Shown here piece by piece: positions 1 through 64,000 of a DNA stretch of 64,000 nt (position 1 is its first letter; every line of letters starts with the position of its first letter). Where the stretch lies: NCBI GenBank assembly GCA_016932575.1, contig JAFGCO010000002.1, positions 62,001 through 126,000 of the forward strand, written 5' to 3'. A program made the position numbers and the translations under genes. Under the pieces are notes generated by a model. The model did no database searches and was not told the DNA's origin. It saw nothing but the letters and a program-made list of their open reading frames with translations. Source of the DNA: a bacterium. Lineage in GTDB: Bacteria; Zhuqueibacterota; QNDG01; JAFGCO01.

Positions 1-1
1 G

Positions 2-622
2 ACCATTCAGACATCTTCGGGAAAGGAAAGGACTTTTGTCTATGAATCCTGGAGTAAAAATCATGATGAGAAAAATCTGATCCGTTATCTCGAGCCGATC
101 CGGGTGAAAAATCAGGCGACTCTGATGCATAATTATGCCGATGATATCTGGATGTATTTTCCCCGGACCCGGCGGGTGCGCAAACTGGCCACGCATGCGA
201 AAAAACAAAAGATGGAAGGCAGTGATTTCAGTTATGAAGACATGGGCGCCGGGGACAGTTTCATCAAAGATTACACTTGCAAACGTCTTGAAGATCAATC
301 TTTAGAAGATCGGCAATGCTATCTGGTCGAAATGCATCGAAAATCGAATGCGGATATTTCTTATTCGAGACTGAAAATGTATATCCTAAAAGAAAATTTT
401 GTTCCTGTGCGTGTTGAATATTATGACGAGGATCATCCGGATCGATTGCTGAAAACATTGATTCAATCGGATATTCGGATTTTTGACGGCATCCCGACCG
501 CCATGAAAATGATCATGATCAACGAAATTGACAATTCCGAAACCAAGATGGAATTTATTGAAGTCAAATACAATATTGAAATCGATGATGCCTTGTTCAC
601 AGAAAGGGGACTGAAAGAATGA
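2..622 (+). CDS. LolA-like outer-membrane lipoprotein-sorting family protein (5' partial)
   Basis: The reading frame is open from base 2 and runs off the left edge, so the signal peptide and first strands are missing; the GTG at 104 is internal. The visible 206 residues carry the block seen in secreted outer-membrane lipoprotein-sorting proteins that partner RND/MMPL exporters: an IRYLEP strand, DDIWMYFPRTRRVRKLA, then GSDFSYEDM. The same blocks occur in the complete paralogue at 27910-28695 (IRFLEP, DDIWLYMPALRKTRRI, GSEFSYADM), which supports both frame and family. The protein is expected in the periplasm, binding a lipid or acyl group handed over by the transporter. Its stop overlaps the next start (ATGA at 619-622), so it is translationally coupled to the barrel gene. 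The substrate is unknown. Confidence 0.8.
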   Translation, partial: TIQTSSGKERTFVYESWSKNHDEKNLIRYLEPIRVKNQATLMHNYADDIWMYFPRTRRVRKLATHAKKQKMEGSDFSYEDMGAGDSFIKDYTCKRLEDQSLEDRQCYLVEMHRKSNADISYSRLKMYILKENFVPVRVEYYDEDHPDRLLKTLIQSDIRIFDGIPTAMKMIMINEIDNSETKMEFIEVKYNIEIDDALFTERGLKE

Positions 623-1794
623 AAATGTATGGATTCTGGATTTTGATCTTTATTTTCCTGTCCTCTCCCCTTCTTTCTCAGCAATTAGATATGTTCGGAT
701 ATTTCGAATCCCAGTTCATGGCTGCACGGGTTAAATCTGAAATTCTGCAGATGCAGAGCAACAAGATGCGATTGGATTTCGAATCTATACAGAACTGTTT
801 GCATTTCGGTGCTAATATCAATGCGATCACCTACCATGGGAAAACCGACTGGATTATACCGGATTACCTTCCAGACCGGGTATGTAAAGAGATTCCGGCA
901 TCTATTCGCTCATATTATGTACTCACGTTCGAAAATGAACTTGAGCTTGACAATGCTTATGTTCGGATTGCATTTCACAAATGGGACCTCACACTGGGAA
1001 AACAGCAGATTTCGCTGGGTTCAGGTTATGCCTGGAATCCCACAGACTTGTTCAATCAAAAAGACTTGTTTGATCCGACCTATGAGCAGCCGGGGCACAA
1101 TGCGGTTCGTGTGGATATCCCTTTGGCGTCCCGTCTCAACGGCATGATCCTTTATGCGCCCGATGACGACTGGAACAACTCCGCGAAGCTGGTTTCATTC
1201 AAAACCGGAATTGGACGATTCGATTATACGATCATGGCCATTGAAAAAGGATGGACATTTCATGACTATACAGCATTCTACGGATTCGATTTTCAAAAAA
1301 CAGTCGAAACCCGCAGAATGCTTGGCAGCAGCCTTGTGGGTGAACTGTTCGGATGGGGCGTCTGGTTTGAATGCGGTTATAACCGGATGCAAATCCGTGA
1401 TCATTTTTACGAAATCACGGCGGGAATGAATTATACATTCGATTTTCAGACCTATATCATGATCGAATACTACCGAAATTCAATGGCTCGGTCCCGAATG
1501 GACAATTATACATTGAATGACTGGATGCGATATCTGGCCTCCGAGCAAAAAGCGCTGAACCGGGATCAGCTGTACGTATTGATTCAACATCCGGTTTCTG
1601 ATCTTACTGACCTTGGTTTAAACGTGATTGCAGCCGGAGATAAAAGCCTTGCTCTACTTCCGACTCTTCGGTCCACACCGTTTGAAAATGTTGAACTTTT
1701 AGCTTATGGCAATCTTTATCTTGGAAAAGAAAGCGCGGTTTTTCACAGGAATCTGGGAAATGGCGGACTGGTTCGTATGCGTATATATTTTTAA
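619..1794 (+). CDS. Outer-membrane beta-barrel protein, DUF1302-like, RND-module partner
   Basis: This 391-residue protein has a signal peptide of about 20 residues ending near LLSQQ, followed by alternating amphipathic strands and a terminal RMRIYF, with a final aromatic typical of outer-membrane barrels. The segment LGKQQISLGSGYAWNPTDLF near residues 125-145 is the recognisable block of DUF1302-like barrels. The barrel at 31674-32981 has the matching VGEQIVVWGRADGYNPTNNL. Both lie beside an RND transporter and a LolA-like protein, so a shared role as the outer-membrane component of an export or lipid-transfer machine is likely, by inference. It starts at an ATG overlapping the previous stop and is part of the 1-5661 operon. 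Confidence 0.7.
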   Translation: MKMYGFWILIFIFLSSPLLSQQLDMFGYFESQFMAARVKSEILQMQSNKMRLDFESIQNCLHFGANINAITYHGKTDWIIPDYLPDRVCKEIPASIRSYYVLTFENELELDNAYVRIAFHKWDLTLGKQQISLGSGYAWNPTDLFNQKDLFDPTYEQPGHNAVRVDIPLASRLNGMILYAPDDDWNNSAKLVSFKTGIGRFDYTIMAIEKGWTFHDYTAFYGFDFQKTVETRRMLGSSLVGELFGWGVWFECGYNRMQIRDHFYEITAGMNYTFDFQTYIMIEYYRNSMARSRMDNYTLNDWMRYLASEQKALNRDQLYVLIQHPVSDLTDLGLNVIAAGDKSLALLPTLRSTPFENVELLAYGNLYLGKESAVFHRNLGNGGLVRMRIYF

Positions 1795-1809
1795 GCACAA
1801 GGTTTAAAA

Positions 1810-2250
1810 ATGATGAAGAAATTCTACGGCTTGTTAAGTCTGATTATCATGTTCAATGCCGTTTTTCTGGCTTCAATTCATATTTTCAGAATTAATCGAT
1901 GGTGGTCACTGATTGATCTCTTTCTGCTTGGAGCTGCAGCAATTTTAATTGTACGGTTCTTTTGCACAAAATGCCCGGTGAAGAAAGAATGTGCACATGT
2001 CATCCCGGGATGGATTGCACGCTATTTCAAAAACCGACAGCCGACCCACTACACCAGAATCGAACGGGTAATAACATTTTTCTCTATGGGAATCATTTTA
2101 CTTTTTCCACAATACTGGCTGATCAAAAACATTTTTACCCTTGCCTGTTTCTGGATACTGACGTTTATCGGATTTTTTCTGATTTCAAAAAATATCTGTG
2201 GATGCTGTGATAATCTGAATTGTCCACTCAGAAGATCGGAGCAAAAATGA
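1810..2250 (+). CDS. Small cysteine-rich integral membrane protein of unknown function
   Basis: I do not recognise a family for this 146-residue protein. It has about four hydrophobic segments (near 8-25, 33-50, 88-105 and 108-127) and two cysteine clusters, CTKCPVKKEC after the second segment and CGCCDNLNC near the C-terminus. The spacing C-x2-C-x5-C and C-x-C-C-x4-C suggests a metal site or disulfides near the membrane face. It starts 15 bp after the barrel gene and its stop overlaps the next start (ATGA at 2247-2250), so it belongs to the same operon. A helper role for the adjacent methyltransferase or RND exporter is possible, but nothing in the sequence proves it. Confidence 0.6.
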   Translation: MMKKFYGLLSLIIMFNAVFLASIHIFRINRWWSLIDLFLLGAAAILIVRFFCTKCPVKKECAHVIPGWIARYFKNRQPTHYTRIERVITFFSMGIILLFPQYWLIKNIFTLACFWILTFIGFFLISKNICGCCDNLNCPLRRSEQK

Positions 2251-2789
2251 TCCTGAACAACCTATTTTTCTGGGCCTTTTTCAGTATGTTCGGACTCTCG
2301 GCAGCCGGGGCCGTCGTGGGCAGCCATCCTGTCGGTCAAAAAACATGGCTTGGTTTTCTCATCGTGGCCGTATTTTTTTTGGGACGGTTCATCCTGCCTC
2401 TCCCCTTTGTTATGCAGCCACGACTTAAAACAGTTGAATGTATGAAAATTATTGGAATCCTCCTGTTTTTAATTGGCGCTTGGCTGTCTCTTGAACCCTG
2501 CTTCTCGATTCGGCCGTTCAACATCGCCGGAGAAAAAACACAACTGATGACGAATGGATTCTATCGATGAACCCGAAATCCTATCTATCTTGGAGAATTG
2601 ATATGGACACTGGGATGGTCGATCATATTCGGATCTATTTTCGGTATCTTAATGGTTCCAATCTGGTGGATCGGACTCCTATGCCATATTTCGATCGAAG
2701 AAAATCAATTAATTCATCGATTCGGAGAAGATTATCTGCGATATATGAAAAAAGCGCGTGGCCGCATGATTCCGGGATTACCTATATGA
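2247..2789 (+). pseudogene. Isoprenylcysteine carboxyl methyltransferase-family protein interrupted by an in-frame TGA
   Basis: Read through one stop codon, the frame from 2247 to 2789 gives a polytopic protein of about 180 residues of the ICMT/PEMT-like family. The first part has three or four membrane segments and ends TNGFYR. The same frame then has TGA at 2568-2570 and continues TRNPIYLGELIW, a TM region, EENQLIHRFGEDYLRYMKKARGR and PGLPI. The family consensus here is G(P/F)YR-(W/Y)-(T/V)RNPxYLG followed by EE...FG.EY..Y, so the stop sits exactly on an aromatic position that is often Trp. One TGG-to-TGA change explains it. It may be a recent nonsense mutation, a sequencing error, or two polypeptides with reinitiation at TTG 2598. 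TGA is a normal stop elsewhere here (622, 2250), so recoding is unlikely. Confidence 0.75.
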
Positions 2790-2844
2790 TGCGTCATCTA
2801 TTCAATCAATACAATTTTTAACCTGTTATTTTTGGAGAAAACCG

Positions 2845-5661
2845 ATGAGAGAAAAACTTCTCAATCAACTGGCAGACTGGCATGCCCGGTATCCGTTGCA
2901 AATCATTTTGGTGGTCATTATGCTTTCACTGATATTTTCATTTTTTTCAACCCAACTGACAATCACGATGCGATGGTCCGATCTTCTACCTGAAAAAGAT
3001 CCCCGCACCATTGAATATAACCAAATTATCCGGGAATTCACTTCAGCTTCGAATATCGTTGTTGTGGCTCAGGGCGAAGGGGCACGTATGAAAGAATTCG
3101 CTGATACACTGGCACCACGTCTGCTGACAGCCGTTGATACAAGTAAAAATACCGAATGCCTTAAAAAAATAAAAAAACTGAAGAGTGAAATCTCCGGCAT
3201 CCCTAAGACGAAACACGTTAAAATTCAGGATATTCAAATTCAAATTCAGGAACTTCAGAATCAAATGAATTTCTCGCTGATTCAGCGGGTCGATTATAAG
3301 AATCCAGTTGAGTTCATGAAAAATCACGGCCTGATGCTGATGAAGGCAGAAGATCTCCGCGACAATCAGTCCGTTTTTGAAAATCCCAATTTACCTGAAT
3401 TGATTCACAATATAAACGAAGCACTCGAGAAAGAATATGTGGGCCAACCGGAATCTATCTCCAGCAGGGAAAAGGAAGATCAGGCGATTCTGTTTTTGGA
3501 TGCAGTTGAGCATCTGACGCAAACGTTATACGAAAGTACACAAGGTGCGCCACCGGATGCAGACAAAATTCGAGAATCTGCGGACCGGTTGCTGATCGGT
3601 GATCCTTACTTTCTTTCCTATGATCAATCCGCGCTGATCATGATTGCTGTTCCCAATTTTTCCGCCCTGGAACTGGACCGCATGGTCAGTGGCACAGATG
3701 CCGTGCAAGCAGTTTTAGACCGGACATTGTCAGAATTTCCAGACATTCAGGCCGGTCTGACAGGGATGATACCCATTGGCCGGGATGAAATGGTTTACGG
3801 CATGGAAAGCGCCAATGTAACCAGTATCATTGCTCTTTTTGCAATTCTGATATTATTAATTTTGGCGTTTCGAATGTGGGTGGCTCCGCTGTTTGCCATA
3901 CTCAATCTTCTTATCGGGCTTTTGTGGGCCATCGGCCTAACCGCAATGACTGTTGGCCAATTAAATATTATGACGCAAATGATGGCGGTTATTTTATTAG
4001 GTCTGGGTATTGATTTTTCTATTCATTTTATAAGCGGTTTTACAGAAAACCGCTCTTCCGGACAATCAATTGCCGAGTCTTTGAAATTGACTTTCCAGAA
4101 ATACGGCAAAGGCATTATGACCGGAGGGCTCACAACTTCTTTTGCCTTTCTTTCCCTCATGATCAGCAGTTCACGCGGCATGAAAGAAATGGGGCTGGTC
4201 ACCGGTCTGGGACTAATCGCAGTATTAATTACCACATTTCTTGCATTGCCCGCTTTTCTTGTATTGCGTGAACGCCGCATTCAACGAAAAACAATACTGC
4301 ATGTACGGCGGGACATATCCTTTCGTTTTCTTGGAAAAACCGGAGCCTTACTGGGAAATCATTTTTTGCTGACTTTTATTATTTCATGGATTTTAACCAC
4401 AGGAATGATTTGGCATGCCTCTCGGATCACATTTGATCAAAACTATATGAATATGGAACCCGAGGGCCTCCCTTCGGTTATGCTTCAGGATACGATTACT
4501 GATAAATTTGATCTGAGCATGGATTATGCACTTGTGTTATCCTCTTCACCTGATGAATCCCGAAATCTGGCAACATCATATCGGAAATTGGCAACAACCG
4601 CCATGACAGAAGATATCGGCCTGTATCTTCCTTCTGCTCAGGAACAGGACGAAAGATCCGGAATCATTCAAAAAATCAAAAATAAAATGACGCAGGCTCC
4701 TGTTAAACACAGGCTGTCGGCAAGCGATCTGACGGTTCTTCAAAATGAGATTCAACGTCTCGACTGGAATATCATGGAGATTCAGGACATGGCATTTCTA
4801 AACGGCCAGGAGCGGGTGGAGCAGAAATGTGCAAGGCTTGTGGGAAGCCCGGATTCAAATGCAAAAAACCGATTGGAGATGCTGCATCATCAGTTAAACT
4901 CCCTTAGTACTTCACAAACGGCAGAATTAACTCACTATCAGCAAATCTTTGCGCCCTATTTCAAACAACAGGTTATGTCCATGGCAAATACTGAATCAAT
5001 TACTCTCGAGAAACTTCCGGCTTCTATTCTGGACAGATACAGCAACCCGGACAGGACGCGATTTCTGGTATCGGTTTATCCAAAAGCCAGCATATGGACA
5101 GATCTTAAATTTCTTGTGCAATTTACTGAAGATCTTTCCCGGGTCAATAATCGTGCAACCGGCATGCCCACAATATTTCAGGCACTGATTGAGATTATCG
5201 GCAGGGACGGCCGAAATGCTCTCGTACTTACGTTGCTGGTTGTTTTTCTTCTTTTATGGCTGGACTTCAAACGACCCCAGTACGCCTTAATTGCCATGAC
5301 TCCCCTTATTTTAGGTGTCATCTGGATGGTTGGTTTAATGCGAATATTCGGACTGCAGTTTACTGTAATCAATGTCATGGGACTGCCCATGATTATCGGG
5401 ATTGGAATTGATGATGGCGTGCATATTATGCACCGATGGATTCATGAAGGCAAACGGAATTTATATCAAGTATTTTCAAGTACCGGTAAAGCGATTTTAT
5501 TAACTACATTGACGACAATGCTGGCTTTTGGATCACTTTATTTTGCTGTATGGAGGGGTTTTGCATCTCTTGGATCAGCTCTGTTCCTTGGCGTTGGTGC
5601 ATGTTTTATCACGACATTGTTGTTTCTATCCTGTATTATTGGCATGTTGACTCGGCAGTAA
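2845..5661 (+). CDS. RND superfamily (MMPL-type) exporter
   Basis: A 938-residue inner-membrane transporter of the RND/MMPL class, built as two halves. TM1 is near residues 20-40 and a large periplasmic loop (about 45-325) contains a charged coiled coil (KIKKLKSEI... to IQELQNQ). Five TM helices follow, including LGLGIDFSIHF. The second half repeats the plan with TM7 near 505, a periplasmic loop to about 785, then helices with IGIGIDDGVHIMHRW. The paired G-x-D-x-x-I/V-H motifs in TM4 and TM10 are the proton-relay positions of this family. It probably exports a lipid or lipid-linked substrate with the upstream LolA-like and barrel proteins. It is the last gene of the operon, followed by a terminator. 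It is longer than the second RND protein at 28730-31006 and divergent from it. Confidence 0.9.
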   Translation: MREKLLNQLADWHARYPLQIILVVIMLSLIFSFFSTQLTITMRWSDLLPEKDPRTIEYNQIIREFTSASNIVVVAQGEGARMKEFADTLAPRLLTAVDTSKNTECLKKIKKLKSEISGIPKTKHVKIQDIQIQIQELQNQMNFSLIQRVDYKNPVEFMKNHGLMLMKAEDLRDNQSVFENPNLPELIHNINEALEKEYVGQPESISSREKEDQAILFLDAVEHLTQTLYESTQGAPPDADKIRESADRLLIGDPYFLSYDQSALIMIAVPNFSALELDRMVSGTDAVQAVLDRTLSEFPDIQAGLTGMIPIGRDEMVYGMESANVTSIIALFAILILLILAFRMWVAPLFAILNLLIGLLWAIGLTAMTVGQLNIMTQMMAVILLGLGIDFSIHFISGFTENRSSGQSIAESLKLTFQKYGKGIMTGGLTTSFAFLSLMISSSRGMKEMGLVTGLGLIAVLITTFLALPAFLVLRERRIQRKTILHVRRDISFRFLGKTGALLGNHFLLTFIISWILTTGMIWHASRITFDQNYMNMEPEGLPSVMLQDTITDKFDLSMDYALVLSSSPDESRNLATSYRKLATTAMTEDIGLYLPSAQEQDERSGIIQKIKNKMTQAPVKHRLSASDLTVLQNEIQRLDWNIMEIQDMAFLNGQERVEQKCARLVGSPDSNAKNRLEMLHHQLNSLSTSQTAELTHYQQIFAPYFKQQVMSMANTESITLEKLPASILDRYSNPDRTRFLVSVYPKASIWTDLKFLVQFTEDLSRVNNRATGMPTIFQALIEIIGRDGRNALVLTLLVVFLLLWLDFKRPQYALIAMTPLILGVIWMVGLMRIFGLQFTVINVMGLPMIIGIGIDDGVHIMHRWIHEGKRNLYQVFSSTGKAILLTTLTTMLAFGSLYFAVWRGFASLGSALFLGVGACFITTLLFLSCIIGMLTRQ

Positions 5662-5689
5662 TTGCTTGTTTTTTCCTCTTCATTCAGGA

Positions 5690-5736
5690 AAGAGTTGCCG
5701 CTTTTTATTAACAATTATTAAGGCGACTCTTTTTTA
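5690..5736 (+). terminator. Rho-independent terminator after the first RND operon
   Basis: The arm AAGAGTTGCC (5690-5699) pairs with GGCGACTCTT (5722-5731) over 10 bp with one T-G wobble, and a T-run follows. It lies 28 bp after the RND stop. Confidence 0.8.
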
Positions 5737-5918
5737 TTTATGAAATTTTCTTAAAATATTACCTAAGTTTCGTATACATTTTACGAAAATTGAAAATTGG
5801 TATTTTTATTGCTATTTTTAAAAATAATTTTTGTCATCCTTGATGAATCATGCAGGAACATTCATTATTGACTTGACTTTTTAAAAAAAACTGTTAATTT
5901 AGGAACCAATTTATTCAG

Positions 5919-6137
5919 AAACGTTTTTAAATCAAAATCGATGTATGTTGGTACCGGGGTTTAAAATTATTCCGGAAACGCTTGGGACTGTAATTCAAAT
6001 ATCTTATAAGGAATAGTGTCATTGTGTGTCATTCATCTATATTTCCTATAAGATAATATTCCCAATTTATAAAAACACCTTAAAATTTTTATGTGTTTGT
6101 ACGAAGTCAATTTTTAAATAACACCGAAAACGTTTGC
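5919..6137. promoter_or_regulatory. Three LacI/GalR-type operator-like boxes upstream of the secreted-protein operon
   Basis: The 600-bp AT-rich gap between 5737 and 6337 holds no gene. It contains GAAACGTTTT (palindromic core AAACGTTT at 5919-5926), GGAAACGCTTGG (5974-5985) and GAAAACGTTTGC (core 6128-6135). These resemble the AANCGNTT core of LacI/GalR-family operators, which commonly control carbohydrate genes. Two overlapping TTGACT elements at 5868-5878 could form a -35 region, but I see no convincing -10 at the right distance. No LacI-type regulator is encoded in this window. Confidence 0.35.
5999..6057. repeat. Imperfect inverted repeat in the operon leader
   Basis: TATCTTATAAGGAAT on the left and ATTTCCTATAAGATA on the right form a 15-bp stem with two mismatches around a loop of about 28 bases. 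There is no T-run, so it is not an obvious terminator. It lies between the operator-like boxes and could be a leader hairpin. Confidence 0.5.
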
Positions 6138-6337
6138 ATAACTTTATAATAATATTTATATCTTGTTTTTCAATATTGTTTTTATGAGGGTTATGCTATT
6201 TCTAGATGACCATTTGTTTTTGATTCACATACGGAATGACTATAAATTTACTGCTGATGCATGATATAAAGGTATATTGATAATTCCTGAATACTGTGAA
6301 CATCAAAAGGAAATATTTTAAAAGTATTGACCAATCA

Positions 6338-8491
6338 ATGAAAACATCTAACTTTAATTTCTTGTGCAGTATGTTTTTGATCTGTCTGATTGAAATCAAT
6401 ACGGATATCAATGCGCAAACCTGCTGGTACGTGGATAATGCAGCCATCGGTTTGAACAACGGATCATCCTGGGATAATGCCTGGCCGGGTTTCGCCTATA
6501 TTCAGTGGAACACTGTTCAGCCGGGTGATATCCTGTATATCAGCGGTGGTACAACTGAGAAAACCTATTATGAACGTCTGTCGATCGTAGCCAGCGGAAC
6601 CGAAGAAAATCCAATCATCATCAAAGTCGGTCATGAACCCGGACATGCAGGAAATGTGATCATTACAAATGATGGCCCCCTGGGCGGGATTTCGATTATT
6701 TACCGAGACTATATCACAATAGATGGAAACAGGAATGGAGAAAGAAAACTGATTGTTCAAAATTGCACAGTACCCGGTATAAAAGTATACGGCGCTTATG
6801 GGATCAAATTAAGCCATCTCGAGATCCATCATAATGGAGATGAAGTGGATTGGGATAACAGTGGAATAACGTTTACTGCTACCGGCTATGTTGAACCCAG
6901 ACCGAATCTCGAAATTTGTTATTGCCATATTCATCATAACTGGCAGGACGCTATCTCCGGTTTCGGCCCGATCGCCTCCGGTTTCGGTTATATTTCAATT
7001 CATGACAATGAAATATCCGATGTTGTTGATGACGGATTTGAGTGCGGGTCCGGCGGTGTCGATTTTTATAACAACAGCATGCATGATAGATCTTACGACG
7101 GCGGAGACGGCCATCCGGACGGCGTCGCGTTCAACGGAGCGGAATATTACCGGGTTTATAATAACCGTTTTTACAACTTCAGGCGCGGGACCGCTTATAT
7201 CAATTATGAGCCGTTTTATAATACCAGTCCTCCGTCACCGCGTCCGGGAGATCATGTATACATTTACAATAACCTGATCTATGAAGAGGAAATCATTCCC
7301 ACCGGATTTATCCCTTCCCATTACACATTTTATACACCCAATCCCTACCGGTCCGGCCGGCCGGATGGTATTTATACAGACATTGACAGCGCCAGGGCAT
7401 TATTCCATCACATGATAGAACAGGATTATATTGGTACCGACAGTTATATTCTGGACAATTTTCGCAATTTGCCCGATTATGTCGATATGGAACTGGATCC
7501 AATATATGAAAATCATCAACAAGAAATTTATCAGATTGTCGTGAGTTATGAAGATGTGGGCTCTTCACTTGGAGGAATATCGTTCGGGGGAAGTGATATC
7601 ACAACAACCTATTTATCCGATATTATTATCGCCAACAATGTCATGGTGAATTTGCCGGCAAGGGGATTTGGAATCAGCTGTAATAATCACGACAGCGAGA
7701 ATCTGAACAATATCATCGTTGCGAATAATATTGCGCTTAATTGTTACACAAACGGAGGCGGCATAGCAAGCAGTGTCGGAGGTATATCCGATAATAGTCT
7801 GATCGGATCTTATGGTTCAGATGCAAAAATCGTCTATGACAACAACATCATCTTTCAGGGTAATCAGGGCTGCAGCGCCATGCGTTATAATGATCACTTT
7901 ATTGATCATTATGAGGATTTTGTAACGATATACGGCTTAAACGTTCATGGTGCTAATATCGATCCGTCTCTGAATGGAGACTATAAGCCTTATTCACAAT
8001 CGAGTCCGGCTGTGGACAACGGCATTAATTTAAGCGCGATTTTTACAACCGATATTGATTGTGGTTTAAGACCCTATGGCAGTGGCTGGGACATTGGTGC
8101 GTATGAATTTGGATCATCTCCCGGAAATATTGTCTCCGTAAAAATTAAAGTTTTCATGGAAGGTCCCTTCAATATCGGCTCTATGAATACGGATCTGCAA
8201 ACCGGCGGCCATCTCCCCCTGCAATCCCCTTATGATGACACTGAAGTCTCTGCCATACCGGAAAATGTGGTGGACTGGGTGCAGGTGGAATTGCGGATAA
8301 TGGCGGATGAATCCGGTGATAATTACACCAAAAGTGTCTTTTTAAGAAACGACGGGATGGTTATCGACCAGGACGGATCAGACACCGTATCGATTGAAGC
8401 ACCGGAAGGGGATTATTTTATTGTGGTCAGGCATCGGAATCATCTGACTGTCATGAGCAATGTCGCTATTCATTTAACATCGGAATTGTAG
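6338..8491 (+). CDS. Secreted right-handed beta-helix protein with shared C-terminal module
   Basis: About 717 residues from the ATG at 6338, which gives a clean signal peptide ending near INAQ; a GTG at 6296 in frame would add 14 residues, and neither has a good ribosome site. Next comes the N-terminal block of DUF1565/choice-of-anchor-Q beta-helix proteins (WYVDNAA, SSWDNAWPG, PGDILYISGG). Irregular NN-containing beta-helix coils such as YNNRFYNF and IANNVMVN run to about residue 560. The choice-of-anchor end (CGLRPYGSGWDIGAYEFG) follows at about 580-600. The last 115 residues are the module shared by all eight proteins of this cluster. The fold is that of pectate-lyase-like polysaccharide lyases, epimerases and binding proteins. 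No catalytic residues could be assigned, so activity on a polysaccharide is inferred. First gene of the operon. Confidence 0.8.
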   Translation: MKTSNFNFLCSMFLICLIEINTDINAQTCWYVDNAAIGLNNGSSWDNAWPGFAYIQWNTVQPGDILYISGGTTEKTYYERLSIVASGTEENPIIIKVGHEPGHAGNVIITNDGPLGGISIIYRDYITIDGNRNGERKLIVQNCTVPGIKVYGAYGIKLSHLEIHHNGDEVDWDNSGITFTATGYVEPRPNLEICYCHIHHNWQDAISGFGPIASGFGYISIHDNEISDVVDDGFECGSGGVDFYNNSMHDRSYDGGDGHPDGVAFNGAEYYRVYNNRFYNFRRGTAYINYEPFYNTSPPSPRPGDHVYIYNNLIYEEEIIPTGFIPSHYTFYTPNPYRSGRPDGIYTDIDSARALFHHMIEQDYIGTDSYILDNFRNLPDYVDMELDPIYENHQQEIYQIVVSYEDVGSSLGGISFGGSDITTTYLSDIIIANNVMVNLPARGFGISCNNHDSENLNNIIVANNIALNCYTNGGGIASSVGGISDNSLIGSYGSDAKIVYDNNIIFQGNQGCSAMRYNDHFIDHYEDFVTIYGLNVHGANIDPSLNGDYKPYSQSSPAVDNGINLSAIFTTDIDCGLRPYGSGWDIGAYEFGSSPGNIVSVKIKVFMEGPFNIGSMNTDLQTGGHLPLQSPYDDTEVSAIPENVVDWVQVELRIMADESGDNYTKSVFLRNDGMVIDQDGSDTVSIEAPEGDYFIVVRHRNHLTVMSNVAIHLTSEL
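8195..8460 (+). repeat. C-terminal module DNA, copy near-identical to 17191-17456
   Basis: This stretch encodes most of the C-terminal module of the first secreted protein. By hand alignment it differs from 17191-17456 at about 26 of 266 positions and includes an unbroken identical run of 61 bases. The upstream parts of the two genes are not alike, so the module was copied on its own. Confidence 0.8.
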
Positions 8492-8499
8492 GAAACCAT

Positions 8500-11400
8500 A
8501 TGAAACAGAGATTAAAAATCATGCATAAACTCTTTTTTATCTATTTTCTCATTATCCTGACGGGATTTGGTATCATCGCGCAGGACATTATTCCCGAAGA
8601 CCGTAGAATCGACTGGAATCCCGGCATTCCTGGAGGCATTCCCGGTTATCCTGTGGGGGTGAATGCAGTCGATTTTGGTGCCGTGGGAAACGGCATTATT
8701 GATGATACACAGGCGATTCAGAATGCAATTAACGCCTGTGGTGCCATGGCAGTAACAGCCAGGGCGTCAGATCCAGATGCAGGATATGCAATTTATTTAC
8801 CGGCTGGCACCTATTTAACAACAAACCGTTTGAATCTGAATCACTCTGGAATCGTGCTGCGTGGCGACGGTCCGAATCAAACGAGGATCCAATTTAATTC
8901 AGAAAATACAAGCACTGCGATTATTGGAATTTTTTCGACCGGAGGATCCTATACCCAATATATTAAAAATATTATAGATGGCGCTGTAAAAGGATCGACC
9001 TCAGTTGTTCTGGATGAGGCAACCGGTGTTACAGAAGGCAGCATCTGGCTTTTTGATCAGTTGAATGACGGGGAGATTGTCACTCATATTGGCGGAGGGG
9101 GTGCAGCCACCTGGTGCAGCCGTGAGAATGGTACACGTGCCATGGGGCAAATTGTGCAGATTACTGCAGTCAACGGAAACACTGTTTCTTTTGAACCTCC
9201 ACTCTATCTCGATTTCAACGCCAGTCTGAGTCCCCAGGCCATGAATTTTATCAGAAGGCCCATTTTTAATTCAGGAATCGAAGATCTCTGCATCGAGCAG
9301 ATCGGCAGCAATGCCCGTAACAATCTGACCCTTGAAACAGGTGCTTTCAACTGGATCAGGAATATTGAATCGATCAATTCAAATGAGGACCATGTCAGCT
9401 GTCTGTACAATTACAGAAGCACAATACGGGACAGCTATTTTCATCACGCATCCAGTCATATGGGCGGCCATGGGTATGGTGTCAAATTGGGCCTTACATC
9501 AACTGCCTGTCTTGTGGAAAACAATATCTTTTATTATCTGCGGCATCCATTGATGACCTGCTGGGGCGCGGCTGGTAATGTCGTCGCATATAATTATTCG
9601 GCTTATGTATTTATGCGGTATGAGGACTATGAATGGGCCTGTTCGGATTTAATCGGCAGTCACGGCGCCTATCCGGTCATGAATCTTTTTGAAAGCAACT
9701 GGGGTCAAATGATCGATAATGATTATTACTGGGGCACTTCCGGGTATCAGGTTTATTTCCGTAACCGTTCCGCCGGCTACCAACACAACAAGGAAAACCG
9801 TTTTCTGGCAGTCACATTTGAAAAAGGAAATTTATACGGCAGTGTCATCGGAAATGTATTGGGCGTTCCGGTCGACAACTATCCATCCCTTCCCTATTAT
9901 GAGATTGAAGGAATTGAAACAACCTCTCAGACACCCGCTATCTATCGTCTGGGTTATTTATCGGTCAGTGACGGCGATCCCGACGACAATGATCCCCAGG
10001 TGAAGGCTACACTCCTCCGCCATGGCAACTACGATTTTGTGACAAAACAGGTTTTTTGGGATCCTGAAATTCCGAATCATAATTTACCGACCTCCCTTTA
10101 TTTGCAGTCGAAACCGGGTTTCTTTGGAGAACAATCCTGGCCTTGCATCGGTCCGGATGTATCACCCATGATCAACAAATTGCCGGCTCAATTAAGATTT
10201 GAACAAAACTATCCTGATTCACCCCGGAAGCCATCGAACCTTGTGGCCGAAGCCGTGTCTTCGACTGAGGTCACGCTTACCTGGCAGGATCACGCCATCT
10301 CTGAAATCGGATTTATCATTGAGCGCAGCCCGGATGGGGTGACTTTTCAAGAAATTACAACATTTGCAGGCTTAAATGATAACTATTTAATTCATCATTA
10401 TGTCGATTCCGGATTAAGTGCGAGTACAGCCTATTGCTATCGAATCTGTGCCTATAATGATCATGGCCATTCGGATTACACAAACATCGCCTCAGCGATA
10501 ACGGATGACGGATCATCAGTCGGACCTGTGCTATTCTGCCGGTTCGAAGACAGTATCGCCGATTCAAGTGACCATGCCTATCCGGCACAAGCCAGTGGTG
10601 ATCCGGATTTTACAAACGGAGTCAGCGGACGGGCGATTAATCTGGACGGGGACGGCGATTGTGTGGCCTTCAACTGGGATAATCCGATCGAAGGTTCTGA
10701 TCAGTCATTTACCCTGGCTGCCTGGGTAAATCCCCGGAATATCACGGGCAACCGATGGGTATTCGGAGAACATTACGGATATCGGAATTTTATATTCGGG
10801 CTGAATCAGGGACAGATAACCATCAAATGGCGTTACACCGATCACTCAGGTGAAATCGGAACATACATGCTGAAATCATATGAAAATCTCATCCCCGGCC
10901 AATATCATCATATTGCGGCTGTTTATAACGCGCAATCAAAAACCGTAAGCATGTTTCTTAACGGCTCCCGGATCCGATATGATATTGCTTCCCAGCCATT
11001 CGGTATTCGAAGTGTCAATACACTTTATATCGGTCGGGGAACCGAAATCAATACAGTTGAATATTTTGACGGCAGGATCGATGAAACAAAAATCTATGAT
11101 GTTGCACTTTCTCCTTCAGAAGTTGAAATGCTGGCAATTCTGCAAGTGAATCTTCAGATTAAAATCTTCCTCGAAGGCCCCTACGGTACAGGCAGCATGG
11201 AAACCGGACTGCAGACAGGTGATCATTTGCCCCTGCGGTCTCCCTATGATGATGAAGAAGTAATCTCCTTTCCCGACAATATTGTGGATTGGATGCAGGT
11301 AGAGCTAAGAACCTCGGCAGATGGATCGGGTGACATTTACACAAAAAGCGCTTTTTTAAAAAATGACGGCTGTGTGGTGGATACGGATGGTTCGGACACA

Positions 11401-11505
11401 GTGACAGTCGAAGCACCCGAAGGTAACTATTATATTGTCGTCAGGCATCGAAATCATTTGGCGATTATGAGCAATCAACCCTTCCATTTGAGTTCAAGTT
11501 TATAA
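8500..11505 (+). CDS. Secreted pectate-lyase-superfamily protein with FnIII, LamG and shared C-terminal module
   Basis: 1001 residues. A signal peptide of about 28 residues (ends IIAQ) is followed by DIIPEDRRIDWNPGIPGG, a leader often seen before Pectate_lyase_3 (PF12708) domains. The family signature is at about 50-130: VDFGAVGNGIIDDTQAIQNA, an IYLPAGTYL strand, and LRGDGPNQT. The beta-helix extends to about 560. An FnIII domain lies at about 575-665 (PSNLVAEAVSSTEVTLTWQD). A LamG/concanavalin-like domain lies at about 670-880 (FTLAAWVNP, IYDVALSPSEVE), usually a carbohydrate-binding fold. The shared module occupies about 885-1001. Probable polysaccharide lyase or hydrolase acting outside the cell; substrate not determinable. 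It starts 8 bp after gene one with GGAAACCAT before the ATG. Paralogue at 17675-20602. Confidence 0.85.
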   Translation: MKQRLKIMHKLFFIYFLIILTGFGIIAQDIIPEDRRIDWNPGIPGGIPGYPVGVNAVDFGAVGNGIIDDTQAIQNAINACGAMAVTARASDPDAGYAIYLPAGTYLTTNRLNLNHSGIVLRGDGPNQTRIQFNSENTSTAIIGIFSTGGSYTQYIKNIIDGAVKGSTSVVLDEATGVTEGSIWLFDQLNDGEIVTHIGGGGAATWCSRENGTRAMGQIVQITAVNGNTVSFEPPLYLDFNASLSPQAMNFIRRPIFNSGIEDLCIEQIGSNARNNLTLETGAFNWIRNIESINSNEDHVSCLYNYRSTIRDSYFHHASSHMGGHGYGVKLGLTSTACLVENNIFYYLRHPLMTCWGAAGNVVAYNYSAYVFMRYEDYEWACSDLIGSHGAYPVMNLFESNWGQMIDNDYYWGTSGYQVYFRNRSAGYQHNKENRFLAVTFEKGNLYGSVIGNVLGVPVDNYPSLPYYEIEGIETTSQTPAIYRLGYLSVSDGDPDDNDPQVKATLLRHGNYDFVTKQVFWDPEIPNHNLPTSLYLQSKPGFFGEQSWPCIGPDVSPMINKLPAQLRFEQNYPDSPRKPSNLVAEAVSSTEVTLTWQDHAISEIGFIIERSPDGVTFQEITTFAGLNDNYLIHHYVDSGLSASTAYCYRICAYNDHGHSDYTNIASAITDDGSSVGPVLFCRFEDSIADSSDHAYPAQASGDPDFTNGVSGRAINLDGDGDCVAFNWDNPIEGSDQSFTLAAWVNPRNITGNRWVFGEHYGYRNFIFGLNQGQITIKWRYTDHSGEIGTYMLKSYENLIPGQYHHIAAVYNAQSKTVSMFLNGSRIRYDIASQPFGIRSVNTLYIGRGTEINTVEYFDGRIDETKIYDVALSPSEVEMLAILQVNLQIKIFLEGPYGTGSMETGLQTGDHLPLRSPYDDEEVISFPDNIVDWMQVELRTSADGSGDIYTKSAFLKNDGCVVDTDGSDTVTVEAPEGNYYIVVRHRNHLAIMSNQPFHLSSSL

Positions 11506-11513
11506 GGGAAATA

Positions 11514-14196
11514 TTGATACGATGTCAAAAAACAATTTCGTTGAACTCATGGATCGTCCTTGCAGCATTCCTTCTTGGGTTTCAAATTGTCTTCTCTGGA
11601 TCCGGATTCGTACACATCAATCCGACGGTCGATTTGAGTCACACCAACACCAGTCAATGGCAGACAATCGATGTTTCTGCCGATGTGCCGGCCGGAGCCA
11701 CAGGTGATTCAAGGATACACCAATTATACAGATGTTGATTTTTATCTTGTCGGTTTTACAACAACTTCCGATGCTTCCGCGCCAAATTCTGTCACTGAGG
11801 TGAATGATGGCAACGGTGCCGATATCGATACACATTATATCACCAATTGGATGCAAGTGAACTGGAATGAAGCCGATGATCCTGAAAGCGGTATCGCCCG
11901 ATATTTTTATTCCTTAAGCACAACAGAACAAGACGCAAATATCATCGATTGGACCAATGTGGGATTGAACAAAGAAGTAACAGTCACCGGTCTTGATTTG
12001 ACTGTTGGGACCACCTATTATTTCAACGTAAAAGTTGAAAATACCCAGGGTTCTGAAAGCACGATCACATCATCGGATGGATTTCAAATTATCCAGGATC
12101 CTTCACCGCCCAGCACCGTTGGGCAAGTTCGTGACGGCGCTTCGACAACTTCGGATCAAAGCACAACATATTCGCGATCACAATTATCATTTAATTGGAA
12201 CGCTTCCACTGACAATGAAAGTAAAGTCTTCAGATATATATATGCGGTTGGCACTGCCGAAGGTGCTGCCAATATTGTTGACTGGACCGATAACGGACTC
12301 AATACAAACGTGACGCACACCGGTTTGACATTGATACCGGGAACGAAATACTACGCAGCAGTCAAAGCATTGAACACCCAAAGTATGGAAAGCGAAACTG
12401 TCAATTCAAACGGCATTCTTGTAATCAACGATCTCTCACCGCCTTCGGCCATTGTTGAATTGAGGGATGGGCATGCAACAGACAGCGACATTGCTTACTC
12501 GAATATTGAAATAAGAGCCAATTGGGATGCTGTTGATGATCCGGAAAGTGAAATCACAAATTATTATTATGCGATCGGCACAACCCCGGGGGGGACCGAC
12601 ATTGTGGACTGGACAGATAATGGTCTCTCGACATCAATGGTGCATACTGGATTAATTTTGACTCGCGGTACCACCTATTACACCGGTGTGATCGTTGAAA
12701 ATGAGTCAGGGCTGATGTCCGCCATCACATATTCCGATGGAATCACCATTCAATATTTATGTACGAATGAAGTCGTTGCAAACAGCGGAAGCGCTTTTGA
12801 TATTCAGACAGCGATAAATCAGGTCCATGCTTTAGGCGGAGGGACTGTCCATATTCCTGAAGGTGATTTTGAGTTGTTGAATACAGTCAGTCTATTTTCC
12901 AATATCACGCTCATGGGCGCCGGAATCGGCAAAACAGTGCTTCAGCATGCCGGCAATGCGCATTTTTCCTGTGAAACAGGCGGGCACACAATGATACGAA
13001 TTTCAGGGATATCATTTTATGGCAATCAAATCATCTATTATCGAAGCGTCGTAGATTTCAGAATCGATCACTGCTATTTTAAAGCAAATCAAAACACGTC
13101 GAACTTGATCAATTTGAATAATATGTCGGGCTGTCCGTCGATTCGCGGCGTAGTGGATCACTGCACTTTTTGTGAAACGGATTATACGACAAATTTTTGC
13201 ATTCATTGCGGTCCCAAATATTGGACGGAAGGAGAAAGAGGCATCGAGGTGCTGGGAAGTGCCGAAGCCATATTCATCGAAGACTGTTATTTCGACCACA
13301 TTTACAATCACCCGGTTGGTGCATTTAATGGATCCAACTATGTTGTTCGTCATTGCACATCAATCTGTTGTGGAAGCTGGGACGGACATGGCCCCGGATA
13401 TGAATATATCGACACCCAATATCACGGCACGCGCTGCTATGAATTTTACAACAATCAATTCATCGAGACCGAGGAAAGCTCACAGGGAGAAAGATGGTCC
13501 TCGCTTGGGCTTCGATCCGGCAGTGGTGTTATTTATAACAACACATTCATTTATTTTCGAAATGCTGTGAGATTTACATTGGAACCCGGATCTGTGACAG
13601 CCAGCGGGGGTGAGCATCCCGCTTTTGATCAAATCCATGATATGTGGCTATGGAACAACGACCTGATCGATACGGATGAACTGATCCTATTTGATGGAGC
13701 AAATGCTGCAGATTTCATTCAGGAAAACCGTGATTACTTTCTGCGGTCGCCTTCGCTTGCGCAGGATGGTTTTAAATACATCCCTTACCCATATCCTCAC
13801 TATCTTGTGATCGGAGATCCGGTTTATCAAAATACGGTTCGTCTTAAAGCAAGAGTATACCTGGAGGGAGCTTATCTCAATGGTTTGCAGAACTGTCAAT
13901 TGCATCAATCCGGCCATATTCCCATTAGATCTCCCTATCGAGATACGAGAACCGTTTCAAGTATCCACCCAAATATTGTAGACTGGGTGGAAGTTGAATT
14001 ACGGACGGATCCTTCCATCGCCGGTGAAAAATATCAAAGTGCATTGCTGAGAAATGACGGTCAAATTGTAGACATTGATGGAAGCACCGATTATTTGACG
14101 TTTGATACACCCGATGGATTGTATTACATCGTTGTGCATCATAGGAACCATCTGGCCGTGATCAGCGACAAAGCAGTGCATCTGTCGAATCAATAA
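11514..14196 (+). pseudogene. Secreted FnIII x3 plus beta-helix protein with shared C-terminal module, frameshifted near its N-terminus
   Basis: The signal peptide and first strand (SLNSWIVLAAFLLGFQ to DVSADVPAGATG) lie in the frame starting at TTG 11514. The rest, from VIQGYTNYTDVDFY to the end at 14196, lies in another frame. The join is near 11700-11710, where ACAGGTGATT would become ACAGGTGTGATT if a GT unit were restored, giving the continuous strand PAGATGVIQGY. The start is also doubtful: an ATG at 11522 reaches the signal-peptide frame only if the A6 run were A5. After the break come three FnIII-like repeats of about 105 residues, each with DDPES or DNES and a VDWT/IDWT motif. A beta-helix (QTAINQVHALGGGTVHIPEG) and the shared C-terminal module follow. 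Either a broken gene or two indel errors. Confidence 0.7.
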
Positions 14197-14233
14197 TTTA
14201 TATCGATCCATTTAAATAAAGAAGGGAATGCCT

Positions 14234-15727
14234 ATGAATCACAAAATCAATCGTATCTACATCGTTCTAATCATCACTTTATACATGATGATACACACTG
14301 TACATGCACAGATTATCATCAATCATACCTGCACGGATATCACAGACATTCCGCAATGGGCGATCGAGACAGCAAAAACAGATCTTCATATTGCTTATGC
14401 CCACACATCTCATGGCCGCCAGCCGGTGGAGGGGATGACCTACCTGGTCGATTTTGCAAACAGCAACGGGTCGGGATTATTTCTGCCTTCGGATATTTTT
14501 CAATGGAATGAAGGAGGTGTGGACGATGCTCTGGACCTTCGCAATTACGATGGTGTCCAGCAAAATCCCCGCACACTGGTTCCGGGCGGCGCAAAAGACC
14601 TGGGGAATCCGAATGGTACGCAGTGGGCCATTGATACCCGAACCTATTTAAATGATCCGGCCAACTCGGACATCAATGTCATCATATGGAGCTGGTGCGG
14701 ACAGCTGTCCGGTATATGGGCACACCGGTACGGGTGGCCGGGATGGGAGTCCTGGGATGAAATCAATCACTGTTTCCATCTTTTTGACGACATTGCCTAT
14801 GACATCAGTTCCGGCAGCGATTTACGTCTTCAATTAGAGGATATCGGCAGTTTTGTCGGATACTATCTGCTTCAGATGTCTGAACTTGAGCAGGATTATC
14901 CAGAAGTACGCTTCATCTATATGACGGGCCATCTGGATGGAACCGGTTTGGATGGTATACTCAACAAACATAATGAAATAATCTGCGAATACTGCTGTGA
15001 ATACAATAAGATTCTATATGATTTTGCCGATATTGAAAGCTATGATCCGGATGGAATCGACTTTATATCTCAGTTGGGCGATGATGGTTGCAACTACGAT
15101 GCAAATAATAATGGGATCACGGAAACCAATGGTGCCAGTGCGGCCCTGCCAATCAATGGGGATGCTAACTGGGCCATCGAATGGCAGGATTCACATCTGC
15201 AATTCGATCCGAACCTGGATGAAAATGAGGACGGAATTACCGATTCACAGCCGGATGCAGCATGGTATTACAGCACCTCTGCGCATAGCCAGGCGTTGAA
15301 TGCCAATTTAAAAGCATATGCTTCGTGGTGGCTCTGGGCACGCCTTGCAGGGTGGGACGGAACCATTCCGGTTGCAGTCTCTGTGAAAGTCTTTTTAGAA
15401 GGCCCCTGCAATGCCGGATCCATGGAAACCGGACTGCAAACCGGTGATCATTTGCCCCTTGAATCCCCCTATGATGAGGCGGAAGTATCTGTCATTCCGG
15501 ACAATGTGGTGGACTGGTTGCAGGTGGAATTGCGGACGCTTGCGGATGGATCCGGTGAAAATTATTTAAAAAGCGTTTTCCTGAGAAATGATGGCATGTT
15601 GGTAGATCTGGACGGATCGGACACAATATCTATCAATGCGCCGGAAGGGGATTATTTTATTGTGGTCAGGCATCGGAATCATTTGGCTGTGATGAGTGAT
15701 GGACTTGTTCATTTATCTGAGGAGTGA
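14234..15727 (+). CDS. Secreted protein of unrecognised family (HTSHG type) with shared C-terminal module
   Basis: About 497 residues from the ATG at 14234, which sits six bases after AAGGGA; the ATG at 14228 has no spacing. A signal peptide ends at VHAQ. The central 350 residues belong to no family I can name, but they match the protein at 20639-21937 block by block. The shared blocks are HIAYAHTSHGR, DINVIIWSWCG, RFIYMTGHLDG, ILYDFADIESYDPDG, and AHSQALNANLKAYASWWLWARLAGW. Conserved His, Ser, Asp and Cys residues in short loops after beta strands suggest an SGNH/GDSL-like or other hydrolase fold, for example an esterase removing acyl groups from a glycan. That is a guess. The shared module occupies the last 115 residues. 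The stop overlaps the next start. Confidence 0.7.
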   Translation: MNHKINRIYIVLIITLYMMIHTVHAQIIINHTCTDITDIPQWAIETAKTDLHIAYAHTSHGRQPVEGMTYLVDFANSNGSGLFLPSDIFQWNEGGVDDALDLRNYDGVQQNPRTLVPGGAKDLGNPNGTQWAIDTRTYLNDPANSDINVIIWSWCGQLSGIWAHRYGWPGWESWDEINHCFHLFDDIAYDISSGSDLRLQLEDIGSFVGYYLLQMSELEQDYPEVRFIYMTGHLDGTGLDGILNKHNEIICEYCCEYNKILYDFADIESYDPDGIDFISQLGDDGCNYDANNNGITETNGASAALPINGDANWAIEWQDSHLQFDPNLDENEDGITDSQPDAAWYYSTSAHSQALNANLKAYASWWLWARLAGWDGTIPVAVSVKVFLEGPCNAGSMETGLQTGDHLPLESPYDEAEVSVIPDNVVDWLQVELRTLADGSGENYLKSVFLRNDGMLVDLDGSDTISINAPEGDYFIVVRHRNHLAVMSDGLVHLSEE

Positions 15728-17481
15728 TGAGATTGAATGATCATTTTTTATTAGAAAAAATCCGACACATTCGGATTTTTATTCTCACTGCTTTATTGAT
15801 GATTTCTATCTCTTTGCAGGCGTTTCACTACATTCGTGCTGATGCGACAGGCAATAATGACGGATCAGACTGGAATAATGCATATACAACTTTACCGGCC
15901 GAGCTGGAAAGAGGCGCTACATATTATATATCTGATGGAAATTATGAAAGCTATACATTTGATGACGCGGAAGGTGAAACTCAATATATAAAAATAAAAA
16001 AAGCAATTGAAAGTGATTATGGGACAGACGCTGGTTGGCAGAGTAGTTATGGAGATGGCCAGGCAGTATTTGATATATTGACATTCAGCACATCCTACTG
16101 GATATTTGACGGACAAAAAAGAGATGATTGGGAAAACGGGTATGGTTTTAAGATTAAGCCTGATGAATCTTATCAATTTAATGCTACAAAAGGCATACGG
16201 CTTTCATGGACAGACCATATTACTTTTAGATACATTGAGATAGAACAATTTGGACAACAGCAATTCGAAGTCAAGCAGGAAGGTTTCTATGGTCCAGCTA
16301 CTTCAGAAATATTAATACAATATTCATATGTCCATGATTTTATGGGAAATGGTATATTACTGCATGGAGAGAATAACATAGTTGAATATAGCAAGATTGC
16401 AGATAGTTTTGGATATGGTGGTACCCACTCTCAAGGGATTCAATTATTTTCTAATTCAGTTGTAAATATGACAATTCGATATAATATTTTTCAGGATATG
16501 AGAGGGACTGCTGATATTGCTTCTGCTTGGGGTACTGATGGATTAGATATATATGGCAATATTTTTTATAACACACCTGGTTCTAGTGGTTATACAAGCC
16601 CGGCAGCAATACATGACCTATCCAGTGGTCCAGAGGAGACAGGACTTACAAATGCGCATATTTATAATAATTTATTTTATAGATTCAATGAGGATCATGT
16701 TAATGTAAATCATAATCATGCGGGTGTATTGATTACTTATACAAGCGATCCTTCATCAAATCTTATATACAATAATCTTTTTGTAGATTGCGAAGATGTT
16801 AATTTAGACAGCCACTACAACTCAGATCTTGATATATATTACAGTAATTCTATACATGATTATAACTATTTAATTAATTCTGATTTGGTATGGAATGCTG
16901 ATCCTGAAGTTCATGATTTAATGCTTACTGGACCTGATCCCATAATTGATGCTGATAATGGTGATTTCAGATTAACTGCAAGCGCTCCAGCAATAAACGC
17001 TGGTTTGGATTTAACAACTCTTGCTGGATTTAATCCAGATTCAGTCGATCCTGACCAAAATATTCGTGGTGCTGATGGTTTTTGGGATATCGGCGCCTAT
17101 GAATATGTTTCAGCAGCACCAGACCAAATCGCGTTACAAATCAAAACCTTCCTCGAAGGTCCCTACAATGCCGGAACCATGGACACAGGACTGCAGACCG
17201 ATGGCCATCTGCCCCTGCAATCCCCTTATGACGACACTGAAGTCTCTGCCATACCGGAAAATGTGGTGGACTGGGTGCAGGTGGAATTGCGGACTCATGC
17301 CGATGAATCCGGTGATAATTACACCAAAAGTGTCTTTTTAAGAAATGATGGGATGGTCATCGATCTGGACGGATCAGACACCATATCGGTCGAAGCACCG
17401 GAAGGGGATTACTTTATTGTGGTTAAGCATAGAAATCATCTGAGTGTGATGAGTGACGATCCTGTAAATTTGAATCAGTAA
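15727..17481 (+). CDS. Secreted beta-helix protein with AT-rich core and shared C-terminal module
   Basis: About 584 residues. The ATG at 15727 overlaps the preceding TGA and follows GAGGAG; a GTG at 15724 is the alternative. The signal peptide ends near SLQA. The front has YIRADATGNNDGSDWNNAYTTL, typical of choice-of-anchor-Q beta-helix proteins. Coils rich in YNN follow, then IRGADGFWDIGAYEY at about 450. The shared module follows. The core is clearly more AT-rich than its neighbours: 18 of 60 G+C at 16321-16380 against 30 of 60 at 10561-10620. The module DNA at 17191-17456 has the usual composition and nearly matches 8195-8460, so an acquired front was fused to a resident module. The stop TAA (17479-17481) spans the junction with the inserted MITE-like element. 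Confidence 0.8.
   Translation: MRLNDHFLLEKIRHIRIFILTALLMISISLQAFHYIRADATGNNDGSDWNNAYTTLPAELERGATYYISDGNYESYTFDDAEGETQYIKIKKAIESDYGTDAGWQSSYGDGQAVFDILTFSTSYWIFDGQKRDDWENGYGFKIKPDESYQFNATKGIRLSWTDHITFRYIEIEQFGQQQFEVKQEGFYGPATSEILIQYSYVHDFMGNGILLHGENNIVEYSKIADSFGYGGTHSQGIQLFSNSVVNMTIRYNIFQDMRGTADIASAWGTDGLDIYGNIFYNTPGSSGYTSPAAIHDLSSGPEETGLTNAHIYNNLFYRFNEDHVNVNHNHAGVLITYTSDPSSNLIYNNLFVDCEDVNLDSHYNSDLDIYYSNSIHDYNYLINSDLVWNADPEVHDLMLTGPDPIIDADNGDFRLTASAPAINAGLDLTTLAGFNPDSVDPDQNIRGADGFWDIGAYEYVSAAPDQIALQIKTFLEGPYNAGTMDTGLQTDGHLPLQSPYDDTEVSAIPENVVDWVQVELRTHADESGDNYTKSVFLRNDGMVIDLDGSDTISVEAPEGDYFIVVKHRNHLSVMSDDPVNLNQ
17191..17456 (+). repeat. C-terminal module DNA, copy near-identical to 8195-8460
   Basis: This is the second member of the near-identical pair, about 90% identical by hand count. 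Its G+C content contrasts with the AT-rich DNA immediately upstream, which marks a recombination or gene-conversion boundary near 17130. Confidence 0.8.
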
Positions 17482-17633
17482 CTGAACTTTGGCAAATTAA
17501 ATATTAGGCAAAAGATGTCATTCACGAATGATTTTGTTGGGGAGCTACTACTTCACCCCACACCTGGATTATCGCTTAAAAATTGCGAGGATGACGAAAA
17601 GGAAGGTAAAAATAAAATTTGCCAAAATTCAGT
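17481..17633. mobile_element. MITE-like non-autonomous element with 18-bp terminal inverted repeats and 5-bp target duplication
   Basis: The left end ACTGAACTTTGGCAAATT (17481-17498) is the inverted complement of the right end AATTTGCCAAAATTCAGT (17616-17633) with one mismatch. The 153-bp element is flanked on both sides by CAGTA (17476-17480 and 17634-17638), the signature of transposition with a 5-bp target duplication. It has no open reading frame. It separates two genes of the operon that otherwise lie almost end to end. Removing the element and one CAGTA copy would join the upstream frame to a TGA overlapping the next ATG at 17675, the same ATGA coupling seen elsewhere in this window. 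The transposase that mobilised it is not in the window. Confidence 0.75.
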
Positions 17634-17674
17634 CAGTACAAGACTTTCTCAAATGATTCGATAGGAGCGATTGA

Positions 17675-20602
17675 ATGAAACTCAAAATCTGTATATTCTT
17701 ATTTATAATGATAACGACCCGGACTGTATTTTCTCAGGACATCATTCCAGCGGATCGCAGAATCGACTGGGATCCGGGAATACCCGGTGGCATTCCAGAT
17801 TATCCAGTGGGTGTCAATGTAATGGATTACGGCGCAGCAGGTGATGGGATCACAGATGATTTCCAGGCATTTATGGATGCGATTGATGCCTGTCCGGAAC
17901 AGAATGCGGTTTTTATCCCGTCCGGCACCTATTTGATATCCGGGCGGGTGGACATTCGTAAATCCGTTGCTTTACGCGGTGCAGGTCCGGATGCGACTTT
18001 TTTGAAATTTGAAAAACAACCCGGGGCTTTGGAACATCAAAGAACCAATATCTGGATCGGGCAAAGGCTTCTTGGATTTTCGAGTCTGGTCACAAACGGA
18101 TGTATCAAAGGCTCATATCAAATTACCGTGGATGATGCCTCCGGATTTGCGATCAATGACCTTGTTGAAATCCGTCAGGACAATGATGAATCAATCATGG
18201 CCCGTCCCATTGTACCGCCCTCTGAAAATGATAGCTGGGCCGAGGATCATTGGGGATGGCGGGCGGTTGGACAATTCCTTTTAATTACAGATATTGATGA
18301 ATCTTCAAACATTCTCACTTTTCACCATCCCCTCTATTTCAACTACAATCTCTTCATGAATCCTGAGTTGACCAAGCGACTCAATACAACATGGAATGCG
18401 GGTGTTGAAGATCTCCATATCGAACTTGTGGTGGATGCGAACGGTTACTACGGTAATATACATCTGGATGGAAGTGTGTACTGCTGGGTAAAAAATGTGC
18501 GTGGCTATAAATGTTCAAGATCCCATATTGGTATTTGGGGTGGGCTGGGAAATGAGATAAGGGAATGCTACTTTGAATACAGTCACGGATATGCCGGCGG
18601 TCAGGGCTATGCGGTGAATTTGATTGACCGTGCCTCCGATAATTTAATTGAAAACAATATTTTTGACTATTTGCAGGGCAAGATGATGACCGCAGTGGGT
18701 GTATGCGGTAATGTGTATGCATACAATTACGGGCGTGTGACATTGGATGACCTGGGCGATTATGAGGATATGCATGCGGATCTGTCCGCGCACGGCCATC
18801 ATGCGAATATGAATCTGTTTGAGGGGAATTCGTGTAACAGGGCGCATGTCGATACCTACTGGGGAAGCAATGCGAACTATATATTTTTAAGAAACAAAAT
18901 GCTTTGCCCTGATGGATATATTCGAAGCAGCGTGCCTGTCGGCATTGAAAAAAACAATCCGGAGATGACTTTTATTGCAAATGTCCTGCATCATGAAAAT
19001 TCACTGGAAGACCGGATTGTATGGGTATTTCCGGATGATCCGGATGATTTCAGCGATCCGGATCTGACCATGAGCACCCTGATTTGTCATGGAAATTATG
19101 ATTACATGAGTGAGAACGTACAGTGGGATCCAGATATTGAAAATCATGATATTCCGGATTCGTATTATCTGGACAGCAAACCCGATTTTTTCACGAACGC
19201 GCCCTGGGGCGATACGCCCTGGCCCAATATTGGCCCGGATCTGCTGCATGCCCGTATTCTGCCCGCCCAGCAAAGATTTTGCGATCTAAACGGGATCACG
19301 CCTCCGTCTCCACCTTCCGGCTTATCTGCGGTGGCGTTAAACAATCAAATCACTTTGAATTGGTCAGATAACAGTCATGATGAACAGGGATTCCGTATCG
19401 AACAAAGTATGGATGGGAATCATTTCAGTCGCATCGCGGTCACGATGGCCGATTCTTCTCATTATACAGTCACCGGACTTACACCCTGGACAACTTACAC
19501 TTATCGTGTTTGCAGTTTTAATGACATCCCTGGAAATTCTGTTTATTCCAATACCGCTTCCGCGACCACACAAGAAGCGGTTCCATTAGAACTGACCGCC
19601 TGGTTTCCTTATAACGGCGATGCGAATGATGCCAGTTCCAATGATTATCATGGTGAAGTTCATGGTGCTGTTTTATCTTCAGGACATTCCAGCCAGTCTT
19701 ATTCATTTGACGGGCTCGATGATTACATAGAATCACCCGGATGGGATCCGGATGGCTGGGGACCGATCACGTCTCCGGTCCATGGGGATAACCAGGCGTT
19801 TACGGTAACAGCCTGGATCAACCCTGCTGATGCCGACAAAAACAACTGGGTGTTGAGCGATAATTCCACATGGGGAGATTTTGTATTTGGTGTTCATGAT
19901 TCCCGACCGTTTATCCGATATTTCTGCAATCTTATCGAAGGAGGATATCAGAGATATATGCTGGAAGCGGTCGAAACAGCAACTGTGGAAACTGGTGTTT
20001 TTACACACATTGCCGCGAGCTACGATCCATTGAACAATATTGTCCGATTGTATTTAAATGGACAACAAGTCGCGATCGACAGGGTGAATCACCCTCTCGG
20101 TCCTGTCAGTTTCGATCATCTCTTTGTCGGATGCGGAGGATATTCAACCGGTGTGATCGAATATTTTGAGGGGATGATTGATGACGTACGGATCTATGCC
20201 TCGACATTATCTCAGACACAGATTCAAAGCCTGGCTGAGACTGATGTAAAGCTTCAGATTAAAATATTTTTAGAAGGACCGTACCATTCAGGAACGATGG
20301 GAACCGATCTGCAGACAGGCGGCCATATCCCCCTGCAATCTCCGTACGACGCCACCACCCTCTCTTCGATTCCCGCGGATGTTGTGGACTGGGTATTGGT
20401 TGAAATTCGGTCACACGCGGACGGATCCGGAGACAATTACAGCCAGAGCGCGTTCGTCAGACAGGATGGCATGGTTTTGGATATAAACGGATCCGAATAT
20501 CTTTCCATGACAGCGCCGGAAGGCAATTATTATATCACAATCCGGCATCGTAATCATTTATCGGTGATGAGCGATGTTCCGGTATTTCTCAGTGCGAACT
20601 GA
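17675..20602 (+). CDS. Secreted pectate-lyase-superfamily protein with FnIII, LamG and shared C-terminal module
   Basis: 975 residues, the paralogue of the protein at 8500-11505 with the same domain order. The signal peptide is about 21 residues (ends VFSQ), followed by DIIPADRRIDWDPGIPGG. PF12708-type signatures are MDYGAAGDGITDDFQAFMDA, FIPSGTYLISG and LRGAGPDAT. The beta-helix runs to about 540, FnIII lies at about 548-640 (PPSGLSAVALNNQITLNWSD) and LamG at about 645-855 (FTVTAWINPA, DDVRIYASTLSQTQI). The shared module follows to the end. Start ATG after GGAGCGATTGA. Two diverged copies of the same architecture in one operon suggest action on related linkages or on different regions of one polymer. 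Probably extracellular; substrate unknown. Confidence 0.85.
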   Translation: MKLKICIFLFIMITTRTVFSQDIIPADRRIDWDPGIPGGIPDYPVGVNVMDYGAAGDGITDDFQAFMDAIDACPEQNAVFIPSGTYLISGRVDIRKSVALRGAGPDATFLKFEKQPGALEHQRTNIWIGQRLLGFSSLVTNGCIKGSYQITVDDASGFAINDLVEIRQDNDESIMARPIVPPSENDSWAEDHWGWRAVGQFLLITDIDESSNILTFHHPLYFNYNLFMNPELTKRLNTTWNAGVEDLHIELVVDANGYYGNIHLDGSVYCWVKNVRGYKCSRSHIGIWGGLGNEIRECYFEYSHGYAGGQGYAVNLIDRASDNLIENNIFDYLQGKMMTAVGVCGNVYAYNYGRVTLDDLGDYEDMHADLSAHGHHANMNLFEGNSCNRAHVDTYWGSNANYIFLRNKMLCPDGYIRSSVPVGIEKNNPEMTFIANVLHHENSLEDRIVWVFPDDPDDFSDPDLTMSTLICHGNYDYMSENVQWDPDIENHDIPDSYYLDSKPDFFTNAPWGDTPWPNIGPDLLHARILPAQQRFCDLNGITPPSPPSGLSAVALNNQITLNWSDNSHDEQGFRIEQSMDGNHFSRIAVTMADSSHYTVTGLTPWTTYTYRVCSFNDIPGNSVYSNTASATTQEAVPLELTAWFPYNGDANDASSNDYHGEVHGAVLSSGHSSQSYSFDGLDDYIESPGWDPDGWGPITSPVHGDNQAFTVTAWINPADADKNNWVLSDNSTWGDFVFGVHDSRPFIRYFCNLIEGGYQRYMLEAVETATVETGVFTHIAASYDPLNNIVRLYLNGQQVAIDRVNHPLGPVSFDHLFVGCGGYSTGVIEYFEGMIDDVRIYASTLSQTQIQSLAETDVKLQIKIFLEGPYHSGTMGTDLQTGGHIPLQSPYDATTLSSIPADVVDWVLVEIRSHADGSGDNYSQSAFVRQDGMVLDINGSEYLSMTAPEGNYYITIRHRNHLSVMSDVPVFLSAN

Positions 20603-20638
20603 ACTAAAAATCATCTGTTCAAAAAAGGGGGTTATGCA

Positions 20639-21937
20639 TTGAAAGTAATCGAAACTGTCAAAATACGAAAATACTACAGATTTTTCTTGTTATTCTGTAT
20701 GGCCATGCCCGGAGCCTGTAATTTATATGCACAAATCATCATTGACCACACATGCACGGATATCAATAAAATTCCTGTCTCTGCTATTGAATCGGCCAAG
20801 GATAGCTTGCATATTGCATATGATCATACCTCTCATGGCAGTCAGCTTATTACCGGGATGAATCCACTGGACACCTTTATGGGAGGCCATGGCATTTATG
20901 TATGGAGTGAAGGCGGCGGATCCGGTTTGCTTGATATTGACGATTATTTCAGTCCGGTCAAAGATCTTGGATATGAAACCAGCTGGCCGCCGGCCACCCG
21001 AACGTATCTGGAGAACCCGACCAACGCCGATGTTAATGTGATCATGTGGTCCTGGTGCAATATCTACGGCCATAATATTCAGGGTTATCTGGACAGCATG
21101 GAAGTGCTGATCAGTGATTACGGGCCAGGTGGGACAAAAATCCTGGACGGCACCCGGACCGTACCGGTTACCTTTGTTTTCATGACCGGTCATACAAATA
21201 TGGAAATCAGTCAAAATGAATGGACATTCAATGCCAACAAGCAGATCCGGCAGCATTGCATTGCAAACAACCGGGTATTGTATGATTTCTTTGATATTGA
21301 AAATTATAATCCGGACGGGACTTATTTTGGAGACGGAGATCCTAATACAGCGGATTATGGAACCTATAACGGAAATAATCATCTGGATGATGACTGTTCC
21401 TATGACTCTACAGAAACATCAAGGGGCAACTGGGCGATCGCATGGCAAAGTACCCATTCGCAAGGAGTGGACTGGTATTCCTGTTCTGCGGTCCATTCAC
21501 AGCCGTTAAACGGGAATTTAAAAGCCTATGCCTGCTGGTGGATGTTTGCAAGGCTTGCGGGCTGGATCGGCCCCGACACGGTTTCGGTAAAAATCAAAGT
21601 CTTTTTAGAGGGTCCGTACAACAATGGAACCATGAATACAGATTTGCAGACTGCCGGATATCTGCCTCTGGAATCCCCTTATGATACCACCACTGTCTCC
21701 ACCATTCCTGCGGATGTTGTGGACTGGGTGCAGGTAGAATTGCGCTCAGAAGCGGATGGATCCGGGGACAATTACACAAAAAGTGCATTTTTAAGAAACG
21801 ACGGAATGATTTTGGACGGGGACGGATCGGAAACCATCGCATTCAATGCCCCGGAAAATGATTATTTCATTGCTGTGAAACACCGGAATCATCTGTCGAT
21901 CATGAGTGATAGTGCAGTACTCCTTGAAAAACAATAA
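20639..21937 (+). CDS. Secreted protein of unrecognised family (HTSHG type) with shared C-terminal module, second copy
   Basis: 432 residues from a TTG start at 20639, seven bases after an AAGGGGG ribosome site; the ATG at 20634 meets a stop at once. The signal peptide ends near LYAQ. The central domain matches the protein at 14234-15727 in the same order: IIIDHTCTDINKIP, HIAYDHTSHGSQ, DVNVIMWSWCN, FVFMTGHTNM, VLYDFFDIENYNPDG, VHSQPLNGNLKAYACWWMFARLAGW. It is shorter because the loops between blocks are reduced. The two copies are diverged, so the duplication is older than the module exchange noted at 8195 and 17191. The shared module covers the last 115 residues. An enzymatic role, perhaps esterase-like, is speculation. 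Confidence 0.7.
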   Translation: MKVIETVKIRKYYRFFLLFCMAMPGACNLYAQIIIDHTCTDINKIPVSAIESAKDSLHIAYDHTSHGSQLITGMNPLDTFMGGHGIYVWSEGGGSGLLDIDDYFSPVKDLGYETSWPPATRTYLENPTNADVNVIMWSWCNIYGHNIQGYLDSMEVLISDYGPGGTKILDGTRTVPVTFVFMTGHTNMEISQNEWTFNANKQIRQHCIANNRVLYDFFDIENYNPDGTYFGDGDPNTADYGTYNGNNHLDDDCSYDSTETSRGNWAIAWQSTHSQGVDWYSCSAVHSQPLNGNLKAYACWWMFARLAGWIGPDTVSVKIKVFLEGPYNNGTMNTDLQTAGYLPLESPYDTTTVSTIPADVVDWVQVELRSEADGSGDNYTKSAFLRNDGMILDGDGSETIAFNAPENDYFIAVKHRNHLSIMSDSAVLLEKQ

Positions 21938-21947
21938 TTAAATTCCT

Positions 21948-23801
21948 ATGAGTATTTATTCAGTAAAAATCAACCTGTATCAGTGTATTGCCCTTTTATT
22001 TTTAAGCCTATTTTCACCGGTGATGGCAGCGCTTTATTATGTGGATCTGAATCACCCCAATGCCTCTGATACAAATCCCGGAAACGATCCAGGTGCACCC
22101 TGGGAAACCATTCAAAAAGCCGGCAATACCGCAATGGCAGAGGATACTGTCTATATTAGATCGGGAACCTATAATGAACGAATCATACCTCAGTATTCGG
22201 GCCTGCCGGATCAATTCATCACGTTTATGGCCTATCCTGGGGATTTACCTGTATTGGATGGTACCGGACTTGGAGGCTGGTGGGGTATTTTCAGCATTTA
22301 TGGAAAAGACTGGATTCGTCTTGAGGATTTGGAGATTCGAAGTAACGACACAGGCTGGGGCATTTTGATTGAACATGACGGCAGTGAAGACGCTTCACAC
22401 ATTCAATTACAAAATCTGACTGTGCATTATACAGCAGGAGAATGCATACAAATCAGGGGAAATGCTCATGATATCACAATAACCGATTGTACGGTCCATG
22501 ACGGTTTGGGACCCTATTCCGGCATAGATATATATCGCTGGAACAGCGGACGACCCCATCATGTTACAGTCACAGGCTGTACTGCTTATCTTTTTGATAA
22601 TGGATACCCGGGAGCCGGTATTGGAAGTGAAATGGCTGATGACTTAATTGTAACCGGCAATACAGTCTACAACAGCAAAATCGGCATTGATATTGGAAGC
22701 GGAGACCGGAACATCATCACAGATAATATTATTTATGACTGTGAAACCGGCATAGCACTAAGCTCCAATGAAGATTCGGAGGTTAGCCATAATCTGGTTC
22801 ACGATATTATTGATGAAGGATTTTACAGTTATTACTGGAGTGCCAACGGAGAGGCTCATGCCAGGAATGTCTGGCATGACAATGTGGTTTATAATATCGG
22901 CTGGGGCTTCTATGAAAGCAATGTCAAGGGCAGCAGCGGCAGTGAGGGGCCAACGAGCCATCACCGCTATTACAACAATCTGCTCTACAATATCACTCGC
23001 GGATTCTATTTTAAAGGCACCACAGACCTGAAATTCTGGAACAATACCGTGTACATGAATCATGGCTACAGTGCCGTTCAATTGGTGGATGGCGCCATCA
23101 ATGCAGATATTCGTAACAACATATTGAGTACCAGCGGCAGTGTTTCACCAATCTCAATTGATGGAACATCAGGCACTGGCGCCAATATCGATTATAACTG
23201 CTATCACAATCGTTCCGGCACCTCAGGTGGTCCTGGATCCCATTCTGTATCGGGAAATCCGCTATTTATTTCACCCGCTTCTTCAGATTTCCATTTACAG
23301 CCTGAATCACCGTGCATTAATTCCGGAATCAATTTTTCTGCACTTTTTGTTCATGATCTGGACACGCTTCCACGTCCGATCGGTTCAGAATGGGATATGG
23401 GGTGCTATGAATATGCCTCGCCTTATGTTCTGATCTCAATGAAAATTTTTCTTGAAGGACCTTATCTTTCCGGAATCATGTCAACAGATCTGAGCACACA
23501 GGATTATATACCAACAACATCACCCTACAGTGAAGATCCAAGAGAAGCCTCTGCCATTCCAAACGATATTGTCGACTGGGTACTGATTCAACTCCGAACA
23601 GATATAGAGGGTCCGGTGATTTTGTCAAAAAGTGTTTTTTTGAAAAATGACGGAAATCTTGTGTCTGATGATGGTCTGACATCTGAAATCATTTTAAATG
23701 TACCTGAAGGTGATTATTTCATTGTGGTGAAGCATCGTAACCATTTACCGGTCATTACACCTGAAGCGGTTCATTTAAACGCATCAGAAGTCAGCCTGTA
23801 A
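21948..23801 (+). CDS. Secreted DUF1565-type beta-helix protein with shared C-terminal module
   Basis: 617 residues with a signal peptide ending near PVMA. The N-terminal YYVDLNHPNASDTNPG, APWETIQKAG, EDTVYIRSGTYNE series is the DUF1565/right-handed beta-helix entry block. Coils with NN turns (YNNLLYNI, FWNNTVYM, RNNILST) run to about 430, and the choice-of-anchor-Q end PRPIGSEWDMGCYEYA lies near 490. The C-terminal module is present in its most diverged form, with SPYSEDPREASAIPNDIVDW and a few extra terminal residues (ASEVSL). It starts 10 bp after the previous gene with a weak ribosome site. It is the last gene of the row and converges on the sensor kinase 32 bp away. No terminator is visible between them. 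Confidence 0.8.
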   Translation: MSIYSVKINLYQCIALLFLSLFSPVMAALYYVDLNHPNASDTNPGNDPGAPWETIQKAGNTAMAEDTVYIRSGTYNERIIPQYSGLPDQFITFMAYPGDLPVLDGTGLGGWWGIFSIYGKDWIRLEDLEIRSNDTGWGILIEHDGSEDASHIQLQNLTVHYTAGECIQIRGNAHDITITDCTVHDGLGPYSGIDIYRWNSGRPHHVTVTGCTAYLFDNGYPGAGIGSEMADDLIVTGNTVYNSKIGIDIGSGDRNIITDNIIYDCETGIALSSNEDSEVSHNLVHDIIDEGFYSYYWSANGEAHARNVWHDNVVYNIGWGFYESNVKGSSGSEGPTSHHRYYNNLLYNITRGFYFKGTTDLKFWNNTVYMNHGYSAVQLVDGAINADIRNNILSTSGSVSPISIDGTSGTGANIDYNCYHNRSGTSGGPGSHSVSGNPLFISPASSDFHLQPESPCINSGINFSALFVHDLDTLPRPIGSEWDMGCYEYASPYVLISMKIFLEGPYLSGIMSTDLSTQDYIPTTSPYSEDPREASAIPNDIVDWVLIQLRTDIEGPVILSKSVFLKNDGNLVSDDGLTSEIILNVPEGDYFIVVKHRNHLPVITPEAVHLNASEVSL

Positions 23802-23833
23802 TCAGTTACATCATCCAATGATTTATAAGGATA

Positions 23834-26800
23834 TTATTCCAATGAAAAATAAAATACAGCACCCTGATTCAATTTTCCTTCGGCCCATACACGACCGCCA
23901 TGTTTTCGAATAATGCGTTGAACCGTTGAAAGACCGATACCTGTTCCTTCAAATTCACAATGCTGACGTTGAAACGGTTCAAACAGCTGATCTGCATAAT
24001 CCATGTTAAAACCAATACCATTATCGCGAATAAAAAATACCCAGCCGGTCTCCATCTTCATTCTTTTAAATTCAATTTTTGGATCTGGTGTTTTGGATGT
24101 GAATTTCCAGGCATTGTTTAAAAGATTATTCAGAGCAAGAGTCAGTAAATTTTTATCCGCGTGAACGATCATATTGGATTCGATGAAAACATTGACATCG
24201 CGTTTGGGTTCCTTGGTTTTCAGCTCCTGTACAATTTCTTCTGCAAGTTCACTGACATTGGTACTCTCTTTCTTGAGATTCACCAATGAGACTCTTGACA
24301 ATTTCAATAAATCATCGATGAGCTGATTCATATGATTAGAGGCAACAGTAATTCTTTCCAAGCAATGAATCGCGTTATCATTGAGCTTATTTTTACGGTC
24401 TTCACGTATAATTTGACCATATCCCTGCATGGCTCTGAGCGGCGCCCGCAAGTCATGAGAAACCATATAGGTAAATGCTTCCAATTCCCGGTTAGAATTT
24501 TCCAGTTCAGCGGTGCGGTCACGTACACGTTGTTCAAGTTTACGGTTCACCCTGTGAATATGATTGATTCTTGATTTATAAATGATAACCGTGATGGTGA
24601 TCAGTATAATAATGGAAATCAGTCTGAACCAAAGCTGCTCCCAGAAGGGCGGGATGATCCTGATGTACAAGGATGAACCTGCCTCATTCCATACATCATC
24701 ATTATTGGATGCCTTGACTTTAAAATGGTACATTCCGGAAGGCAAATTGGTGTAAGTCACAAAATTTCTGTTTCCGACATAATTCCAGTCTCTTTCAAAT
24801 CCCTCCATAATATAGGCATATTTGTTATTCTCAGGGTAGCTGTAATTTAATGCCGCAAATTCAAAAGAAATCACGCTTTCATGATGCGACAAAATAAGCG
24901 TGTCCAATTCTGTAATCGACTTATTCAGATGAAATGAATCAATGGAATCGGTTCCGATGGGCACCGTCTGATTAAACAACTTGAAGTCTGTCATGACAAC
25001 AGGCGGAATAAACTGGTTTTTATAAATGCTGTCAGGATGAAAAATGTTAAAACCGTTCACGCCGCCAAACAACATCCGTCCGTCATCGGTTTTAAAACAC
25101 GAATTCACACAATATTCATCACTCTGAAGTCCATGACTTTTATTAAAATTCTGGAATGTTTCCGTATTCGGATCAAACTTTGAAATTCCATTTAAAGTTG
25201 AAATCCACAAATTGCCATGTTCATCTTCTAATATTCCCTGAATCGCATTGCTTGGTAAACCATGCTTTTCCTGATAGCAGACAACTGAGTTATTCTGTAA
25301 ATCCAGCCGGTTCAAACCCACGGTCGTTCCAAACCAGAGATTCCCCTTCATATCTTCATGAATTGACAGTACCCGGTTGCCGATTATACTATTGGGATCT
25401 TCGGGATCATGTTTAAAATGAGTAAATATTTCATTCTCCCTGTCAAATCGATTAACTCCTTCATCTGTTCCAATCCATAAAAAGCCATTTTGATCTTCAC
25501 AAATTGACCAGATGTAATCATTACTCAAACTGTTGGGATTCGCGGGATTATGACGATAATGAATAAAACGATCATTTTCTCTGTCATATTTATTCAGACC
25601 GCCCGAATAGGTTCCGATCCACAAAAGACCGGATCTGTCGACAAATAATCGCCAGGCATTGTGATAACTGATGCTGTATGGATCCGCGGATTCTGGCATA
25701 TATCTGTAAAATCGGCCTGTTTCCGGAATGAAACGATTTAATCCAATCTCTGTACCAATCCAAAGTTGTCCCAACGGATCTTCGCAAAGTGATTTAACAC
25801 TGTTGTTACTAAGACTGTTTGGATTATTGGCCTGATATATATAATGGACGAATGTTTCATTTTTCAAATTAAAACGATTCAATCCTCCCCCCCCTGTTCC
25901 CAGCCAAATGATTCCCCTTTTATCCTGAATGATTGAAAATACTCTGTTATTGTTCAAACTGTTGCGATGCTCTGTTTCATTTTTATAATGACTGAACTTC
26001 TGTTTTTGCGGATCATATTTATTGATGCCTTCATAATCTGTTCCGATCCATAGAATATTGGTTTTGTCTCGATAGATTGAATAAATGAAATTGCCGCTGA
26101 TACTTGTAGGATTGGTCGGATTATATACATAATGAAAAAATATTTTCGTCTGCACATCTAAAATATCAAGTCCACCTCCCCATGTTCCAATATATAGTTT
26201 TCCTGATTCATCTGCGAAAAGTGATCGAATAATTTGATGATTAATACTCTGCGGATTTGAAGGATTGTGACTAAATCTTATAAATGTATTCGTCTTACGA
26301 TTATACAGATTTAAACCACCCCCCCATGTGCCTGCCCAGACATTATCCTTTGGATCCACATATATCACTGAAACATCATTGTTGCTCAAACTCTTTGGAT
26401 TTCCGGAATCATGTTGATAATGATCATATTGATTATTTTCTGGATCAAATTTACTGACGCCACCAGCCGTACCAATCCACAGATTGCCTGAAGAATCTTC
26501 GGATAAAGATGAAATTCTGTTGTCGATCAGAGAATTCTGCTGATTCGGATCATGCTGGTGATGGATAAAACATTGATTTTCTCTGTCGAATCGATCCAGT
26601 CCGCCCTCCCAGGAGGCGATCCATAAATTATCGGACCGATCCTCATAAATACAACGTATCACATTATTGCTGATACTGGTAACATCTGAAGGATCTGCCG
26701 TAAATTTATAAAATCGTTCCATATGCCTGTCATATAAATTAAGCCCGCCTTCAAATGTACCAATCCACAAATTTTCATATCTGTCCTCATAAATCGTGGA

Positions 26801-27061
26801 AATACTGTTCTGACTGATTGAATAGGGATTTGACGGATCGTGTTTGAAAACTTTGAAATGGATGCCGTCATATCGATTTAATCCGTCATAAGTTCCAAAC
26901 CAAATAAAACCACGGCTGTCCTGACAAATGCTTGTTATGGTGCTTTGCGAAAGCCCCTTTTCAATGGATATTCTCTCAAAAGACATTTTGAAATTTTTTG
27001 AGTAGACATTCAAAAGGAAAAGAATAGACCATATTAAATTCAACGAGGGATGTTTTGACAT
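23834..27061 (-). CDS. Membrane sensor histidine kinase with 14 Reg_prop blades and Y_Y_Y domain (HTCS-like, no output domains)
   Basis: 1075 residues. After a short N-terminal hydrophobic segment come 14 Reg_prop units of about 48 residues, each with an ED/xD...LWIGT..GLN(R/L)(Y/F)D core, enough for two seven-bladed propellers. A Y_Y_Y domain (YAYIMEGFERDWNYVG, PSGMYHFKVKASNND) leads to one TM helix (about 795-815). HisKA follows with the phosphoacceptor in SHDLRAPLR at about residue 865, then HATPase_c with N box (LALNNLLNNAWKFT), G1 (DNGIGF) and G2 (GTGIGLSTVQ). The protein ends there. The receiver and AraC domains of Bacteroides hybrid regulators are absent, and no response regulator is encoded nearby. 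Family knowledge says such propellers bind glycan fragments in the periplasm. Convergence with the secreted-protein operon suggests that it senses their products, which is inference. Confidence 0.9.
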   Translation of the reverse strand: MSKHPSLNLIWSILFLLNVYSKNFKMSFERISIEKGLSQSTITSICQDSRGFIWFGTYDGLNRYDGIHFKVFKHDPSNPYSISQNSISTIYEDRYENLWIGTFEGGLNLYDRHMERFYKFTADPSDVTSISNNVIRCIYEDRSDNLWIASWEGGLDRFDRENQCFIHHQHDPNQQNSLIDNRISSLSEDSSGNLWIGTAGGVSKFDPENNQYDHYQHDSGNPKSLSNNDVSVIYVDPKDNVWAGTWGGGLNLYNRKTNTFIRFSHNPSNPQSINHQIIRSLFADESGKLYIGTWGGGLDILDVQTKIFFHYVYNPTNPTSISGNFIYSIYRDKTNILWIGTDYEGINKYDPQKQKFSHYKNETEHRNSLNNNRVFSIIQDKRGIIWLGTGGGGLNRFNLKNETFVHYIYQANNPNSLSNNSVKSLCEDPLGQLWIGTEIGLNRFIPETGRFYRYMPESADPYSISYHNAWRLFVDRSGLLWIGTYSGGLNKYDRENDRFIHYRHNPANPNSLSNDYIWSICEDQNGFLWIGTDEGVNRFDRENEIFTHFKHDPEDPNSIIGNRVLSIHEDMKGNLWFGTTVGLNRLDLQNNSVVCYQEKHGLPSNAIQGILEDEHGNLWISTLNGISKFDPNTETFQNFNKSHGLQSDEYCVNSCFKTDDGRMLFGGVNGFNIFHPDSIYKNQFIPPVVMTDFKLFNQTVPIGTDSIDSFHLNKSITELDTLILSHHESVISFEFAALNYSYPENNKYAYIMEGFERDWNYVGNRNFVTYTNLPSGMYHFKVKASNNDDVWNEAGSSLYIRIIPPFWEQLWFRLISIIILITITVIIYKSRINHIHRVNRKLEQRVRDRTAELENSNRELEAFTYMVSHDLRAPLRAMQGYGQIIREDRKNKLNDNAIHCLERITVASNHMNQLIDDLLKLSRVSLVNLKKESTNVSELAEEIVQELKTKEPKRDVNVFIESNMIVHADKNLLTLALNNLLNNAWKFTSKTPDPKIEFKRMKMETGWVFFIRDNGIGFNMDYADQLFEPFQRQHCEFEGTGIGLSTVQRIIRKHGGRVWAEGKLNQGAVFYFSLE

Positions 27062-27090
27062 GATGATATCCTATATTCCCTGCAATATGG

Positions 27091-27116
27091 AAATCAATTT
27101 ACACACAAATTGATTT
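27091..27116. promoter_or_regulatory. Perfect inverted repeat upstream of the sensor kinase
   Basis: AAATCAATTT (27091-27100) and AAATTGATTT (27107-27116) are exact inverted arms separated by ACACAC, 30 bp upstream of the kinase start. It could be an operator or a leader hairpin. I see no strong promoter next to it. Confidence 0.45.
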
Positions 27117-27207
27117 ATTCAAATATCATGCCCTTACTGTTTAAAATATGTATTTTTTTTGGATATCAATAAATGATTTCAATGTCAATGTAAAAATGAC
27201 CTGCTAT

Positions 27208-27261
27208 TTATTTATAAAAAATAATCCGTAAAAGGAATAATAACCATCTCCTCTACGGATT
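27208..27261 (-). terminator. Terminator of the TetR-controlled RND operon
   Basis: On the minus strand AATCCGTA (27261-27254) pairs with TACGGATT (27230-27223) and is followed by ATTTTTTAT. Inner GAGG/CCTT bases extend the stem. It lies directly after the GyrI-like gene. Confidence 0.75.
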
Positions 27262-27277
27262 AAAGGTCTGATTTCTG

Positions 27278-27835
27278 TTATTCAGCGTTCTGAACAGGCA
27301 CCAAAATTTCAATTTGTCCGATCCAATTGCCGGATTCATTTCGTGTCGGCATGGACAGATATATCTCCTGAAGGGGCCCTGCTTCCCTGTAACCATTTTT
27401 CGAAATCCAGCTGAAAATTTGTCCGATGGCCGACTGCAAGCCTTCATCATAAGCCCCTTCATAGATAAGCGAAGCAAGCGATGTATACGGATATTTTTTC
27501 AGTATCAATGGAGCAGCGACACTGTCCACATCGGTAACTGCGACACCGATTTCCCATCTAAGAGAATCTTCCTGGGCATTGGCAGGACCATTATAATAAA
27601 TTCCGGATGGATAATCCGAAAGCATGATTCCCTGAACACCAGCTGCCTGATAAAGTGCACCAAATGCCTGTTCATGTTGTTCATAGCTGCCCCTCATTTC
27701 AATAGCGGCATATGAATACGGTACAATAGTTTTTAACTGAACCATTTCCCCGGTTTGTGTCGTATCCGCATCCTGTGCATACATCCCTATGGTTGCTAAC
27801 AACATCGGCATGATTACCAGCATCCTCTTTCCCAT
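27278..27835 (-). CDS. Secreted GyrI/AraC-effector-binding-like small-molecule-binding protein
   Basis: 185 residues. A signal peptide ends at MYAQ (residue 21), followed by a domain of about 150 residues like GyrI_like/AraC effector-binding (PF06445). Typical features are VQLKTIVPYSYAAIEMRGSYEQHEQAFGALYQ at the start, a SGIYYNGP strand in the middle, YTSLASLIYEGAYDEGLQSAIGQIFSWISKNGY, then EIYLSMPTR...GQIEILVPV at the end. These domains bind hydrophobic small molecules; cytoplasmic ones sit in regulators, and here the domain is exported. It is the last gene of the operon, 74 bp after the LolA-like gene, so it may bind the exporter's substrate. Confidence is good for the fold and low for the role. 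Confidence 0.75.
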   Translation of the reverse strand: MGKRMLVIMPMLLATIGMYAQDADTTQTGEMVQLKTIVPYSYAAIEMRGSYEQHEQAFGALYQAAGVQGIMLSDYPSGIYYNGPANAQEDSLRWEIGVAVTDVDSVAAPLILKKYPYTSLASLIYEGAYDEGLQSAIGQIFSWISKNGYREAGPLQEIYLSMPTRNESGNWIGQIEILVPVQNAE

Positions 27836-27909
27836 TTTTCCTCCTTTTCGTGATTTTACATAACGCTGTTCAATGACTTCCTGAACTTTTCTTAAAAGAA
27901 AGGGATTGT

Positions 27910-28695
27910 TTATTCTCTCTCCAGATACCGTATTGTAAAATAGTCATCCTTAATATCTGGATTGAACAGTATTTTCTCATTAATAAGCTCTGATCTCCGA
28001 CCATTTTGAAGGTTCTTCATTTCAAGGTGTACGGCACGAAATCGGTGAAGTTGCGTATCAAGCTCTTTTATTTCGTGAATAAACAGTTCTTTCTGCAATT
28101 CATCGTCAATGTCATAATAAACCGCCTTGCGTATCACAAAATCCGATTTGCCGATGAATGTGATCCGTTTTGAAAAACCGTTTTCATCTGCGATTTCCTC
28201 ATCATTCGGAATCCACTCAATTTGATAACAGAAGACTCCGTTCACCTCTTCATCATCCAACAATTTAAACTTGAAATCGTCTAGCGTGGGTGGCGTCATG
28301 TCTGCATATGAAAATTCAGATCCCATAAAGTTTTTTGCTTTGTCACTGCTGACGATGCGGCGGGTTTTTCTAAGGGCCGGCATATAAAGCCAGATATCAT
28401 CATCCCCTTCTTTATAGTCAAATGTCATCAGACCCGTACCTTTCACATCTGCAGGCTCAAGAAACCGGATTAATCGTTTTTCTGTATTTCCATTATCGCT
28501 CAGTTTGGAGATTTGAGCGATTTTTCGTACACGGACATTGCCTTTGTCATCATAAATTTTCATGGTCGCCACGGCTTCGAGTCCCTTCACCCGAACAGCA
28601 TCCTGTGCCCGGTCTGCAATTTGCAAAGCAGTAAGATTTTGAGAAAATAAATAGAACGGGAATAACAAAAACGTAAGATGAATAACAGCTTTCAT
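27910..28695 (-). CDS. LolA-like outer-membrane lipoprotein-sorting family protein
   Basis: 261 residues with a signal peptide ending near LFSQ. The mature part begins with an amphipathic helix (LTALQIADRAQDAVRVKG) and continues with strands matching the outer-membrane lipoprotein-sorting family: ATMKIYDDKGNVRVR, IRFLEPADVKGTGLMTFDY, DDIWLYMPALRKTRRIVSS, GSEFSYADMTPP, and FIGKSDFVIRKAVYYD. It is the full-length paralogue of the truncated gene at 2-622. It sits 34 bp downstream of the RND transporter, starting with AAGGAG before the ATG. It probably accepts a lipid-type substrate from the transporter in the periplasm and passes it to the outer-membrane barrel. The substrate is unknown. Confidence 0.85.
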   Translation of the reverse strand: MKAVIHLTFLLFPFYLFSQNLTALQIADRAQDAVRVKGLEAVATMKIYDDKGNVRVRKIAQISKLSDNGNTEKRLIRFLEPADVKGTGLMTFDYKEGDDDIWLYMPALRKTRRIVSSDKAKNFMGSEFSYADMTPPTLDDFKFKLLDDEEVNGVFCYQIEWIPNDEEIADENGFSKRITFIGKSDFVIRKAVYYDIDDELQKELFIHEIKELDTQLHRFRAVHLEMKNLQNGRRSELINEKILFNPDIKDDYFTIRYLERE

Positions 28696-28729
28696 TAAAA
28701 ACTCCTTTCATATTTAAGCAGATTTATCC

Positions 28730-31006
28730 TCATTTCACTGTCGGTTCAAGAAACTTCGGTTTTATTACAAGACATAACGCTGGAATCAATACAAGTGCAC
28801 CGATTAAACATGCAAGAATAGAAACAACGACCAGGAATCCAAAGAAACGTACAGGCAAAAATGATGAAATCAATAATACAGAAAAACCGACAATCACAGA
28901 AAATGCATTAAAAATAATACCTCGACCAGTGGTTAAAAGGGTCTTATGCACCGCTTCAGCATATGCAAGACCAGATCGGTATTCTTCTCGATAGCGCCAG
29001 AGAAAATGAATGGTATAGTCGATCCCAACACCAATCATAATCGAACTAAGTAACGCAGTAGCGATGTTTAATTCAATTTGGAAAAGACCCATAAGCCCAA
29101 ATAAAAGAAGCATTGATAGTGCAAGAGGAATTACGGAAACAAAACCGGCAGTCACAGAACGAAATAAAAGCATTAACAAAACTGACACCAGCATCATCGC
29201 AAGAAAAAGTGAAACAATCTGCCCATTCACAACAGCATGAGCCAAATCCGAAAGCACAACCCCGAAACCGCCTATCAGCAATACATCCCTGTCTCCCTTG
29301 AGAATCTCCTGCATGCGATCGACCACCTGATTAAGAACAATCGTGCTTGTTTTATTAATGCGGGCAGTAACCACCGCATGTTTATACGGAAAATCAACCA
29401 TCTTTTCAAAGTCTCCCGGGTCTCCGCTCATTGAATAAAGTTCAAAATACTGGGCAACCGCATTCCGATTGTCTGGAATTTTATCAAAATTCGCTTCATT
29501 GGAATCATGCAATGCCCGACTCATCTGCCGAACTACCCGGGCAACAGAAACTGTGTTGCCCACCTCATTCATGGATTCCAATCGTTTCTCCATACGATCG
29601 ATTTTATGTAAAAGGACTGGATCCTTAATATCTCCTTCATACACAATTGAAATATTTTGTGAGCCACCCAGATGTGTATCGATTAAATTCGTAGAGACCA
29701 CAACAGGATCATCCTTTTCATAGTAACTGGAGGGATTCGTATCCACAACCACTCGAAAAATGCCCATTCCTGCAACAACGGCAAGAATCATGGCAAAAAT
29801 TAAAATACTTTTTGGATGTTTTGAAACCACATCCCCAAAAAACCAGAGAAGACGTTCCAGTAAGGGTTTATTTTTGTGACCCTCGTCCATGGTAATGAAT
29901 ACGGGCCGTGACCGGGGCATCATGGAGAGTACAGCAGGAATAAAAAACAGGCTGGCTGCCAGTGCAAAAACAATTCCCATGGCTGCAAGCACGCCCAGTT
30001 GTTTTGCAGGCACAAGAATATGACTACCGAGGCAGAGTATGCCTGCCATAGTAGTCAGACCGGTTAAAAGAACCGGACGGCTGAGACTCTGAAACAAAAG
30101 CTTTGCGATATTTTTTCTTGAATATTTATTCTGCGGAAGATTATATTCCTGGTATTTTGCGATAAGATGAATACCGTAATCATTGGCAACCGCAACCAGA
30201 AAAATAGGCAAAATAATGGTAATGATATGGATTTTCCATCCGAAAACCGGAATAAATCCCATGGCAAAAAGAATTGACATAATCACAACCAGAAACGGCA
30301 GAATGACCCCCCTGATTCTGCGAAAACATACGTAAAGAAAAACAAGCATAATCAGAATTGCCGCAGGCATGAGTCGTTTTAAATCCTGTTTAATCTTCAC
30401 TCCCATTTGTACACGGCTGTAAGGAAGACCGCCAATGAGTATGTTTTCAGGACCTTCGATTTCATCGATAATCGACTGAACAGCGGGGACAACTTCCTGA
30501 TCACTGACATCATCCTTCAGCATGGCAATAACCGAAGTAACCGTAAAATCTTTTGAGACGACATTACCATAAACAATGTCATTGAGACGGATTTCTTGCC
30601 GTAATAATTCTTTTTCTTTATTATTTTTCGGAATCCTTTTCACAGCCGGGTCCACAATCATGGCGCCACTTTCACCTTTAATTGATTTTAAATCAAAGAG
30701 CGACATTACTTTATCCACACCCTCGACGCGATTGACTTTTTTTGCGATCTTGCGGACCTTCCTCAAAGTCCCCGGATTCAGTATATCATCGGTCTGCACC
30801 AATACCATCAGCATTTCCGTTCCACCAAACAATTCATCGATTTTATCTGTATTCAGCCGGGATGTCATATTCGCAGGAAGCTGACTTTTCATATCGGTAT
30901 CAATTTCTGTTCTGGGAATTTGGATGCTAAGCACAATAGTGATAAGTACAAATCCAACAATAATCGGCCATCGGTAAAGAATAATCTTATCAGACAAATT
31001 TTTCAA
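28730..31006 (-). CDS. RND superfamily (MMPL/SecDF-like fold) exporter
   Basis: About 758 residues. I chose the TTG at 31006 because AAGGAG sits five bases upstream; an in-frame TTG at 31024 would place that site inside the gene. The layout is TM1 (about 12-32), a periplasmic loop to about 200, five TMs with VAVANDYGIHLIAKYQEY, a cytoplasmic link, TM7 near 405, a second loop to about 585, and five TMs with GVGIDYTIHFLWRYREE. The conserved Asp-x-x-x-His positions in both halves fit the proton-relay motif of this class. It matches the hydrophobe/lipid exporter group rather than tripartite drug pumps, since no membrane-fusion protein is present. It lies downstream of tetR in one operon. Confidence 0.9.
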   Translation of the reverse strand: MKNLSDKIILYRWPIIVGFVLITIVLSIQIPRTEIDTDMKSQLPANMTSRLNTDKIDELFGGTEMLMVLVQTDDILNPGTLRKVRKIAKKVNRVEGVDKVMSLFDLKSIKGESGAMIVDPAVKRIPKNNKEKELLRQEIRLNDIVYGNVVSKDFTVTSVIAMLKDDVSDQEVVPAVQSIIDEIEGPENILIGGLPYSRVQMGVKIKQDLKRLMPAAILIMLVFLYVCFRRIRGVILPFLVVIMSILFAMGFIPVFGWKIHIITIILPIFLVAVANDYGIHLIAKYQEYNLPQNKYSRKNIAKLLFQSLSRPVLLTGLTTMAGILCLGSHILVPAKQLGVLAAMGIVFALAASLFFIPAVLSMMPRSRPVFITMDEGHKNKPLLERLLWFFGDVVSKHPKSILIFAMILAVVAGMGIFRVVVDTNPSSYYEKDDPVVVSTNLIDTHLGGSQNISIVYEGDIKDPVLLHKIDRMEKRLESMNEVGNTVSVARVVRQMSRALHDSNEANFDKIPDNRNAVAQYFELYSMSGDPGDFEKMVDFPYKHAVVTARINKTSTIVLNQVVDRMQEILKGDRDVLLIGGFGVVLSDLAHAVVNGQIVSLFLAMMLVSVLLMLLFRSVTAGFVSVIPLALSMLLLFGLMGLFQIELNIATALLSSIMIGVGIDYTIHFLWRYREEYRSGLAYAEAVHKTLLTTGRGIIFNAFSVIVGFSVLLISSFLPVRFFGFLVVVSILACLIGALVLIPALCLVIKPKFLEPTVK

Positions 31007-31043
31007 ATTGATCTCCTTTTTCAATCAATCCTGTGTTAATTAA

Positions 31044-31664
31044 CTAAATCGCTATCGACTTGATACCTGAAACACCTTCTAAAAACAAGGAACATATGGT
31101 TTCTGTGTATCGCTGATAATAGGATTCATCTGGCTCAATCTGAAAAAGATGCTGTATCACAGGACGCAGCCTGAATTGAGTCAGAATTGCACTGATCAAT
31201 GATGGCCCGACAATTGAAAACAACTGGCGATCTTCCGGATCGATCCCAAATCGAATCATCATTCCACTCATTTTTTGTATCAGTTCACCAATCCGTTTTG
31301 CCTTAATCTCTGAAACTTCAGGGACATCCAGAGGTAGTTCATTATACACCATCAGAAACAATTCTGTGTTGTCACGAATGAATTGTATCAATTTTTGAAC
31401 CAATTGCCGAAAACATGTTTCTGGAGTCAGTGCGGCATTATTAATATCATCAAAAATCGGCAGATATCGATCAAAAAAATACTCAAATATTTCTTTTAAA
31501 ATACCCACCTTGCCATTAAAATAGTAAGAAATCATTGCCAAATTCACATTGGCTTCATTTGCGATCTCACGAACACCCACACCTGTGTATCCCTTTTTTG
31601 AAAACAGGGCGATAGAAACGTCCAGAATTCGCTGCCGCGCATTCTGCTTTTCAACCTCAGCCAT
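31044..31664 (-). CDS. TetR/AcrR-family transcriptional regulator of the RND operon
   Basis: 206 residues. The N-terminal DNA-binding domain has the TetR signature: RQRILDVSIALFSKKGYTGVGVREIANEANVNLAMISYYFNGK, with the recognition helix at about 36-48. The C-terminal ligand-binding domain is all-helical and diverged, as usual for the family. It lies between the barrel gene and the RND gene, 9 bp after the former and 37 bp before the latter, with AGGGAG upstream of its ATG. An inverted repeat at 33000-33011 immediately after the operon's -10 box is the likely operator, so it probably represses its own operon until a ligand, perhaps the export substrate, is present. Autoregulation is inferred. 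Confidence 0.9.
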   Translation of the reverse strand: MAEVEKQNARQRILDVSIALFSKKGYTGVGVREIANEANVNLAMISYYFNGKVGILKEIFEYFFDRYLPIFDDINNAALTPETCFRQLVQKLIQFIRDNTELFLMVYNELPLDVPEVSEIKAKRIGELIQKMSGMMIRFGIDPEDRQLFSIVGPSLISAILTQFRLRPVIQHLFQIEPDESYYQRYTETICSLFLEGVSGIKSIAI

Positions 31665-31673
31665 AAAAACTCC

Positions 31674-32981
31674 CTAAAAGGATGCCTTGAATTCAATAAA
31701 TCCTGAATTGAGGGCACGATCTATTGATCCAAACAATGTATTATCGTCTCCGATATAGATATCTCCCCCTGCCACAAGGATCAATTCATCAGCCAATTGA
31801 TAGGTTATCTTCGGACGAATGTATGCTTCTTTGGTTGTATAATTCACCAGCCCTAACGCTTCAACGGTTAATGTCTCATGAAAGAATGTGTATGCAGGCC
31901 GGAATGAAAAACCATGACTGAATTCATGCTGCTGCATGGAAATCATTCGGTTTTTCAGGTAAATTTCATCTGTAACTCTTCCACGGACATAATCCTCGAA
32001 ATCCAGAACATACCGTCCGATATACTGCAAAATGAGACTGAAATTCCCCCATGCATGATCTCCACCAATGACATACTGCAAATCGGGATTTGGGACATGC
32101 ATATTTTTGGAATAATCTTTTACAGGATCACGATAGGCCAGCTCACTCCTCAATCCGAAACCGCTTAAAACAGTTGAGAAATCCATTCCAAAAACTTGCA
32201 TTTGATAGGGAAGCGGCATAACAGTGATCAGATAATTCCCTTCTGCATCCAGTACAGCCTTTGCATCAATACCCGGCAATGGCATGAATCCGCGCATATA
32301 TGAAACGGATGAACCAAAGGATGAAAAATCGATATCTATTTTCGAAGCAAATGTGCTGTTATCAAATTCGGGTTTAAGCGTCATTGCATCAGACAATTGA
32401 ACCTGATCGGGCAGCTCAAATAGATGGATCGGAAGCACCGAAGCTGCATATTGCGGCACCCAGATTAATTCAATACGAAACGGAGTTATGTTAAAAAAAG
32501 AACGGATGAGAAAATTACTTAAACGACGGTCATCGTCATCCGCAGAGCGGATCAACATGTTTTGGGGAGTTAAATTATTGGTCGGATTATATCCATCTGC
32601 ACGTCCCCAGACAACAATCTGTTCTCCGACGCGTATATCAAATGGCCCCGGATAAAGATTGATGTATGCTTCTCTCAAAATGATTTCCTGAATTGGTTTG
32701 TTAAATTCATAACCCTTCCGCATTCGAATCTCTGCAAAACCATTTCCCCATTCCCCTTTCCGCGCACGCAACTTCAATCCCAATTCCCCGTATCCTGCTT
32801 TGCTTTCATAATCATCATTGTTAATTTGAAAACCGCCAAAATACACACCGCGAACAAATCCATTCAGTTCATATTTAGATGCAGTGACAGAATCTGCCCG
32901 ACTCTCAACAGCCGAATCAAACAGCCCCTGTGCGTTGATAACGAATGACAAAAGAAGAAACAGCATACAATTCCGTTTCAT
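31674..32981 (-). CDS. Outer-membrane beta-barrel protein, DUF1302-like
   Basis: 435 residues from the ATG at 32981, which follows GGAGG with correct spacing; a TTG 12 bases further upstream would overlap that site. The signal peptide ends near INAQG. Strands alternate through the protein, and the last strand ends FIEFKASF with a terminal Phe. VGEQIVVWGRADGYNPTNNLTPQNM at about 120-145, then FFNITPFRIELIWVPQ, is the DUF1302-like block. It is the first gene of the minus-strand RND operon. By position and family it is the outer-membrane partner of the RND and LolA-like proteins, parallel to 619-1794. Confidence 0.75.
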   Translation of the reverse strand: MKRNCMLFLLLSFVINAQGLFDSAVESRADSVTASKYELNGFVRGVYFGGFQINNDDYESKAGYGELGLKLRARKGEWGNGFAEIRMRKGYEFNKPIQEIILREAYINLYPGPFDIRVGEQIVVWGRADGYNPTNNLTPQNMLIRSADDDDRRLSNFLIRSFFNITPFRIELIWVPQYAASVLPIHLFELPDQVQLSDAMTLKPEFDNSTFASKIDIDFSSFGSSVSYMRGFMPLPGIDAKAVLDAEGNYLITVMPLPYQMQVFGMDFSTVLSGFGLRSELAYRDPVKDYSKNMHVPNPDLQYVIGGDHAWGNFSLILQYIGRYVLDFEDYVRGRVTDEIYLKNRMISMQQHEFSHGFSFRPAYTFFHETLTVEALGLVNYTTKEAYIRPKITYQLADELILVAGGDIYIGDDNTLFGSIDRALNSGFIEFKASF

Positions 32982-32999
32982 AAAAACCTCCAATTATTC

Positions 33000-33011
33000 A
33001 AACGTTCGTTT
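33000..33011. promoter_or_regulatory. Putative TetR operator
   Basis: AAACGTTCGTTT has exact inverted arms AAACG/CGTTT around TT. It directly abuts the -10 box of the minus-strand promoter at 33012-33040, the usual place for repression by a TetR-family protein, and such a protein is encoded in the operon. Confidence 0.6.
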
Positions 33012-33040
33012 AATATAATGGAACAGCATTTAAATGTCAA
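33012..33040 (-). promoter_or_regulatory. Sigma-70-type promoter of the TetR-RND operon
   Basis: On the minus strand TTGACA (33040-33035), a 17-bp spacer and TATATT (33017-33012) give a near-perfect consensus, 31 bp upstream of the barrel gene start. Confidence 0.8.
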
Positions 33041-33188
33041 GTATTATTATGCTTTTTGGTATGAATATTCTGTAAATGAATGAATGATTGGAATGAATCG
33101 AAGTCTATCATATGCTCTCATTATTTTTTAAGTGAAATTGAATTATAGTTATTGTATATTGAAAAAACATATAAATTTGGAGCGTTCG

Positions 33189-35066
33189 ATGCTTAAACCT
33201 GTTTCAAAAGAAAATATATATGATTTGATATCGCGATCCCTGCCTTTTCTGATGGGTATCTTTGCCTTGATACTCTACGAATTTACAAATACTTCAGGTC
33301 TTTACTGGACCCATATCAATTCAATCCATAATCCCGGTATATTGAATTGGCACCTGACTGAAATACTATTTGAAAAAGTTTATCTGCTCTCAAAAATCAT
33401 CATACCGGATCATCCCATGTATTTTTATCAAATCATCATGTCATGTATTGCTGCACTCACTTGTGCAGGAGCAACCACATTATCGATACAGAATTCCAGG
33501 AATGATGTTCAATATCCGAGAGATCTGATTATTCCAGTTGTCATCGCACTTTTTTTTACAATAAGTCCCTTTTTCTGGCTAATTGCCAATCAGGGCCATT
33601 TTCTGCTATTCGGTGCCTGCCTGATCATTTGGTCTCTTGTATTATGGAACCGATTCTTTCTTTTAGACCACTCCCGGTGGAATGCATATTTCGGATCCGT
33701 TATATTTGGCGTATGCATAGGGCTATATCCCCCGATTGCTGTTATGATAACTATGCCGATTACCCTTGGATTATTGAAAAAATTAAGATACTCCTCCTCA
33801 TTCAATATTGATTTAAAATTAATCATATCGATTATTTTTTATTTATTAATTGGATTCGTCGGAGCCTTTTTAGTGACAGTATCAGATCTGGGATATTCCG
33901 GACTCTCAAGTTTTTCATGGTCGGTCTCTGAAACATCTTTATGCTCGAGTCCACTGATTATACATTCCGGAATACAACAGCTATCAAGGCTCATTCGTGA
34001 AAATATTGGCATTCCGGGATTGATTCTGGTCATTGTTTTTCTTTTCATTCGATATAAAAAACGGGAATTTTCTGTTTCGACTCCCGGTTTTGTCACAGCC
34101 ATTGCACTGTTATATATGTTAGCATTGAGGTTTTCACTTGGCACAACAGCTTATCTTCCTGAAAATCACAATTTGCTTTTTATAGCGGTTTTATTTCTCA
34201 TGATTCCAATCTATACATCATCACTTCGTTTTATCATGCATCGACTTCCCCATTCTCTCACCTGGATATGCCTTGTAGTCCCATTGGTCTTTCTCATCGT
34301 ATTTTTACCGAAGTACAATCTTTCGAACGATACCACTTATACAGTTTTTGATAAAATCACACGTAATACCTTTTCATCCGATGATGGAACATATCCCTCT
34401 TTGCTTCATTATAACGGAACCGAATGGGATTCGATTCAGGAATCAACCGTAATTCAATGGTATGATCAATGCATGAAGCATCTTACGCCCCAGCATTTTT
34501 CCATGGAAACACTCAATCCGGTTTCAAAAAACCATCTTGCAAGAATGTGGGGAACATTGGGAGAGCTTTGTCTTACAAAATCAAAAAAGCCGATTAATAA
34601 TAAAATAAAACTTCCGTGGCAAAATATGGCTTTACGTTCTTTTATTTATGCGTATGAACTGGATCATCATTCATGGAAAGCATCACTCTATACAGATCGA
34701 ATTGCCAGCATTGCCGGAAAAATGGGCAATTATATTCATTTGGTGAATTATTCTATTAAAACCATTCAATTAAATCCATATCATTTTGATGCAAATCAGA
34801 GGCTTTATCAAATAAACCGTCATATGGGCAACCAGCATAAATCTCTTAATTACTTAAGACGCATGATGAAATCCAGACCGGACAGTCTGGAAATAAGAAT
34901 AGAACTTGTTCGATGCTATTTGGATTACAATTTTCCCCATCATGCACGTTTGAATTATGACATTACACGAAAAGAGGGTCTCATACCATTACCGGAATTG
35001 GAAATACAGCTTCCACCTTCAAGAAAAACACGATGGATCCCCAGGAATCCCTTGATCATACATTGA
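33189..35066 (+). CDS. Polytopic membrane protein with TPR-like tail, possibly GT-C/DUF2723-like
   Basis: About 625 residues from the ATG at 33189, six bases after GGAG; an in-frame GTG at 33132 lacks a site. The first 380 residues contain roughly nine to eleven TM helices (from LPFLMGIFALILY to TWICLVVPLVFLIVFL). A soluble C-terminal region of about 230 residues contains helical pairs resembling TPRs (ALRSFIYAYELDHHSWKASLY, SIKTIQLNPYHFDANQRLYQI, SLNYLRRMMKSRPDSLEIRIELVRCYLD). The topology resembles the DUF2723/protein-mannosyltransferase-like group found in FCB bacteria, but I see no firm signature and no conserved acidic pair in the first loop. Function is therefore open. It is transcribed away from the TetR operon and lies 80 bp before the sigma factor gene. 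Confidence 0.55.
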   Translation: MLKPVSKENIYDLISRSLPFLMGIFALILYEFTNTSGLYWTHINSIHNPGILNWHLTEILFEKVYLLSKIIIPDHPMYFYQIIMSCIAALTCAGATTLSIQNSRNDVQYPRDLIIPVVIALFFTISPFFWLIANQGHFLLFGACLIIWSLVLWNRFFLLDHSRWNAYFGSVIFGVCIGLYPPIAVMITMPITLGLLKKLRYSSSFNIDLKLIISIIFYLLIGFVGAFLVTVSDLGYSGLSSFSWSVSETSLCSSPLIIHSGIQQLSRLIRENIGIPGLILVIVFLFIRYKKREFSVSTPGFVTAIALLYMLALRFSLGTTAYLPENHNLLFIAVLFLMIPIYTSSLRFIMHRLPHSLTWICLVVPLVFLIVFLPKYNLSNDTTYTVFDKITRNTFSSDDGTYPSLLHYNGTEWDSIQESTVIQWYDQCMKHLTPQHFSMETLNPVSKNHLARMWGTLGELCLTKSKKPINNKIKLPWQNMALRSFIYAYELDHHSWKASLYTDRIASIAGKMGNYIHLVNYSIKTIQLNPYHFDANQRLYQINRHMGNQHKSLNYLRRMMKSRPDSLEIRIELVRCYLDYNFPHHARLNYDITRKEGLIPLPELEIQLPPSRKTRWIPRNPLIIH

Positions 35067-35146
35067 TTTTCATTGATACAAATTGAAATAATTAAGGAAT
35101 ATAATGTGCATATTTGTTGTCTAATAACCAAACACATGGAGTATAA

Positions 35147-35728
35147 ATGTTGACTGATGCCCAACTGATTCAGGCATCCATTGATGGAGATGACGCCGCT
35201 TTTAAAATGATTGTTAAAAAATATGAATCAAGGATTGCTGCCACGATTATTGGCATGCTTGGTCCGGGTCAGGATGCGGAAGATGCGGGACAGCAAACGT
35301 TTATTCGATTTTATGAAAGCATGCGTCAATTTAAAGGAAAATCTTCCGTGAGTACTTATTTAACACGAATTGCCATAAATTTATCATTAAATATTCTAAA
35401 GCGCCGAAAACGACAGAGAGAACGATTTCTTCATCCGGTTTTTGGAGAAAAAGAAATTGTCGCCTCAAATGCAAATGAATATGATGATCAGAAGGAAATC
35501 ATACACCAGGCCATTCAGCAATTGAGTCCCGAATTTCGATCTGTCATTGTACTGCGCTTTTTAAAAGAACATTCTATCAAAGAGATTTCTGAAATTCTGG
35601 GTATTCCCCAGGGAACGGTTTTATCCAGACTGGCCCGTGGACAAAAAAAGCTAAGAACGCTTTTAGACCCCTTATTGGGAGAAAATGATGTCAGACAAGA
35701 TGTACAATCTGTTGCTCAAATCATTTGA
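35147..35728 (+). CDS. ECF-type RNA polymerase sigma factor (RpoE-like)
   Basis: 193 residues. Region 2 spans about 10-90, with DAEDAGQQTFIRFYESMRQFKG and YLTRIAINLSLNILKRRKR, the core-binding and -10 recognition helices. Region 4 spans about 125-178 (LSPEFRSVIVLRFLKEHSIKEISEILGIPQGTVLSRLARGQKKL), a helix-turn-helix for the -35 element. The length is normal for ECF factors. The gene overlaps the following anti-sigma-like gene by 44 bases, so the two are translated together. ECF/anti-sigma pairs respond to envelope signals, and the third gene of the unit encodes a Spy-like periplasmic protein, which fits an envelope-stress regulon. Start ATG after ATGGAG. Confidence 0.9.
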   Translation: MLTDAQLIQASIDGDDAAFKMIVKKYESRIAATIIGMLGPGQDAEDAGQQTFIRFYESMRQFKGKSSVSTYLTRIAINLSLNILKRRKRQRERFLHPVFGEKEIVASNANEYDDQKEIIHQAIQQLSPEFRSVIVLRFLKEHSIKEISEILGIPQGTVLSRLARGQKKLRTLLDPLLGENDVRQDVQSVAQII

Positions 35729-36110
35729 TACCGACTTATCAGACGATGAGCAAATTAAATTGGAAACTGCCCTTAAACAATCGGCAGAATTGCGATTTGA
35801 AAAAGATCGTCTTTTAAAAATCCGTCATGCATTGCGCCATGTACTCTATACTCGTTTTCAACCGTTTTTTGCCGATCGTGTGATAGCGAGAATCCAATCG
35901 GTTAAAACCAGTAACAGTATTGATCTCTTTTTCGAATCACTGAAAACAGCGTTTCGTACGCTGGTAATTCCTGTCGCCCTGCTTATCATTGGTTTTATGT
36001 CGTATAACGCCATTCACCGCAATCAATCATTTTTATCTTCATTGTTTCCCCAGGAGGAAGCATCATTGGAGCAGGCTCTGGATCCTGCATGGACATTTTT
36101 TCAGGAGTAA
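35685..36110 (+). CDS. Putative anti-sigma factor, single-pass membrane protein
   Basis: 141 residues that begin inside the 3' end of the sigma gene. The first 65 residues form an acidic helical cytoplasmic domain (LKSFDTDLSDDEQIKLETALKQSAELRFEKDRLL), typical of the zinc-free anti-sigma domain that sequesters an ECF factor. A TM helix (LVIPVALLIIGFMSYNAI) lies at about 93-110, with a short periplasmic tail ending in acidic residues. I see no HxxxCxxC zinc motif. Identity as an anti-sigma factor rests on position, overlap, size and topology rather than on a strong motif. Confidence 0.7.
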   Translation: MMSDKMYNLLLKSFDTDLSDDEQIKLETALKQSAELRFEKDRLLKIRHALRHVLYTRFQPFFADRVIARIQSVKTSNSIDLFFESLKTAFRTLVIPVALLIIGFMSYNAIHRNQSFLSSLFPQEEASLEQALDPAWTFFQE

Positions 36111-36113
36111 ATC

Positions 36114-36566
36114 ATGAAAACGATGACTAAAACAGTTGTTTTGCTGATCCTGACCTTTGTACTGGGTGTCATAAGCGGAGCGGTGCTTCAGGGATTTCTC
36201 ATACGCCAGCACATTAAAAAATTTAACAGGCATATGCGCACCCCTGAAGGTTTTATTGAACGATTTGAGAGGATAATCGATCCCACGGATGAACAGAGAA
36301 AAGAAATCAGAGCCATATTAGAAAAGCATCATCAAAAAATGATGCAGTTTCATAAGGAATTCCCTATGCATATGGATTCATTAAAAACAGATCTGGATTC
36401 TATTCTCACTGAAGAGCAAAAGGAAAAACTTAAAAAAATGAGACCATTTATAAAGAAAAAACAACCGGATAAGGATTTGAAAAGATGGCACAGATGGAAA
36501 GAAAAAGATTCTGATTCTCATCCACCTTTTCCTCCACCCCCTCCGCCTTCACCCTTAGAAAAATAA
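36114..36566 (+). CDS. Spy/CpxP-like membrane-anchored periplasmic protein with proline-rich tail
   Basis: 150 residues: one N-terminal TM or uncleaved signal (VVLLILTFVLGVISGAVLQGFLI), then a highly charged helical domain. RFERIIDPTDEQRKEIRAILEKHHQKMMQFHKEF and LDSILTEEQKEKLKKMRP hold the two DPTDEQ/LTEEQ turns that correspond to the LTxxQ motifs of Spy/CpxP and heavy-metal-resistance (zinc-resistance-associated) proteins. The tail is Lys/Trp/His-rich and ends with a run of prolines. It starts 3 bp after the anti-sigma gene and precedes a strong terminator, so the three genes form one unit. It may act as a periplasmic chaperone or metal-sensing brake on the sigma system. Confidence 0.75.
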   Translation: MKTMTKTVVLLILTFVLGVISGAVLQGFLIRQHIKKFNRHMRTPEGFIERFERIIDPTDEQRKEIRAILEKHHQKMMQFHKEFPMHMDSLKTDLDSILTEEQKEKLKKMRPFIKKKQPDKDLKRWHRWKEKDSDSHPPFPPPPPPSPLEK

Positions 36567-36583
36567 CGAATGATTTATTCATG

Positions 36584-36614
36584 AAAAAGCCATCCTTATT
36601 GGATGGCTTTTTTT
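36584..36614 (+). terminator. Strong Rho-independent terminator
   Basis: AAAAGCCATCC and GGATGGCTTTT form an 11-bp perfect stem with a 5-base loop and a T-run, after the sigma/anti-sigma/Spy unit. Confidence 0.95.
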
Positions 36615-36615
36615 A

Positions 36616-36643
36616 TTGACTTTATCATTCAGTGTATTATATT
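36616..36643 (+). promoter_or_regulatory. Promoter of the ferritin-like gene
   Basis: TTGACT (36616-36621), a 16-bp spacer and TATATT (36638-36643) lie 37 bp upstream of the ferritin-like start and just after the preceding terminator. Confidence 0.6.
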
Positions 36644-36680
36644 GAAACGTTTACTAAATGCATTCAAATAGGAGGATAAA

Positions 36681-37193
36681 ATGGGAAAACGAGGCATTGA
36701 AATCCTGGGCGTGGATGTTCAGGAATTAATTAAAATGTTGAATGCCGCACTTTCTGAAGAGTGGCTGGCTTACTATCAGTACTGGATCGGCGCTCGGGTC
36801 ATGGAAGGCCCGATGCGCAGCGAAATTGAACCGGAGCTGCTCGTGCATGCGAATGAAGAACTCAATCATGCCGTCATGGTAGTGAATCGGATTATTCAAT
36901 TGGGCGGAACGCCTGTGCTGACACCGCAGGATTGGATAAAACTGGGCTCATGCGGATATGATGCGCCCACAGATCCCTATGTTGAAGCGATACTGGATCA
37001 AAATTTAAATGGTGAACGATGTGCGATTGAACGATATCAGGGTATTGCAGAGTTTACGCAGGGAAAGGATCATGCAACACATCAGATGGCAACCCAGATC
37101 CTGAATGATGAACTCGAGCATGAACAGGAGATTGAAGACTGGATTATGGATATCCAGCGAATGAAGGAAGATTTGAAAAAATTGAAATTATAA
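36681..37193 (+). CDS. Ferritin-like (bacterioferritin/Dps-like) di-iron protein
   Basis: 170 residues forming a four-helix bundle. Iron-ligand motifs appear in the expected order: ALSEEWLAYYQYW (helix A Glu), HANEELNHAVM (ExxH, helix B), NGERCAIERYQ (helix C Glu) and NDELEHEQEIEDW (ExxH, helix D). Two cysteines (SCGYDAPTD and GERCAIERY) recall the dicysteine Dps-like proteins that detoxify peroxide and store iron in anaerobes, but I cannot fix the subclass by eye. It has its own promoter, a GGAGG ribosome site and a following hairpin, so it is monocistronic. Confidence 0.85.
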   Translation: MGKRGIEILGVDVQELIKMLNAALSEEWLAYYQYWIGARVMEGPMRSEIEPELLVHANEELNHAVMVVNRIIQLGGTPVLTPQDWIKLGSCGYDAPTDPYVEAILDQNLNGERCAIERYQGIAEFTQGKDHATHQMATQILNDELEHEQEIEDWIMDIQRMKEDLKKLKL

Positions 37194-37199
37194 TGGATA

Positions 37200-37232
37200 A
37201 AACCTGGCAGGTTGGATAAACCTGCCAGGTTT
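37200..37232. terminator. Perfect hairpin between convergent genes, probably bidirectional
   Basis: AAACCTGGCAGGTT (37200-37213) and AACCTGCCAGGTTT (37219-37232) form a perfect 14-bp stem with loop GGATA. It lies between the convergent ferritin-like gene and the COQ7-like gene. T-runs are short on both strands, so termination strength is uncertain. Confidence 0.7.
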
Positions 37233-37254
37233 ATGAAAAACAATAAGATGCCGT

Positions 37255-37737
37255 CTATTCTTCTATCTTTTTTAATAATTCACTCCATAAATTCAAATGT
37301 ACGATCTCATCCTGCCGGTCTTTATCAATCATTTGATAGGTCGAATCATCCCAGGGAGCCGATTCGAGTAATTCCTGATAATGAGCAATGGCTTTCGATT
37401 CGGTCCAGATTCCAGCTTTTAATATCATTCTTTTACCTAAAATTTTTGATCCGGTACCAATAACAGCGCCAACTATCCAAAATGCCCAGCGATACCAGGC
37501 AGGTTTAAATTCATATTCATAGAGTTTGACAAGATAATCCTGAACATGGCCTATCTCATTTTTCATGGCGGCTATCAAGCTGACTTTTAATTCGGGAAAA
37601 CGATTGGAGATATGAAAACGATATACATTGACGGCCATGATTTCCAAGTTATGAAGATCCAACAATGATTTTCTGATTTGCTTTTTTTCAGTCAGAGATA
37701 ATTTCTGACCCCGCAGTTTTATGTTTTTATCGAACAT
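37255..37737 (-). CDS. COQ7-like ferritin-fold di-iron membrane-associated protein
   Basis: 160 residues with ferritin-fold ligands in order: LEIMAVNVYRFH (first Glu, residue 32), MKNEIGHVQDYL (ExxH), WTESKAIAHYQELL (third-helix Glu) and DRQDEIVHLNLW (ExxH). A hydrophobic, glycine-rich hairpin (WAFWIVGAVIGTGSKILG) lies between the two halves, as in demethoxyubiquinone hydroxylase (COQ7/UbiF-type), which docks on the membrane. An oxidase or hydroxylase role on a quinone-like substrate is possible, but the name rests on fold only. It lies 27 bp downstream of cdsA on the same strand and probably shares its transcript. Confidence 0.7.
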   Translation of the reverse strand: MFDKNIKLRGQKLSLTEKKQIRKSLLDLHNLEIMAVNVYRFHISNRFPELKVSLIAAMKNEIGHVQDYLVKLYEYEFKPAWYRWAFWIVGAVIGTGSKILGKRMILKAGIWTESKAIAHYQELLESAPWDDSTYQMIDKDRQDEIVHLNLWSELLKKIEE

Positions 37738-37764
37738 CTTTATCCTCTGAAATGAAAAATTTTT

Positions 37765-38592
37765 TTATCCGATTCCGAACAATCTCATTGAAAGATACAC
37801 AAGCGGTGTGACAATAAGCGGACTGTCGAACCGGTCCAGAAAGCCGCCATGGCCGGGAAGCAGACCGGATGAATCCTTGACTCCCGCGTCCCGTTTTATG
37901 AATGATTCGATCAGATCGCCGATTTGACCGAATGAACCGACAATCGCGCCCAATATGATCGAATGCAGCAGGGATGTATGCGGCACAAACAGAAATCGGA
38001 TAAAAATGGCCGAAGGAACACTGACGACAAATCCGGCGATCGCCCCCTCCCAGGTTTTTTTCGGACTGATTTTCTTGAAGAGAGGATGACGTCCAAATTT
38101 GGAGCCCCAAAAATACGCGGCCGTGTCGCACAGCCAGATGGTAAAAAATATCTGCATCACCAGCCAACCGCCGGTAATGTGTGAAAATCCCGCTGTTTTC
38201 GGAAATTGTCGAATCAGTATAAGCGATGAAAAAAAGGAGAGATAGAGCCACCCAAAAATGGTAATCGCAATATTGATAATTGGATGAGATTTATTCCGAA
38301 ACATTTCACAAATCATACAAGAAGTTAAAGCAATGAAAATAACGGGATAAATATATTTTAGCTGGAATAAATACACCGATAAAGTCATCAGAATCACAGA
38401 GCCGATACCAAGAATAATATTTGGAGAAAATCCCTTGTTTTTGTATAGCTGATAAAATTCCGACAATGCCACAGTCTCTATAATGAGCACAACAATCACC
38501 ATCCATATCTTTCCCAACAAAGTACACACAAGAATCGCAGGAATACCGACTCCTGCAACAATCAACCTAAATCCCAATTCACGCATATTCAT
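37765..38592 (-). CDS. cdsA: Phosphatidate cytidylyltransferase CdsA
   Basis: About 275 residues. I chose the ATG at 38592 because GGAG lies nine bases upstream; the longest frame would begin at 38682 with a charged extension lacking a site. The protein makes CDP-diacylglycerol from phosphatidic acid and CTP at the inner membrane, the entry point to phospholipid synthesis. Eight or so TM helices precede the C-terminal signature SFIKRDAGVKDSSGLLPGHG, then GFLDRFDS, which carries the KD and D-R-x-D residues of the CDS family. PKKTWEGAIAGF is another conserved block. Its neighbours are a COQ7-like gene downstream and clpC upstream. Confidence 0.95.
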   Translation of the reverse strand: MNMRELGFRLIVAGVGIPAILVCTLLGKIWMVIVVLIIETVALSEFYQLYKNKGFSPNIILGIGSVILMTLSVYLFQLKYIYPVIFIALTSCMICEMFRNKSHPIINIAITIFGWLYLSFFSSLILIRQFPKTAGFSHITGGWLVMQIFFTIWLCDTAAYFWGSKFGRHPLFKKISPKKTWEGAIAGFVVSVPSAIFIRFLFVPHTSLLHSIILGAIVGSFGQIGDLIESFIKRDAGVKDSSGLLPGHGGFLDRFDSPLIVTPLVYLSMRLFGIG

Positions 38593-38841
38593 TACATACA
38601 ACTCCAAAATTGATGGATGTGCCGGACTGAAAGTAAATATCATTAATTCAGATCGATGTAATAAAATCAGAGCATCGTTCATTTGAATGATGTATTTATC
38701 AAGCTGACCAGCATGATTGAAATACGGAAAAGCGCGGTAAAATTAATAATACCACGCACACCAGGATGATACAATCAAGTCAAATAAAAAATGAAATTTA
38801 TTTAATGGTTGACAAAGTACAGGAAGATAAACATGGTCCCA

Positions 38842-41331
38842 TTAATTTGTATCTTCCGAATTAACTTCTTTTGGTGTTTCTTCTGCTTGCTTTTTAGAAG
38901 GCTTTTTTTCAGATTTCATTAACATGAATTTAAGTTTGTCATCTTCGACCTTGACTTCAATTTTACTGCCTTCCGGATATTTGTCCCGCAAAATTTCTTC
39001 CGCAAGAGGATCTTCCAAATATTTTCTTATGGTCCGTCGTATCTGGCGGGCGCCATACACTGGATCATACCCAAGATCTGCTAAAAATTCTTTTGCCTCT
39101 TGTGTCAGTGACACAGAGATATTCCGATCCTTGATACCGACCAATGATTCATCCATTAAAATATCAATAATATCAATGATATGATCTCTATTCAATGAGC
39201 GGAAAACAGCGACTTCATCAATCCGATTGATAAATTCTGGACTGAACAATTTTTTTGTTTCCTCTATCATCGATGACCGCATCGATTCATAATCAATCTC
39301 GCCCTCTTTCCTGCTGAATCCCAATCCTCCTTTTTGAACCGATCGCGTTCCCAAATTTGAAGTCATGATCAAAATCGTATTTTTAAAATCAACCTTGCGT
39401 CCCAAGCCATCAGTAAGTCTCCCCTCATCCAATATCTGCAAAAGCAGATTAAATACATCCGGATGTGCTTTCTCAATTTCATCAAGCAAAACGACAGAGT
39501 ATGGATGGCGCCGCACTTTTTCTGTCAATTGTCCGCCCTCTTCATACCCTACATACCCTGGAGGTGCGCCAGTCATTCGTGATACAGAAAATTTTTCCAT
39601 AAATTCGGACATATCCACACGGATTAAAGCACTTTCATCATCAAACAGATAGGTCGCCAGCACACGGGCCAGATATGTCTTGCCAACACCTGTCGGCCCC
39701 AGAAATATAAATGATCCGATAGGACGATTGGGATCTTTCAAACCGGCTCTTGTACGCTGAATCGCCCGGCTCAGCAGATTGACCACCTCATCCTGTCCGA
39801 CGACTTTTTCCTTTAAAGCATTTGCCATATTTAATAATTTTTCAGACTCAGACTGTGCAACGCGTGAAACAGGGATACCCGTCATCATAGAAATCACTTC
39901 AAATACATCCTCGTCTTTCACTTCTGCCAAAACTTCCCCTTCTTCCGCTTCCCATCGGTTTTTCGCTTCATCAAGTTCAACAATCAATCGTTTTTCCCGA
40001 TCCCGCAGAACTGCAGCTTTCTCAAATTCCTGGTTATGAATGACATTTTCCTTTTCTGAACGTATAACCTTCAATCTTTCTTCGAGCATGGTTATTTCAC
40101 GCGGGACGGATATGTTTGCCAAATGCACTTTGGCACCTGCTTCGTCCATAACATCAATGGCCTTATCCGGTAAAAATTTATCCGAGATATACCTATCTGA
40201 ATAATAGACAGCAGCATCAATCGCGTTATCTGTATATTGAACACGGTGATGTTTTTCGTAACGTCCCTGTAATCCCTTTAAAATTGCCAATGTATCTTCA
40301 ACAGAGGGTGGTTCGACCATAACTTTCTGAAAACGTCTTTCAAGCGCACCGTCTTTCTCTATATATTGACGATATTCATCCAGCGTTGTTGCTCCGATGC
40401 ACTGCAGTTCACCTCTTGCAAGAGCCGGTTTGAACATATTTGAAGCATCCAGAGAACCTGAAGCACCGCCTGCACCCACAATGGTATGCAATTCGTCAAT
40501 GAACAATATCACATTCTTTGACTTGACCAGTTCATTCATGATGGCTTTCATGCGTTCTTCAAACTGTCCCCGATATTTTGTACCGGCAACAATTGAACCT
40601 AAATCCAGAGTGACGACACGTTTATTATGCAATACTCGGGATACTTTCTTTTCGTTAATTCGCATGGCAAGCCCTTCTGCAATGGCTGTCTTGCCTACAC
40701 CGGGTTCTCCTATCAGAACGGGATTATTCTTCTTTCTTCTTGAAAGTATTTGTGCAACACGCTGAATTTCATCATCTCTGCCAATCACAGGATCAAGTTC
40801 ATTTTTCTGAGACAATTCGGTTAAATCCCGGCCAAAGTGATCCAGCGCCGGAGTTTGTGATTTGGCTTTGGGCGCTGCCCGGGATACACTTGTTCCCTTC
40901 ATAATATTTTCAAGCTCATCACGAACATTCTCATACATGATATCAAAACTTTGCAGGACCTGAGCAGCAACACCTTCCGAATCCCGTAATAAGGCCAGCA
41001 AAAGATGTTCTGTCCCTATGGTGTTTGATTTAAATCTTTCCGCTTCAGCGGCTGCCACGCGCAGGACACGTTCTGCCCGTTTGGTAAATGGTATCGTGCC
41101 ATCTGTAATCGTACCACCAGTTGACCGAACCGCATCTTCCACTGCCTTTTTTATTTCATCGAGATCAAGATTGATATTCTGTAAAATTTCAACACCGATT
41201 CCTCCACCTTCACGAATCAAACCCAAAAGAAGATGCTCAGTACCAATATAATCATGTCCCAGCCGAATCGCTTCTTCTCTGGAAAGTTGGATAACCACTT
41301 GAACGCGCTGGGAAAAATTATTTCGTATCAT
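38842..41331 (-). CDS. clpC: ATP-dependent Clp protease ATPase subunit ClpC
   Basis: 829 residues. The double N-domain (about 1-145) has the repeated GTEHLLL(G/A)L(I/L)R motif. D1 AAA+ has Walker [10 protein letters not shown] near 210 and Walker [11 protein letters not shown] middle region carries a UVR-type motif ([17 protein letters not shown]) that separates ClpC from ClpB. D2 has GPTGVGKT near 550 and [16 protein letters not shown], then a C-terminal domain with a Lys/Glu-rich tail. It unfolds damaged or regulatory proteins for ClpP. It has its own candidate promoter and lies downstream of lolD. No ctsR or mcsAB genes accompany it here. Confidence 0.97.
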
Positions 41332-41453
41332 CTACAATTCCTTATCAGTCAGTATTTATTGATATCTTTAGCAAATTTCAAGCCATTCAATAATATTAAA
41401 CGACAAGATCAAAAATAACGTTTCAGTCTCTTAATTTTTCACTCACCAAGAAT

Positions 41454-41482
41454 AATCTACTCAATTACTGAACCAATATCAA
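41454..41482 (-). promoter_or_regulatory. Candidate clpC promoter
   Basis: On the minus strand TTGATA (41482-41477), a 17-bp spacer and TAGATT (41459-41454) lie in the 171-bp gap between lolD and clpC. No CIRCE or CtsR-like repeat is evident. Confidence 0.45.
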
Positions 41483-41502
41483 CCACAAAATGAAATCAAA
41501 AA

Positions 41503-42204
41503 TTACATTTTGGACTTAATTTGACCATCCATCAGTTCAATAACACGATCTGCCTTATCAGCCAATTCATGGTTGTGGGTAACAACAACAAATGTTTTCC
41601 CGGTACGACGAACCAGTTCCCACATGAGTTGATGAAGCGCTTCACTGTTTTTTAGATCCAAATTACCCGAAGGTTCGTCTGCTAAAATGATTTTCGGATC
41701 GTTCATTAAAGCGCGTGCAAATGCGACACGTTGTTGTTCACCACCGGAAAGTTCACGCGGACGATGATATAACCGCTTATCCAGACCAACCTGTTGCAAC
41801 AAAAGGTTCGCCCGGGCCATTGCTTCATCTTCACTTTTCCTGAGGATCAATCCGGGCATAGCCACATTTTCAATCGCAGTAAATTCAGGAAGCAAATGGT
41901 GAAACTGAAATACAAATCCGATATGTTGATTTCTGAAATGAGCAAGTTGAATATCTGTCATTTTAAATATATCGGTTTTATATAAAAAAACGTGTCCCTG
42001 AGTTGGTCGATCCAGTGTGCCCAGAATGTGAAGCAATGTGCTTTTTCCGGCTCCGGAATGGCCTACGATGGCAAGAATTTCTCCTTCATGAACTGAGATT
42101 TCAATATTCTTCAATACACGGAGAATCTGTGCTCGATTTACCTGATACTCTTTATGAATCTGTTTTGCACTGAGTAAAATGTGACGTGACTTGGACAGTT
42201 TCAA
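41503..42204 (-). CDS. lolD: Lipoprotein-releasing ABC transporter ATPase LolD
   Basis: 233 residues. Walker A is GHSGAGKST near 48-56, the Q-loop is [18 protein letters not shown], the signature is [15 protein letters not shown], Walker B is [12 protein letters not shown] and the switch is VVVTHN. The MacB/LolD subfamily is indicated by the short NBD and by the [25 protein letters not shown] block. It powers transfer of lipoproteins from the inner membrane to a LolA-type carrier. It lies 6 bp after the LolC/E permease gene, so the two are co-transcribed. Its functional neighbours in this window include two LolA-like proteins tied to RND exporters, which are a separate matter. Confidence 0.93.
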
Positions 42205-42210
42205 TATCTC

Positions 42211-43458
42211 CTATTCATAGCGAATGGCTTTTACAGGGTCCAAACTCGCGGCTCTTCGTGCAGGATATACGGCTGCGAGCAAACAAAGTCCGATAGCGGC
42301 AATACCAATGGCGATGAAATCGACCGGTTGCATCCTGACAGGGAGTGTGCTTAAAAAATAAACATCTCCGGGCAGTGAAATAAAATGATAAGTCTGCTGA
42401 GCCCAGCACAAACCAAATCCGATTAATTCTCCCAAAATCGTACCAAATATTCCCACCACAAGTCCTTCAAATAAAAATATTCTCATAACGCTTCTTGAAG
42501 TGCTCCCCATTGATTTTAAAATCCCGATTTCCCGGGTTTTTTCCATGACGACCATAATCAGCGTACTGATGATATTAAACGCTGCCACTAAAATGATCAG
42601 ACACAAGATAATGAACATAGCAATTTTTTCAAGCTGCATCCATGAAAATAAATTTTTACGCATATCAAACCAGGATAAGGCAAAATATGGAAATCCCAAC
42701 CGTTCATCAATTTTTTCGATTACCTGATTGGCATGATATACATCGCTTAATCGAATTTCGATACCGGATACCTTTTCACCGAATTTAAACAATTTTTGTG
42801 CAGCTTCAATTGATATGTAAGCGTAACTGTTGTCATATTCAAACATACCAGTTTCAAAATATCCGGTCACCACAAACGGCATGACTTCCGGCACCTGAAA
42901 CATCGATCGGACACCCTTGGGGCTCATAATAACAACCACATCATTGGTATCCGCGAAAATTTGATCTGCAAGATACCGTCCCAGTACGATGCCATAGCGC
43001 TTTCTTCCATCGCTCAGTCGGATTTGATTAAGATTTAACTCGCCATAAATGATATTCTGATCCAGATCAGAAACATCACCCAGTGTCGACGGATCTGCTG
43101 CCTTTACGATCACACCCGCGGAATAGTCACTATGCCGAATCATTCCTTTATCCAGTATGTAGGGAGACATTCCTGTTATCTCAGGAATATCACGAATTAT
43201 TTCCTGCACAGCCCGGTAGTCCTCAATACCCCGGTCATGAAAAGTCCGCAAGCGGATATGCGTGTCAAAACCAAGAATCCGATCCCTGACTTCAGATTCA
43301 AAGCCGTTCATCACCGATAAAACGATGATCAATGCCGCAACACCAATAGTAACACCCAGAATCGAAATATAGGTAATGGTGTTAATAAATCCGGTTTTCC
43401 GCCTTGATTTCAAATACCGACGCGCAATAAACAGCTCATATGATAGTAATCGTCTCAT
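42211..43458 (-). CDS. lolC: Lipoprotein-releasing system permease LolC/LolE
   Basis: 415 residues: an N-terminal TM helix (about 28-50, ITYISILGVTIGVAALIIVLSVMNGFE), a periplasmic domain to about 270, then three TM helices in the FtsX/MacB C-terminal arrangement (IAMFIILCLIILVAAFNIISTL; MRIFLFEGLVVGIFGTILG; FIAIGIAAIGLCLLAAVYPARRAA). MNGFE after TM1 and the ending ARRAASLDPVKAIRYE are family hallmarks. Only one permease is present beside LolD, as in lineages where a single LolC/E-like protein forms a homodimer, so the C or E label is arbitrary. Confidence 0.9.
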   Translation of the reverse strand: MRRLLSYELFIARRYLKSRRKTGFINTITYISILGVTIGVAALIIVLSVMNGFESEVRDRILGFDTHIRLRTFHDRGIEDYRAVQEIIRDIPEITGMSPYILDKGMIRHSDYSAGVIVKAADPSTLGDVSDLDQNIIYGELNLNQIRLSDGRKRYGIVLGRYLADQIFADTNDVVVIMSPKGVRSMFQVPEVMPFVVTGYFETGMFEYDNSYAYISIEAAQKLFKFGEKVSGIEIRLSDVYHANQVIEKIDERLGFPYFALSWFDMRKNLFSWMQLEKIAMFIILCLIILVAAFNIISTLIMVVMEKTREIGILKSMGSTSRSVMRIFLFEGLVVGIFGTILGELIGFGLCWAQQTYHFISLPGDVYFLSTLPVRMQPVDFIAIGIAAIGLCLLAAVYPARRAASLDPVKAIRYE

Positions 43459-43519
43459 TTTTATGATAGAAATATGCTATTTCTCTTCCTTTATCTTCGA
43501 TCCATTCCTTTGTGTTGTA

Positions 43520-44803
43520 CTATTTTTCAATCAGCATTTTCTTTGCAGACATTGCGTATGGTGTCTGTAAACAGTAAATATATAAACCGCTGCATAATTC
43601 AGAAGCATTTATATTTAGAGAATAATGTCCTGACTGTTGATACTCATGATCCACAGGGGATTTAACCAATTTGCCGTTCATGTCGTAAATATTCACTGAA
43701 ACAGAGGTATTTGCTGACAATGTATAGAAAATTGTCGTGACCGGATTGAAGGGATTGGGATAATTCTGGTAAAGATCGAACGTTATTGGAAATACCTCTT
43801 CGTTATCGATACCCGTGCCTGGCGGAGAATACAAAAATGTCTCCCCGCTGGTCGAACTGTCTTCTTTCAAACCGCCGAAGACAATCACCTGATTCCCATA
43901 TATCGCCGCTGCTGATTTTGTAACAGCAAGGGGCATATCCATTTCCTGCATCCACGATTCTGTTGTAAAATCGAATTTCCACGTATCATTGAGTATACTG
44001 CCCGAACCCGACATCACGTAAGCGCATTGATCGGTCTGTGTGACCGCAGCAAATTTTCTGGCGCATGGATGCGGAACCGTCCTCGGAATCGTTGTCCATT
44101 GGTCCTCGGCGATGTTGTAGTAAAAATCAACTTCCCAATAACTCAGAACATAGGCTTTATCACCGTGTTTGGCCACGGCGGCGCCTTCCAGCGGTCCCAA
44201 GCAATCCTGTAATCGTTCCCAGGTTTGAGTGTGCAGATTGTATCGCCATAAATCATTCATAACGCCCGTCGCACCGACGCCACCGACAATGTACAAATAG
44301 TCCTCATGGGTAAAAGAAGCATGATTCCGGCGTGCTGGCGGGGGATTGTTTGCGGGAATCTCAGGAATATAATTATTATCAGTAAAAGTGACCAGATCGT
44401 TGAGCAGGTCTCCTTCGTCATTCTCCCCTCCGAAAAGTACAAACCGGCCGTCGGATAATTGAACGATGCTGTGCCCGTATCTGGGTTCGGGTTTATCGCT
44501 TTCCGGTTCGATCTGATTCCAGCTGCCATTTTTAAAAGTATATGTATCATTAAAGTAATCACCCGCTGAATTTTTACCTCCAACCAGCATGACCGTGCCA
44601 TCAGGCTGTTGAACCATGCCGTGTCCATATCGTGCATCAGGTGAATTCTGTGGTACGATTTGATTCCACTCCTGACTCAGTACCGGCAGAACAAATATAA
44701 GTAGTAGTAGCGGTGCAGACAAAAGAAAGTCAATCGATATAAATCTTCCTTTCGTTTGAACAGCACAAACGTCTGGCCTTTTCCATTTTAAAGATCCCGT
44801 CAT
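43520..44803 (-). CDS. Secreted kelch-repeat protein with type IX secretion C-terminal sorting domain
   Basis: 427 residues. A long n-region precedes the hydrophobic signal segment FLLSAPLLLLIFVLPVLSQ. The body has about five kelch units (RYGHGMVQQPDGTVMLVGG, RYGHSIVQLSDGRFVLFGG, NHASFTHEDYLYIVGG, KFAAVTQTDQCAYVMSG, SAAAIYGNQVIVFGG), enough for a beta-propeller of five to six blades. The last 80 residues are a Por/T9SS sorting domain: FDLYQNYPNPFNPVTTIFYT, VSVNIYDMNGKLVKS, SGLYIYCLQT, KKMLIEK. The protein should cross the outer membrane by the type IX system. It starts after GGGGGAGGAGAT. It is an unexpected guest between lysS and lolC in a housekeeping row. Confidence 0.88.
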   Translation of the reverse strand: MTGSLKWKRPDVCAVQTKGRFISIDFLLSAPLLLLIFVLPVLSQEWNQIVPQNSPDARYGHGMVQQPDGTVMLVGGKNSAGDYFNDTYTFKNGSWNQIEPESDKPEPRYGHSIVQLSDGRFVLFGGENDEGDLLNDLVTFTDNNYIPEIPANNPPPARRNHASFTHEDYLYIVGGVGATGVMNDLWRYNLHTQTWERLQDCLGPLEGAAVAKHGDKAYVLSYWEVDFYYNIAEDQWTTIPRTVPHPCARKFAAVTQTDQCAYVMSGSGSILNDTWKFDFTTESWMQEMDMPLAVTKSAAAIYGNQVIVFGGLKEDSSTSGETFLYSPPGTGIDNEEVFPITFDLYQNYPNPFNPVTTIFYTLSANTSVSVNIYDMNGKLVKSPVDHEYQQSGHYSLNINASELCSGLYIYCLQTPYAMSAKKMLIEK

Positions 44804-44995
44804 ATCTCCTCCCCCGTTTATCGTTTAGGAATTGCACCTTGAAACAAATTGTATTGAAAGTCTGAGACCTTCCTATTTATGCACCGAAACAGAATACTCC
44901 GGATCCAAATTTACTTTTCAATCGCACAATATATTTTATGCATACTGGATAAGTTTCAAACATCTAATTATTTGAGGTAATAACCTGATCCCCGA

Positions 44996-46492
44996 TCACG
45001 ATTTTTCAGGCCGCATGTGGGGAAATAAAATAACATCCCGTATCGATGATGCATTGGTAAGCAGCATAACCAACCGATCAACACCAATACCCAATCCTGC
45101 CGTGGGCGGCATGCCATACTCCAAAGCGCGAAGGTAGTCTTCATCGATGACCATGGCCTCTTCATCTCCTTCAGCCCGAAGGGCAGCCTGATTTTCGAAC
45201 CGTTCACGTTGATCGATCGGATCATTTAATTCACTAAATGCATTACACAGCTCCTTGCCTCCTGCATACCCTTCAAATCGCTCAACAAGTCCGGCTTTTT
45301 TACGATGTTTCTTTGCAAGCGGAGATAATTCAACAGGATAATCGCATATGAACGTGGGATGAAATAATTTCGGTTCCACAAATTCACTGAATATGGTGTC
45401 GAGCATATTCGCTTTACTGGCTGATGGATCTATTTCAATTTTCAATTTATCAATGATTTTTCGGAGTTCCTTTTCATCTTTTCCGTAACAATCTTCTCCG
45501 GTTTCCATTTTTATACTTTCAAAAAAACCAATACGAGTCCATGGTTTTGCGAAATCCAATATTTGACCCTGATAAGAAATTTTTGTGTTATTGAAAACCT
45601 CCTGACAAATGCTCCGAATCATGTCTTCAACCAGATCCATCATATACTGATAATCCTGATAAGCCACATAAAGTTCCATCATTGTGAATTCAGGATTATG
45701 GTCCCGATCCATGCCTTCATTGCGAAAATCCTTCGCAATTTCAAACACCCCGTCAAATCCACCCACAATCAACCGTTTAAGATAAAGCTCGTCTGCAATG
45801 CGAAGGTATAAATCCACATCCAACGCGTTGTGATGAGTAATAAAGGGACGTGCAAATGCACCGCCGTAAATGGACTGTAAAACCGGTGTCTCCACTTCGA
45901 TAAATCCCTGATTTTCAAGATACCGGCGCATAACCGAAATTATTCTGGATCTGGCAATGAAAACGTTTTTAACATCTGGATTTACAATTAAATCAACATA
46001 GCGCTGCCTGTATCGCAATTCCTTATCACTGAACTGGTCGTAAATGATTTTTTCATCATCCTCTATTTTTTCTTTCACAACAGGCAAAGGACGCAAAGTT
46101 TTTGCCAGGAGTTCAATCGATTCGCACACAATGGTTATTTCACCGGTTTTTGTCCGGAACACATTCCCACAAATACCAATAAAATCACCAATATCAAGCA
46201 ATTTAAAAAGCGTATATGCTGATTCGCCTGTTTTATCCTGTTTTAAATAAATTTGAATGCGGCCTGTTTTGTCCATTATATGACCGAAACTGGCTTTACC
46301 CATCCTTCGAATAGACATCAAACGACCACTGACCGCAACATGAAATCCTTCTCCCCGGGTATCAAACTGTTCAATAATATCTTGTGCAAAATCAGTTTGC
46401 GCGAAGGTATAAGCGTATGCCGTCTGATTTATTTCTAAAATTTTATTCAGCTTATCAAGACGCTGTTTTCTTAATTCATCCAAAGGTTCCAA
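44996..46492 (-). CDS. lysS: Lysyl-tRNA synthetase, class II
   Basis: 498 residues, the normal size. The N-terminal OB fold (about 55-150) reads VAVSGRLMSIRRMGKASFGHIMDKTGRIQIYLK. The class II catalytic domain has motif 2 (FEIAKDFRNEGMDRDHNPEFTMMELYVAY, near 245-275) and motif 3 (GMPPTAGLGIGVDRLVMLLT, near 460-480). It charges tRNA-Lys with lysine in the cytoplasm. It follows prfB by 76 bp on the same strand, a gene pair often kept together in bacteria. The far C-terminus DVILFPHMRPE is typical. Confidence 0.97.
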   Translation of the reverse strand: MEPLDELRKQRLDKLNKILEINQTAYAYTFAQTDFAQDIIEQFDTRGEGFHVAVSGRLMSIRRMGKASFGHIMDKTGRIQIYLKQDKTGESAYTLFKLLDIGDFIGICGNVFRTKTGEITIVCESIELLAKTLRPLPVVKEKIEDDEKIIYDQFSDKELRYRQRYVDLIVNPDVKNVFIARSRIISVMRRYLENQGFIEVETPVLQSIYGGAFARPFITHHNALDVDLYLRIADELYLKRLIVGGFDGVFEIAKDFRNEGMDRDHNPEFTMMELYVAYQDYQYMMDLVEDMIRSICQEVFNNTKISYQGQILDFAKPWTRIGFFESIKMETGEDCYGKDEKELRKIIDKLKIEIDPSASKANMLDTIFSEFVEPKLFHPTFICDYPVELSPLAKKHRKKAGLVERFEGYAGGKELCNAFSELNDPIDQRERFENQAALRAEGDEEAMVIDEDYLRALEYGMPPTAGLGIGVDRLVMLLTNASSIRDVILFPHMRPEKS

Positions 46493-46568
46493 TCAATAGC
46501 CTCCCGGCTTGTATATTAAAACAGATAATTGAAAAAGGTAGCATAATTAACACAGAAAACCAAATATT

Positions 46569-47667
46569 TTATTCGCTGAACTTCAATAAATATTCACGAA
46601 TAAAGGTATCCAGATCACCATCCATGACCTGTTGAATATTCGATGTCTCGATATTGGTGCGATGATCTTTTACCATATTGTATGGATGAAATACATACGA
46701 CCGTATCTGACTTCCCCAGGCAATGTCTTTTTTCTGAGATTCAATCGCCTCTTTTTTCTTGTTTTCTTCTTCCTTTTCTTTCTGATACAGACGCGCAGCG
46801 AGAATCTTCATCGCATTGGCCTTGTTTTGATGCTGTGATCGTTCATTCTGACATTGCACAACAATGCCGGTGGGAATATGTGTGATGCGTACAGCCGAGC
46901 TTGTTTTATTCACATGTTGTCCTCCGGCTCCGGAAGCCCTGTACGTATCAATACGTAAATCACTGGGATTAATTTCGATATCAATATCTTCATCCAGTTC
47001 AGGATAGACAAACACCGAAGCAAATGAAGTATGGCGCCGTTTATTGGAATCAAAAGGAGAAATGCGTACCAGACGATGCACACCGGCTTCTGCTTTTAAA
47101 TATCCGTATGCCGAATCACCGACAACTTCCAATGAAACACTCTTGATACCGGCTTCATCTCCGTCCTGATGATCCATAACGTGTGTTTCAAAGCCGCGTC
47201 GCTGGCAATAGCGTAAATACATACGAAAGAGCATCTCTGCCCAATCCTGTGATTCTGTCCCCCCCGCACCGGGATGGATTGTTAAAATCGCATTTCTTGT
47301 ATCATCATCTCCGCCCAGCATACGGCGAAATTCCAGATTGGCAATATCCTTTTCCATCCTGTCCAAACTTTCTGCCACTTCATCAAATGTTTTTTTATCA
47401 TTTTCTTCTTTGGCAAGTTCTAAAAAAACAGTTATATCTTCAAGTTTGCCCTGCACATTTATCCAGGTTTCGGTCCATGACTTTAATTTGGTTATTTCTT
47501 TTAATACAGATTGCGCCTTTTCATTGTCATTCCAAAAATCAGGCTCCTGCGTTATTTTTTCCAGTTGATCTATTTTTTCCTGCTTATCGTCAATGTCAAA
47601 GATGCCTCCGTAAATCATCCAACCGTGATTGATATGAGTTGAGCCCATTGAGTAATTCGTCATACAT
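46569..47667 (-). CDS. prfB: Peptide chain release factor 2, with programmed +1 frameshift
   Basis: The true start is ATG at 47667-47665 after GAGGAG. The first 23 codons (MYDELLNG... to LRRHL) end at CTT and meet TGA at 47598-47596; shifting one base there continues as DIDDKQEKIDQLEKI to the stop at 46569, for 365 residues. A continuous-frame start at 47663 can be drawn but gives a non-homologous N-terminus. RF2 recognises UGA and UAA: SPF in RLVRISPFDSN is the RF2 anticodon-like tripeptide, and GAGGQ in ASGAGGQHVNKTSS is the hydrolysis motif. Expression is autoregulated through its own UGA. It is preceded by a near-consensus promoter. Confidence 0.97.
47595..47610 (-). promoter_or_regulatory. 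prfB: RF2 programmed frameshift site
   Basis: On the minus strand CGGAGG, CAT, CTT, TGA, C follow in order. This is the classical arrangement: an internal Shine-Dalgarno-like element three bases before a CTT slippery codon, then UGA C. When RF2 is scarce, ribosomes pause at UGA and slip +1. Confidence 0.95.
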
Positions 47668-47709
47668 TGCTTGCTCCTCTTCTCTTATTTTATTCCGCAA
47701 AACAGGATC

Positions 47710-47738
47710 AATATACAGATTGTATAAACTGTTGTCAA
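47710..47738 (-). promoter_or_regulatory. prfB promoter
   Basis: On the minus strand TTGACA (47738-47733), a 17-bp spacer and TATATT (47715-47710) lie 43 bp before the prfB start. The remainder of the 172-bp gap to purD contains only weak dyads. Confidence 0.8.
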
Positions 47739-47839
47739 GGCGATCAATGATAAAAAAATGAATTCAGGAATATTCACAAAAAGCCGAACACTGTTTGTTT
47801 ATGAATTTCAATGTGAAGTCAAGATGCATCTAAAACCAA

Positions 47840-49105
47840 TCACCGTTTCAATGCCCGGTGGCCGATATCTTTACGATAATATGCACCATCAAAAGCAATT
47901 TTCCCAACGGCCCGATAAGCCCTTTCCCGTGCCTGTAAAAATGTTTTTCCAGTCGCAGTAACACCCAACACGCGTCCACCTGAAGTGATTATCTGGTCAT
48001 TTTCTTTTTTCGTAGCCGCATGAAATACCATAACATCCTGGTTGACATCGTCCAGACCATAAATTTGCTTTCCCTTTTGATAAGATCCCGGATACCCACC
48101 GGACGCCATGACAACGCAGATGCAGGATCTGGGAGTAATTTTGGGCATTTTGGTTTTTAAACGACCTTCGGCGACTTCCATCATTAAATCGACAAGATCG
48201 GTTTTTAAAAGGGGAATAATGGCCTGAATTTCCGGATCGCCAAATCTGCAGTTGTATTCAACAATTTTTGGACCCGCTTTTGTTATCATCAATCCGGCGT
48301 ACAACACACCCTGATATAGCCGGTTTTCTGTTTTCATCCCCTCAATTGTCGGACGAATAATTTCTTCTTCAATACGGTGTAATAATGCATCATCCACTAC
48401 AGGTGCCGGTGCATAAGCCCCCATACCACCTGTATTCGGACCTTTGTCTCCTTCAAACACGGCTTTATGATCTTGAGCAGCCGGAAGTGTTACAAATCGT
48501 TCGCCATCTGTAATGGCCAGGATGGAAGCTTCTTCTCCCTCCATGTACTCTTCAATCACCAGCCGATTCCCGGCATCACCAAATTTCTTTGCCTCCATAA
48601 TGTCTTCTATTCCCTGAAATGCCTCACTTCGGTTTTGACAGATTAAAACACCTTTGCCGGCAGCCAGCCCATCGGCTTTGAGTACGTAGGGCGGCTGATT
48701 GTCATGTATGTATTGTACAGCCTCTTCCGAATTATCAAATGTTTGATAATCGGATGTAGGAATATTATATTTTGACAAGAAATTCTTCGTAAAAGCCTTA
48801 CTGCCTTCCAGCACGGCTGCTTCTTTGCTGGGCCCGAAAACAGCCAGTCCACGCTGTTTAAACGCATCCGCAATACCCAACGTCAATGGTAATTCCGGAC
48901 CGACAACAGTCAAATCAATCGACTTTTTAAATGCAAAACCGGTCAGGGCTTTAAAATCTGTCACATCAATATCCACACAGTCGGCCAGGTCACCGATACC
49001 ACCGTTTCCTGGGGCGCAATAAATTTTTTCTATATATGGACTTTGGGCAATTTTCCAGACCAAAGCATGTTCTCTGCCTCCGCTTCCAATGACCAAAATT
49101 TTCAT
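47840..49105 (-). CDS. purD: Phosphoribosylamine-glycine ligase (GAR synthetase) PurD
   Basis: 421 residues, the usual length. The N-terminal block [19 protein letters not shown], the ATP-grasp motif [16 protein letters not shown] near 140-155, the glycine-rich [19 protein letters not shown], and [15 protein letters not shown] are all diagnostic. It joins phosphoribosylamine and glycine in purine synthesis, using ATP. Its start overlaps the uvrB stop by four bases, so it is translated from the uvrB transcript. Other purine genes are not adjacent. Confidence 0.97.
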
Positions 49106-51120
49106 CGCCTTCTCCTTGCATATTGAACTTGTCGTTTTTTCACCGATTTTTCGCGTAACCTTTGAATCTCATCACGAAGTTCAGCTGCTCGTTCAAAATC
49201 CAAACGTTCTGCCGACGCAAGCATTTCAAGCTCAAGTTTTTCCAGAAGATCTTCCTTTTCCAGTTTTGATAAATTATTGAACGAGGATTCACTCAGGATT
49301 TCCACATGTTTTTCATCTGCGACAGATGTGACGGAAAGAATGGCATCCACAGATTTATATATGGTTTCAGGCATAATATGATGCCTTTTGTTATATAACT
49401 GCTGTATTTTTCTTCTGCGGTTGGTTTCGTATACCAATTTTTGTATAGAATCGGTGATATTATCCGCATATAAAACAACTCTGCCCTGAACATTACGGGC
49501 AGCGCGGCCTGCTGTTTGGATCAATGATCTCTCTGAGCGCAGAAATCCCTCTTTATCTGCATCGAGTATCGCCACCATAGAAACTTCGGGCAGATCCAGG
49601 CCTTCTCGTAAAAGATTGATACCTACCAGTACATCAAACTCACCCAACCTGAGTCCCCTGAGAATTTCCACGCGATCCAAAGCGTTGATCTCCGAATGCA
49701 GATATCGAACCCTAATATCCATTTCACCCAGATACTCGGATAAATTTTCAGCCATACGTTTGGTTAAAGTTGTGACCAGAACGCGCTCACTATTTTCAAC
49801 GCGCTGTCTGATTTCATGAATCAAATCATCGATCTGTCCCTTCGTGGGCCGAATGACAACTTCCGGATCCATCAATCCAGTCGGTCGGATAATCTGTTCA
49901 ACGATAACGCCCCCGGATTTTTCCAGCTCATAGTCCGCAGGAGTTGCAGATACAAAAATAACCTGAGGACTCATGGATTCAAATTCATCGAATTTAAGCG
50001 GGCGATTATCCAGTGCAGACGGCAGACGAAAACCATGCTCTACCAGGGTTGTTTTCCTGGATCGGTCTCCATTGTACATGGCACGAATTTGCGGAACGGT
50101 TACATGAGATTCGTCAATCATGATTAAAAAATCATCCGGAAAATAATCCAGCAGGCAAAAGGGACGAAATCCGGGTTCACGCCCAGCAAGATGACGAGAG
50201 TAATTTTCAATGCCATTACAATATCCAATTTCCTTCATCATTTCAATATCGTACAGCGTTCTTGATTCCAGTCGCTGCGCTTCGAGTAATTTACTCTGAG
50301 ATTTAAAATATTTCAACCGGTCCTGAAGTTCTTGTTGAATACTCGTTATCGCAGCCTTTAACTTGGGAGATGTCGTGACAAAATGTTTCGCCGGATAAAC
50401 AGATATCACAGGCTTTTCTTCCAGCACTTCTCCGGTCAGCGGATTAATTTCCATAATATTATCCACCCTGTCTCCCCAAAGCTCTATACGGATCGCATGA
50501 TTTTCATATGCAGGAAAAATTTCCACAACATCGCCACGAACCCGGAATGTCCCCCTGTGAAAATCCAGGTCATTTCGTGAATAATGAATATCGATCAGTC
50601 GTTCAAGAATTTGACGGCGGCCAAAGGTCTTATCTTTTTGAATAAAAAGAAATTGATCCTGAAAATCCTGAGGGGAGCCCAAACCATAGATACAGGACAC
50701 CGACGCCACAATAATAACATCATCCCGCTGCATTAAACTGCTTGTGGCTTTGAGCCGCAAACGATCTATTTCCTGATTAATGGATGAATCTTTTTCAATA
50801 TAAGTATCCGATTTGGGGATGTATGCTTCCGGCTGATAATAATCATAATAGCTGATAAAATATTCAACAGCATTATTCGGAAAAAATCCTTTGAATTCAC
50901 CATAGAGCTGGGCAGCCAACGTCTTGTTATGAGAAATCACCAATGTGGGTTTTCCGATATTGGCAATGACATGGGCCATCGTGAAGGTTTTACCAGAACC
51001 GGTTACTCCCAATAACGTTTGAAACCGGCTCTTTTTTTCAAGCCCTTCTGTCAGGGAACGAATGGCTTTGGGTTGATCCCCTTTCGGCTCAAAGTCTGAA
51101 ACTATTTGAAAGATAGCCAT
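49102..51120 (-). CDS. uvrB: Excinuclease ABC subunit B UvrB
   Basis: 672 residues. Walker A is [12 protein letters not shown] near 40-50. The beta-hairpin that inserts into DNA is in [24 protein letters not shown] near 90-115. Further helicase motifs include [14 protein letters not shown] and [19 protein letters not shown]. The C-terminal UVR domain ([25 protein letters not shown], about 630-655) contacts UvrC. It works with UvrA and UvrC in nucleotide excision repair. It starts about 70 bp downstream of a near-consensus promoter and drives purD. The leader contains a short TACGGAT/ATCCGTA hairpin (51150-51175). Confidence 0.97.
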
Positions 51121-51189
51121 GTCTTAGTAAAAGTTATTAATTCGTGTTGTACGGATTAAATTTGAGTCATCCGTAATAGGAATTCAAAT

Positions 51190-51218
51190 AATTTACAGGA
51201 TATTCTGAGGAATGTCAA
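51190..51218 (-). promoter_or_regulatory. uvrB-purD promoter
   Basis: On the minus strand TTGACA (51218-51213), a 17-bp spacer and TAAATT (51195-51190) are found. It is divergent from the plus-strand promoter 15 bp away. No LexA-type box is obvious next to it. Confidence 0.75.
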
Positions 51219-51232
51219 GATCAATAACGTAC

Positions 51233-51261
51233 TTGACAATGTCCATAAAATATCGTAAACT
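51233..51261 (+). promoter_or_regulatory. Promoter of the 51309-55059 cluster
   Basis: TTGACA (51233-51238), a 17-bp spacer and TAAACT (51256-51261) lie 47 bp before the lipoprotein start, back to back with the uvrB promoter. Confidence 0.75.
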
Positions 51262-51308
51262 TAAACCTTGAAATTCAATAGACAAACGACAAGACAAGAG
51301 CGTTCAAT

Positions 51309-52460
51309 ATGAAAAAACTGTATTATATTTTTGGATTCATTGGACTGATTACATTGATACAATGTACACAGAAAAAAGCCAATCCCATTGGATCCGAATA
51401 TTTCGATAATCAGGATTTGGCTGAAGTCAAACATCAAACATTTTATGCCTCGAGTACAGACACATCTTTTTATGTGCCCGCACAAAACGGAACCGGAGAG
51501 TTTTTATATATGGGTACGATGGGAGATATCCATGCAGGCTCATTTATCCGATTTACCGATATAGAAGACACATCTGATATAGACAGTGCCGTGGTATTGC
51601 TGAAAGTCTATCGTATCGAAAACAATAATGACATTCCCGCTGAGATCAATGTATATAAGATAACATCATCCTGGGATGATTTAACAATGACTTCAGATGA
51701 TTTCGATGCTACCATGATTGGAGATTGCCTGGGCAGCATCCATGTCAGTTCAGATTCAACAGATTCGCTTTTTTTTAAACTGGATCCTGAACTGGTTTCT
51801 TTATGGATGGATACAACCACTTCTGATGCAAACTACGGGCTTTATCTTGATTCTGAGAATGATTTTATGCTGAATTGCTACAGCAGGGATATCAGCTCCG
51901 AAACCGGTGCGGGTCCGGAATTGCTTCTCTATTTTACGGAAGACAGTACACGGTATCCTGAGAATTATGAATCCACGAATGATATATTTATCGCTGATTC
52001 AAAAACACAGCCGAACGATATTCATCTGATCATTGAAAGCGGTACGGCCTATCGTTCGTTTCTTGAATTCGATTTGTCATCATTCGTTCCCAATGCAATT
52101 ATCAATCGTGCGATAATTACGCTGACAGCAGATACAATGAAAACACTGCCGCTGTCAGATAAGTCAAAAGGCTTAACCGCCTGTTATCTGGATAGCGCCT
52201 TCGATGATCTCACGACGGTAGAATGCGAATCACAAAACAGTTCGACAGGGATTTTTAAAGAAGGCAAAGGCACCATTTATTTTACATTTCAGATCCAAGA
52301 GATTATTTCAGATCAGTTAGACAATATGGGATTTTTAATCAAGGGGCAATATGAATTTGCTGAATTATCACGGATGGTTTTTTACAGTCAAGCAGCCGAT
52401 TCTTCTTTGCAACCCAGGCTGGATGTCACATATACGCTGCCTCCGGTTAATCAACTTTGA
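51309..52460 (+). CDS. Lipoprotein with two DNRLRE-like beta-sandwich regions
   Basis: 383 residues. The lipobox LITLIQC places the lipidated Cys at about residue 20. The mature protein has two related halves. The first has FIRFTDIEDTSDIDSAVVLLKVYRI, INVYKITSSWDDLTMTSDDF. The second has RSFLEFDLSSFVPNAIINRAIITLT. This is the pattern of DNRLRE domains, extracellular jelly-roll modules found on secreted proteins of many phyla. The function is probably structural or adhesive. It is first of three same-strand genes and lies 3 bp before the outer-membrane protein reading frame. No enzyme motif was seen. Confidence 0.7.
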   Translation: MKKLYYIFGFIGLITLIQCTQKKANPIGSEYFDNQDLAEVKHQTFYASSTDTSFYVPAQNGTGEFLYMGTMGDIHAGSFIRFTDIEDTSDIDSAVVLLKVYRIENNNDIPAEINVYKITSSWDDLTMTSDDFDATMIGDCLGSIHVSSDSTDSLFFKLDPELVSLWMDTTTSDANYGLYLDSENDFMLNCYSRDISSETGAGPELLLYFTEDSTRYPENYESTNDIFIADSKTQPNDIHLIIESGTAYRSFLEFDLSSFVPNAIINRAIITLTADTMKTLPLSDKSKGLTACYLDSAFDDLTTVECESQNSSTGIFKEGKGTIYFTFQIQEIISDQLDNMGFLIKGQYEFAELSRMVFYSQAADSSLQPRLDVTYTLPPVNQL

Positions 52461-52475
52461 TAAATGGAGCGTTTC

Positions 52476-53693
52476 ATGAAATTGACTTCAATTTTACTGT
52501 TCATTTTTAATACTTTTTCATTTATTCAGGCAGGATCTGTTCACTCTTCAGAGGGATTAGGTCTGCCCCTCCTGCCAGCCAATGGTCAAAGTATGGGCAT
52601 GGGAGGTGTATCCATCGCAGTTCCGGATGAATTTAATCTGCCCAGAGTCAATCCGGCAGGATTGTATGCCATCCAACTCTCTCGTTTTGCGATTCAATAT
52701 CGCTATGAGTCCAATAAATACAAGACCGATGAAGGATCAGCCCGTTCACCGCATTCCAATTTTGACGGCTTTATATTCGGAATACCAATCGCCTCCCGCT
52801 GTGCTTTGGCTTTCGGGCTGAAACCCTATTCCCAGGTTAATTATAAAACCTCGCTTTCAAATCAGGTGAACAACACATCTTTCAGTCAAATTGTCAGTGG
52901 TTCTGGAGGATTAAACACACTGGATCTTTCAGGATCTCTGAAATTATTGAAATCCCTGGCCATTGGTATTTCCTGCCATTTTTACTTTGGCCTGATCGAA
53001 AAAAACTGGTTGGTCGATTTTACTGAAAGTCAATATTATACGACAAAGGATACTTATGCCACAAAAGCAACAGGCTATGGAACGACTGTCGGATTACAAT
53101 ATGAACCAATATCGGGCCTGATATTAGGCACTGTATTCAAGCCTTCAACGAAACTCAAATCAAAAACCTATCTTGATTATAAGGCCATTGAGGACAATTC
53201 TGAAACGACATATATCTATTATCGTGATACATTAAACGGACATATTGATATTCCCGCTTCCATCGGTTTTGGTTTAGGATGGCGCATTAATAACAGATTG
53301 CGACTCGGCTCGGACATGATATATACTGATTGGAAAAGCATGAAAATAAATGATCATACGTCAGATAATACACAATCTGTCATGCAATATGCTTTTGGCT
53401 TCGAATACCATGCTTCACATAATCCCTATGCCTCTCTTTTTAAAAAATGTGTTTATAGGGCAGGATTCTCCTATCATCCCTTATATATCAAAAACGAAAC
53501 AAACGATTCGATTCATGAGTGGTGGGTGACAACCGGTATCAGTATTCCAATCTGGAACAATTCTTCACGGGCAAATATTGCGATTGGTTATGGACAACGC
53601 GGTTCTCAGGATGCAAATGGTTTGTCTGAAAAATTGTTACGAATCATCCTTTCACTTGATGCTGGAGAAAAATGGTTTGTACGAAGGCGTTAA
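52476..53693 (+). CDS. FadL/PorV-like outer-membrane beta-barrel protein
   Basis: About 405 residues from the ATG at 52476, for which ATGGAGCG supplies the ribosome site; the ATG at 52464 contains that site and is less likely. The signal peptide ends near FIQA. The mature start LLPANGQSMGMGGVSIAVPDEFNLPRVNPAGL is the typical opening of OmpP1/FadL/TodX and PorV-like barrels (SxGxGGAxxA...xxNPA). Repeated amphipathic strands run to a basic C-terminus (GEKWFVRRR). It may transport a hydrophobic compound or serve the outer-membrane part of a secretion system; sequence alone does not decide. It lies between two lipoprotein genes. Confidence 0.7.
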   Translation: MKLTSILLFIFNTFSFIQAGSVHSSEGLGLPLLPANGQSMGMGGVSIAVPDEFNLPRVNPAGLYAIQLSRFAIQYRYESNKYKTDEGSARSPHSNFDGFIFGIPIASRCALAFGLKPYSQVNYKTSLSNQVNNTSFSQIVSGSGGLNTLDLSGSLKLLKSLAIGISCHFYFGLIEKNWLVDFTESQYYTTKDTYATKATGYGTTVGLQYEPISGLILGTVFKPSTKLKSKTYLDYKAIEDNSETTYIYYRDTLNGHIDIPASIGFGLGWRINNRLRLGSDMIYTDWKSMKINDHTSDNTQSVMQYAFGFEYHASHNPYASLFKKCVYRAGFSYHPLYIKNETNDSIHEWWVTTGISIPIWNNSSRANIAIGYGQRGSQDANGLSEKLLRIILSLDAGEKWFVRRR

Positions 53694-53787
53694 GTTAAAA
53701 AACAACTTGATTTTTATACCAAAATATTGTAAAATTACAATTCATTTATAAACGAATAGCATCATTAGGATTGCAAGGAGGATTTTC

Positions 53788-55059
53788 GTGCATAAAATCA
53801 AGCAATTAATCATTTTCGCAGGATTATTAGGAATCCTGTCTATGTTGTTTTTAGTCAACAGTTGCGTCACAACTCCCCCAAAAGAATTAACCCCTGAACA
53901 GCGACAAGCGATCCAGGATTCTGTTATGCAAGCGAAAAAAGATTCACTGAATCTGCTTTGGAGCCTGGGTTATGAACACTACAAACAAAAAAGTTATGAA
54001 AACGCAAAAAAGTATTTTCGTAAAATCGCATTCATGGATTTTATGGGATTAAAAGACCGTCGACTTCAAAAGGTATATCAATACCTGGGCACATGCTATA
54101 TGCATCAAGAAACAGCCGATCCAGACAGTGCAGAATGGTCTTATATTCGCGGTATAGAACAACTGCCTGACTATCCTTATAATTATGAAATGCTTGCTTA
54201 TATATATAAAACCCGCGGAGAAACAGAAAAAGCCATCGAAATGTACACCACACTTACGGGGCTGATTCCCGATACATCGCTTTACTGGGTAGAACTCGGG
54301 AAACTGCTCGTTCTTGAAAATAACTGTGATGATGGAATTACCGCGCTCCGGGAAGGCGTGGCAAGGGAACCGGACAATTCTGATATTTTACAAACATTAT
54401 CCGAATCTATGAAAGACTGTGGCGTGGATACCGAAGAAATCATCCAGTCACTTGAAGCACTTGTCAACCAGGAACCGGATAATATACAACATCGCATTGA
54501 TTTGGCCAGAAATTATATGGATATCTTTGAATTTAGAAAGGCCTCCGTGCATTTAGAGACTGCTTCAGCTCTTGAGCCAGAGAATCTTACCGTTCTTGAA
54601 CTCGTTGGCAAATGTTATCAAGAAATCGGCCAATACAGCAAAGCTGTGGATGCTTATAATAAAATTTTAACGATTCAACCCAAAAATCTGGGTGCATTGT
54701 GCAATATGGCCATTGCATATTCATCCAAGTCTCAATATACTGCTGCTCTTTCGCAGGTAAACAAGGCTAATGCGATAAATCCCGATTACGGTTATGTGTA
54801 TATCACCAGAGGAATCATTTTTGAAACTGCTGCGGATAAATGCACGGAAGCCAAAGATGGAAAAATTGAATTTAGTGATAAATTGGCTTATGAACTTGCC
54901 TATAAAGAATACGTCAGAGCAACAAAAGACATATCAACCAAATCCGAAGCCAATAGAAGGATCGGATATGTCAAACCCTTGCTACCGACTCGAGCGGATA
55001 TTTTTATGAACAAAGGGCAGATTCGGCCTGAAGGATCCTGCTACGAATGGATTCCATAG
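53788..55059 (+). CDS. TPR-repeat lipoprotein
   Basis: 423 residues from GTG at 53788 after AAGGAGG. The lipobox VNSC gives lipidation near residue 26. The mature protein is a superhelix of about eight TPRs. Examples are LWSLGYEHYKQKSYENAKKYFRKIAF, YEMLAYIYKTRGETEKAIEMYTTLTGL, VELGKLLVLENNCDDGITALREGV, ELVGKCYQEIGQYSKAVDAYNKILTI, and NMAIAYSSKSQYTAALSQVNKANAI. These mediate protein contacts, probably on the periplasmic face of the outer membrane next to the barrel encoded just upstream. No catalytic domain. It is followed by the 363-bp gap before glyA. Confidence 0.8.
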   Translation: MHKIKQLIIFAGLLGILSMLFLVNSCVTTPPKELTPEQRQAIQDSVMQAKKDSLNLLWSLGYEHYKQKSYENAKKYFRKIAFMDFMGLKDRRLQKVYQYLGTCYMHQETADPDSAEWSYIRGIEQLPDYPYNYEMLAYIYKTRGETEKAIEMYTTLTGLIPDTSLYWVELGKLLVLENNCDDGITALREGVAREPDNSDILQTLSESMKDCGVDTEEIIQSLEALVNQEPDNIQHRIDLARNYMDIFEFRKASVHLETASALEPENLTVLELVGKCYQEIGQYSKAVDAYNKILTIQPKNLGALCNMAIAYSSKSQYTAALSQVNKANAINPDYGYVYITRGIIFETAADKCTEAKDGKIEFSDKLAYELAYKEYVRATKDISTKSEANRRIGYVKPLLPTRADIFMNKGQIRPEGSCYEWIP

Positions 55060-55372
55060 TGTATAACAATAATCATATTTGATTTGTGCCAGAAGTAGTC
55101 TGTCAGAAATTATTATTCTTTAATGTAACTGTATAATTCTTTATTAGGACATGCCAAATACAGCAATTGAGCGTTATTTATTGTCAGAGGACATTTTTCC
55201 AGCCTCTGGCAGACAGCAGAAGAAATTCAAAACCTGTGCAGGATAAAATCATACATGGCCTTCAGAATGTTTGATTCTATATCATGACCGGAACCGTATT
55301 CAACGGATTTCTGTTATGCTTAAGAAATTACGGTGGATATAAAGTTAAAAACAGGCGATTATCAAATACCAT
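55060..55372. other. Non-coding gap upstream of glyA
   Basis: I see no gene, tRNA or glycine-riboswitch core here. Two GGACAT half-sites (near 55148 and 55189) echo the arms of the palindrome at 55373-55392. Confidence 0.5.
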
Positions 55373-55392
55373 AATGGGACATATGTCCCATT
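55373..55392. promoter_or_regulatory. 20-bp perfect palindrome upstream of the glyA-nrdR-rnf operon
   Basis: AATGGGACATATGTCCCATT is its own reverse complement. It lies 30 bp before the glyA start, where a dimeric regulator could cover the promoter or early transcript. It does not match the NrdR box, the Fnr/Crp site or the Rex site I know. The cognate protein is unknown. Confidence 0.6.
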
Positions 55393-55422
55393 TGCTGTAT
55401 ATAGTAAGAAAAGGAGAATTCC

Positions 55423-56724
55423 TTGCAGGCGATTAAAACAACAGATTCTGAAATGTTCTCGATTCTGCAATCAGAAATCAAACGTCAGAATCAAACACTG
55501 GAAATGATTGCATCAGAAAATTTTGTCAGTCTGGCCGTTCTCGAAACCGCAGGCAGTTTGATGACAAATAAATACGCGGAAGGGTATCCGGGTAAACGGT
55601 ATTATGGAGGGTGTGAATTTATTGATGAGGCGGAAAATCTGGCCCGTGAACGTGCGAAGATATTATTCAGGTGCGAATACGCGAATGTACAACCCCATGC
55701 GGGTTCTCAGGCAAATATGGCGGCTTACATGGTTTTTCTTAAACCAGGAGATACTGTGTTGGGTATGGATCTGGCACATGGCGGTCACCTGACTCATGGC
55801 AGTCCGGTAAATTTCTCTGGTCAATTATATCATTTTGTCTCATATGGGGTTAATAAAAAAACGGGTACAATAGATTTTGATCAGGTATGGAATCAAGCAA
55901 AACAACATCGCCCCAAATTAATTGTAACAGGCGCGAGTGCATATCCAAGATTTATTGATTTTTCAAAATTTAGGGAAATCGCAGATAGTATTGGCGCCTA
56001 TTTAATGGCTGATATCGCCCATCCTGCCGGACTTGTAGCTACACAGCTTCATCCCGATCCATTGCCTTATTGTGATATCGTGACCACAACAACTCATAAA
56101 ACGCTTCGCGGTCCTCGCGGCGGCATGATTCTGATGAACAAAGATCGGGAAAATCCAATGGGTATCCAGGCTGCTAAAAGCGGCAGAATTAAAATGATGT
56201 CGGAAATCATCAATAGCGCTGTTATGCCTGGTATTCAGGGGGGCCCGCTCATGCACATCATTGCCGCCAAAGCCGTGGCTTTTAAAGAGAATCTTCTTCC
56301 GGAATATCATACCTACTGTGAACAGATCATTAAGAACACCCAATGTCTGGGGAACCAATTGATTGAAATGGATTACCATCTGGTTTCTGGCGGAACAGAC
56401 AATCATCTCATTCTTCTGGATCTGTCGAACAATAACATTACAGGAAAAGCTGCAGAAATTGCTCTGGAAAAATCAGGCATTACGGTGAATAAAAATATGG
56501 TGCCCTTTGATACCAAAAGTCCGATGGTCACAAGTGGAATTCGAATAGGAACACCAGCACTGACCACCCGGGGTATGAAAGAAAATGAAATGGAATTAAT
56601 AGCCAGACTGATTCATCGTGTACTGAGTCAATCCGATGATGAGACAGTTATCCGGGATGTGCGTAAACAAGTCAGTGACCTTAGCGCACAATTTCCACTT
56701 TATCAATCATTACAGGAATCATAA
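55423..56724 (+). CDS. glyA: Serine hydroxymethyltransferase GlyA
   Basis: 433 residues from TTG 55423 after AAAAGGAGA. It interconverts serine and glycine while loading one-carbon units on tetrahydrofolate. Diagnostic blocks are [44 protein letters not shown], and [17 protein letters not shown] with the PLP lysine near residue 228. [22 protein letters not shown] and [15 protein letters not shown] complete the set. The length is normal. It abuts nrdR directly and heads the operon that continues into rnf. Its glycine product also feeds PurD, encoded elsewhere in the window. Confidence 0.97.
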
Positions 56725-57180
56725 ATGCGTTGTCCTTTTTGCGGTGATGATGATGACCGTGTATTGGATACACGATCCCGCGACGATGGATCTGCGATCC
56801 GAAGAAGACGGCTTTGTAATCATTGCAACAGGCGCTTCACCACGATTGAGGAAATAGAAAACAAAACACTTTCCGTTGTAAAATCAGACAATCGTCGTGA
56901 GGATTTTGATAGAGCCAAACTTCGCCGCAGTATAGAAATCGCCTGTACAAAACGTCCGATTTCTATTGAGCAAATCGACAGCATTGTAGACCGCGTCAAT
57001 GCCAACATCGAAATGGATATGGTATATGAAGTCCCCAGTCGGCGAATCGGCGAACTGGTCATTCGCTTTATCAGGGAACTTGATGAAGTGGCATATGTAC
57101 GATTTGCTTCTGTCTATAGAAATTTCAAAGACAAGGAAGAATTTTTAAAAGAACTCAACGATCTGAAAAAGGACTTATAA
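56725..57180 (+). CDS. nrdR: Transcriptional repressor NrdR
   Basis: 151 residues. A zinc ribbon with CPFC and CNHC (residues 3-6 and about 31-34) in MRCPFCGDDDDRVLDTRSRD is followed by RRRLCNHCNRRFTTIEEIE. An ATP-cone domain (about 48-138) includes VVKSDNRREDFDRAKLRRSIEIACTKRPI. NrdR represses ribonucleotide reductase genes by sensing ATP and dATP. No nrd gene is nearby. The start ATG follows the glyA stop with no spacing, so it depends on the glyA transcript. Confidence 0.97.
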   Translation: MRCPFCGDDDDRVLDTRSRDDGSAIRRRRLCNHCNRRFTTIEEIENKTLSVVKSDNRREDFDRAKLRRSIEIACTKRPISIEQIDSIVDRVNANIEMDMVYEVPSRRIGELVIRFIRELDEVAYVRFASVYRNFKDKEEFLKELNDLKKDL

Positions 57181-57224
57181 AACGTCATTCACCGACCAAT
57201 CTCCACTGCCTAAAGGGAGTCATA

Positions 57225-58544
57225 ATGCGATCTAAAACTTTCAGAGGCGGGATTCATCCCTCTGAATTTAAACATCTGACCGAACATAAAATTATCGAAA
57301 AGGCCTGTATACCTGAACGCGTAATCGTTCCTCTTCAGCAGCATATCGGTGCTCCCACAGAATGCATTATTGAAAAAGATACACACGTTAAAGCCGGTCA
57401 GCCCCTTTCTAAAGCAATAAAATTAATTTCTGTTCCGGTCCATGCATCCATTTCAGGCCTGGTTAAATCGATCGAATTTCATCCCAATCCATTGGGAACA
57501 AAATCACTTGCAGTCACCATTGAACATGATGGCAGCGATGATTCAACATTCACAGAACAGGATCCGGATATTAACAACATGGATCCGGACATACTGCTAA
57601 AGAAGATTAAAACCGCCGGCATTGCTGGAATGGGAGGCGCTTCGTTTCCCACCCATGTAAAACTTACCCCTCCTTCTGATAAAAAAATCAATACACTTCT
57701 TATTAACGGCGTTGAGTGTGAGCCCTTCCTGACAGCAGACCACCGTTTAATGCTCGAGAAGTCGGATGAAATCCTGAAAGGTATTCATATTCTTACACGG
57801 ATATTGCGTGTCAGGCATACTATTATCGGAATAGAAAAAAACAAGCCGGATGCCATACAATTGATGCAAAAAAAAACCAAGAGACTGAAAAAAATATCAG
57901 TCATTCCCCTGCCGGTTAAATATCCACAGGGAGGTGAGAAACAACTGATACAAGCCGCTCTAAATCGTCAAGTTCCATCAGGCGGCCTGCCAATGGATGT
58001 TGAATGCGTCGTTCAAAATGTCGGTACTGTCTTTGCGGTTTATGAAGCAATTTATTTTAATAAACCGCTTATTGAACGTGTCGTCACTGTGACCGGTCCT
58101 GGAATTACAGAACCAAAAAACATCTTGGCCAGAATCGGAACTCCTTTTAAAGACCTGATTGAATTTTGCGGAGGGTATACTCCGACCGCTTCAAAAATAC
58201 TGAATGGCGGCCCAATGATGGGCATTGCGCAGGTAACCGATGATGTCCCTGTTGTGAAGGGCACTTCCGGTATTCTTGTGCTGGATCAATTATCTTCCAA
58301 AATCCCCGAAGAAAGCACCTGTATCTCCTGCGCACGATGTGTGGATATCTGCCCTATGAAACTCATGCCGAATCGAATAGCCAGCTATATCGAACATAAT
58401 CGCATTGAAGATGCTGAAAAATATGGTTTACTGGATTGTATCGAATGTGGATCCTGCACGTATATTTGCCCGGCGAAACGGCATCTTGTACACTATATCA
58501 AATTTGGCAAGATGCTTTACAATGAACGACGGGTATCATCTTGA
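57225..58544 (+). CDS. rnfC: Rnf electron-transport complex subunit RnfC
   Basis: 439 residues. The N-terminal block (TFRGGIHPSEFKHLTEHK) and a barrel-sandwich hybrid region are followed by the FMN/NADH-binding Rossmann-like domain with GIAGMGGASFPTHVKL and NGVECEPFLTADHRLM near 128-180. The SLBB domain comes next. Two 4Fe-4S motifs (CISCARCVDICP and CIECGSCTYICP) lie at about 365-420. The subunit takes electrons to or from NAD at the cytoplasmic face of the Rnf complex. It starts after AAAGGGAG, 44 bp after nrdR. The C-terminal Ala-rich extension of proteobacterial RnfC is absent. Confidence 0.95.
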   Translation: MRSKTFRGGIHPSEFKHLTEHKIIEKACIPERVIVPLQQHIGAPTECIIEKDTHVKAGQPLSKAIKLISVPVHASISGLVKSIEFHPNPLGTKSLAVTIEHDGSDDSTFTEQDPDINNMDPDILLKKIKTAGIAGMGGASFPTHVKLTPPSDKKINTLLINGVECEPFLTADHRLMLEKSDEILKGIHILTRILRVRHTIIGIEKNKPDAIQLMQKKTKRLKKISVIPLPVKYPQGGEKQLIQAALNRQVPSGGLPMDVECVVQNVGTVFAVYEAIYFNKPLIERVVTVTGPGITEPKNILARIGTPFKDLIEFCGGYTPTASKILNGGPMMGIAQVTDDVPVVKGTSGILVLDQLSSKIPEESTCISCARCVDICPMKLMPNRIASYIEHNRIEDAEKYGLLDCIECGSCTYICPAKRHLVHYIKFGKMLYNERRVSS

Positions 58545-58570
58545 CAGACGATTGAGGAGGACTGTCTTTC

Positions 58571-59590
58571 ATGAATTTTAATATTAGCGCCTCTCCCCAT
58601 CTTCGGGATGATCTATCAATATCAAAAATTATGTATGCGGTCATTTTAACGCTTATCCCTGCCGGAGCCTGGTCTGTATATATTTTTGGTTTAAAAGCCT
58701 TATGGCTTATTCTGATTGCTATTCTCTCTGCCATCGCAACCGAATGGATTTGTCAAAAATTAATGAGACGTCCCATAACACTATATGACGGCAGCGCTAT
58801 ATTAACCGGATTACTGCTTGCTTATAATCTTCCCCCCTGCGTTCCGCTTTGGATACCGGCAGTCGGGGCATTTGTCGGTATTTTTATTGGAAAACAAATA
58901 TTTGGCGGTTTAGGTTACAATCCCATGAATCCGGCATTGATCGGTCGTGCATTTTTAATGGCCTCCTGGCCCGTTCATATGACTGTATTTAAAACCATTC
59001 CAAATGGAGAGCAATCATTATCCGGAATCGACTGTATCACAGGAGCAACTCCATTAACTGTATTTAAGGAAATGCGGGAGATCTTAATCAATCGCGCTGA
59101 TTTTTTACCAGAACAGGTGACACAGGCCAACGAAACCATGTTTCAGCTCAATCGGTCATACTGGAAATTATTTTTCGGTAATACTGGTGGATGCATAGGA
59201 GAAGTTTCAGCCTTTCTAATTTTACTCGGTGCCAGTTATCTACTATACAGACGCATTATCGGATGGAAAATACCACTTTCATATATCGGCACTGTAGCCA
59301 TTTTAACTACTCTATTTGGAGGTACCAATGGCTTATTCACAGGGAACGCACTCTTCCATATTTTAAGCGGAGGATTGTTTCTTGGGGCTTTTTATATGGC
59401 AACCGATATGGTCACTACTCCGGTTACCTTTTACGGACGTCTCTTGTTTGGTTTTGGATGTGGCGTATTAACGGTAATTATTCGATTATGGGGCGGTTAT
59501 CCAGAAGGTGTATCTTATTCAATATTATTGATGAATTTAACCACCCCTTTATTGGATAGGTATACAAAACCCAAAGTATTTGGAAGCTGA
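58571..59590 (+). CDS. rnfD: Rnf complex membrane subunit RnfD
   Basis: 339 residues with about nine TM helices. It starts after GAGGAGG with the ATG at 58571. The conserved opening SASPHLRDDLSISKIMYAVILTLIPA and the loop GGLGYNPMNPALIGRAFLM are typical of RnfD/NqrB. ITGATPL in DCITGATPLTVFKEM supplies the Thr that carries covalent FMN. It lies second in the rnfCDGEA order. Its job is transmembrane electron transfer coupled to Na+ or H+ movement. The ion cannot be told from sequence by eye. Confidence 0.95.
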   Translation: MNFNISASPHLRDDLSISKIMYAVILTLIPAGAWSVYIFGLKALWLILIAILSAIATEWICQKLMRRPITLYDGSAILTGLLLAYNLPPCVPLWIPAVGAFVGIFIGKQIFGGLGYNPMNPALIGRAFLMASWPVHMTVFKTIPNGEQSLSGIDCITGATPLTVFKEMREILINRADFLPEQVTQANETMFQLNRSYWKLFFGNTGGCIGEVSAFLILLGASYLLYRRIIGWKIPLSYIGTVAILTTLFGGTNGLFTGNALFHILSGGLFLGAFYMATDMVTTPVTFYGRLLFGFGCGVLTVIIRLWGGYPEGVSYSILLMNLTTPLLDRYTKPKVFGS

Positions 59591-59597
59591 TTCCATT

Positions 59598-60170
59598 ATG
59601 AAAGAGATATTAAAATATGCACTGATTCTGATGACTGTGACTCTAATTGCATCTGGGGCACTGGCACTCGTGAACAGTCTTACGGCCCCGAAAATTGAAG
59701 CACAAAAGCAGAAAGAATTACAGCAAGGTCTCAGCAATGTTTTGTGCAACGTTGATTATGGTATCATTGAAAAACAACAATTAAACGGTCACGTTTATTA
59801 TACGGGATATGCCGATAAAGACACGTCACAACTGTCCGGTTACGCATTTTCTGCATATGGATTAGGATATTCAAGTACAATCTGGATACTTGTCGGCATA
59901 GACACAGCCGGATTTATTACAGGAATCAATATTCTGGATCAAAAAGAAACTCCGGGACTTGGGGCGCGTTGTACAGAAATAAAATCAGGTGAAAAAAATC
60001 CATGGTGGGTGGAACAATTTCGGAATAAAAATGCCAAAACAATTTCCGTTGTAAAAGATGGTGGCACCATTGAATCAATTACAGGTGCCACAATTACTTC
60101 CAGAGCAATCACAAATGCGATATCAGAAAAATCAAAAATACTTTTACAGCAATTGAATAATCAGGGGTAA
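59598..60170 (+). CDS. rnfG: Rnf complex FMN-binding subunit RnfG
   Basis: About 190 residues from the ATG at 59598; an upstream in-frame start at 59580 would overlap rnfD. One N-terminal TM helix (ALILMTVTLIASGALALVNSL) anchors a periplasmic FMN-binding domain. GLGYSSTIWILVGID, KETPGLGARC and GGTIESITGATITSRAI are the family blocks, and the Thr in SITGAT is the covalent FMN attachment site. Electrons pass from RnfD to RnfG. It is spaced 2 bp before rnfE. Confidence 0.93.
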   Translation: MKEILKYALILMTVTLIASGALALVNSLTAPKIEAQKQKELQQGLSNVLCNVDYGIIEKQQLNGHVYYTGYADKDTSQLSGYAFSAYGLGYSSTIWILVGIDTAGFITGINILDQKETPGLGARCTEIKSGEKNPWWVEQFRNKNAKTISVVKDGGTIESITGATITSRAITNAISEKSKILLQQLNNQG

Positions 60171-60172
60171 AT

Positions 60173-60778
60173 ATGCAACTAATGAAAGAATTCATCAAAG
60201 GAATAATCAGCGAAAATCCTGTGTTCCGCCTGATGCTGGGTCTTTGTCCTGTTTTGGCCACTTCTACCTCTGTAAATAACGCAATCGGTATGGGATTGGC
60301 AGTTATATTTGTACTTTTTTGTTCTAATGTAATCGTCTCACTTATTCGAAATTGGGTGCCTGCTAAAATTCGCATTCCGATTTATATCAGTATCATTGCG
60401 ACCTTTGTAACAATCGTTGATCTTACTATGGCAGGATATTTTCCGGAATTACATAAAAGTCTTGGTTTATTTATTCCTTTAATTGTTGTCAATTGTATTA
60501 TCCTTGGACGCGCAGAAGCATTCGCGGGCAAGCACTCGGTTTTTTCATCAATTATAGATGCTCTTGGTATGGGTACTGGATTTACAATTGCCCTCACAGC
60601 CATTGCAACATTTCGAGAAATCCTGGGAAATGGTACCTGGCTGGGAATACCTGTATTGAGAACACATTTCGAACCTGTGTTATTAATGATTCTCTCTCCA
60701 GGTGCTTTTTTTACGATTGGTCTGCTCATTGGATTTTTAAACTGGCTTGAGCATTATCGTAAAATTCATCATTCATAA
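60173..60778 (+). CDS. rnfE: Rnf complex membrane subunit RnfE
   Basis: 201 residues and six TM helices. The N-terminal KEFIKGIISENPVFRLMLGLCPVLATS and the central LGLFIPLIVVNCIILGRAEAFA are the RnfE/NqrD signatures, and the Cys in LGLCP and VNCII help hold the intramembrane iron site formed with RnfA. It is homologous to RnfA and inserts with opposite topology. It starts 2 bp after rnfG. Confidence 0.93.
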   Translation: MQLMKEFIKGIISENPVFRLMLGLCPVLATSTSVNNAIGMGLAVIFVLFCSNVIVSLIRNWVPAKIRIPIYISIIATFVTIVDLTMAGYFPELHKSLGLFIPLIVVNCIILGRAEAFAGKHSVFSSIIDALGMGTGFTIALTAIATFREILGNGTWLGIPVLRTHFEPVLLMILSPGAFFTIGLLIGFLNWLEHYRKIHHS

Positions 60779-60793
60779 TATGGGAGTTTCTTT

Positions 60794-61423
60794 ATGGAAA
60801 TAAAGATGCTGCTCATCATCTCTGTAAGTGCCATTTTTGTCAGTAATTTTGTTTTACATCGATTTCTTGGATTGTGCCCTTATATCGGCGTTTCGAAAAA
60901 TCTGGATTCCGCATTGGGCATGGGAATGGCTGTCATCTTTGTAATGAGCATAGCTTCTGCAGTAACCTGGATTATTTATTATTATTTTTTAGTAACATCT
61001 CCCATGAACTTTATCGCAAGATGGTTTCATATTGATCCGCCTGATCTCACCTTTTTACGGACCATTGCCTTTATTCTCGTTATAGCCACCCTGGTTCAAT
61101 TCGTGGAAATGGTCATACAAAAACTGAGTCCAGGCTTGTACCGCTCACTTGGAATTTATTTGCCATTAATTACAACAAACTGTGCCGTACTCGGTGTCTC
61201 TATCTTAAATATTGATAAAAATTACAATTTTATTCAAAGCCTGGTGAATGGTTTTATGTCCGGTATTGGATTTACATTGGCCTTAATATTAATGGCGGGG
61301 CTACGGGAAAAACTGGATTTGGCCAATGTCCCAAAGGCTATGCGCGGTACTCCGATTGCATTTATTATGGCCGGCTGCATGGCTCTGGCCTTTCTCGGTT
61401 TTTCAGGATTAAAAATCGGATGA
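60794..61423 (+). CDS. rnfA: Rnf complex membrane subunit RnfA
   Basis: 209 residues and six TM helices. The N-terminal VSAIFVSNFVLHRFLGLCPYIGVSKNLDSALGMGMAVIFVM and the middle LGIYLPLITTNCAVLGVSI are diagnostic of RnfA/NqrE. The two Cys pair with those of RnfE. In most rnf operons rnfB, the multi-cluster ferredoxin subunit, follows or flanks rnfA; here tatC follows after 3 bp. The extra length compared with the usual 190 or so residues is in the TM2-TM3 loop (VTSPMNFIARWFHIDPPD). Confidence 0.93.
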   Translation: MEIKMLLIISVSAIFVSNFVLHRFLGLCPYIGVSKNLDSALGMGMAVIFVMSIASAVTWIIYYYFLVTSPMNFIARWFHIDPPDLTFLRTIAFILVIATLVQFVEMVIQKLSPGLYRSLGIYLPLITTNCAVLGVSILNIDKNYNFIQSLVNGFMSGIGFTLALILMAGLREKLDLANVPKAMRGTPIAFIMAGCMALAFLGFSGLKIG

Positions 61424-61426
61424 TTC

Positions 61427-62197
61427 ATGCCACGAAAAAAAAAACATAATTCTAAAGAAATGCCATTTCTTGATCATCTCGAAGAACTCCGCTGGAGGAT
61501 CTTGAAATGTCTGGGATCTGTTTTATTATTTACACTTATTATATTTCCATTCAGCGAAAAATTACTCAATTTTTTAACTGCCCCGAATGACTGCCTGAAA
61601 AACCCTGCAGAAATTATCTTTTTAAAACCCACTGGTGCCTTGATTGTCCGTCTTGAGGCTTCATTGGTCGCAGGTCTGATCGCCTCTTCTGTTGTCATAT
61701 TTTATCAAATGTGGCAATTTATTGCACCCGGGCTTCTGCCTAATGAAAAAAAATATTTTTTTCCGGGTTTGATCTCAACATTATTATGCTTTAGTGCAGG
61801 CATTGCTTTTTCCTATTGGGGATTGATTCCCATTGTTTTGCCCATTTTATATGGCATGGGCACGGATACAATCACAGCAAAAATTAATTTAAATGATTAT
61901 ATTGGTTTCGTCTTACGATTAATGATCGTTTCAGGAATAATCTTTGAATTGCCCATTATTTCATTTCTTCTTACAAGAATCGGATTATTAACCCCGGCTT
62001 TTTTAAAAAAATACAGAAGATACGGCATTGTAATAATTTTTATATTTGCAGCGATTATCACACCTCCAGACCCTGCCAGTCAGATTGCAATGGCATTACC
62101 TTTGATTGTTTTATATGAAGTTAGTATTTTTGTTTCAAAAATTGCGATGAAGAAAAGAAAGGCCGCTGAAGCCGAGGCTGAAAAAGAAAACAAATAA
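61427..62197 (+). CDS. tatC: Sec-independent protein translocase TatC
   Basis: 256 residues and six TM helices. The N-terminal MPFLDHLEELRWRILKCLG is the signal-binding block of TatC. IYMWQFIAPGLLP-type residues (FYQMWQFIAPGLLPNEKKYFFPGL) follow TM2, and FILAAIITPPDPASQ-like residues appear before TM6 (IFAAIITPPDPASQIAMALPL). The C-terminal tail is charged. TatC exports folded proteins. No tatA or tatB gene is beside it. Last gene of the operon, 3 bp after rnfA and followed by a terminator. Confidence 0.95.
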   Translation: MPRKKKHNSKEMPFLDHLEELRWRILKCLGSVLLFTLIIFPFSEKLLNFLTAPNDCLKNPAEIIFLKPTGALIVRLEASLVAGLIASSVVIFYQMWQFIAPGLLPNEKKYFFPGLISTLLCFSAGIAFSYWGLIPIVLPILYGMGTDTITAKINLNDYIGFVLRLMIVSGIIFELPIISFLLTRIGLLTPAFLKKYRRYGIVIIFIFAAIITPPDPASQIAMALPLIVLYEVSIFVSKIAMKKRKAAEAEAEKENK

Positions 62198-62231
62198 AAA
62201 AGGTTGATTGTTATTACAATCAACCTTTTTT
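62196..62231. terminator. Bidirectional terminator between tatC and the convergent gene
   Basis: AAAAAAGGTTGATTG and CAATCAACCTTTTTT form a perfect 15-bp stem with loop TTATTA, with A and T tracts on each side so it works on both strands. Confidence 0.95.
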
Positions 62232-62258
62232 ATATATGAAGTTTGCTATAGTGATGAA

Positions 62259-63632
62259 TTACAATCTTCCAAGGTATCTCATGGCTTTTGGAGCATATTC
62301 GCTATCCGGATACCGATTGACCAATTCCTGAAACTTTTTCCGGGCGTTTTCACTGTCCCCTATTTTCATACTGCAAAGTCCAGTCATGATCAGGGCATCA
62401 TCGAATTTATAAGAGGATCGATATTCCATCACTGTATTGAATGCCTGAATTGCTTTGGAATAATCACCCAATGCATTATAACATTCTCCAATCCAGTATT
62501 GGCAATTGCTGGCCAATTTATGATTGGGATTACCGTTCATTAATGCATGAAATCCTGCAATAGCTTCCGGGTATTTTTTAGAATATACTTTCTGAAGTAC
62601 CTGCTCATACTGGACTTTAAACTCCTGATTGCTCAATTGACCTGAGCTGATTCCGACATAATCGCCTGCCACATCTCCAGAAAGCGCAGCGATCACTTTT
62701 TCGTTCTCTTCAACCTTTGATTCTAATTGCTGTATTTGTTGAAAGCCATCATCCATTTCCTGACGCAATTTCTGAATACGATTCTGCAGGGTTTGAGCAT
62801 TTCCTGAATAGGCAACATCTGATGACTCGTCAAACAGTTCATTAAGTTCATCATCATATCCACCTGAAGAAGCGGCCATATCACCGCTCGCTTCTTCGGG
62901 AGCAAACAGAGCATCAAGATCATCAAACTCGCCTGAACTTCCGCTGTCTTTAAAGAGATCGTCCAGTGATGCCAATTCGTCATCTCCGAGTGGATATTCA
63001 ATTTCATCCTTGAGCTGGGGACCTTCACGACCCGGAAGCCGATAAGAAATACCCGCCTTGGCTGCCCAATATTGAGGCTGCGGATCAGCATCGGAGGTTA
63101 TCACAAATCTTAAATCACCGCTCGCCATAAATGTAACCTTCTCATTGATGGGTATTTCCGCCCCTCCGCCAATAAACATGGCTCCATCATAAGCACGATT
63201 TTCTGGATATGTATATGTATCATCTGTTTTTATGGTCTGTTGCCATCCAAATCCATACAATCCTGCCATCAGAAATGGAGAAAATTTATTTCCCGACCAG
63301 GGTTTGTATGCGGCTTTCACCTCAAATGTCGGAATAAAAGTTGTTCTGGAACTTTCAAAATTGGGTATTTTATATGAGTGATTGACCGTATTGATACCGG
63401 TTCCCAGTGTCAGAAAAAACCTTGGCGAAACATCGTACTTAAGGAAAAATTCAACACCCGGCCCAATGATTAATTCATCTTCGAGAGGGGTTCCCTTACC
63501 GTATGAAGCTTTGTCTTGCGTCATACCAACAAGATTCCCCCCGACAGCGTCTGGTTTGGTGATACTAAATCCTTTTGCAAAAACCAGTCCGCTGAAACAT
63601 ACGATAAACACTGCGATTGCTAGCCGTTTCAT
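62259..63632 (-). CDS. Outer-membrane beta-barrel fused to coiled coil and CpoB/YbgF-type TPR domain
   Basis: About 457 residues from the ATG at 63632, eight bases after GGGAGG; the ATG at 63638 would leave two bases. The signal peptide ends near VFAKG. Residues about 20-205 look like an eight-strand OmpA/OmpW-sized barrel (VEFFLKYDVSPRFFLTLGTGINTV, PFLMAGLYGFGWQQ, VTFMASGDLRFVI, WAAKAGISYRL). Two acidic repeats with DELASLDDLFKDS and DDLDALFAPEEA follow, then a coiled coil (QNRIQKLRQEMDDGFQQIQQLESKVEENEKVI). The C-terminus is the YbgF-type TPR block (YEQVLQKVYSKKYPEAIAGFHALM, NCQYWIGECYNALGDYSKAIQAF, DALIMTGLCSMKIGDSENARKKFQELVNRYPDSEY). CpoB/YbgF normally works with Tol-Pal during envelope constriction. 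The fused barrel would tether this function to the outer membrane. Confidence 0.8.
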   Translation of the reverse strand: MKRLAIAVFIVCFSGLVFAKGFSITKPDAVGGNLVGMTQDKASYGKGTPLEDELIIGPGVEFFLKYDVSPRFFLTLGTGINTVNHSYKIPNFESSRTTFIPTFEVKAAYKPWSGNKFSPFLMAGLYGFGWQQTIKTDDTYTYPENRAYDGAMFIGGGAEIPINEKVTFMASGDLRFVITSDADPQPQYWAAKAGISYRLPGREGPQLKDEIEYPLGDDELASLDDLFKDSGSSGEFDDLDALFAPEEASGDMAASSGGYDDELNELFDESSDVAYSGNAQTLQNRIQKLRQEMDDGFQQIQQLESKVEENEKVIAALSGDVAGDYVGISSGQLSNQEFKVQYEQVLQKVYSKKYPEAIAGFHALMNGNPNHKLASNCQYWIGECYNALGDYSKAIQAFNTVMEYRSSYKFDDALIMTGLCSMKIGDSENARKKFQELVNRYPDSEYAPKAMRYLGRL

Positions 63633-63886
63633 GATCATGCCCTCCCTAAGGCATTTAAATTTTCAAACTTTTCAAATTGATGTGTGCAAATTTCCTGCCA
63701 GAACATAATGATCAAGCACCTCGAAAAATTATTATATCTTATTTTTATTGAATTTAAATCCTTTTCAAACAAACAATGTCAATTTATTATTTTTTCAGAC
63801 TGTCGTATTTTCAATCACAAATTGAAAAATATTCAAGAACTGATGATCAATGGATAACAATCATACAATTAAATATTTATCATGCT

Positions 63887-63915
63887 AATTTATAATATAA
63901 TAAATAAAATGTCAA
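63887..63915 (-). promoter_or_regulatory. Candidate promoter of the barrel-YbgF gene
   Basis: On the minus strand TTGACA (63915-63910), a 17-bp spacer and TAAATT (63892-63887) are found. The leader to the start is about 255 bp and AT-rich, with no visible gene. Confidence 0.55.
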
Positions 63916-63917
63916 GA

Positions 63918-63942
63918 AAAATGTTTCATAATGATACATTTT
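63918..63942. promoter_or_regulatory. Near-perfect 25-bp palindrome just upstream of the -35 box
   Basis: AAAATGTTTCAT and ATGATACATTTT are inverted arms with one mismatch around a central A. Its position directly upstream of the minus-strand -35 suits an activator site. Confidence 0.5.
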
Positions 63943-64000
63943 GCCATTATATAATTGCTTGCGAAACTGATTAATTTTTCGTAGAATGAACCATGCGCTC

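Follow-up and report, generated by a model that had tools for sequence, protein, structure and literature searches.

Eight consecutive genes in the window, the 64,000-nucleotide (nt) stretch of DNA analyzed here, encode proteins that end in one shared domain, which is predicted to be an X-module, an Ig-like beta-sandwich. We consider it probable that this domain belongs to an X-dockerin/cohesin docking system of FCB bacteria, in which the receptor is delivered by the T9SS, and that the window proteins are X-only derivatives of this system.

Eight tandem genes share one C-terminal domain

The X-module (120-127 residues) forms the C-terminus of all eight ORFs of a tandem plus-strand array at 6296-23801:

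Gene 1, 6296..8491, + strand: signal peptide, beta-helix-like front, choice-of-anchor Q region, X-module 8123-8488
Gene 2, 8500..11505, + strand: signal peptide, pectate-lyase-like (PF12708), FnIII, LamG (PF13385), X-module 11137-11502
Gene 3, 11671..14196, + strand: FnIII repeats, weak pectate-lyase match, X-module 13828-14193
Gene 4, 14228..15727, + strand: signal peptide, unnamed HTSHG front, X-module 15362-15724
Gene 5, 15724..17481, + strand: signal peptide, beta-helix (PF13229), X-module 17119-17478
Gene 6, 17675..20602, + strand: signal peptide, pectate-lyase-like, FnIII, LamG, X-module 20237-20599
Gene 7, 20639..21937, + strand: signal peptide, HTSHG front, X-module 21572-21934
Gene 8, 21948..23801, + strand: signal peptide, beta-helix (PF13229), choice-of-anchor Q region, X-module 23418-23798

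For gene 1, ATG 6338 is a more likely start than 6296. The spacing of the genes (8, 165, 31, -4, 193, 36, and 10 bp, in order) makes the array operon-like. The eight C-terminal domains are 43-76% identical in pairwise comparison, and their alignment contains 26 invariant columns, including E-G, S-P-Y-D, V-D-W, D-G, and H-R-N-H-L. Within the window, the landmark motifs co-occur in these eight ORFs only.

The fronts are of the beta-helix type (genes 1, 5, and 8), pectate-lyase-like with FnIII and LamG (genes 2 and 6), FnIII with a weak pectate-lyase match (gene 3), or members of the unnamed HTSHG family (genes 4 and 7). A choice-of-anchor Q region (NF041518) was detected just N-terminal to the X-module in genes 1 and 8 and weakly in gene 5; it is a neighbor of the module and not the module itself. 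Choice-of-anchor regions are named for standing ahead of varied anchors. Thus, the initial annotation correctly described one C-terminal domain common to eight consecutive genes with fronts of at least three unrelated kinds. Its statement that all eight proteins are secreted is supported by signal peptides for genes 1, 2, and 4-8, but not for the listed frame of gene 3, in which none was found. A signal-peptide-like stretch is located 5' of gene 3 in a different frame, indicating a frameshift near 11700.

The X-module is paired with a dockerin in relatives and stands alone in the window's genome

When the domain alone was searched, no credible match was found in Pfam, NCBIfam, or PDB sequences. 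A literature search with X-domain motif strings returned nothing relevant. The window's genome harbors ten further copies in addition to the eight in the window, and 17 of the 18 are located at the extreme C-terminus. In relatives (32 genomes), the X-module is followed by a dockerin-type tail of ~90 residues with two calcium loops (176 X domains, 167 tails). The tail profile matched PDB dockerins (E 2.6e-5), and Dockerin_1 matched 31 of 66 members. The extreme C-terminal position emphasized in the initial annotation is therefore a feature of the window's genome; in relatives the dockerin tail nearly always follows, and in Kiritimatiellae the X-module lies mid-protein.

In the window's phylum, the X-module and dockerin profiles hit an identical set of 33 genomes out of 82, and outside the window's genome the X count followed the dockerin count (rho 0.98). 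The window's genome is an outlier, with 18 X-modules versus 2 dockerins. A dockerin with two calcium-binding F-hand loops C-terminal to X was absent from all eight window proteins: each ORF terminates where X ends, and the gaps that follow (193 bp or less) are too short to hold one. Thus, the dockerin is not visible in the window because this genome lost nearly all of its dockerins. The X-only copies retain HRNHL and DW without exception (100%), and most of the remaining landmarks are conserved at 80-100%. Since the dockerin was nearly all lost yet the X-module is fully conserved in this genome, it must serve some function of its own. Most likely, the X-module touches a partner at the surface or assists in export and retention.

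Predicted structures resemble cellulosomal X-dockerin dyads

The model of the gene 5 X-module (pLDDT 96.2) is a beta-sandwich with a helix (24-27) between the first strands. A fold search with this lone module returned weak, mixed Ig-like matches, the best VIA match being a T9SS CTD (mirolase, Z 5.4). The X-module of a relative modeled together with its dockerin tail was predicted as one rigid unit (pLDDT 98.0, pTM 0.93). With this model, the ten best Foldseek matches were type II X-dockerin chains (E 1e-5 to 3.5e-4), and the eight best VIA rows were X-dockerin chains as well (Z 10.0-11.2 over 141-150 residues); the next row, an unrelated chain, had Z 6.2. The likeness to X-dockerins emerged only once the dockerin tail was included in the fold search. 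The superposition on cellulosomal dyads suggests that the shared domain is an X-module, and in the model the X-module and dockerin of relatives are packed as a rigid unit like these dyads.

The cellulosomal X-module is an Ig-like sandwich of seven strands in which a short helix separates strands 1 and 2 (PMC5141474). The predicted FCB structure shares with the type II X-dockerins of scaffoldins (Clostridium thermocellum CipA/CipB, Acetivibrio cellulolyticus ScaA) the Ig-like module, the short helix at this position, and a C-terminal two-loop dockerin packed against X, and it superposes on them with Z 10-11. In contrast, no X sequence similarity was detected: a profile of 102 X domains found no cellulosomal X-module chains among PDB sequences up to E 5, a divergence that does not exclude kinship. 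Moreover, the FCB X-module has a longer loop between strands 1 and 2, the FCB dyad is carried by many different Gram-negative exported proteins and not by a scaffoldin, and the eight window proteins have X without a dockerin.

Exchange with the T9SS sorting domain

Homologues of two window front types ended with TIGR04183 in 28 of 28 cases, two of which are paralogues in the same genome. A T9SS-tail profile built in this analysis matched none of 197 X ORFs. Neither TIGR04183 nor TIGR04131 matched the full window proteins or 66 modules of relatives. By sequence comparison, the X-module takes the slot that the T9SS sorting domain otherwise occupies on fronts of the same types. It resembles the type A sorting domain (TIGR04183/PF18962) in being Ig-like and C-terminal on exported proteins but does not match this family. 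Its place at the C-terminal end, or close to it, of exported proteins that are otherwise unrelated, together with its exchange for the T9SS sorting domain, makes an anchoring or scaffold function a reasonable interpretation. Of the earlier proposal of a sorting, anchoring, or scaffold domain, this part stands; the X-module cannot generally be regarded as a C-terminal sorting domain that stands alone, since beyond the window's genome it is paired with a dockerin as the X part of a dyad.

The exchange could also mean that the X-module is a further type of T9SS C-terminal signal, recognized directly by the secretion machinery, with the dockerin as an optional extra that was lost here. This is conceivable, although we regard it as unlikely. 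The X-module never co-occurs with the type A domain that it replaces, lone X-modules that end their proteins show full conservation, and the Ig-like domain by itself finds its best VIA match, albeit a weak one, in the mirolase CTD. SprA was present in all sampled X-bearing genomes of T9SS phyla; in a Bacteroidota sample (n=296), it was found in 41 of 41 X carriers versus 228 overall (P 9e-6), a T9SS co-occurrence that is confounded by phylogeny. However, all five PVC carriers lack SprA, and three of them have the module mid-protein. The co-occurrence with T9SS that the initial annotation proposed to check holds in the sampled carriers of the T9SS phyla but not in PVC. Inside the window's phylum the test was uninformative, because all 82 genomes carry T9SS markers. 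Furthermore, most copies precede a dockerin and are not at the extreme C-terminus, and the X-dockerin fold match is far stronger.

Companion genes and cohesins

A T9SS-tail gene was located directly downstream of 34 of 86 X-dockerin ORFs versus 0 of 20 X-only ORFs (P = 3e-4); none was seen there for the other 52 X-dockerin ORFs. The encoded proteins have 274-566 aa (median 385). In some cassettes, true cohesins are fused to the T9SS tail, and cohesin-T9SS-tail genes adjoin cohesin-X-dockerin genes at four loci (L102, L106, L141, and L109). In the window's genome, the gene of the sole free-standing dockerin protein is separated by 8 bp from that of a T9SS-tailed companion (C18:8247-9845). A PF00963 search of this genome gave one match, to a T9SS-tailed protein of 383 aa, and detected no multi-cohesin scaffoldin of the kind that gathers dockerin enzymes in a cellulosome.

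Cohesin presence does not track the X domain, so the data gave no support to a simple model in which cohesins are the partner at the level of whole genomes. PF00963 was found in 28 of 33 X-bearing versus 42 of 49 other genomes of the phylum (Fisher P = 1), X and cohesin counts across the phylum were unrelated (rho 0.06), and some X-dockerin genomes had no PF00963 match at all. The common companion front appears cohesin-like by eye. It is not called a cohesin here, since profile comparison did not confirm the likeness: hhalign gave probabilities of 27% and 6%, and PDB cohesins were reached no better than at E 0.5.

For Cloacimonadota (Ca. Stygibacter), a cellulosome-like complex with one 3,755-aa scaffoldin was proposed (PMC8542988). 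According to the available portion of that report, it combines dockerin-bearing exported enzymes with a cohesin scaffoldin that has a conserved C-terminal surface-attachment domain, similar to the arrangement considered here. That portion does not mention an X-module; here, in contrast, small T9SS-tail companions adjoin X-dockerin genes across several phyla.

A proposed docking system with a T9SS-delivered receptor

We propose that the shared domain is the X-module of a dyad that is widespread in FCB bacteria and that, in most relatives, ends exported proteins as one rigid unit of X-module and C-terminal dockerin. This dyad would dock its protein, with calcium, onto a companion that itself bears a T9SS sorting domain; the companion is a true cohesin in some cassettes and has an uncharacterized beta-rich front in others. 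The T9SS would place the receptor on the surface, where X-dockerin proteins would then bind it, by analogy with the binding of cellulosomal type II X-dockerins to anchoring scaffoldins. Nearly all copies in the window's genome have shed the dockerin and retained the fully conserved X-module. Several observations count against docking: the proposal does not explain how proteins lacking a T9SS tail would cross the outer membrane, the dyad also occurs in PVC genomes that lack SprA, the lone X-module gives weak structural matches, and cellulosomal X-modules were not found by sequence.

It is rather doubtful that FCB X-dockerin proteins exit folded and bound to a T9SS-tailed cohesin-type companion, piggy-back via the T9SS pore. 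They would then lack a T9SS tail because they are exported bound to a companion that has one. In the window's lineage, X alone would have taken over recognition, which would have allowed nearly all paralogues to lose the dockerin.

We also think it improbable that the X-module is a mere structural spacer or stabilizer, the lone copies being remnants of dockerin loss on proteins that arrive at the surface in some other way. In cellulosomes, X-modules are reported to stabilize the adjacent dockerin (PMC5141474). However, 17 of the 18 copies in the window's genome are lone, and their conserved residues show no relaxation, whereas decay is expected of remnants; they also occupy the sorting-domain slot. 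That the module is glycan-binding, as the initial annotation suggested, or adhesive and helps enzymes hold substrate fits a beta-sandwich on polysaccharide-lyase-like and LamG fronts but is very improbable, as no carbohydrate-binding family was matched, the dockerin is an obligate partner in relatives, X is also found on RHS-repeat and cohesin fronts, and none of the findings speaks for glycan binding.

The best-known examples of cohesin-dockerin docking are the cellulosomes of Gram-positive bacteria. If the docking system is real, a recurrent X-dockerin family with T9SS-delivered companions would provide modular enzyme display for Gram-negative FCB phyla and would account for a class of exported proteins without a known sorting domain. 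The family raises the question of how these proteins cross the outer membrane, and the near-complete loss of dockerins with an intact X-module in one genome is a natural experiment on X-modules by themselves.

Eight tandem genes share one C-terminal domain

The initial annotation had described eight consecutive secreted proteins ending in one C-terminal module, and this proved to be real. A domain of 120 to 127 residues ends all eight ORFs, with 43 to 76% pairwise identity and 26 invariant columns. The genes are arranged like an operon, with intergenic distances of at most 193 bp. The following features were considered.

2845-5661: a second MMPL protein, upstream of the cluster
6296-23801, forward strand: genes 1 to 8
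11540-11700: signal-peptide-like stretch upstream of gene 3, in another frame than its body
14228-15361 and 20639-21571: the HTSHG-family fronts of two cluster members
23834-27061, convergent, directly after the cluster: sensor kinase that combines regulator-propeller, Y_Y_Y and histidine kinase domains, a type often linked to polysaccharide sensing
27910-32993: MMPL/RND transporter adjoining LolA-like and DUF1302-like proteins

A signal-peptide-like N-terminus was found in seven of the eight genes. The exception is gene 3, where the stretch in the other frame indicates a frameshift near 11700, either real or assembly-derived. Three fronts are of beta-helix type, two of pectate-lyase/FnIII/LamG type, one is FnIII and matches pectate lyase weakly, and the remaining two belong to the unnamed HTSHG family. 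Exported HTSHG proteins occur in 27 of the 82 genomes of the phylum, most with a type IX secretion (T9SS) tail. They matched nothing in Pfam or NCBIfam; judging by their conserved HTSHG, WSWC and TGH motifs, they may be uncharacterised hydrolases.

The predicted fold resembles that of a cellulosomal X-module

The shared domain had no credible match among Pfam, NCBIfam and PDB sequences. The predicted structure of the gene 5 domain alone (pLDDT 96.2) gave weak Ig-like structural matches. When the domain of a relative (locus L064) was modeled with the tail that follows it, one rigid unit was predicted (pLDDT 98.0, pTM 0.93). Its ten best Foldseek matches were type II X-module-dockerin chains (E 1e-5 to 3.5e-4), and VIA-align matched it to eight X-dockerin entries (Z 10.0-11.2 over 141-150 residues), the first unrelated chain following at Z 6.2. 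A cellulosomal X-module has been described as seven-stranded, a small helix lying between the first and second strands, and as similar to carboxypeptidase D domain II (PMC5141474). This topology agrees with our predicted model and its further structural matches. We therefore named the shared domain X-module, its kinship to cellulosomal X-modules being suggested by predicted structure.

X-module and dockerin have come apart in the window's genome

The tail contains two D-x-N-x-D-G-x-V-x-x-x-D loops and frequently ends in V-P. Its profile matched dockerins of solved structures (E 2.6e-5), and Pfam Dockerin_1 matched 31 of 66 tail members. Of 118 X-module copies from other genomes, 95 are followed by a tail of 61 to 125 residues; the others have no tail (11), a short (2) or longer one (4), lie mid-protein (3, in Kiritimatiellae) or are cut by a contig end (3). 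The extreme C-terminal position noted initially holds for 17 of the 18 copies of the window's genome, whereas in relatives a tail nearly always follows.

The domain is present in 33 of the 82 genomes of the phylum, and the tail-profile search was positive in exactly these 33. In 32 of them, 176 domains were counted versus 167 tails (Spearman 0.98), whereas the window's 4.41-Mb genome contains 18 domains and two tails. Thus, a near-obligate pairing of X-module and dockerin has broken up in the window's genome. Copies without dockerin (n=29, 17 from the window's genome) retain H-R-N-H-L, D-W and G78 in every case (100%), with 80-100% conservation of most other landmarks, as in tailed copies. They are scattered in several places of a quick tree of 130 domains (17 state changes; most forks unresolved).

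All five X copies seen in Melioribacteraceae isolate 356-308_093 (L067, L073, L078, L134) are likewise without dockerin loops; this may be a second case of loss across a whole genome. At L089:2392-4993, X-module, dockerin and a companion (a neighbouring gene with a T9SS tail) are three successive ORFs, the dyad being split across two genes.

A wider scan detected carriers in KSB1, Calditrichota, Ignavibacteriota, Bacteroidota, Chlorobiota, Kapaibacteria and Cloacimonadota, and, within PVC, in Kiritimatiellota and Verrucomicrobiota. In five Bacteroidota genomes (G210, G269, G313, G380, G388) that contain full copies, ORFs of about 2040-2200 aa also weakly match the last ~30 residues (HRNHL strand). 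Very long Kiritimatiellae proteins (L099, L101, L115; ~2000 residues or more seen), from genomes without the T9SS marker SprA, contain repeated beta-helix-like regions and a mid-protein X-dockerin unit, followed by two similar regions that on visual inspection resemble caspase/legumain.

The domain occupies the slot of a sorting domain

Most homologues of the HTSHG and pectate-lyase fronts in the phylum end in a T9SS type A domain, and TIGR04183 matched 28 of 28 C-termini tested. Such paralogues exist in the window's own genome (L219, pectate-lyase front; L220, HTSHG front). None of 197 X-module ORFs matched the T9SS-tail profile, and in genes 1 and 8 a choice-of-anchor Q region immediately precedes the X-module. 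Together, these data place the X-module or dyad in a sorting/anchoring-domain slot. The initial guess of an anchoring or scaffold domain holds in part, but the domain's identity differs: it is an X-module that has been separated from its dockerin.

SprA and type A domains were matched in all 82 genomes, making the phylum uninformative on a T9SS link. Among 296 sampled Bacteroidota, SprA was present in 41 of 41 domain genomes versus 228 overall (P 9e-6, phylogeny ignored). It was also found in 15 of 20 further carriers; the other five are PVC genomes, so the dyad is not strictly tied to T9SS.

Companions with T9SS tails track the dockerin

A T9SS-tail gene (274-566 aa, median 385) lies directly downstream on the same strand of 34 of 86 readable X-dockerin ORFs versus 0 of 20 X-only ORFs (P 3e-4), and upstream of 8 of 52 X-dockerin ORFs (P 0.004), in loci that are partly non-independent, some being from one genome. 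In the window's genome, a free-standing dockerin protein of 164 residues is encoded 8 bp from a companion, at the locus with the sole remaining X-dockerin gene. Companion genes go with the dockerin and not with the X-module. Some companions have a common beta-rich front, also found fused to X-dockerin. At L102, L106, L141 and L109, cohesin-X-dockerin genes are neighboured by true cohesins (PF00963) that carry a fused T9SS tail.

The most parsimonious interpretation is a docking system in which T9SS would deliver the companion (sometimes a cohesin) for X-dockerin proteins to bind, much as type II dyads serve in cellulosome attachment. Beside the observed family, slot, unit, loss, predicted fold and neighbourhood, we infer this binding, the surface location, the export route and the lone X-module's binding partner. 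Against docking, the distribution of cohesins across genomes does not follow that of the X domain, and comparison with cohesins established no tie to the common companion front. The cellulosome-like complex proposed for Cloacimonadota (PMC8542988) is close to this docking system, but no giant scaffoldin was detected through PF00963 in the window's genome.

Follow-up and report, generated by a model that had tools for sequence, protein, structure and literature searches.

The closest described systems to the one reported here are QMITE1 and QMITE2 of Coxiella burnetii, short non-autonomous elements with inverted ends that overlap the 3' ends of genes (kdgK, ubiB and a glutamate transporter gene) by 1–3 bp, and in the same organism one MITE alters the C-terminus of EnhC (PMC5896051). 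Small repeats fused with reading frames have been described in other bacteria, and Correia/NEMIS, RUP and other small mobile repeats share with our element a length of <200 bp, inverted ends, a target duplication, a position beside genes and a possible transcribed hairpin (PMC2229807); RUP ends, however, are IS630-type with TA targets, and those of our element are of another type. Like QMITE1 and QMITE2 it is short, non-autonomous and bounded by inverted ends, and it shares a stop codon with a gene, but its ends and interior differ from theirs and it is present in a single copy. It resembles the IS701 family (and the related IS4 superfamily) in its wide distribution and in that the same ends adjoin an above-cut-off IS701 transposase in another genome. 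IS701 elements, in contrast, are reported to make target duplications of exactly 4 bp (PMC2266710), whereas our element has a 5-bp duplication, its relatives have 4–6 bp at the same boundary, and no IS701-type transposase lies within its 153 bp. Because of the first difference we file it only as having ends of a kind that an IS701-like transposase uses, and because of the last the MITE itself is not filed as IS701. The element is real, well supported and ordinary in kind, and the type of event is already known.

The element occupies positions 17481–17633 of a 64-kb stretch of bacterial DNA (the window, whose numbering is used throughout unless a contig is named; its genome is G000), and the features at this locus are as follows:

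15724–17481, + strand: upstream gene, a predicted secreted right-handed beta-helix protein (PF13229) with a C-terminal HRNHL-type domain
17476–17480, no strand: left target-site duplication, CAGTA
17481–17498, + strand: left terminal inverted repeat, ACTGAACTTTGGCAAATT, from reading of the sequence and an inverted-repeat scan
17516–17595, + strand: interior double-hairpin repeat, GTCATTC...CCCC...CTGGATTnnnGC...GCnnGnATGAC; contig C7 of the same genome has the same unit without the ends
17616–17633, - strand: right terminal inverted repeat, AATTTGCCAAAATTCAGT, with one mismatch against the left end
17634–17638, no strand: right target-site duplication, CAGTA
17675–20602, + strand: downstream gene, with pectate-lyase-like, fn3, laminin-G-like and HRNHL domains, from a domain search

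An initial annotation had described 18-bp inverted ends with one mismatch around a 153-bp span and an exact CAGTA duplication, and these proved correct to the base: the ends pair at 17 of 18 positions and the two CAGTA copies are identical. When the whole 64 kb was scanned for inverted repeats that span 80–400 bp and pair at 17 or more of 18 positions, this one alone was returned, and it also bears the duplication. The boundary can equally be drawn with a 6-bp duplication, TCAGTA, which takes in the final T of the right-hand repeat. There is no open reading frame of 60 or more amino acids inside the 153 bp.

The 18-bp end was found at 10 sites in the element's own genome at ≤1 mismatch, two of which are the window element's own ends, and the reversed control pattern was found at none. 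One complete sibling lies at C22:15108–15326; it is 219 bp long and is flanked by an exact ATATA duplication. Further copies, all of the 219-bp type, run into contig ends (C11, C12, C15, C42 and C43), as is expected of a repeat that short-read assembly is unable to cross, and the copies examined sit mostly between larger open frames. The window copy and these siblings have the ends alone in common; its 153-bp interior is single-copy in the genome in combination with such ends.

The initial annotation had also proposed that the ends be sought in relatives, and they recur there too: 9 of 59 genomes of the phylum, including the element's own, carry the end at ≤1 mismatch. A scan with ACTGWASTTTGGCAAATTT, which covered ~85,000 species genomes, gave 54 stretches of public contigs from bacteria and archaea, among them candidate division KSB1, Magasanikbacteria, Armatimonadetes, Edwardsbacteria, Hadesarchaea, Freyarchaeota and Bathyarchaeota. 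Some single matches are likely due to chance. Many of the matches pair up as short elements of 125–244 bp, and most paired copies elsewhere have 4–6 bp duplications at the same ACTG...CAGT boundary. A 370-bp element with the same ends and a different interior is also present at L116:6377–6746, in a Thaumarchaeota MAG contig.

Transposases beside such ends were found in other genomes, but none was detected in the element's own. An open reading frame ~100 bp past the end on a Hadesarchaea MAG contig (L106) matches the NCBIfam IS701 transposase at 207 bits (cut-off 150 bits) and matches Pfam DDE_5 too. Fragments of IS701-type transposases lie beside ACTGTAGTTTGGCAAA-type ends at two places (L160 and L191) in the relative G035, and in G042 a 1562-bp element has its transposase inside the related ends ACTGTAGTTTTGCAC. 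Searches of the element's own assembled genome by Pfam DDE_5, the L106 protein and NCBIfam IS701 detected no such transposase, though the assembly is interrupted where such ends occur; the cognate enzyme may have been lost or may lie in an assembly gap.

Could these 153 bp instead be a transcription terminator or an RNA-processing hairpin at an operon joint, and not a mobile element at all? An RNA of these 153 nt has a calculated folding energy of -37.9 kcal/mol, which is more stable than that of shuffled sequences (z -3.5), mostly by virtue of the pairing of its two ends. Against this, no terminator-like site was found at the element, on which ground the terminator was rejected, and an Rfam search at the site gave zero matches; in addition, the duplication is exact, the ends recur at unrelated sites, and duplicated sites accompany them at C22 and in other genomes. 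We therefore regard such an RNA structure as a very improbable account of the locus, even if the element may have a secondary effect on the mRNA. The initial annotation had considered that a lack of any second copy together with a conserved terminator at this site would speak against mobility; what we find is recurrence of the ends and no terminator. Its interpretation as a MITE is supported by those recurring ends, by an intact 219-bp sibling that is itself flanked by a 5-bp duplication, by the ends in relatives and by the linked transposase type.

What the two ends enclose matches a repeat of the host genome. Positions 17564–17595 (CTGGATTATCGCTTAAAAATTGCGAGGATGAC) belong to a double-hairpin repeat for which the pattern CTGGATTNNNGCN{4,9}GCNNGNATGAC gives 42 matches across 14 genomes from the order and phylum (reversed control, 0), six of them in the element's own genome. 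That search pattern did not cover the interior's left half, which aligns over 44 bp with sequence upstream of the C7 repeat copy (score 45; 0 of 2000 shuffles equalled it), and no ends of this kind are present near the C7 copy. The element's interior is one unit of the CTGGATT...GAATGAC double-hairpin type, and unlike the other five copies read in its genome (CTGGATT...ATGAC), which have no such ends nearby, it is enclosed by transposon ends. These repeats probably resemble dRS3/REP-type repeats. G010 has a single match of the pattern, which falls within a 192-bp MITE of that genome; the left halves of the G010 and window interiors show no significant alignment, so it is the pattern half alone that links the two elements.

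Because the interior matches a genomic repeat that is found elsewhere without ends, the window element is, on the present sequence comparisons, composite, with IS701-like ends that enclose a genomic double-hairpin repeat, and as far as can be seen the interior is not a transposase remnant. Many MITEs in general are thought to arise by internal deletion (PMC5896051), and the element could by analogy derive from a complete insertion sequence through such a deletion, with an interior of residual IS sequence; the C7 alignment and the same repeat type inside the G010 MITE make this origin unlikely.

We thus read the element as a non-autonomous MITE with IS701-like ends and a host double-hairpin repeat as its interior that inserted at the end of a beta-helix gene, and we put the probability of this reading at roughly 85%. 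Several points count against it: the assembled genome has no detected IS701 or DDE_5 transposase, the interior occurs with these ends only once in that genome, the duplication is 5 bp where IS701 proper is reported to have 4, and no empty site is seen, the relatives compared all lying outside the genus and family. Its ends would be recognised in trans by a DDE transposase, probably related to IS701/IS4, and between them the host repeat would be carried in place of a deleted transposase. By inserting at the end of the secreted beta-helix gene and duplicating 5 bp there, the element would have joined the TA of the target to its own first A as TAA, and placed ~158 bp between two genes that probably overlapped or were nearly adjacent before. 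The upstream protein would be left with a C-terminus of normal length, wherever its ancestral stop may have been, and translation of the second gene would now depend on its own ribosome-binding site, probably with loss of translational coupling.

The stop codon is indeed composed as the initial annotation had stated: the TAA of the upstream gene (17479–17481) takes its TA from the duplication and its last A from the first position of the element. When the flanks are rejoined by removal of the element and one CAGTA, the frame runs on as ...NLNQ-YKTFSNDSIGAIE-stop, and the 13 extra codons and the overlap of the closing TGA (17676–17678) with the next ATG at 17675, as ATGA, agree with that earlier description. 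From these joined flanks it could be argued that the insertion (of the same mobile element) truly cut 13 residues off the upstream protein and broke a coupling by ATGA overlap. The upstream and downstream genes, however, both end in the HRNHL-type domain and are members of a cluster of such genes, and in 16 other genes of the same genome that end with this domain the tail after HRNHL is 11–17 residues long. The present upstream tail is 12 residues and that of the joined-flank version would be 25. Relatives are of little use for this comparison, as the domains read there mostly run on into a dockerin-like extension; the best long counterpart of the upstream gene among them has 32% identity over part of its length, no full-length counterpart was present among the relatives searched, and a search of a plasmid collection with the protein gave no match.

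The earlier claim that the insertion set the present C-terminus is not borne out by these tails: judged against its paralogues the present end is of normal length, and it is the supposed pre-insertion end that would be odd. If the C at 17639 arose from A or G by a single substitution, the ancestral codon that followed CAG would have been TAA or TAG, a stop in the usual position, and this base has been under no coding constraint ever since the insertion. Given the paralogue tails, a stop that was kept at its old place, with a later change at 17639, is at least as likely as one that was moved; a true shortening of the protein we consider possible but doubtful.

The surer effect of the insertion is a widening of the gene joint by about 158 bp, since genes elsewhere in the cluster are closely spaced (they overlap at 15724–15727 and stand 31 bp apart after 14196 and 10 bp apart after 21937). 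Uncoupling of the two genes follows soundly if the flanks are unchanged, and a ribosome-binding-like site, AGGAGC, is still intact 5' of the downstream ATG. The cluster as a whole extends over 8491–23801 of the window, and eight or more of its genes encode secreted proteins (beta-helix, lyase-like and others) with a shared C-terminal HRNHL-type domain of ~120 residues; the dockerin-like extension into which this domain often continues in relatives is absent from it.

The locus shows clearly, in a single case, how a small transposon can enter a tightly packed cluster of genes at small cost, with a stop codon that the target duplication and the element's first base form together. One transposon end type, ACTGWASTTTGGCAAATT, is common to KSB1 bacteria, candidate-phylum bacteria and several archaea, and lies beside an IS701-family transposase in one archaeal genome; annotators can therefore use it to recognise elements in MAGs, whose contigs are often broken by elements with these ends. 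A broader idea, which we hold to be improbable at present, is that lineage-spanning MITEs with IS701-like ends mobilise host double-hairpin repeats as cargo (the window and 192-bp G010 elements) and that their ACTG ends favour the ends of genes as insertion sites, a TAA stop being re-formed there with the first A. If true, insertion at stop codons would be nearly harmless.

Three minor observations were made elsewhere in the same genome. A lone end-like sequence, ACTGAACTTTGGCCAATC, with no partner end seen, lies at L039:500–517 (contig C20), 3 bases past the stop of another HRNHL-domain gene (TAGATAACTGAAC...), and is either a remnant of a second gene-end insertion or chance. The 3' part of a group II intron (Rfam RF00029, 55 bits) at L013:817–1056 (C20:55816–56055) is near a copy of the end of the 219-bp MITE that lacks the remainder of the element, and the intron may have entered that MITE. 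Finally, several copies of a 20-mer with AAGGTAACCTT/AAGGTTACCTT are spread across 9 kb at C65:55198–64198 (L095, L097, L098, L100 and L102), and this 20-mer also occurs twice within the 219-bp MITE.
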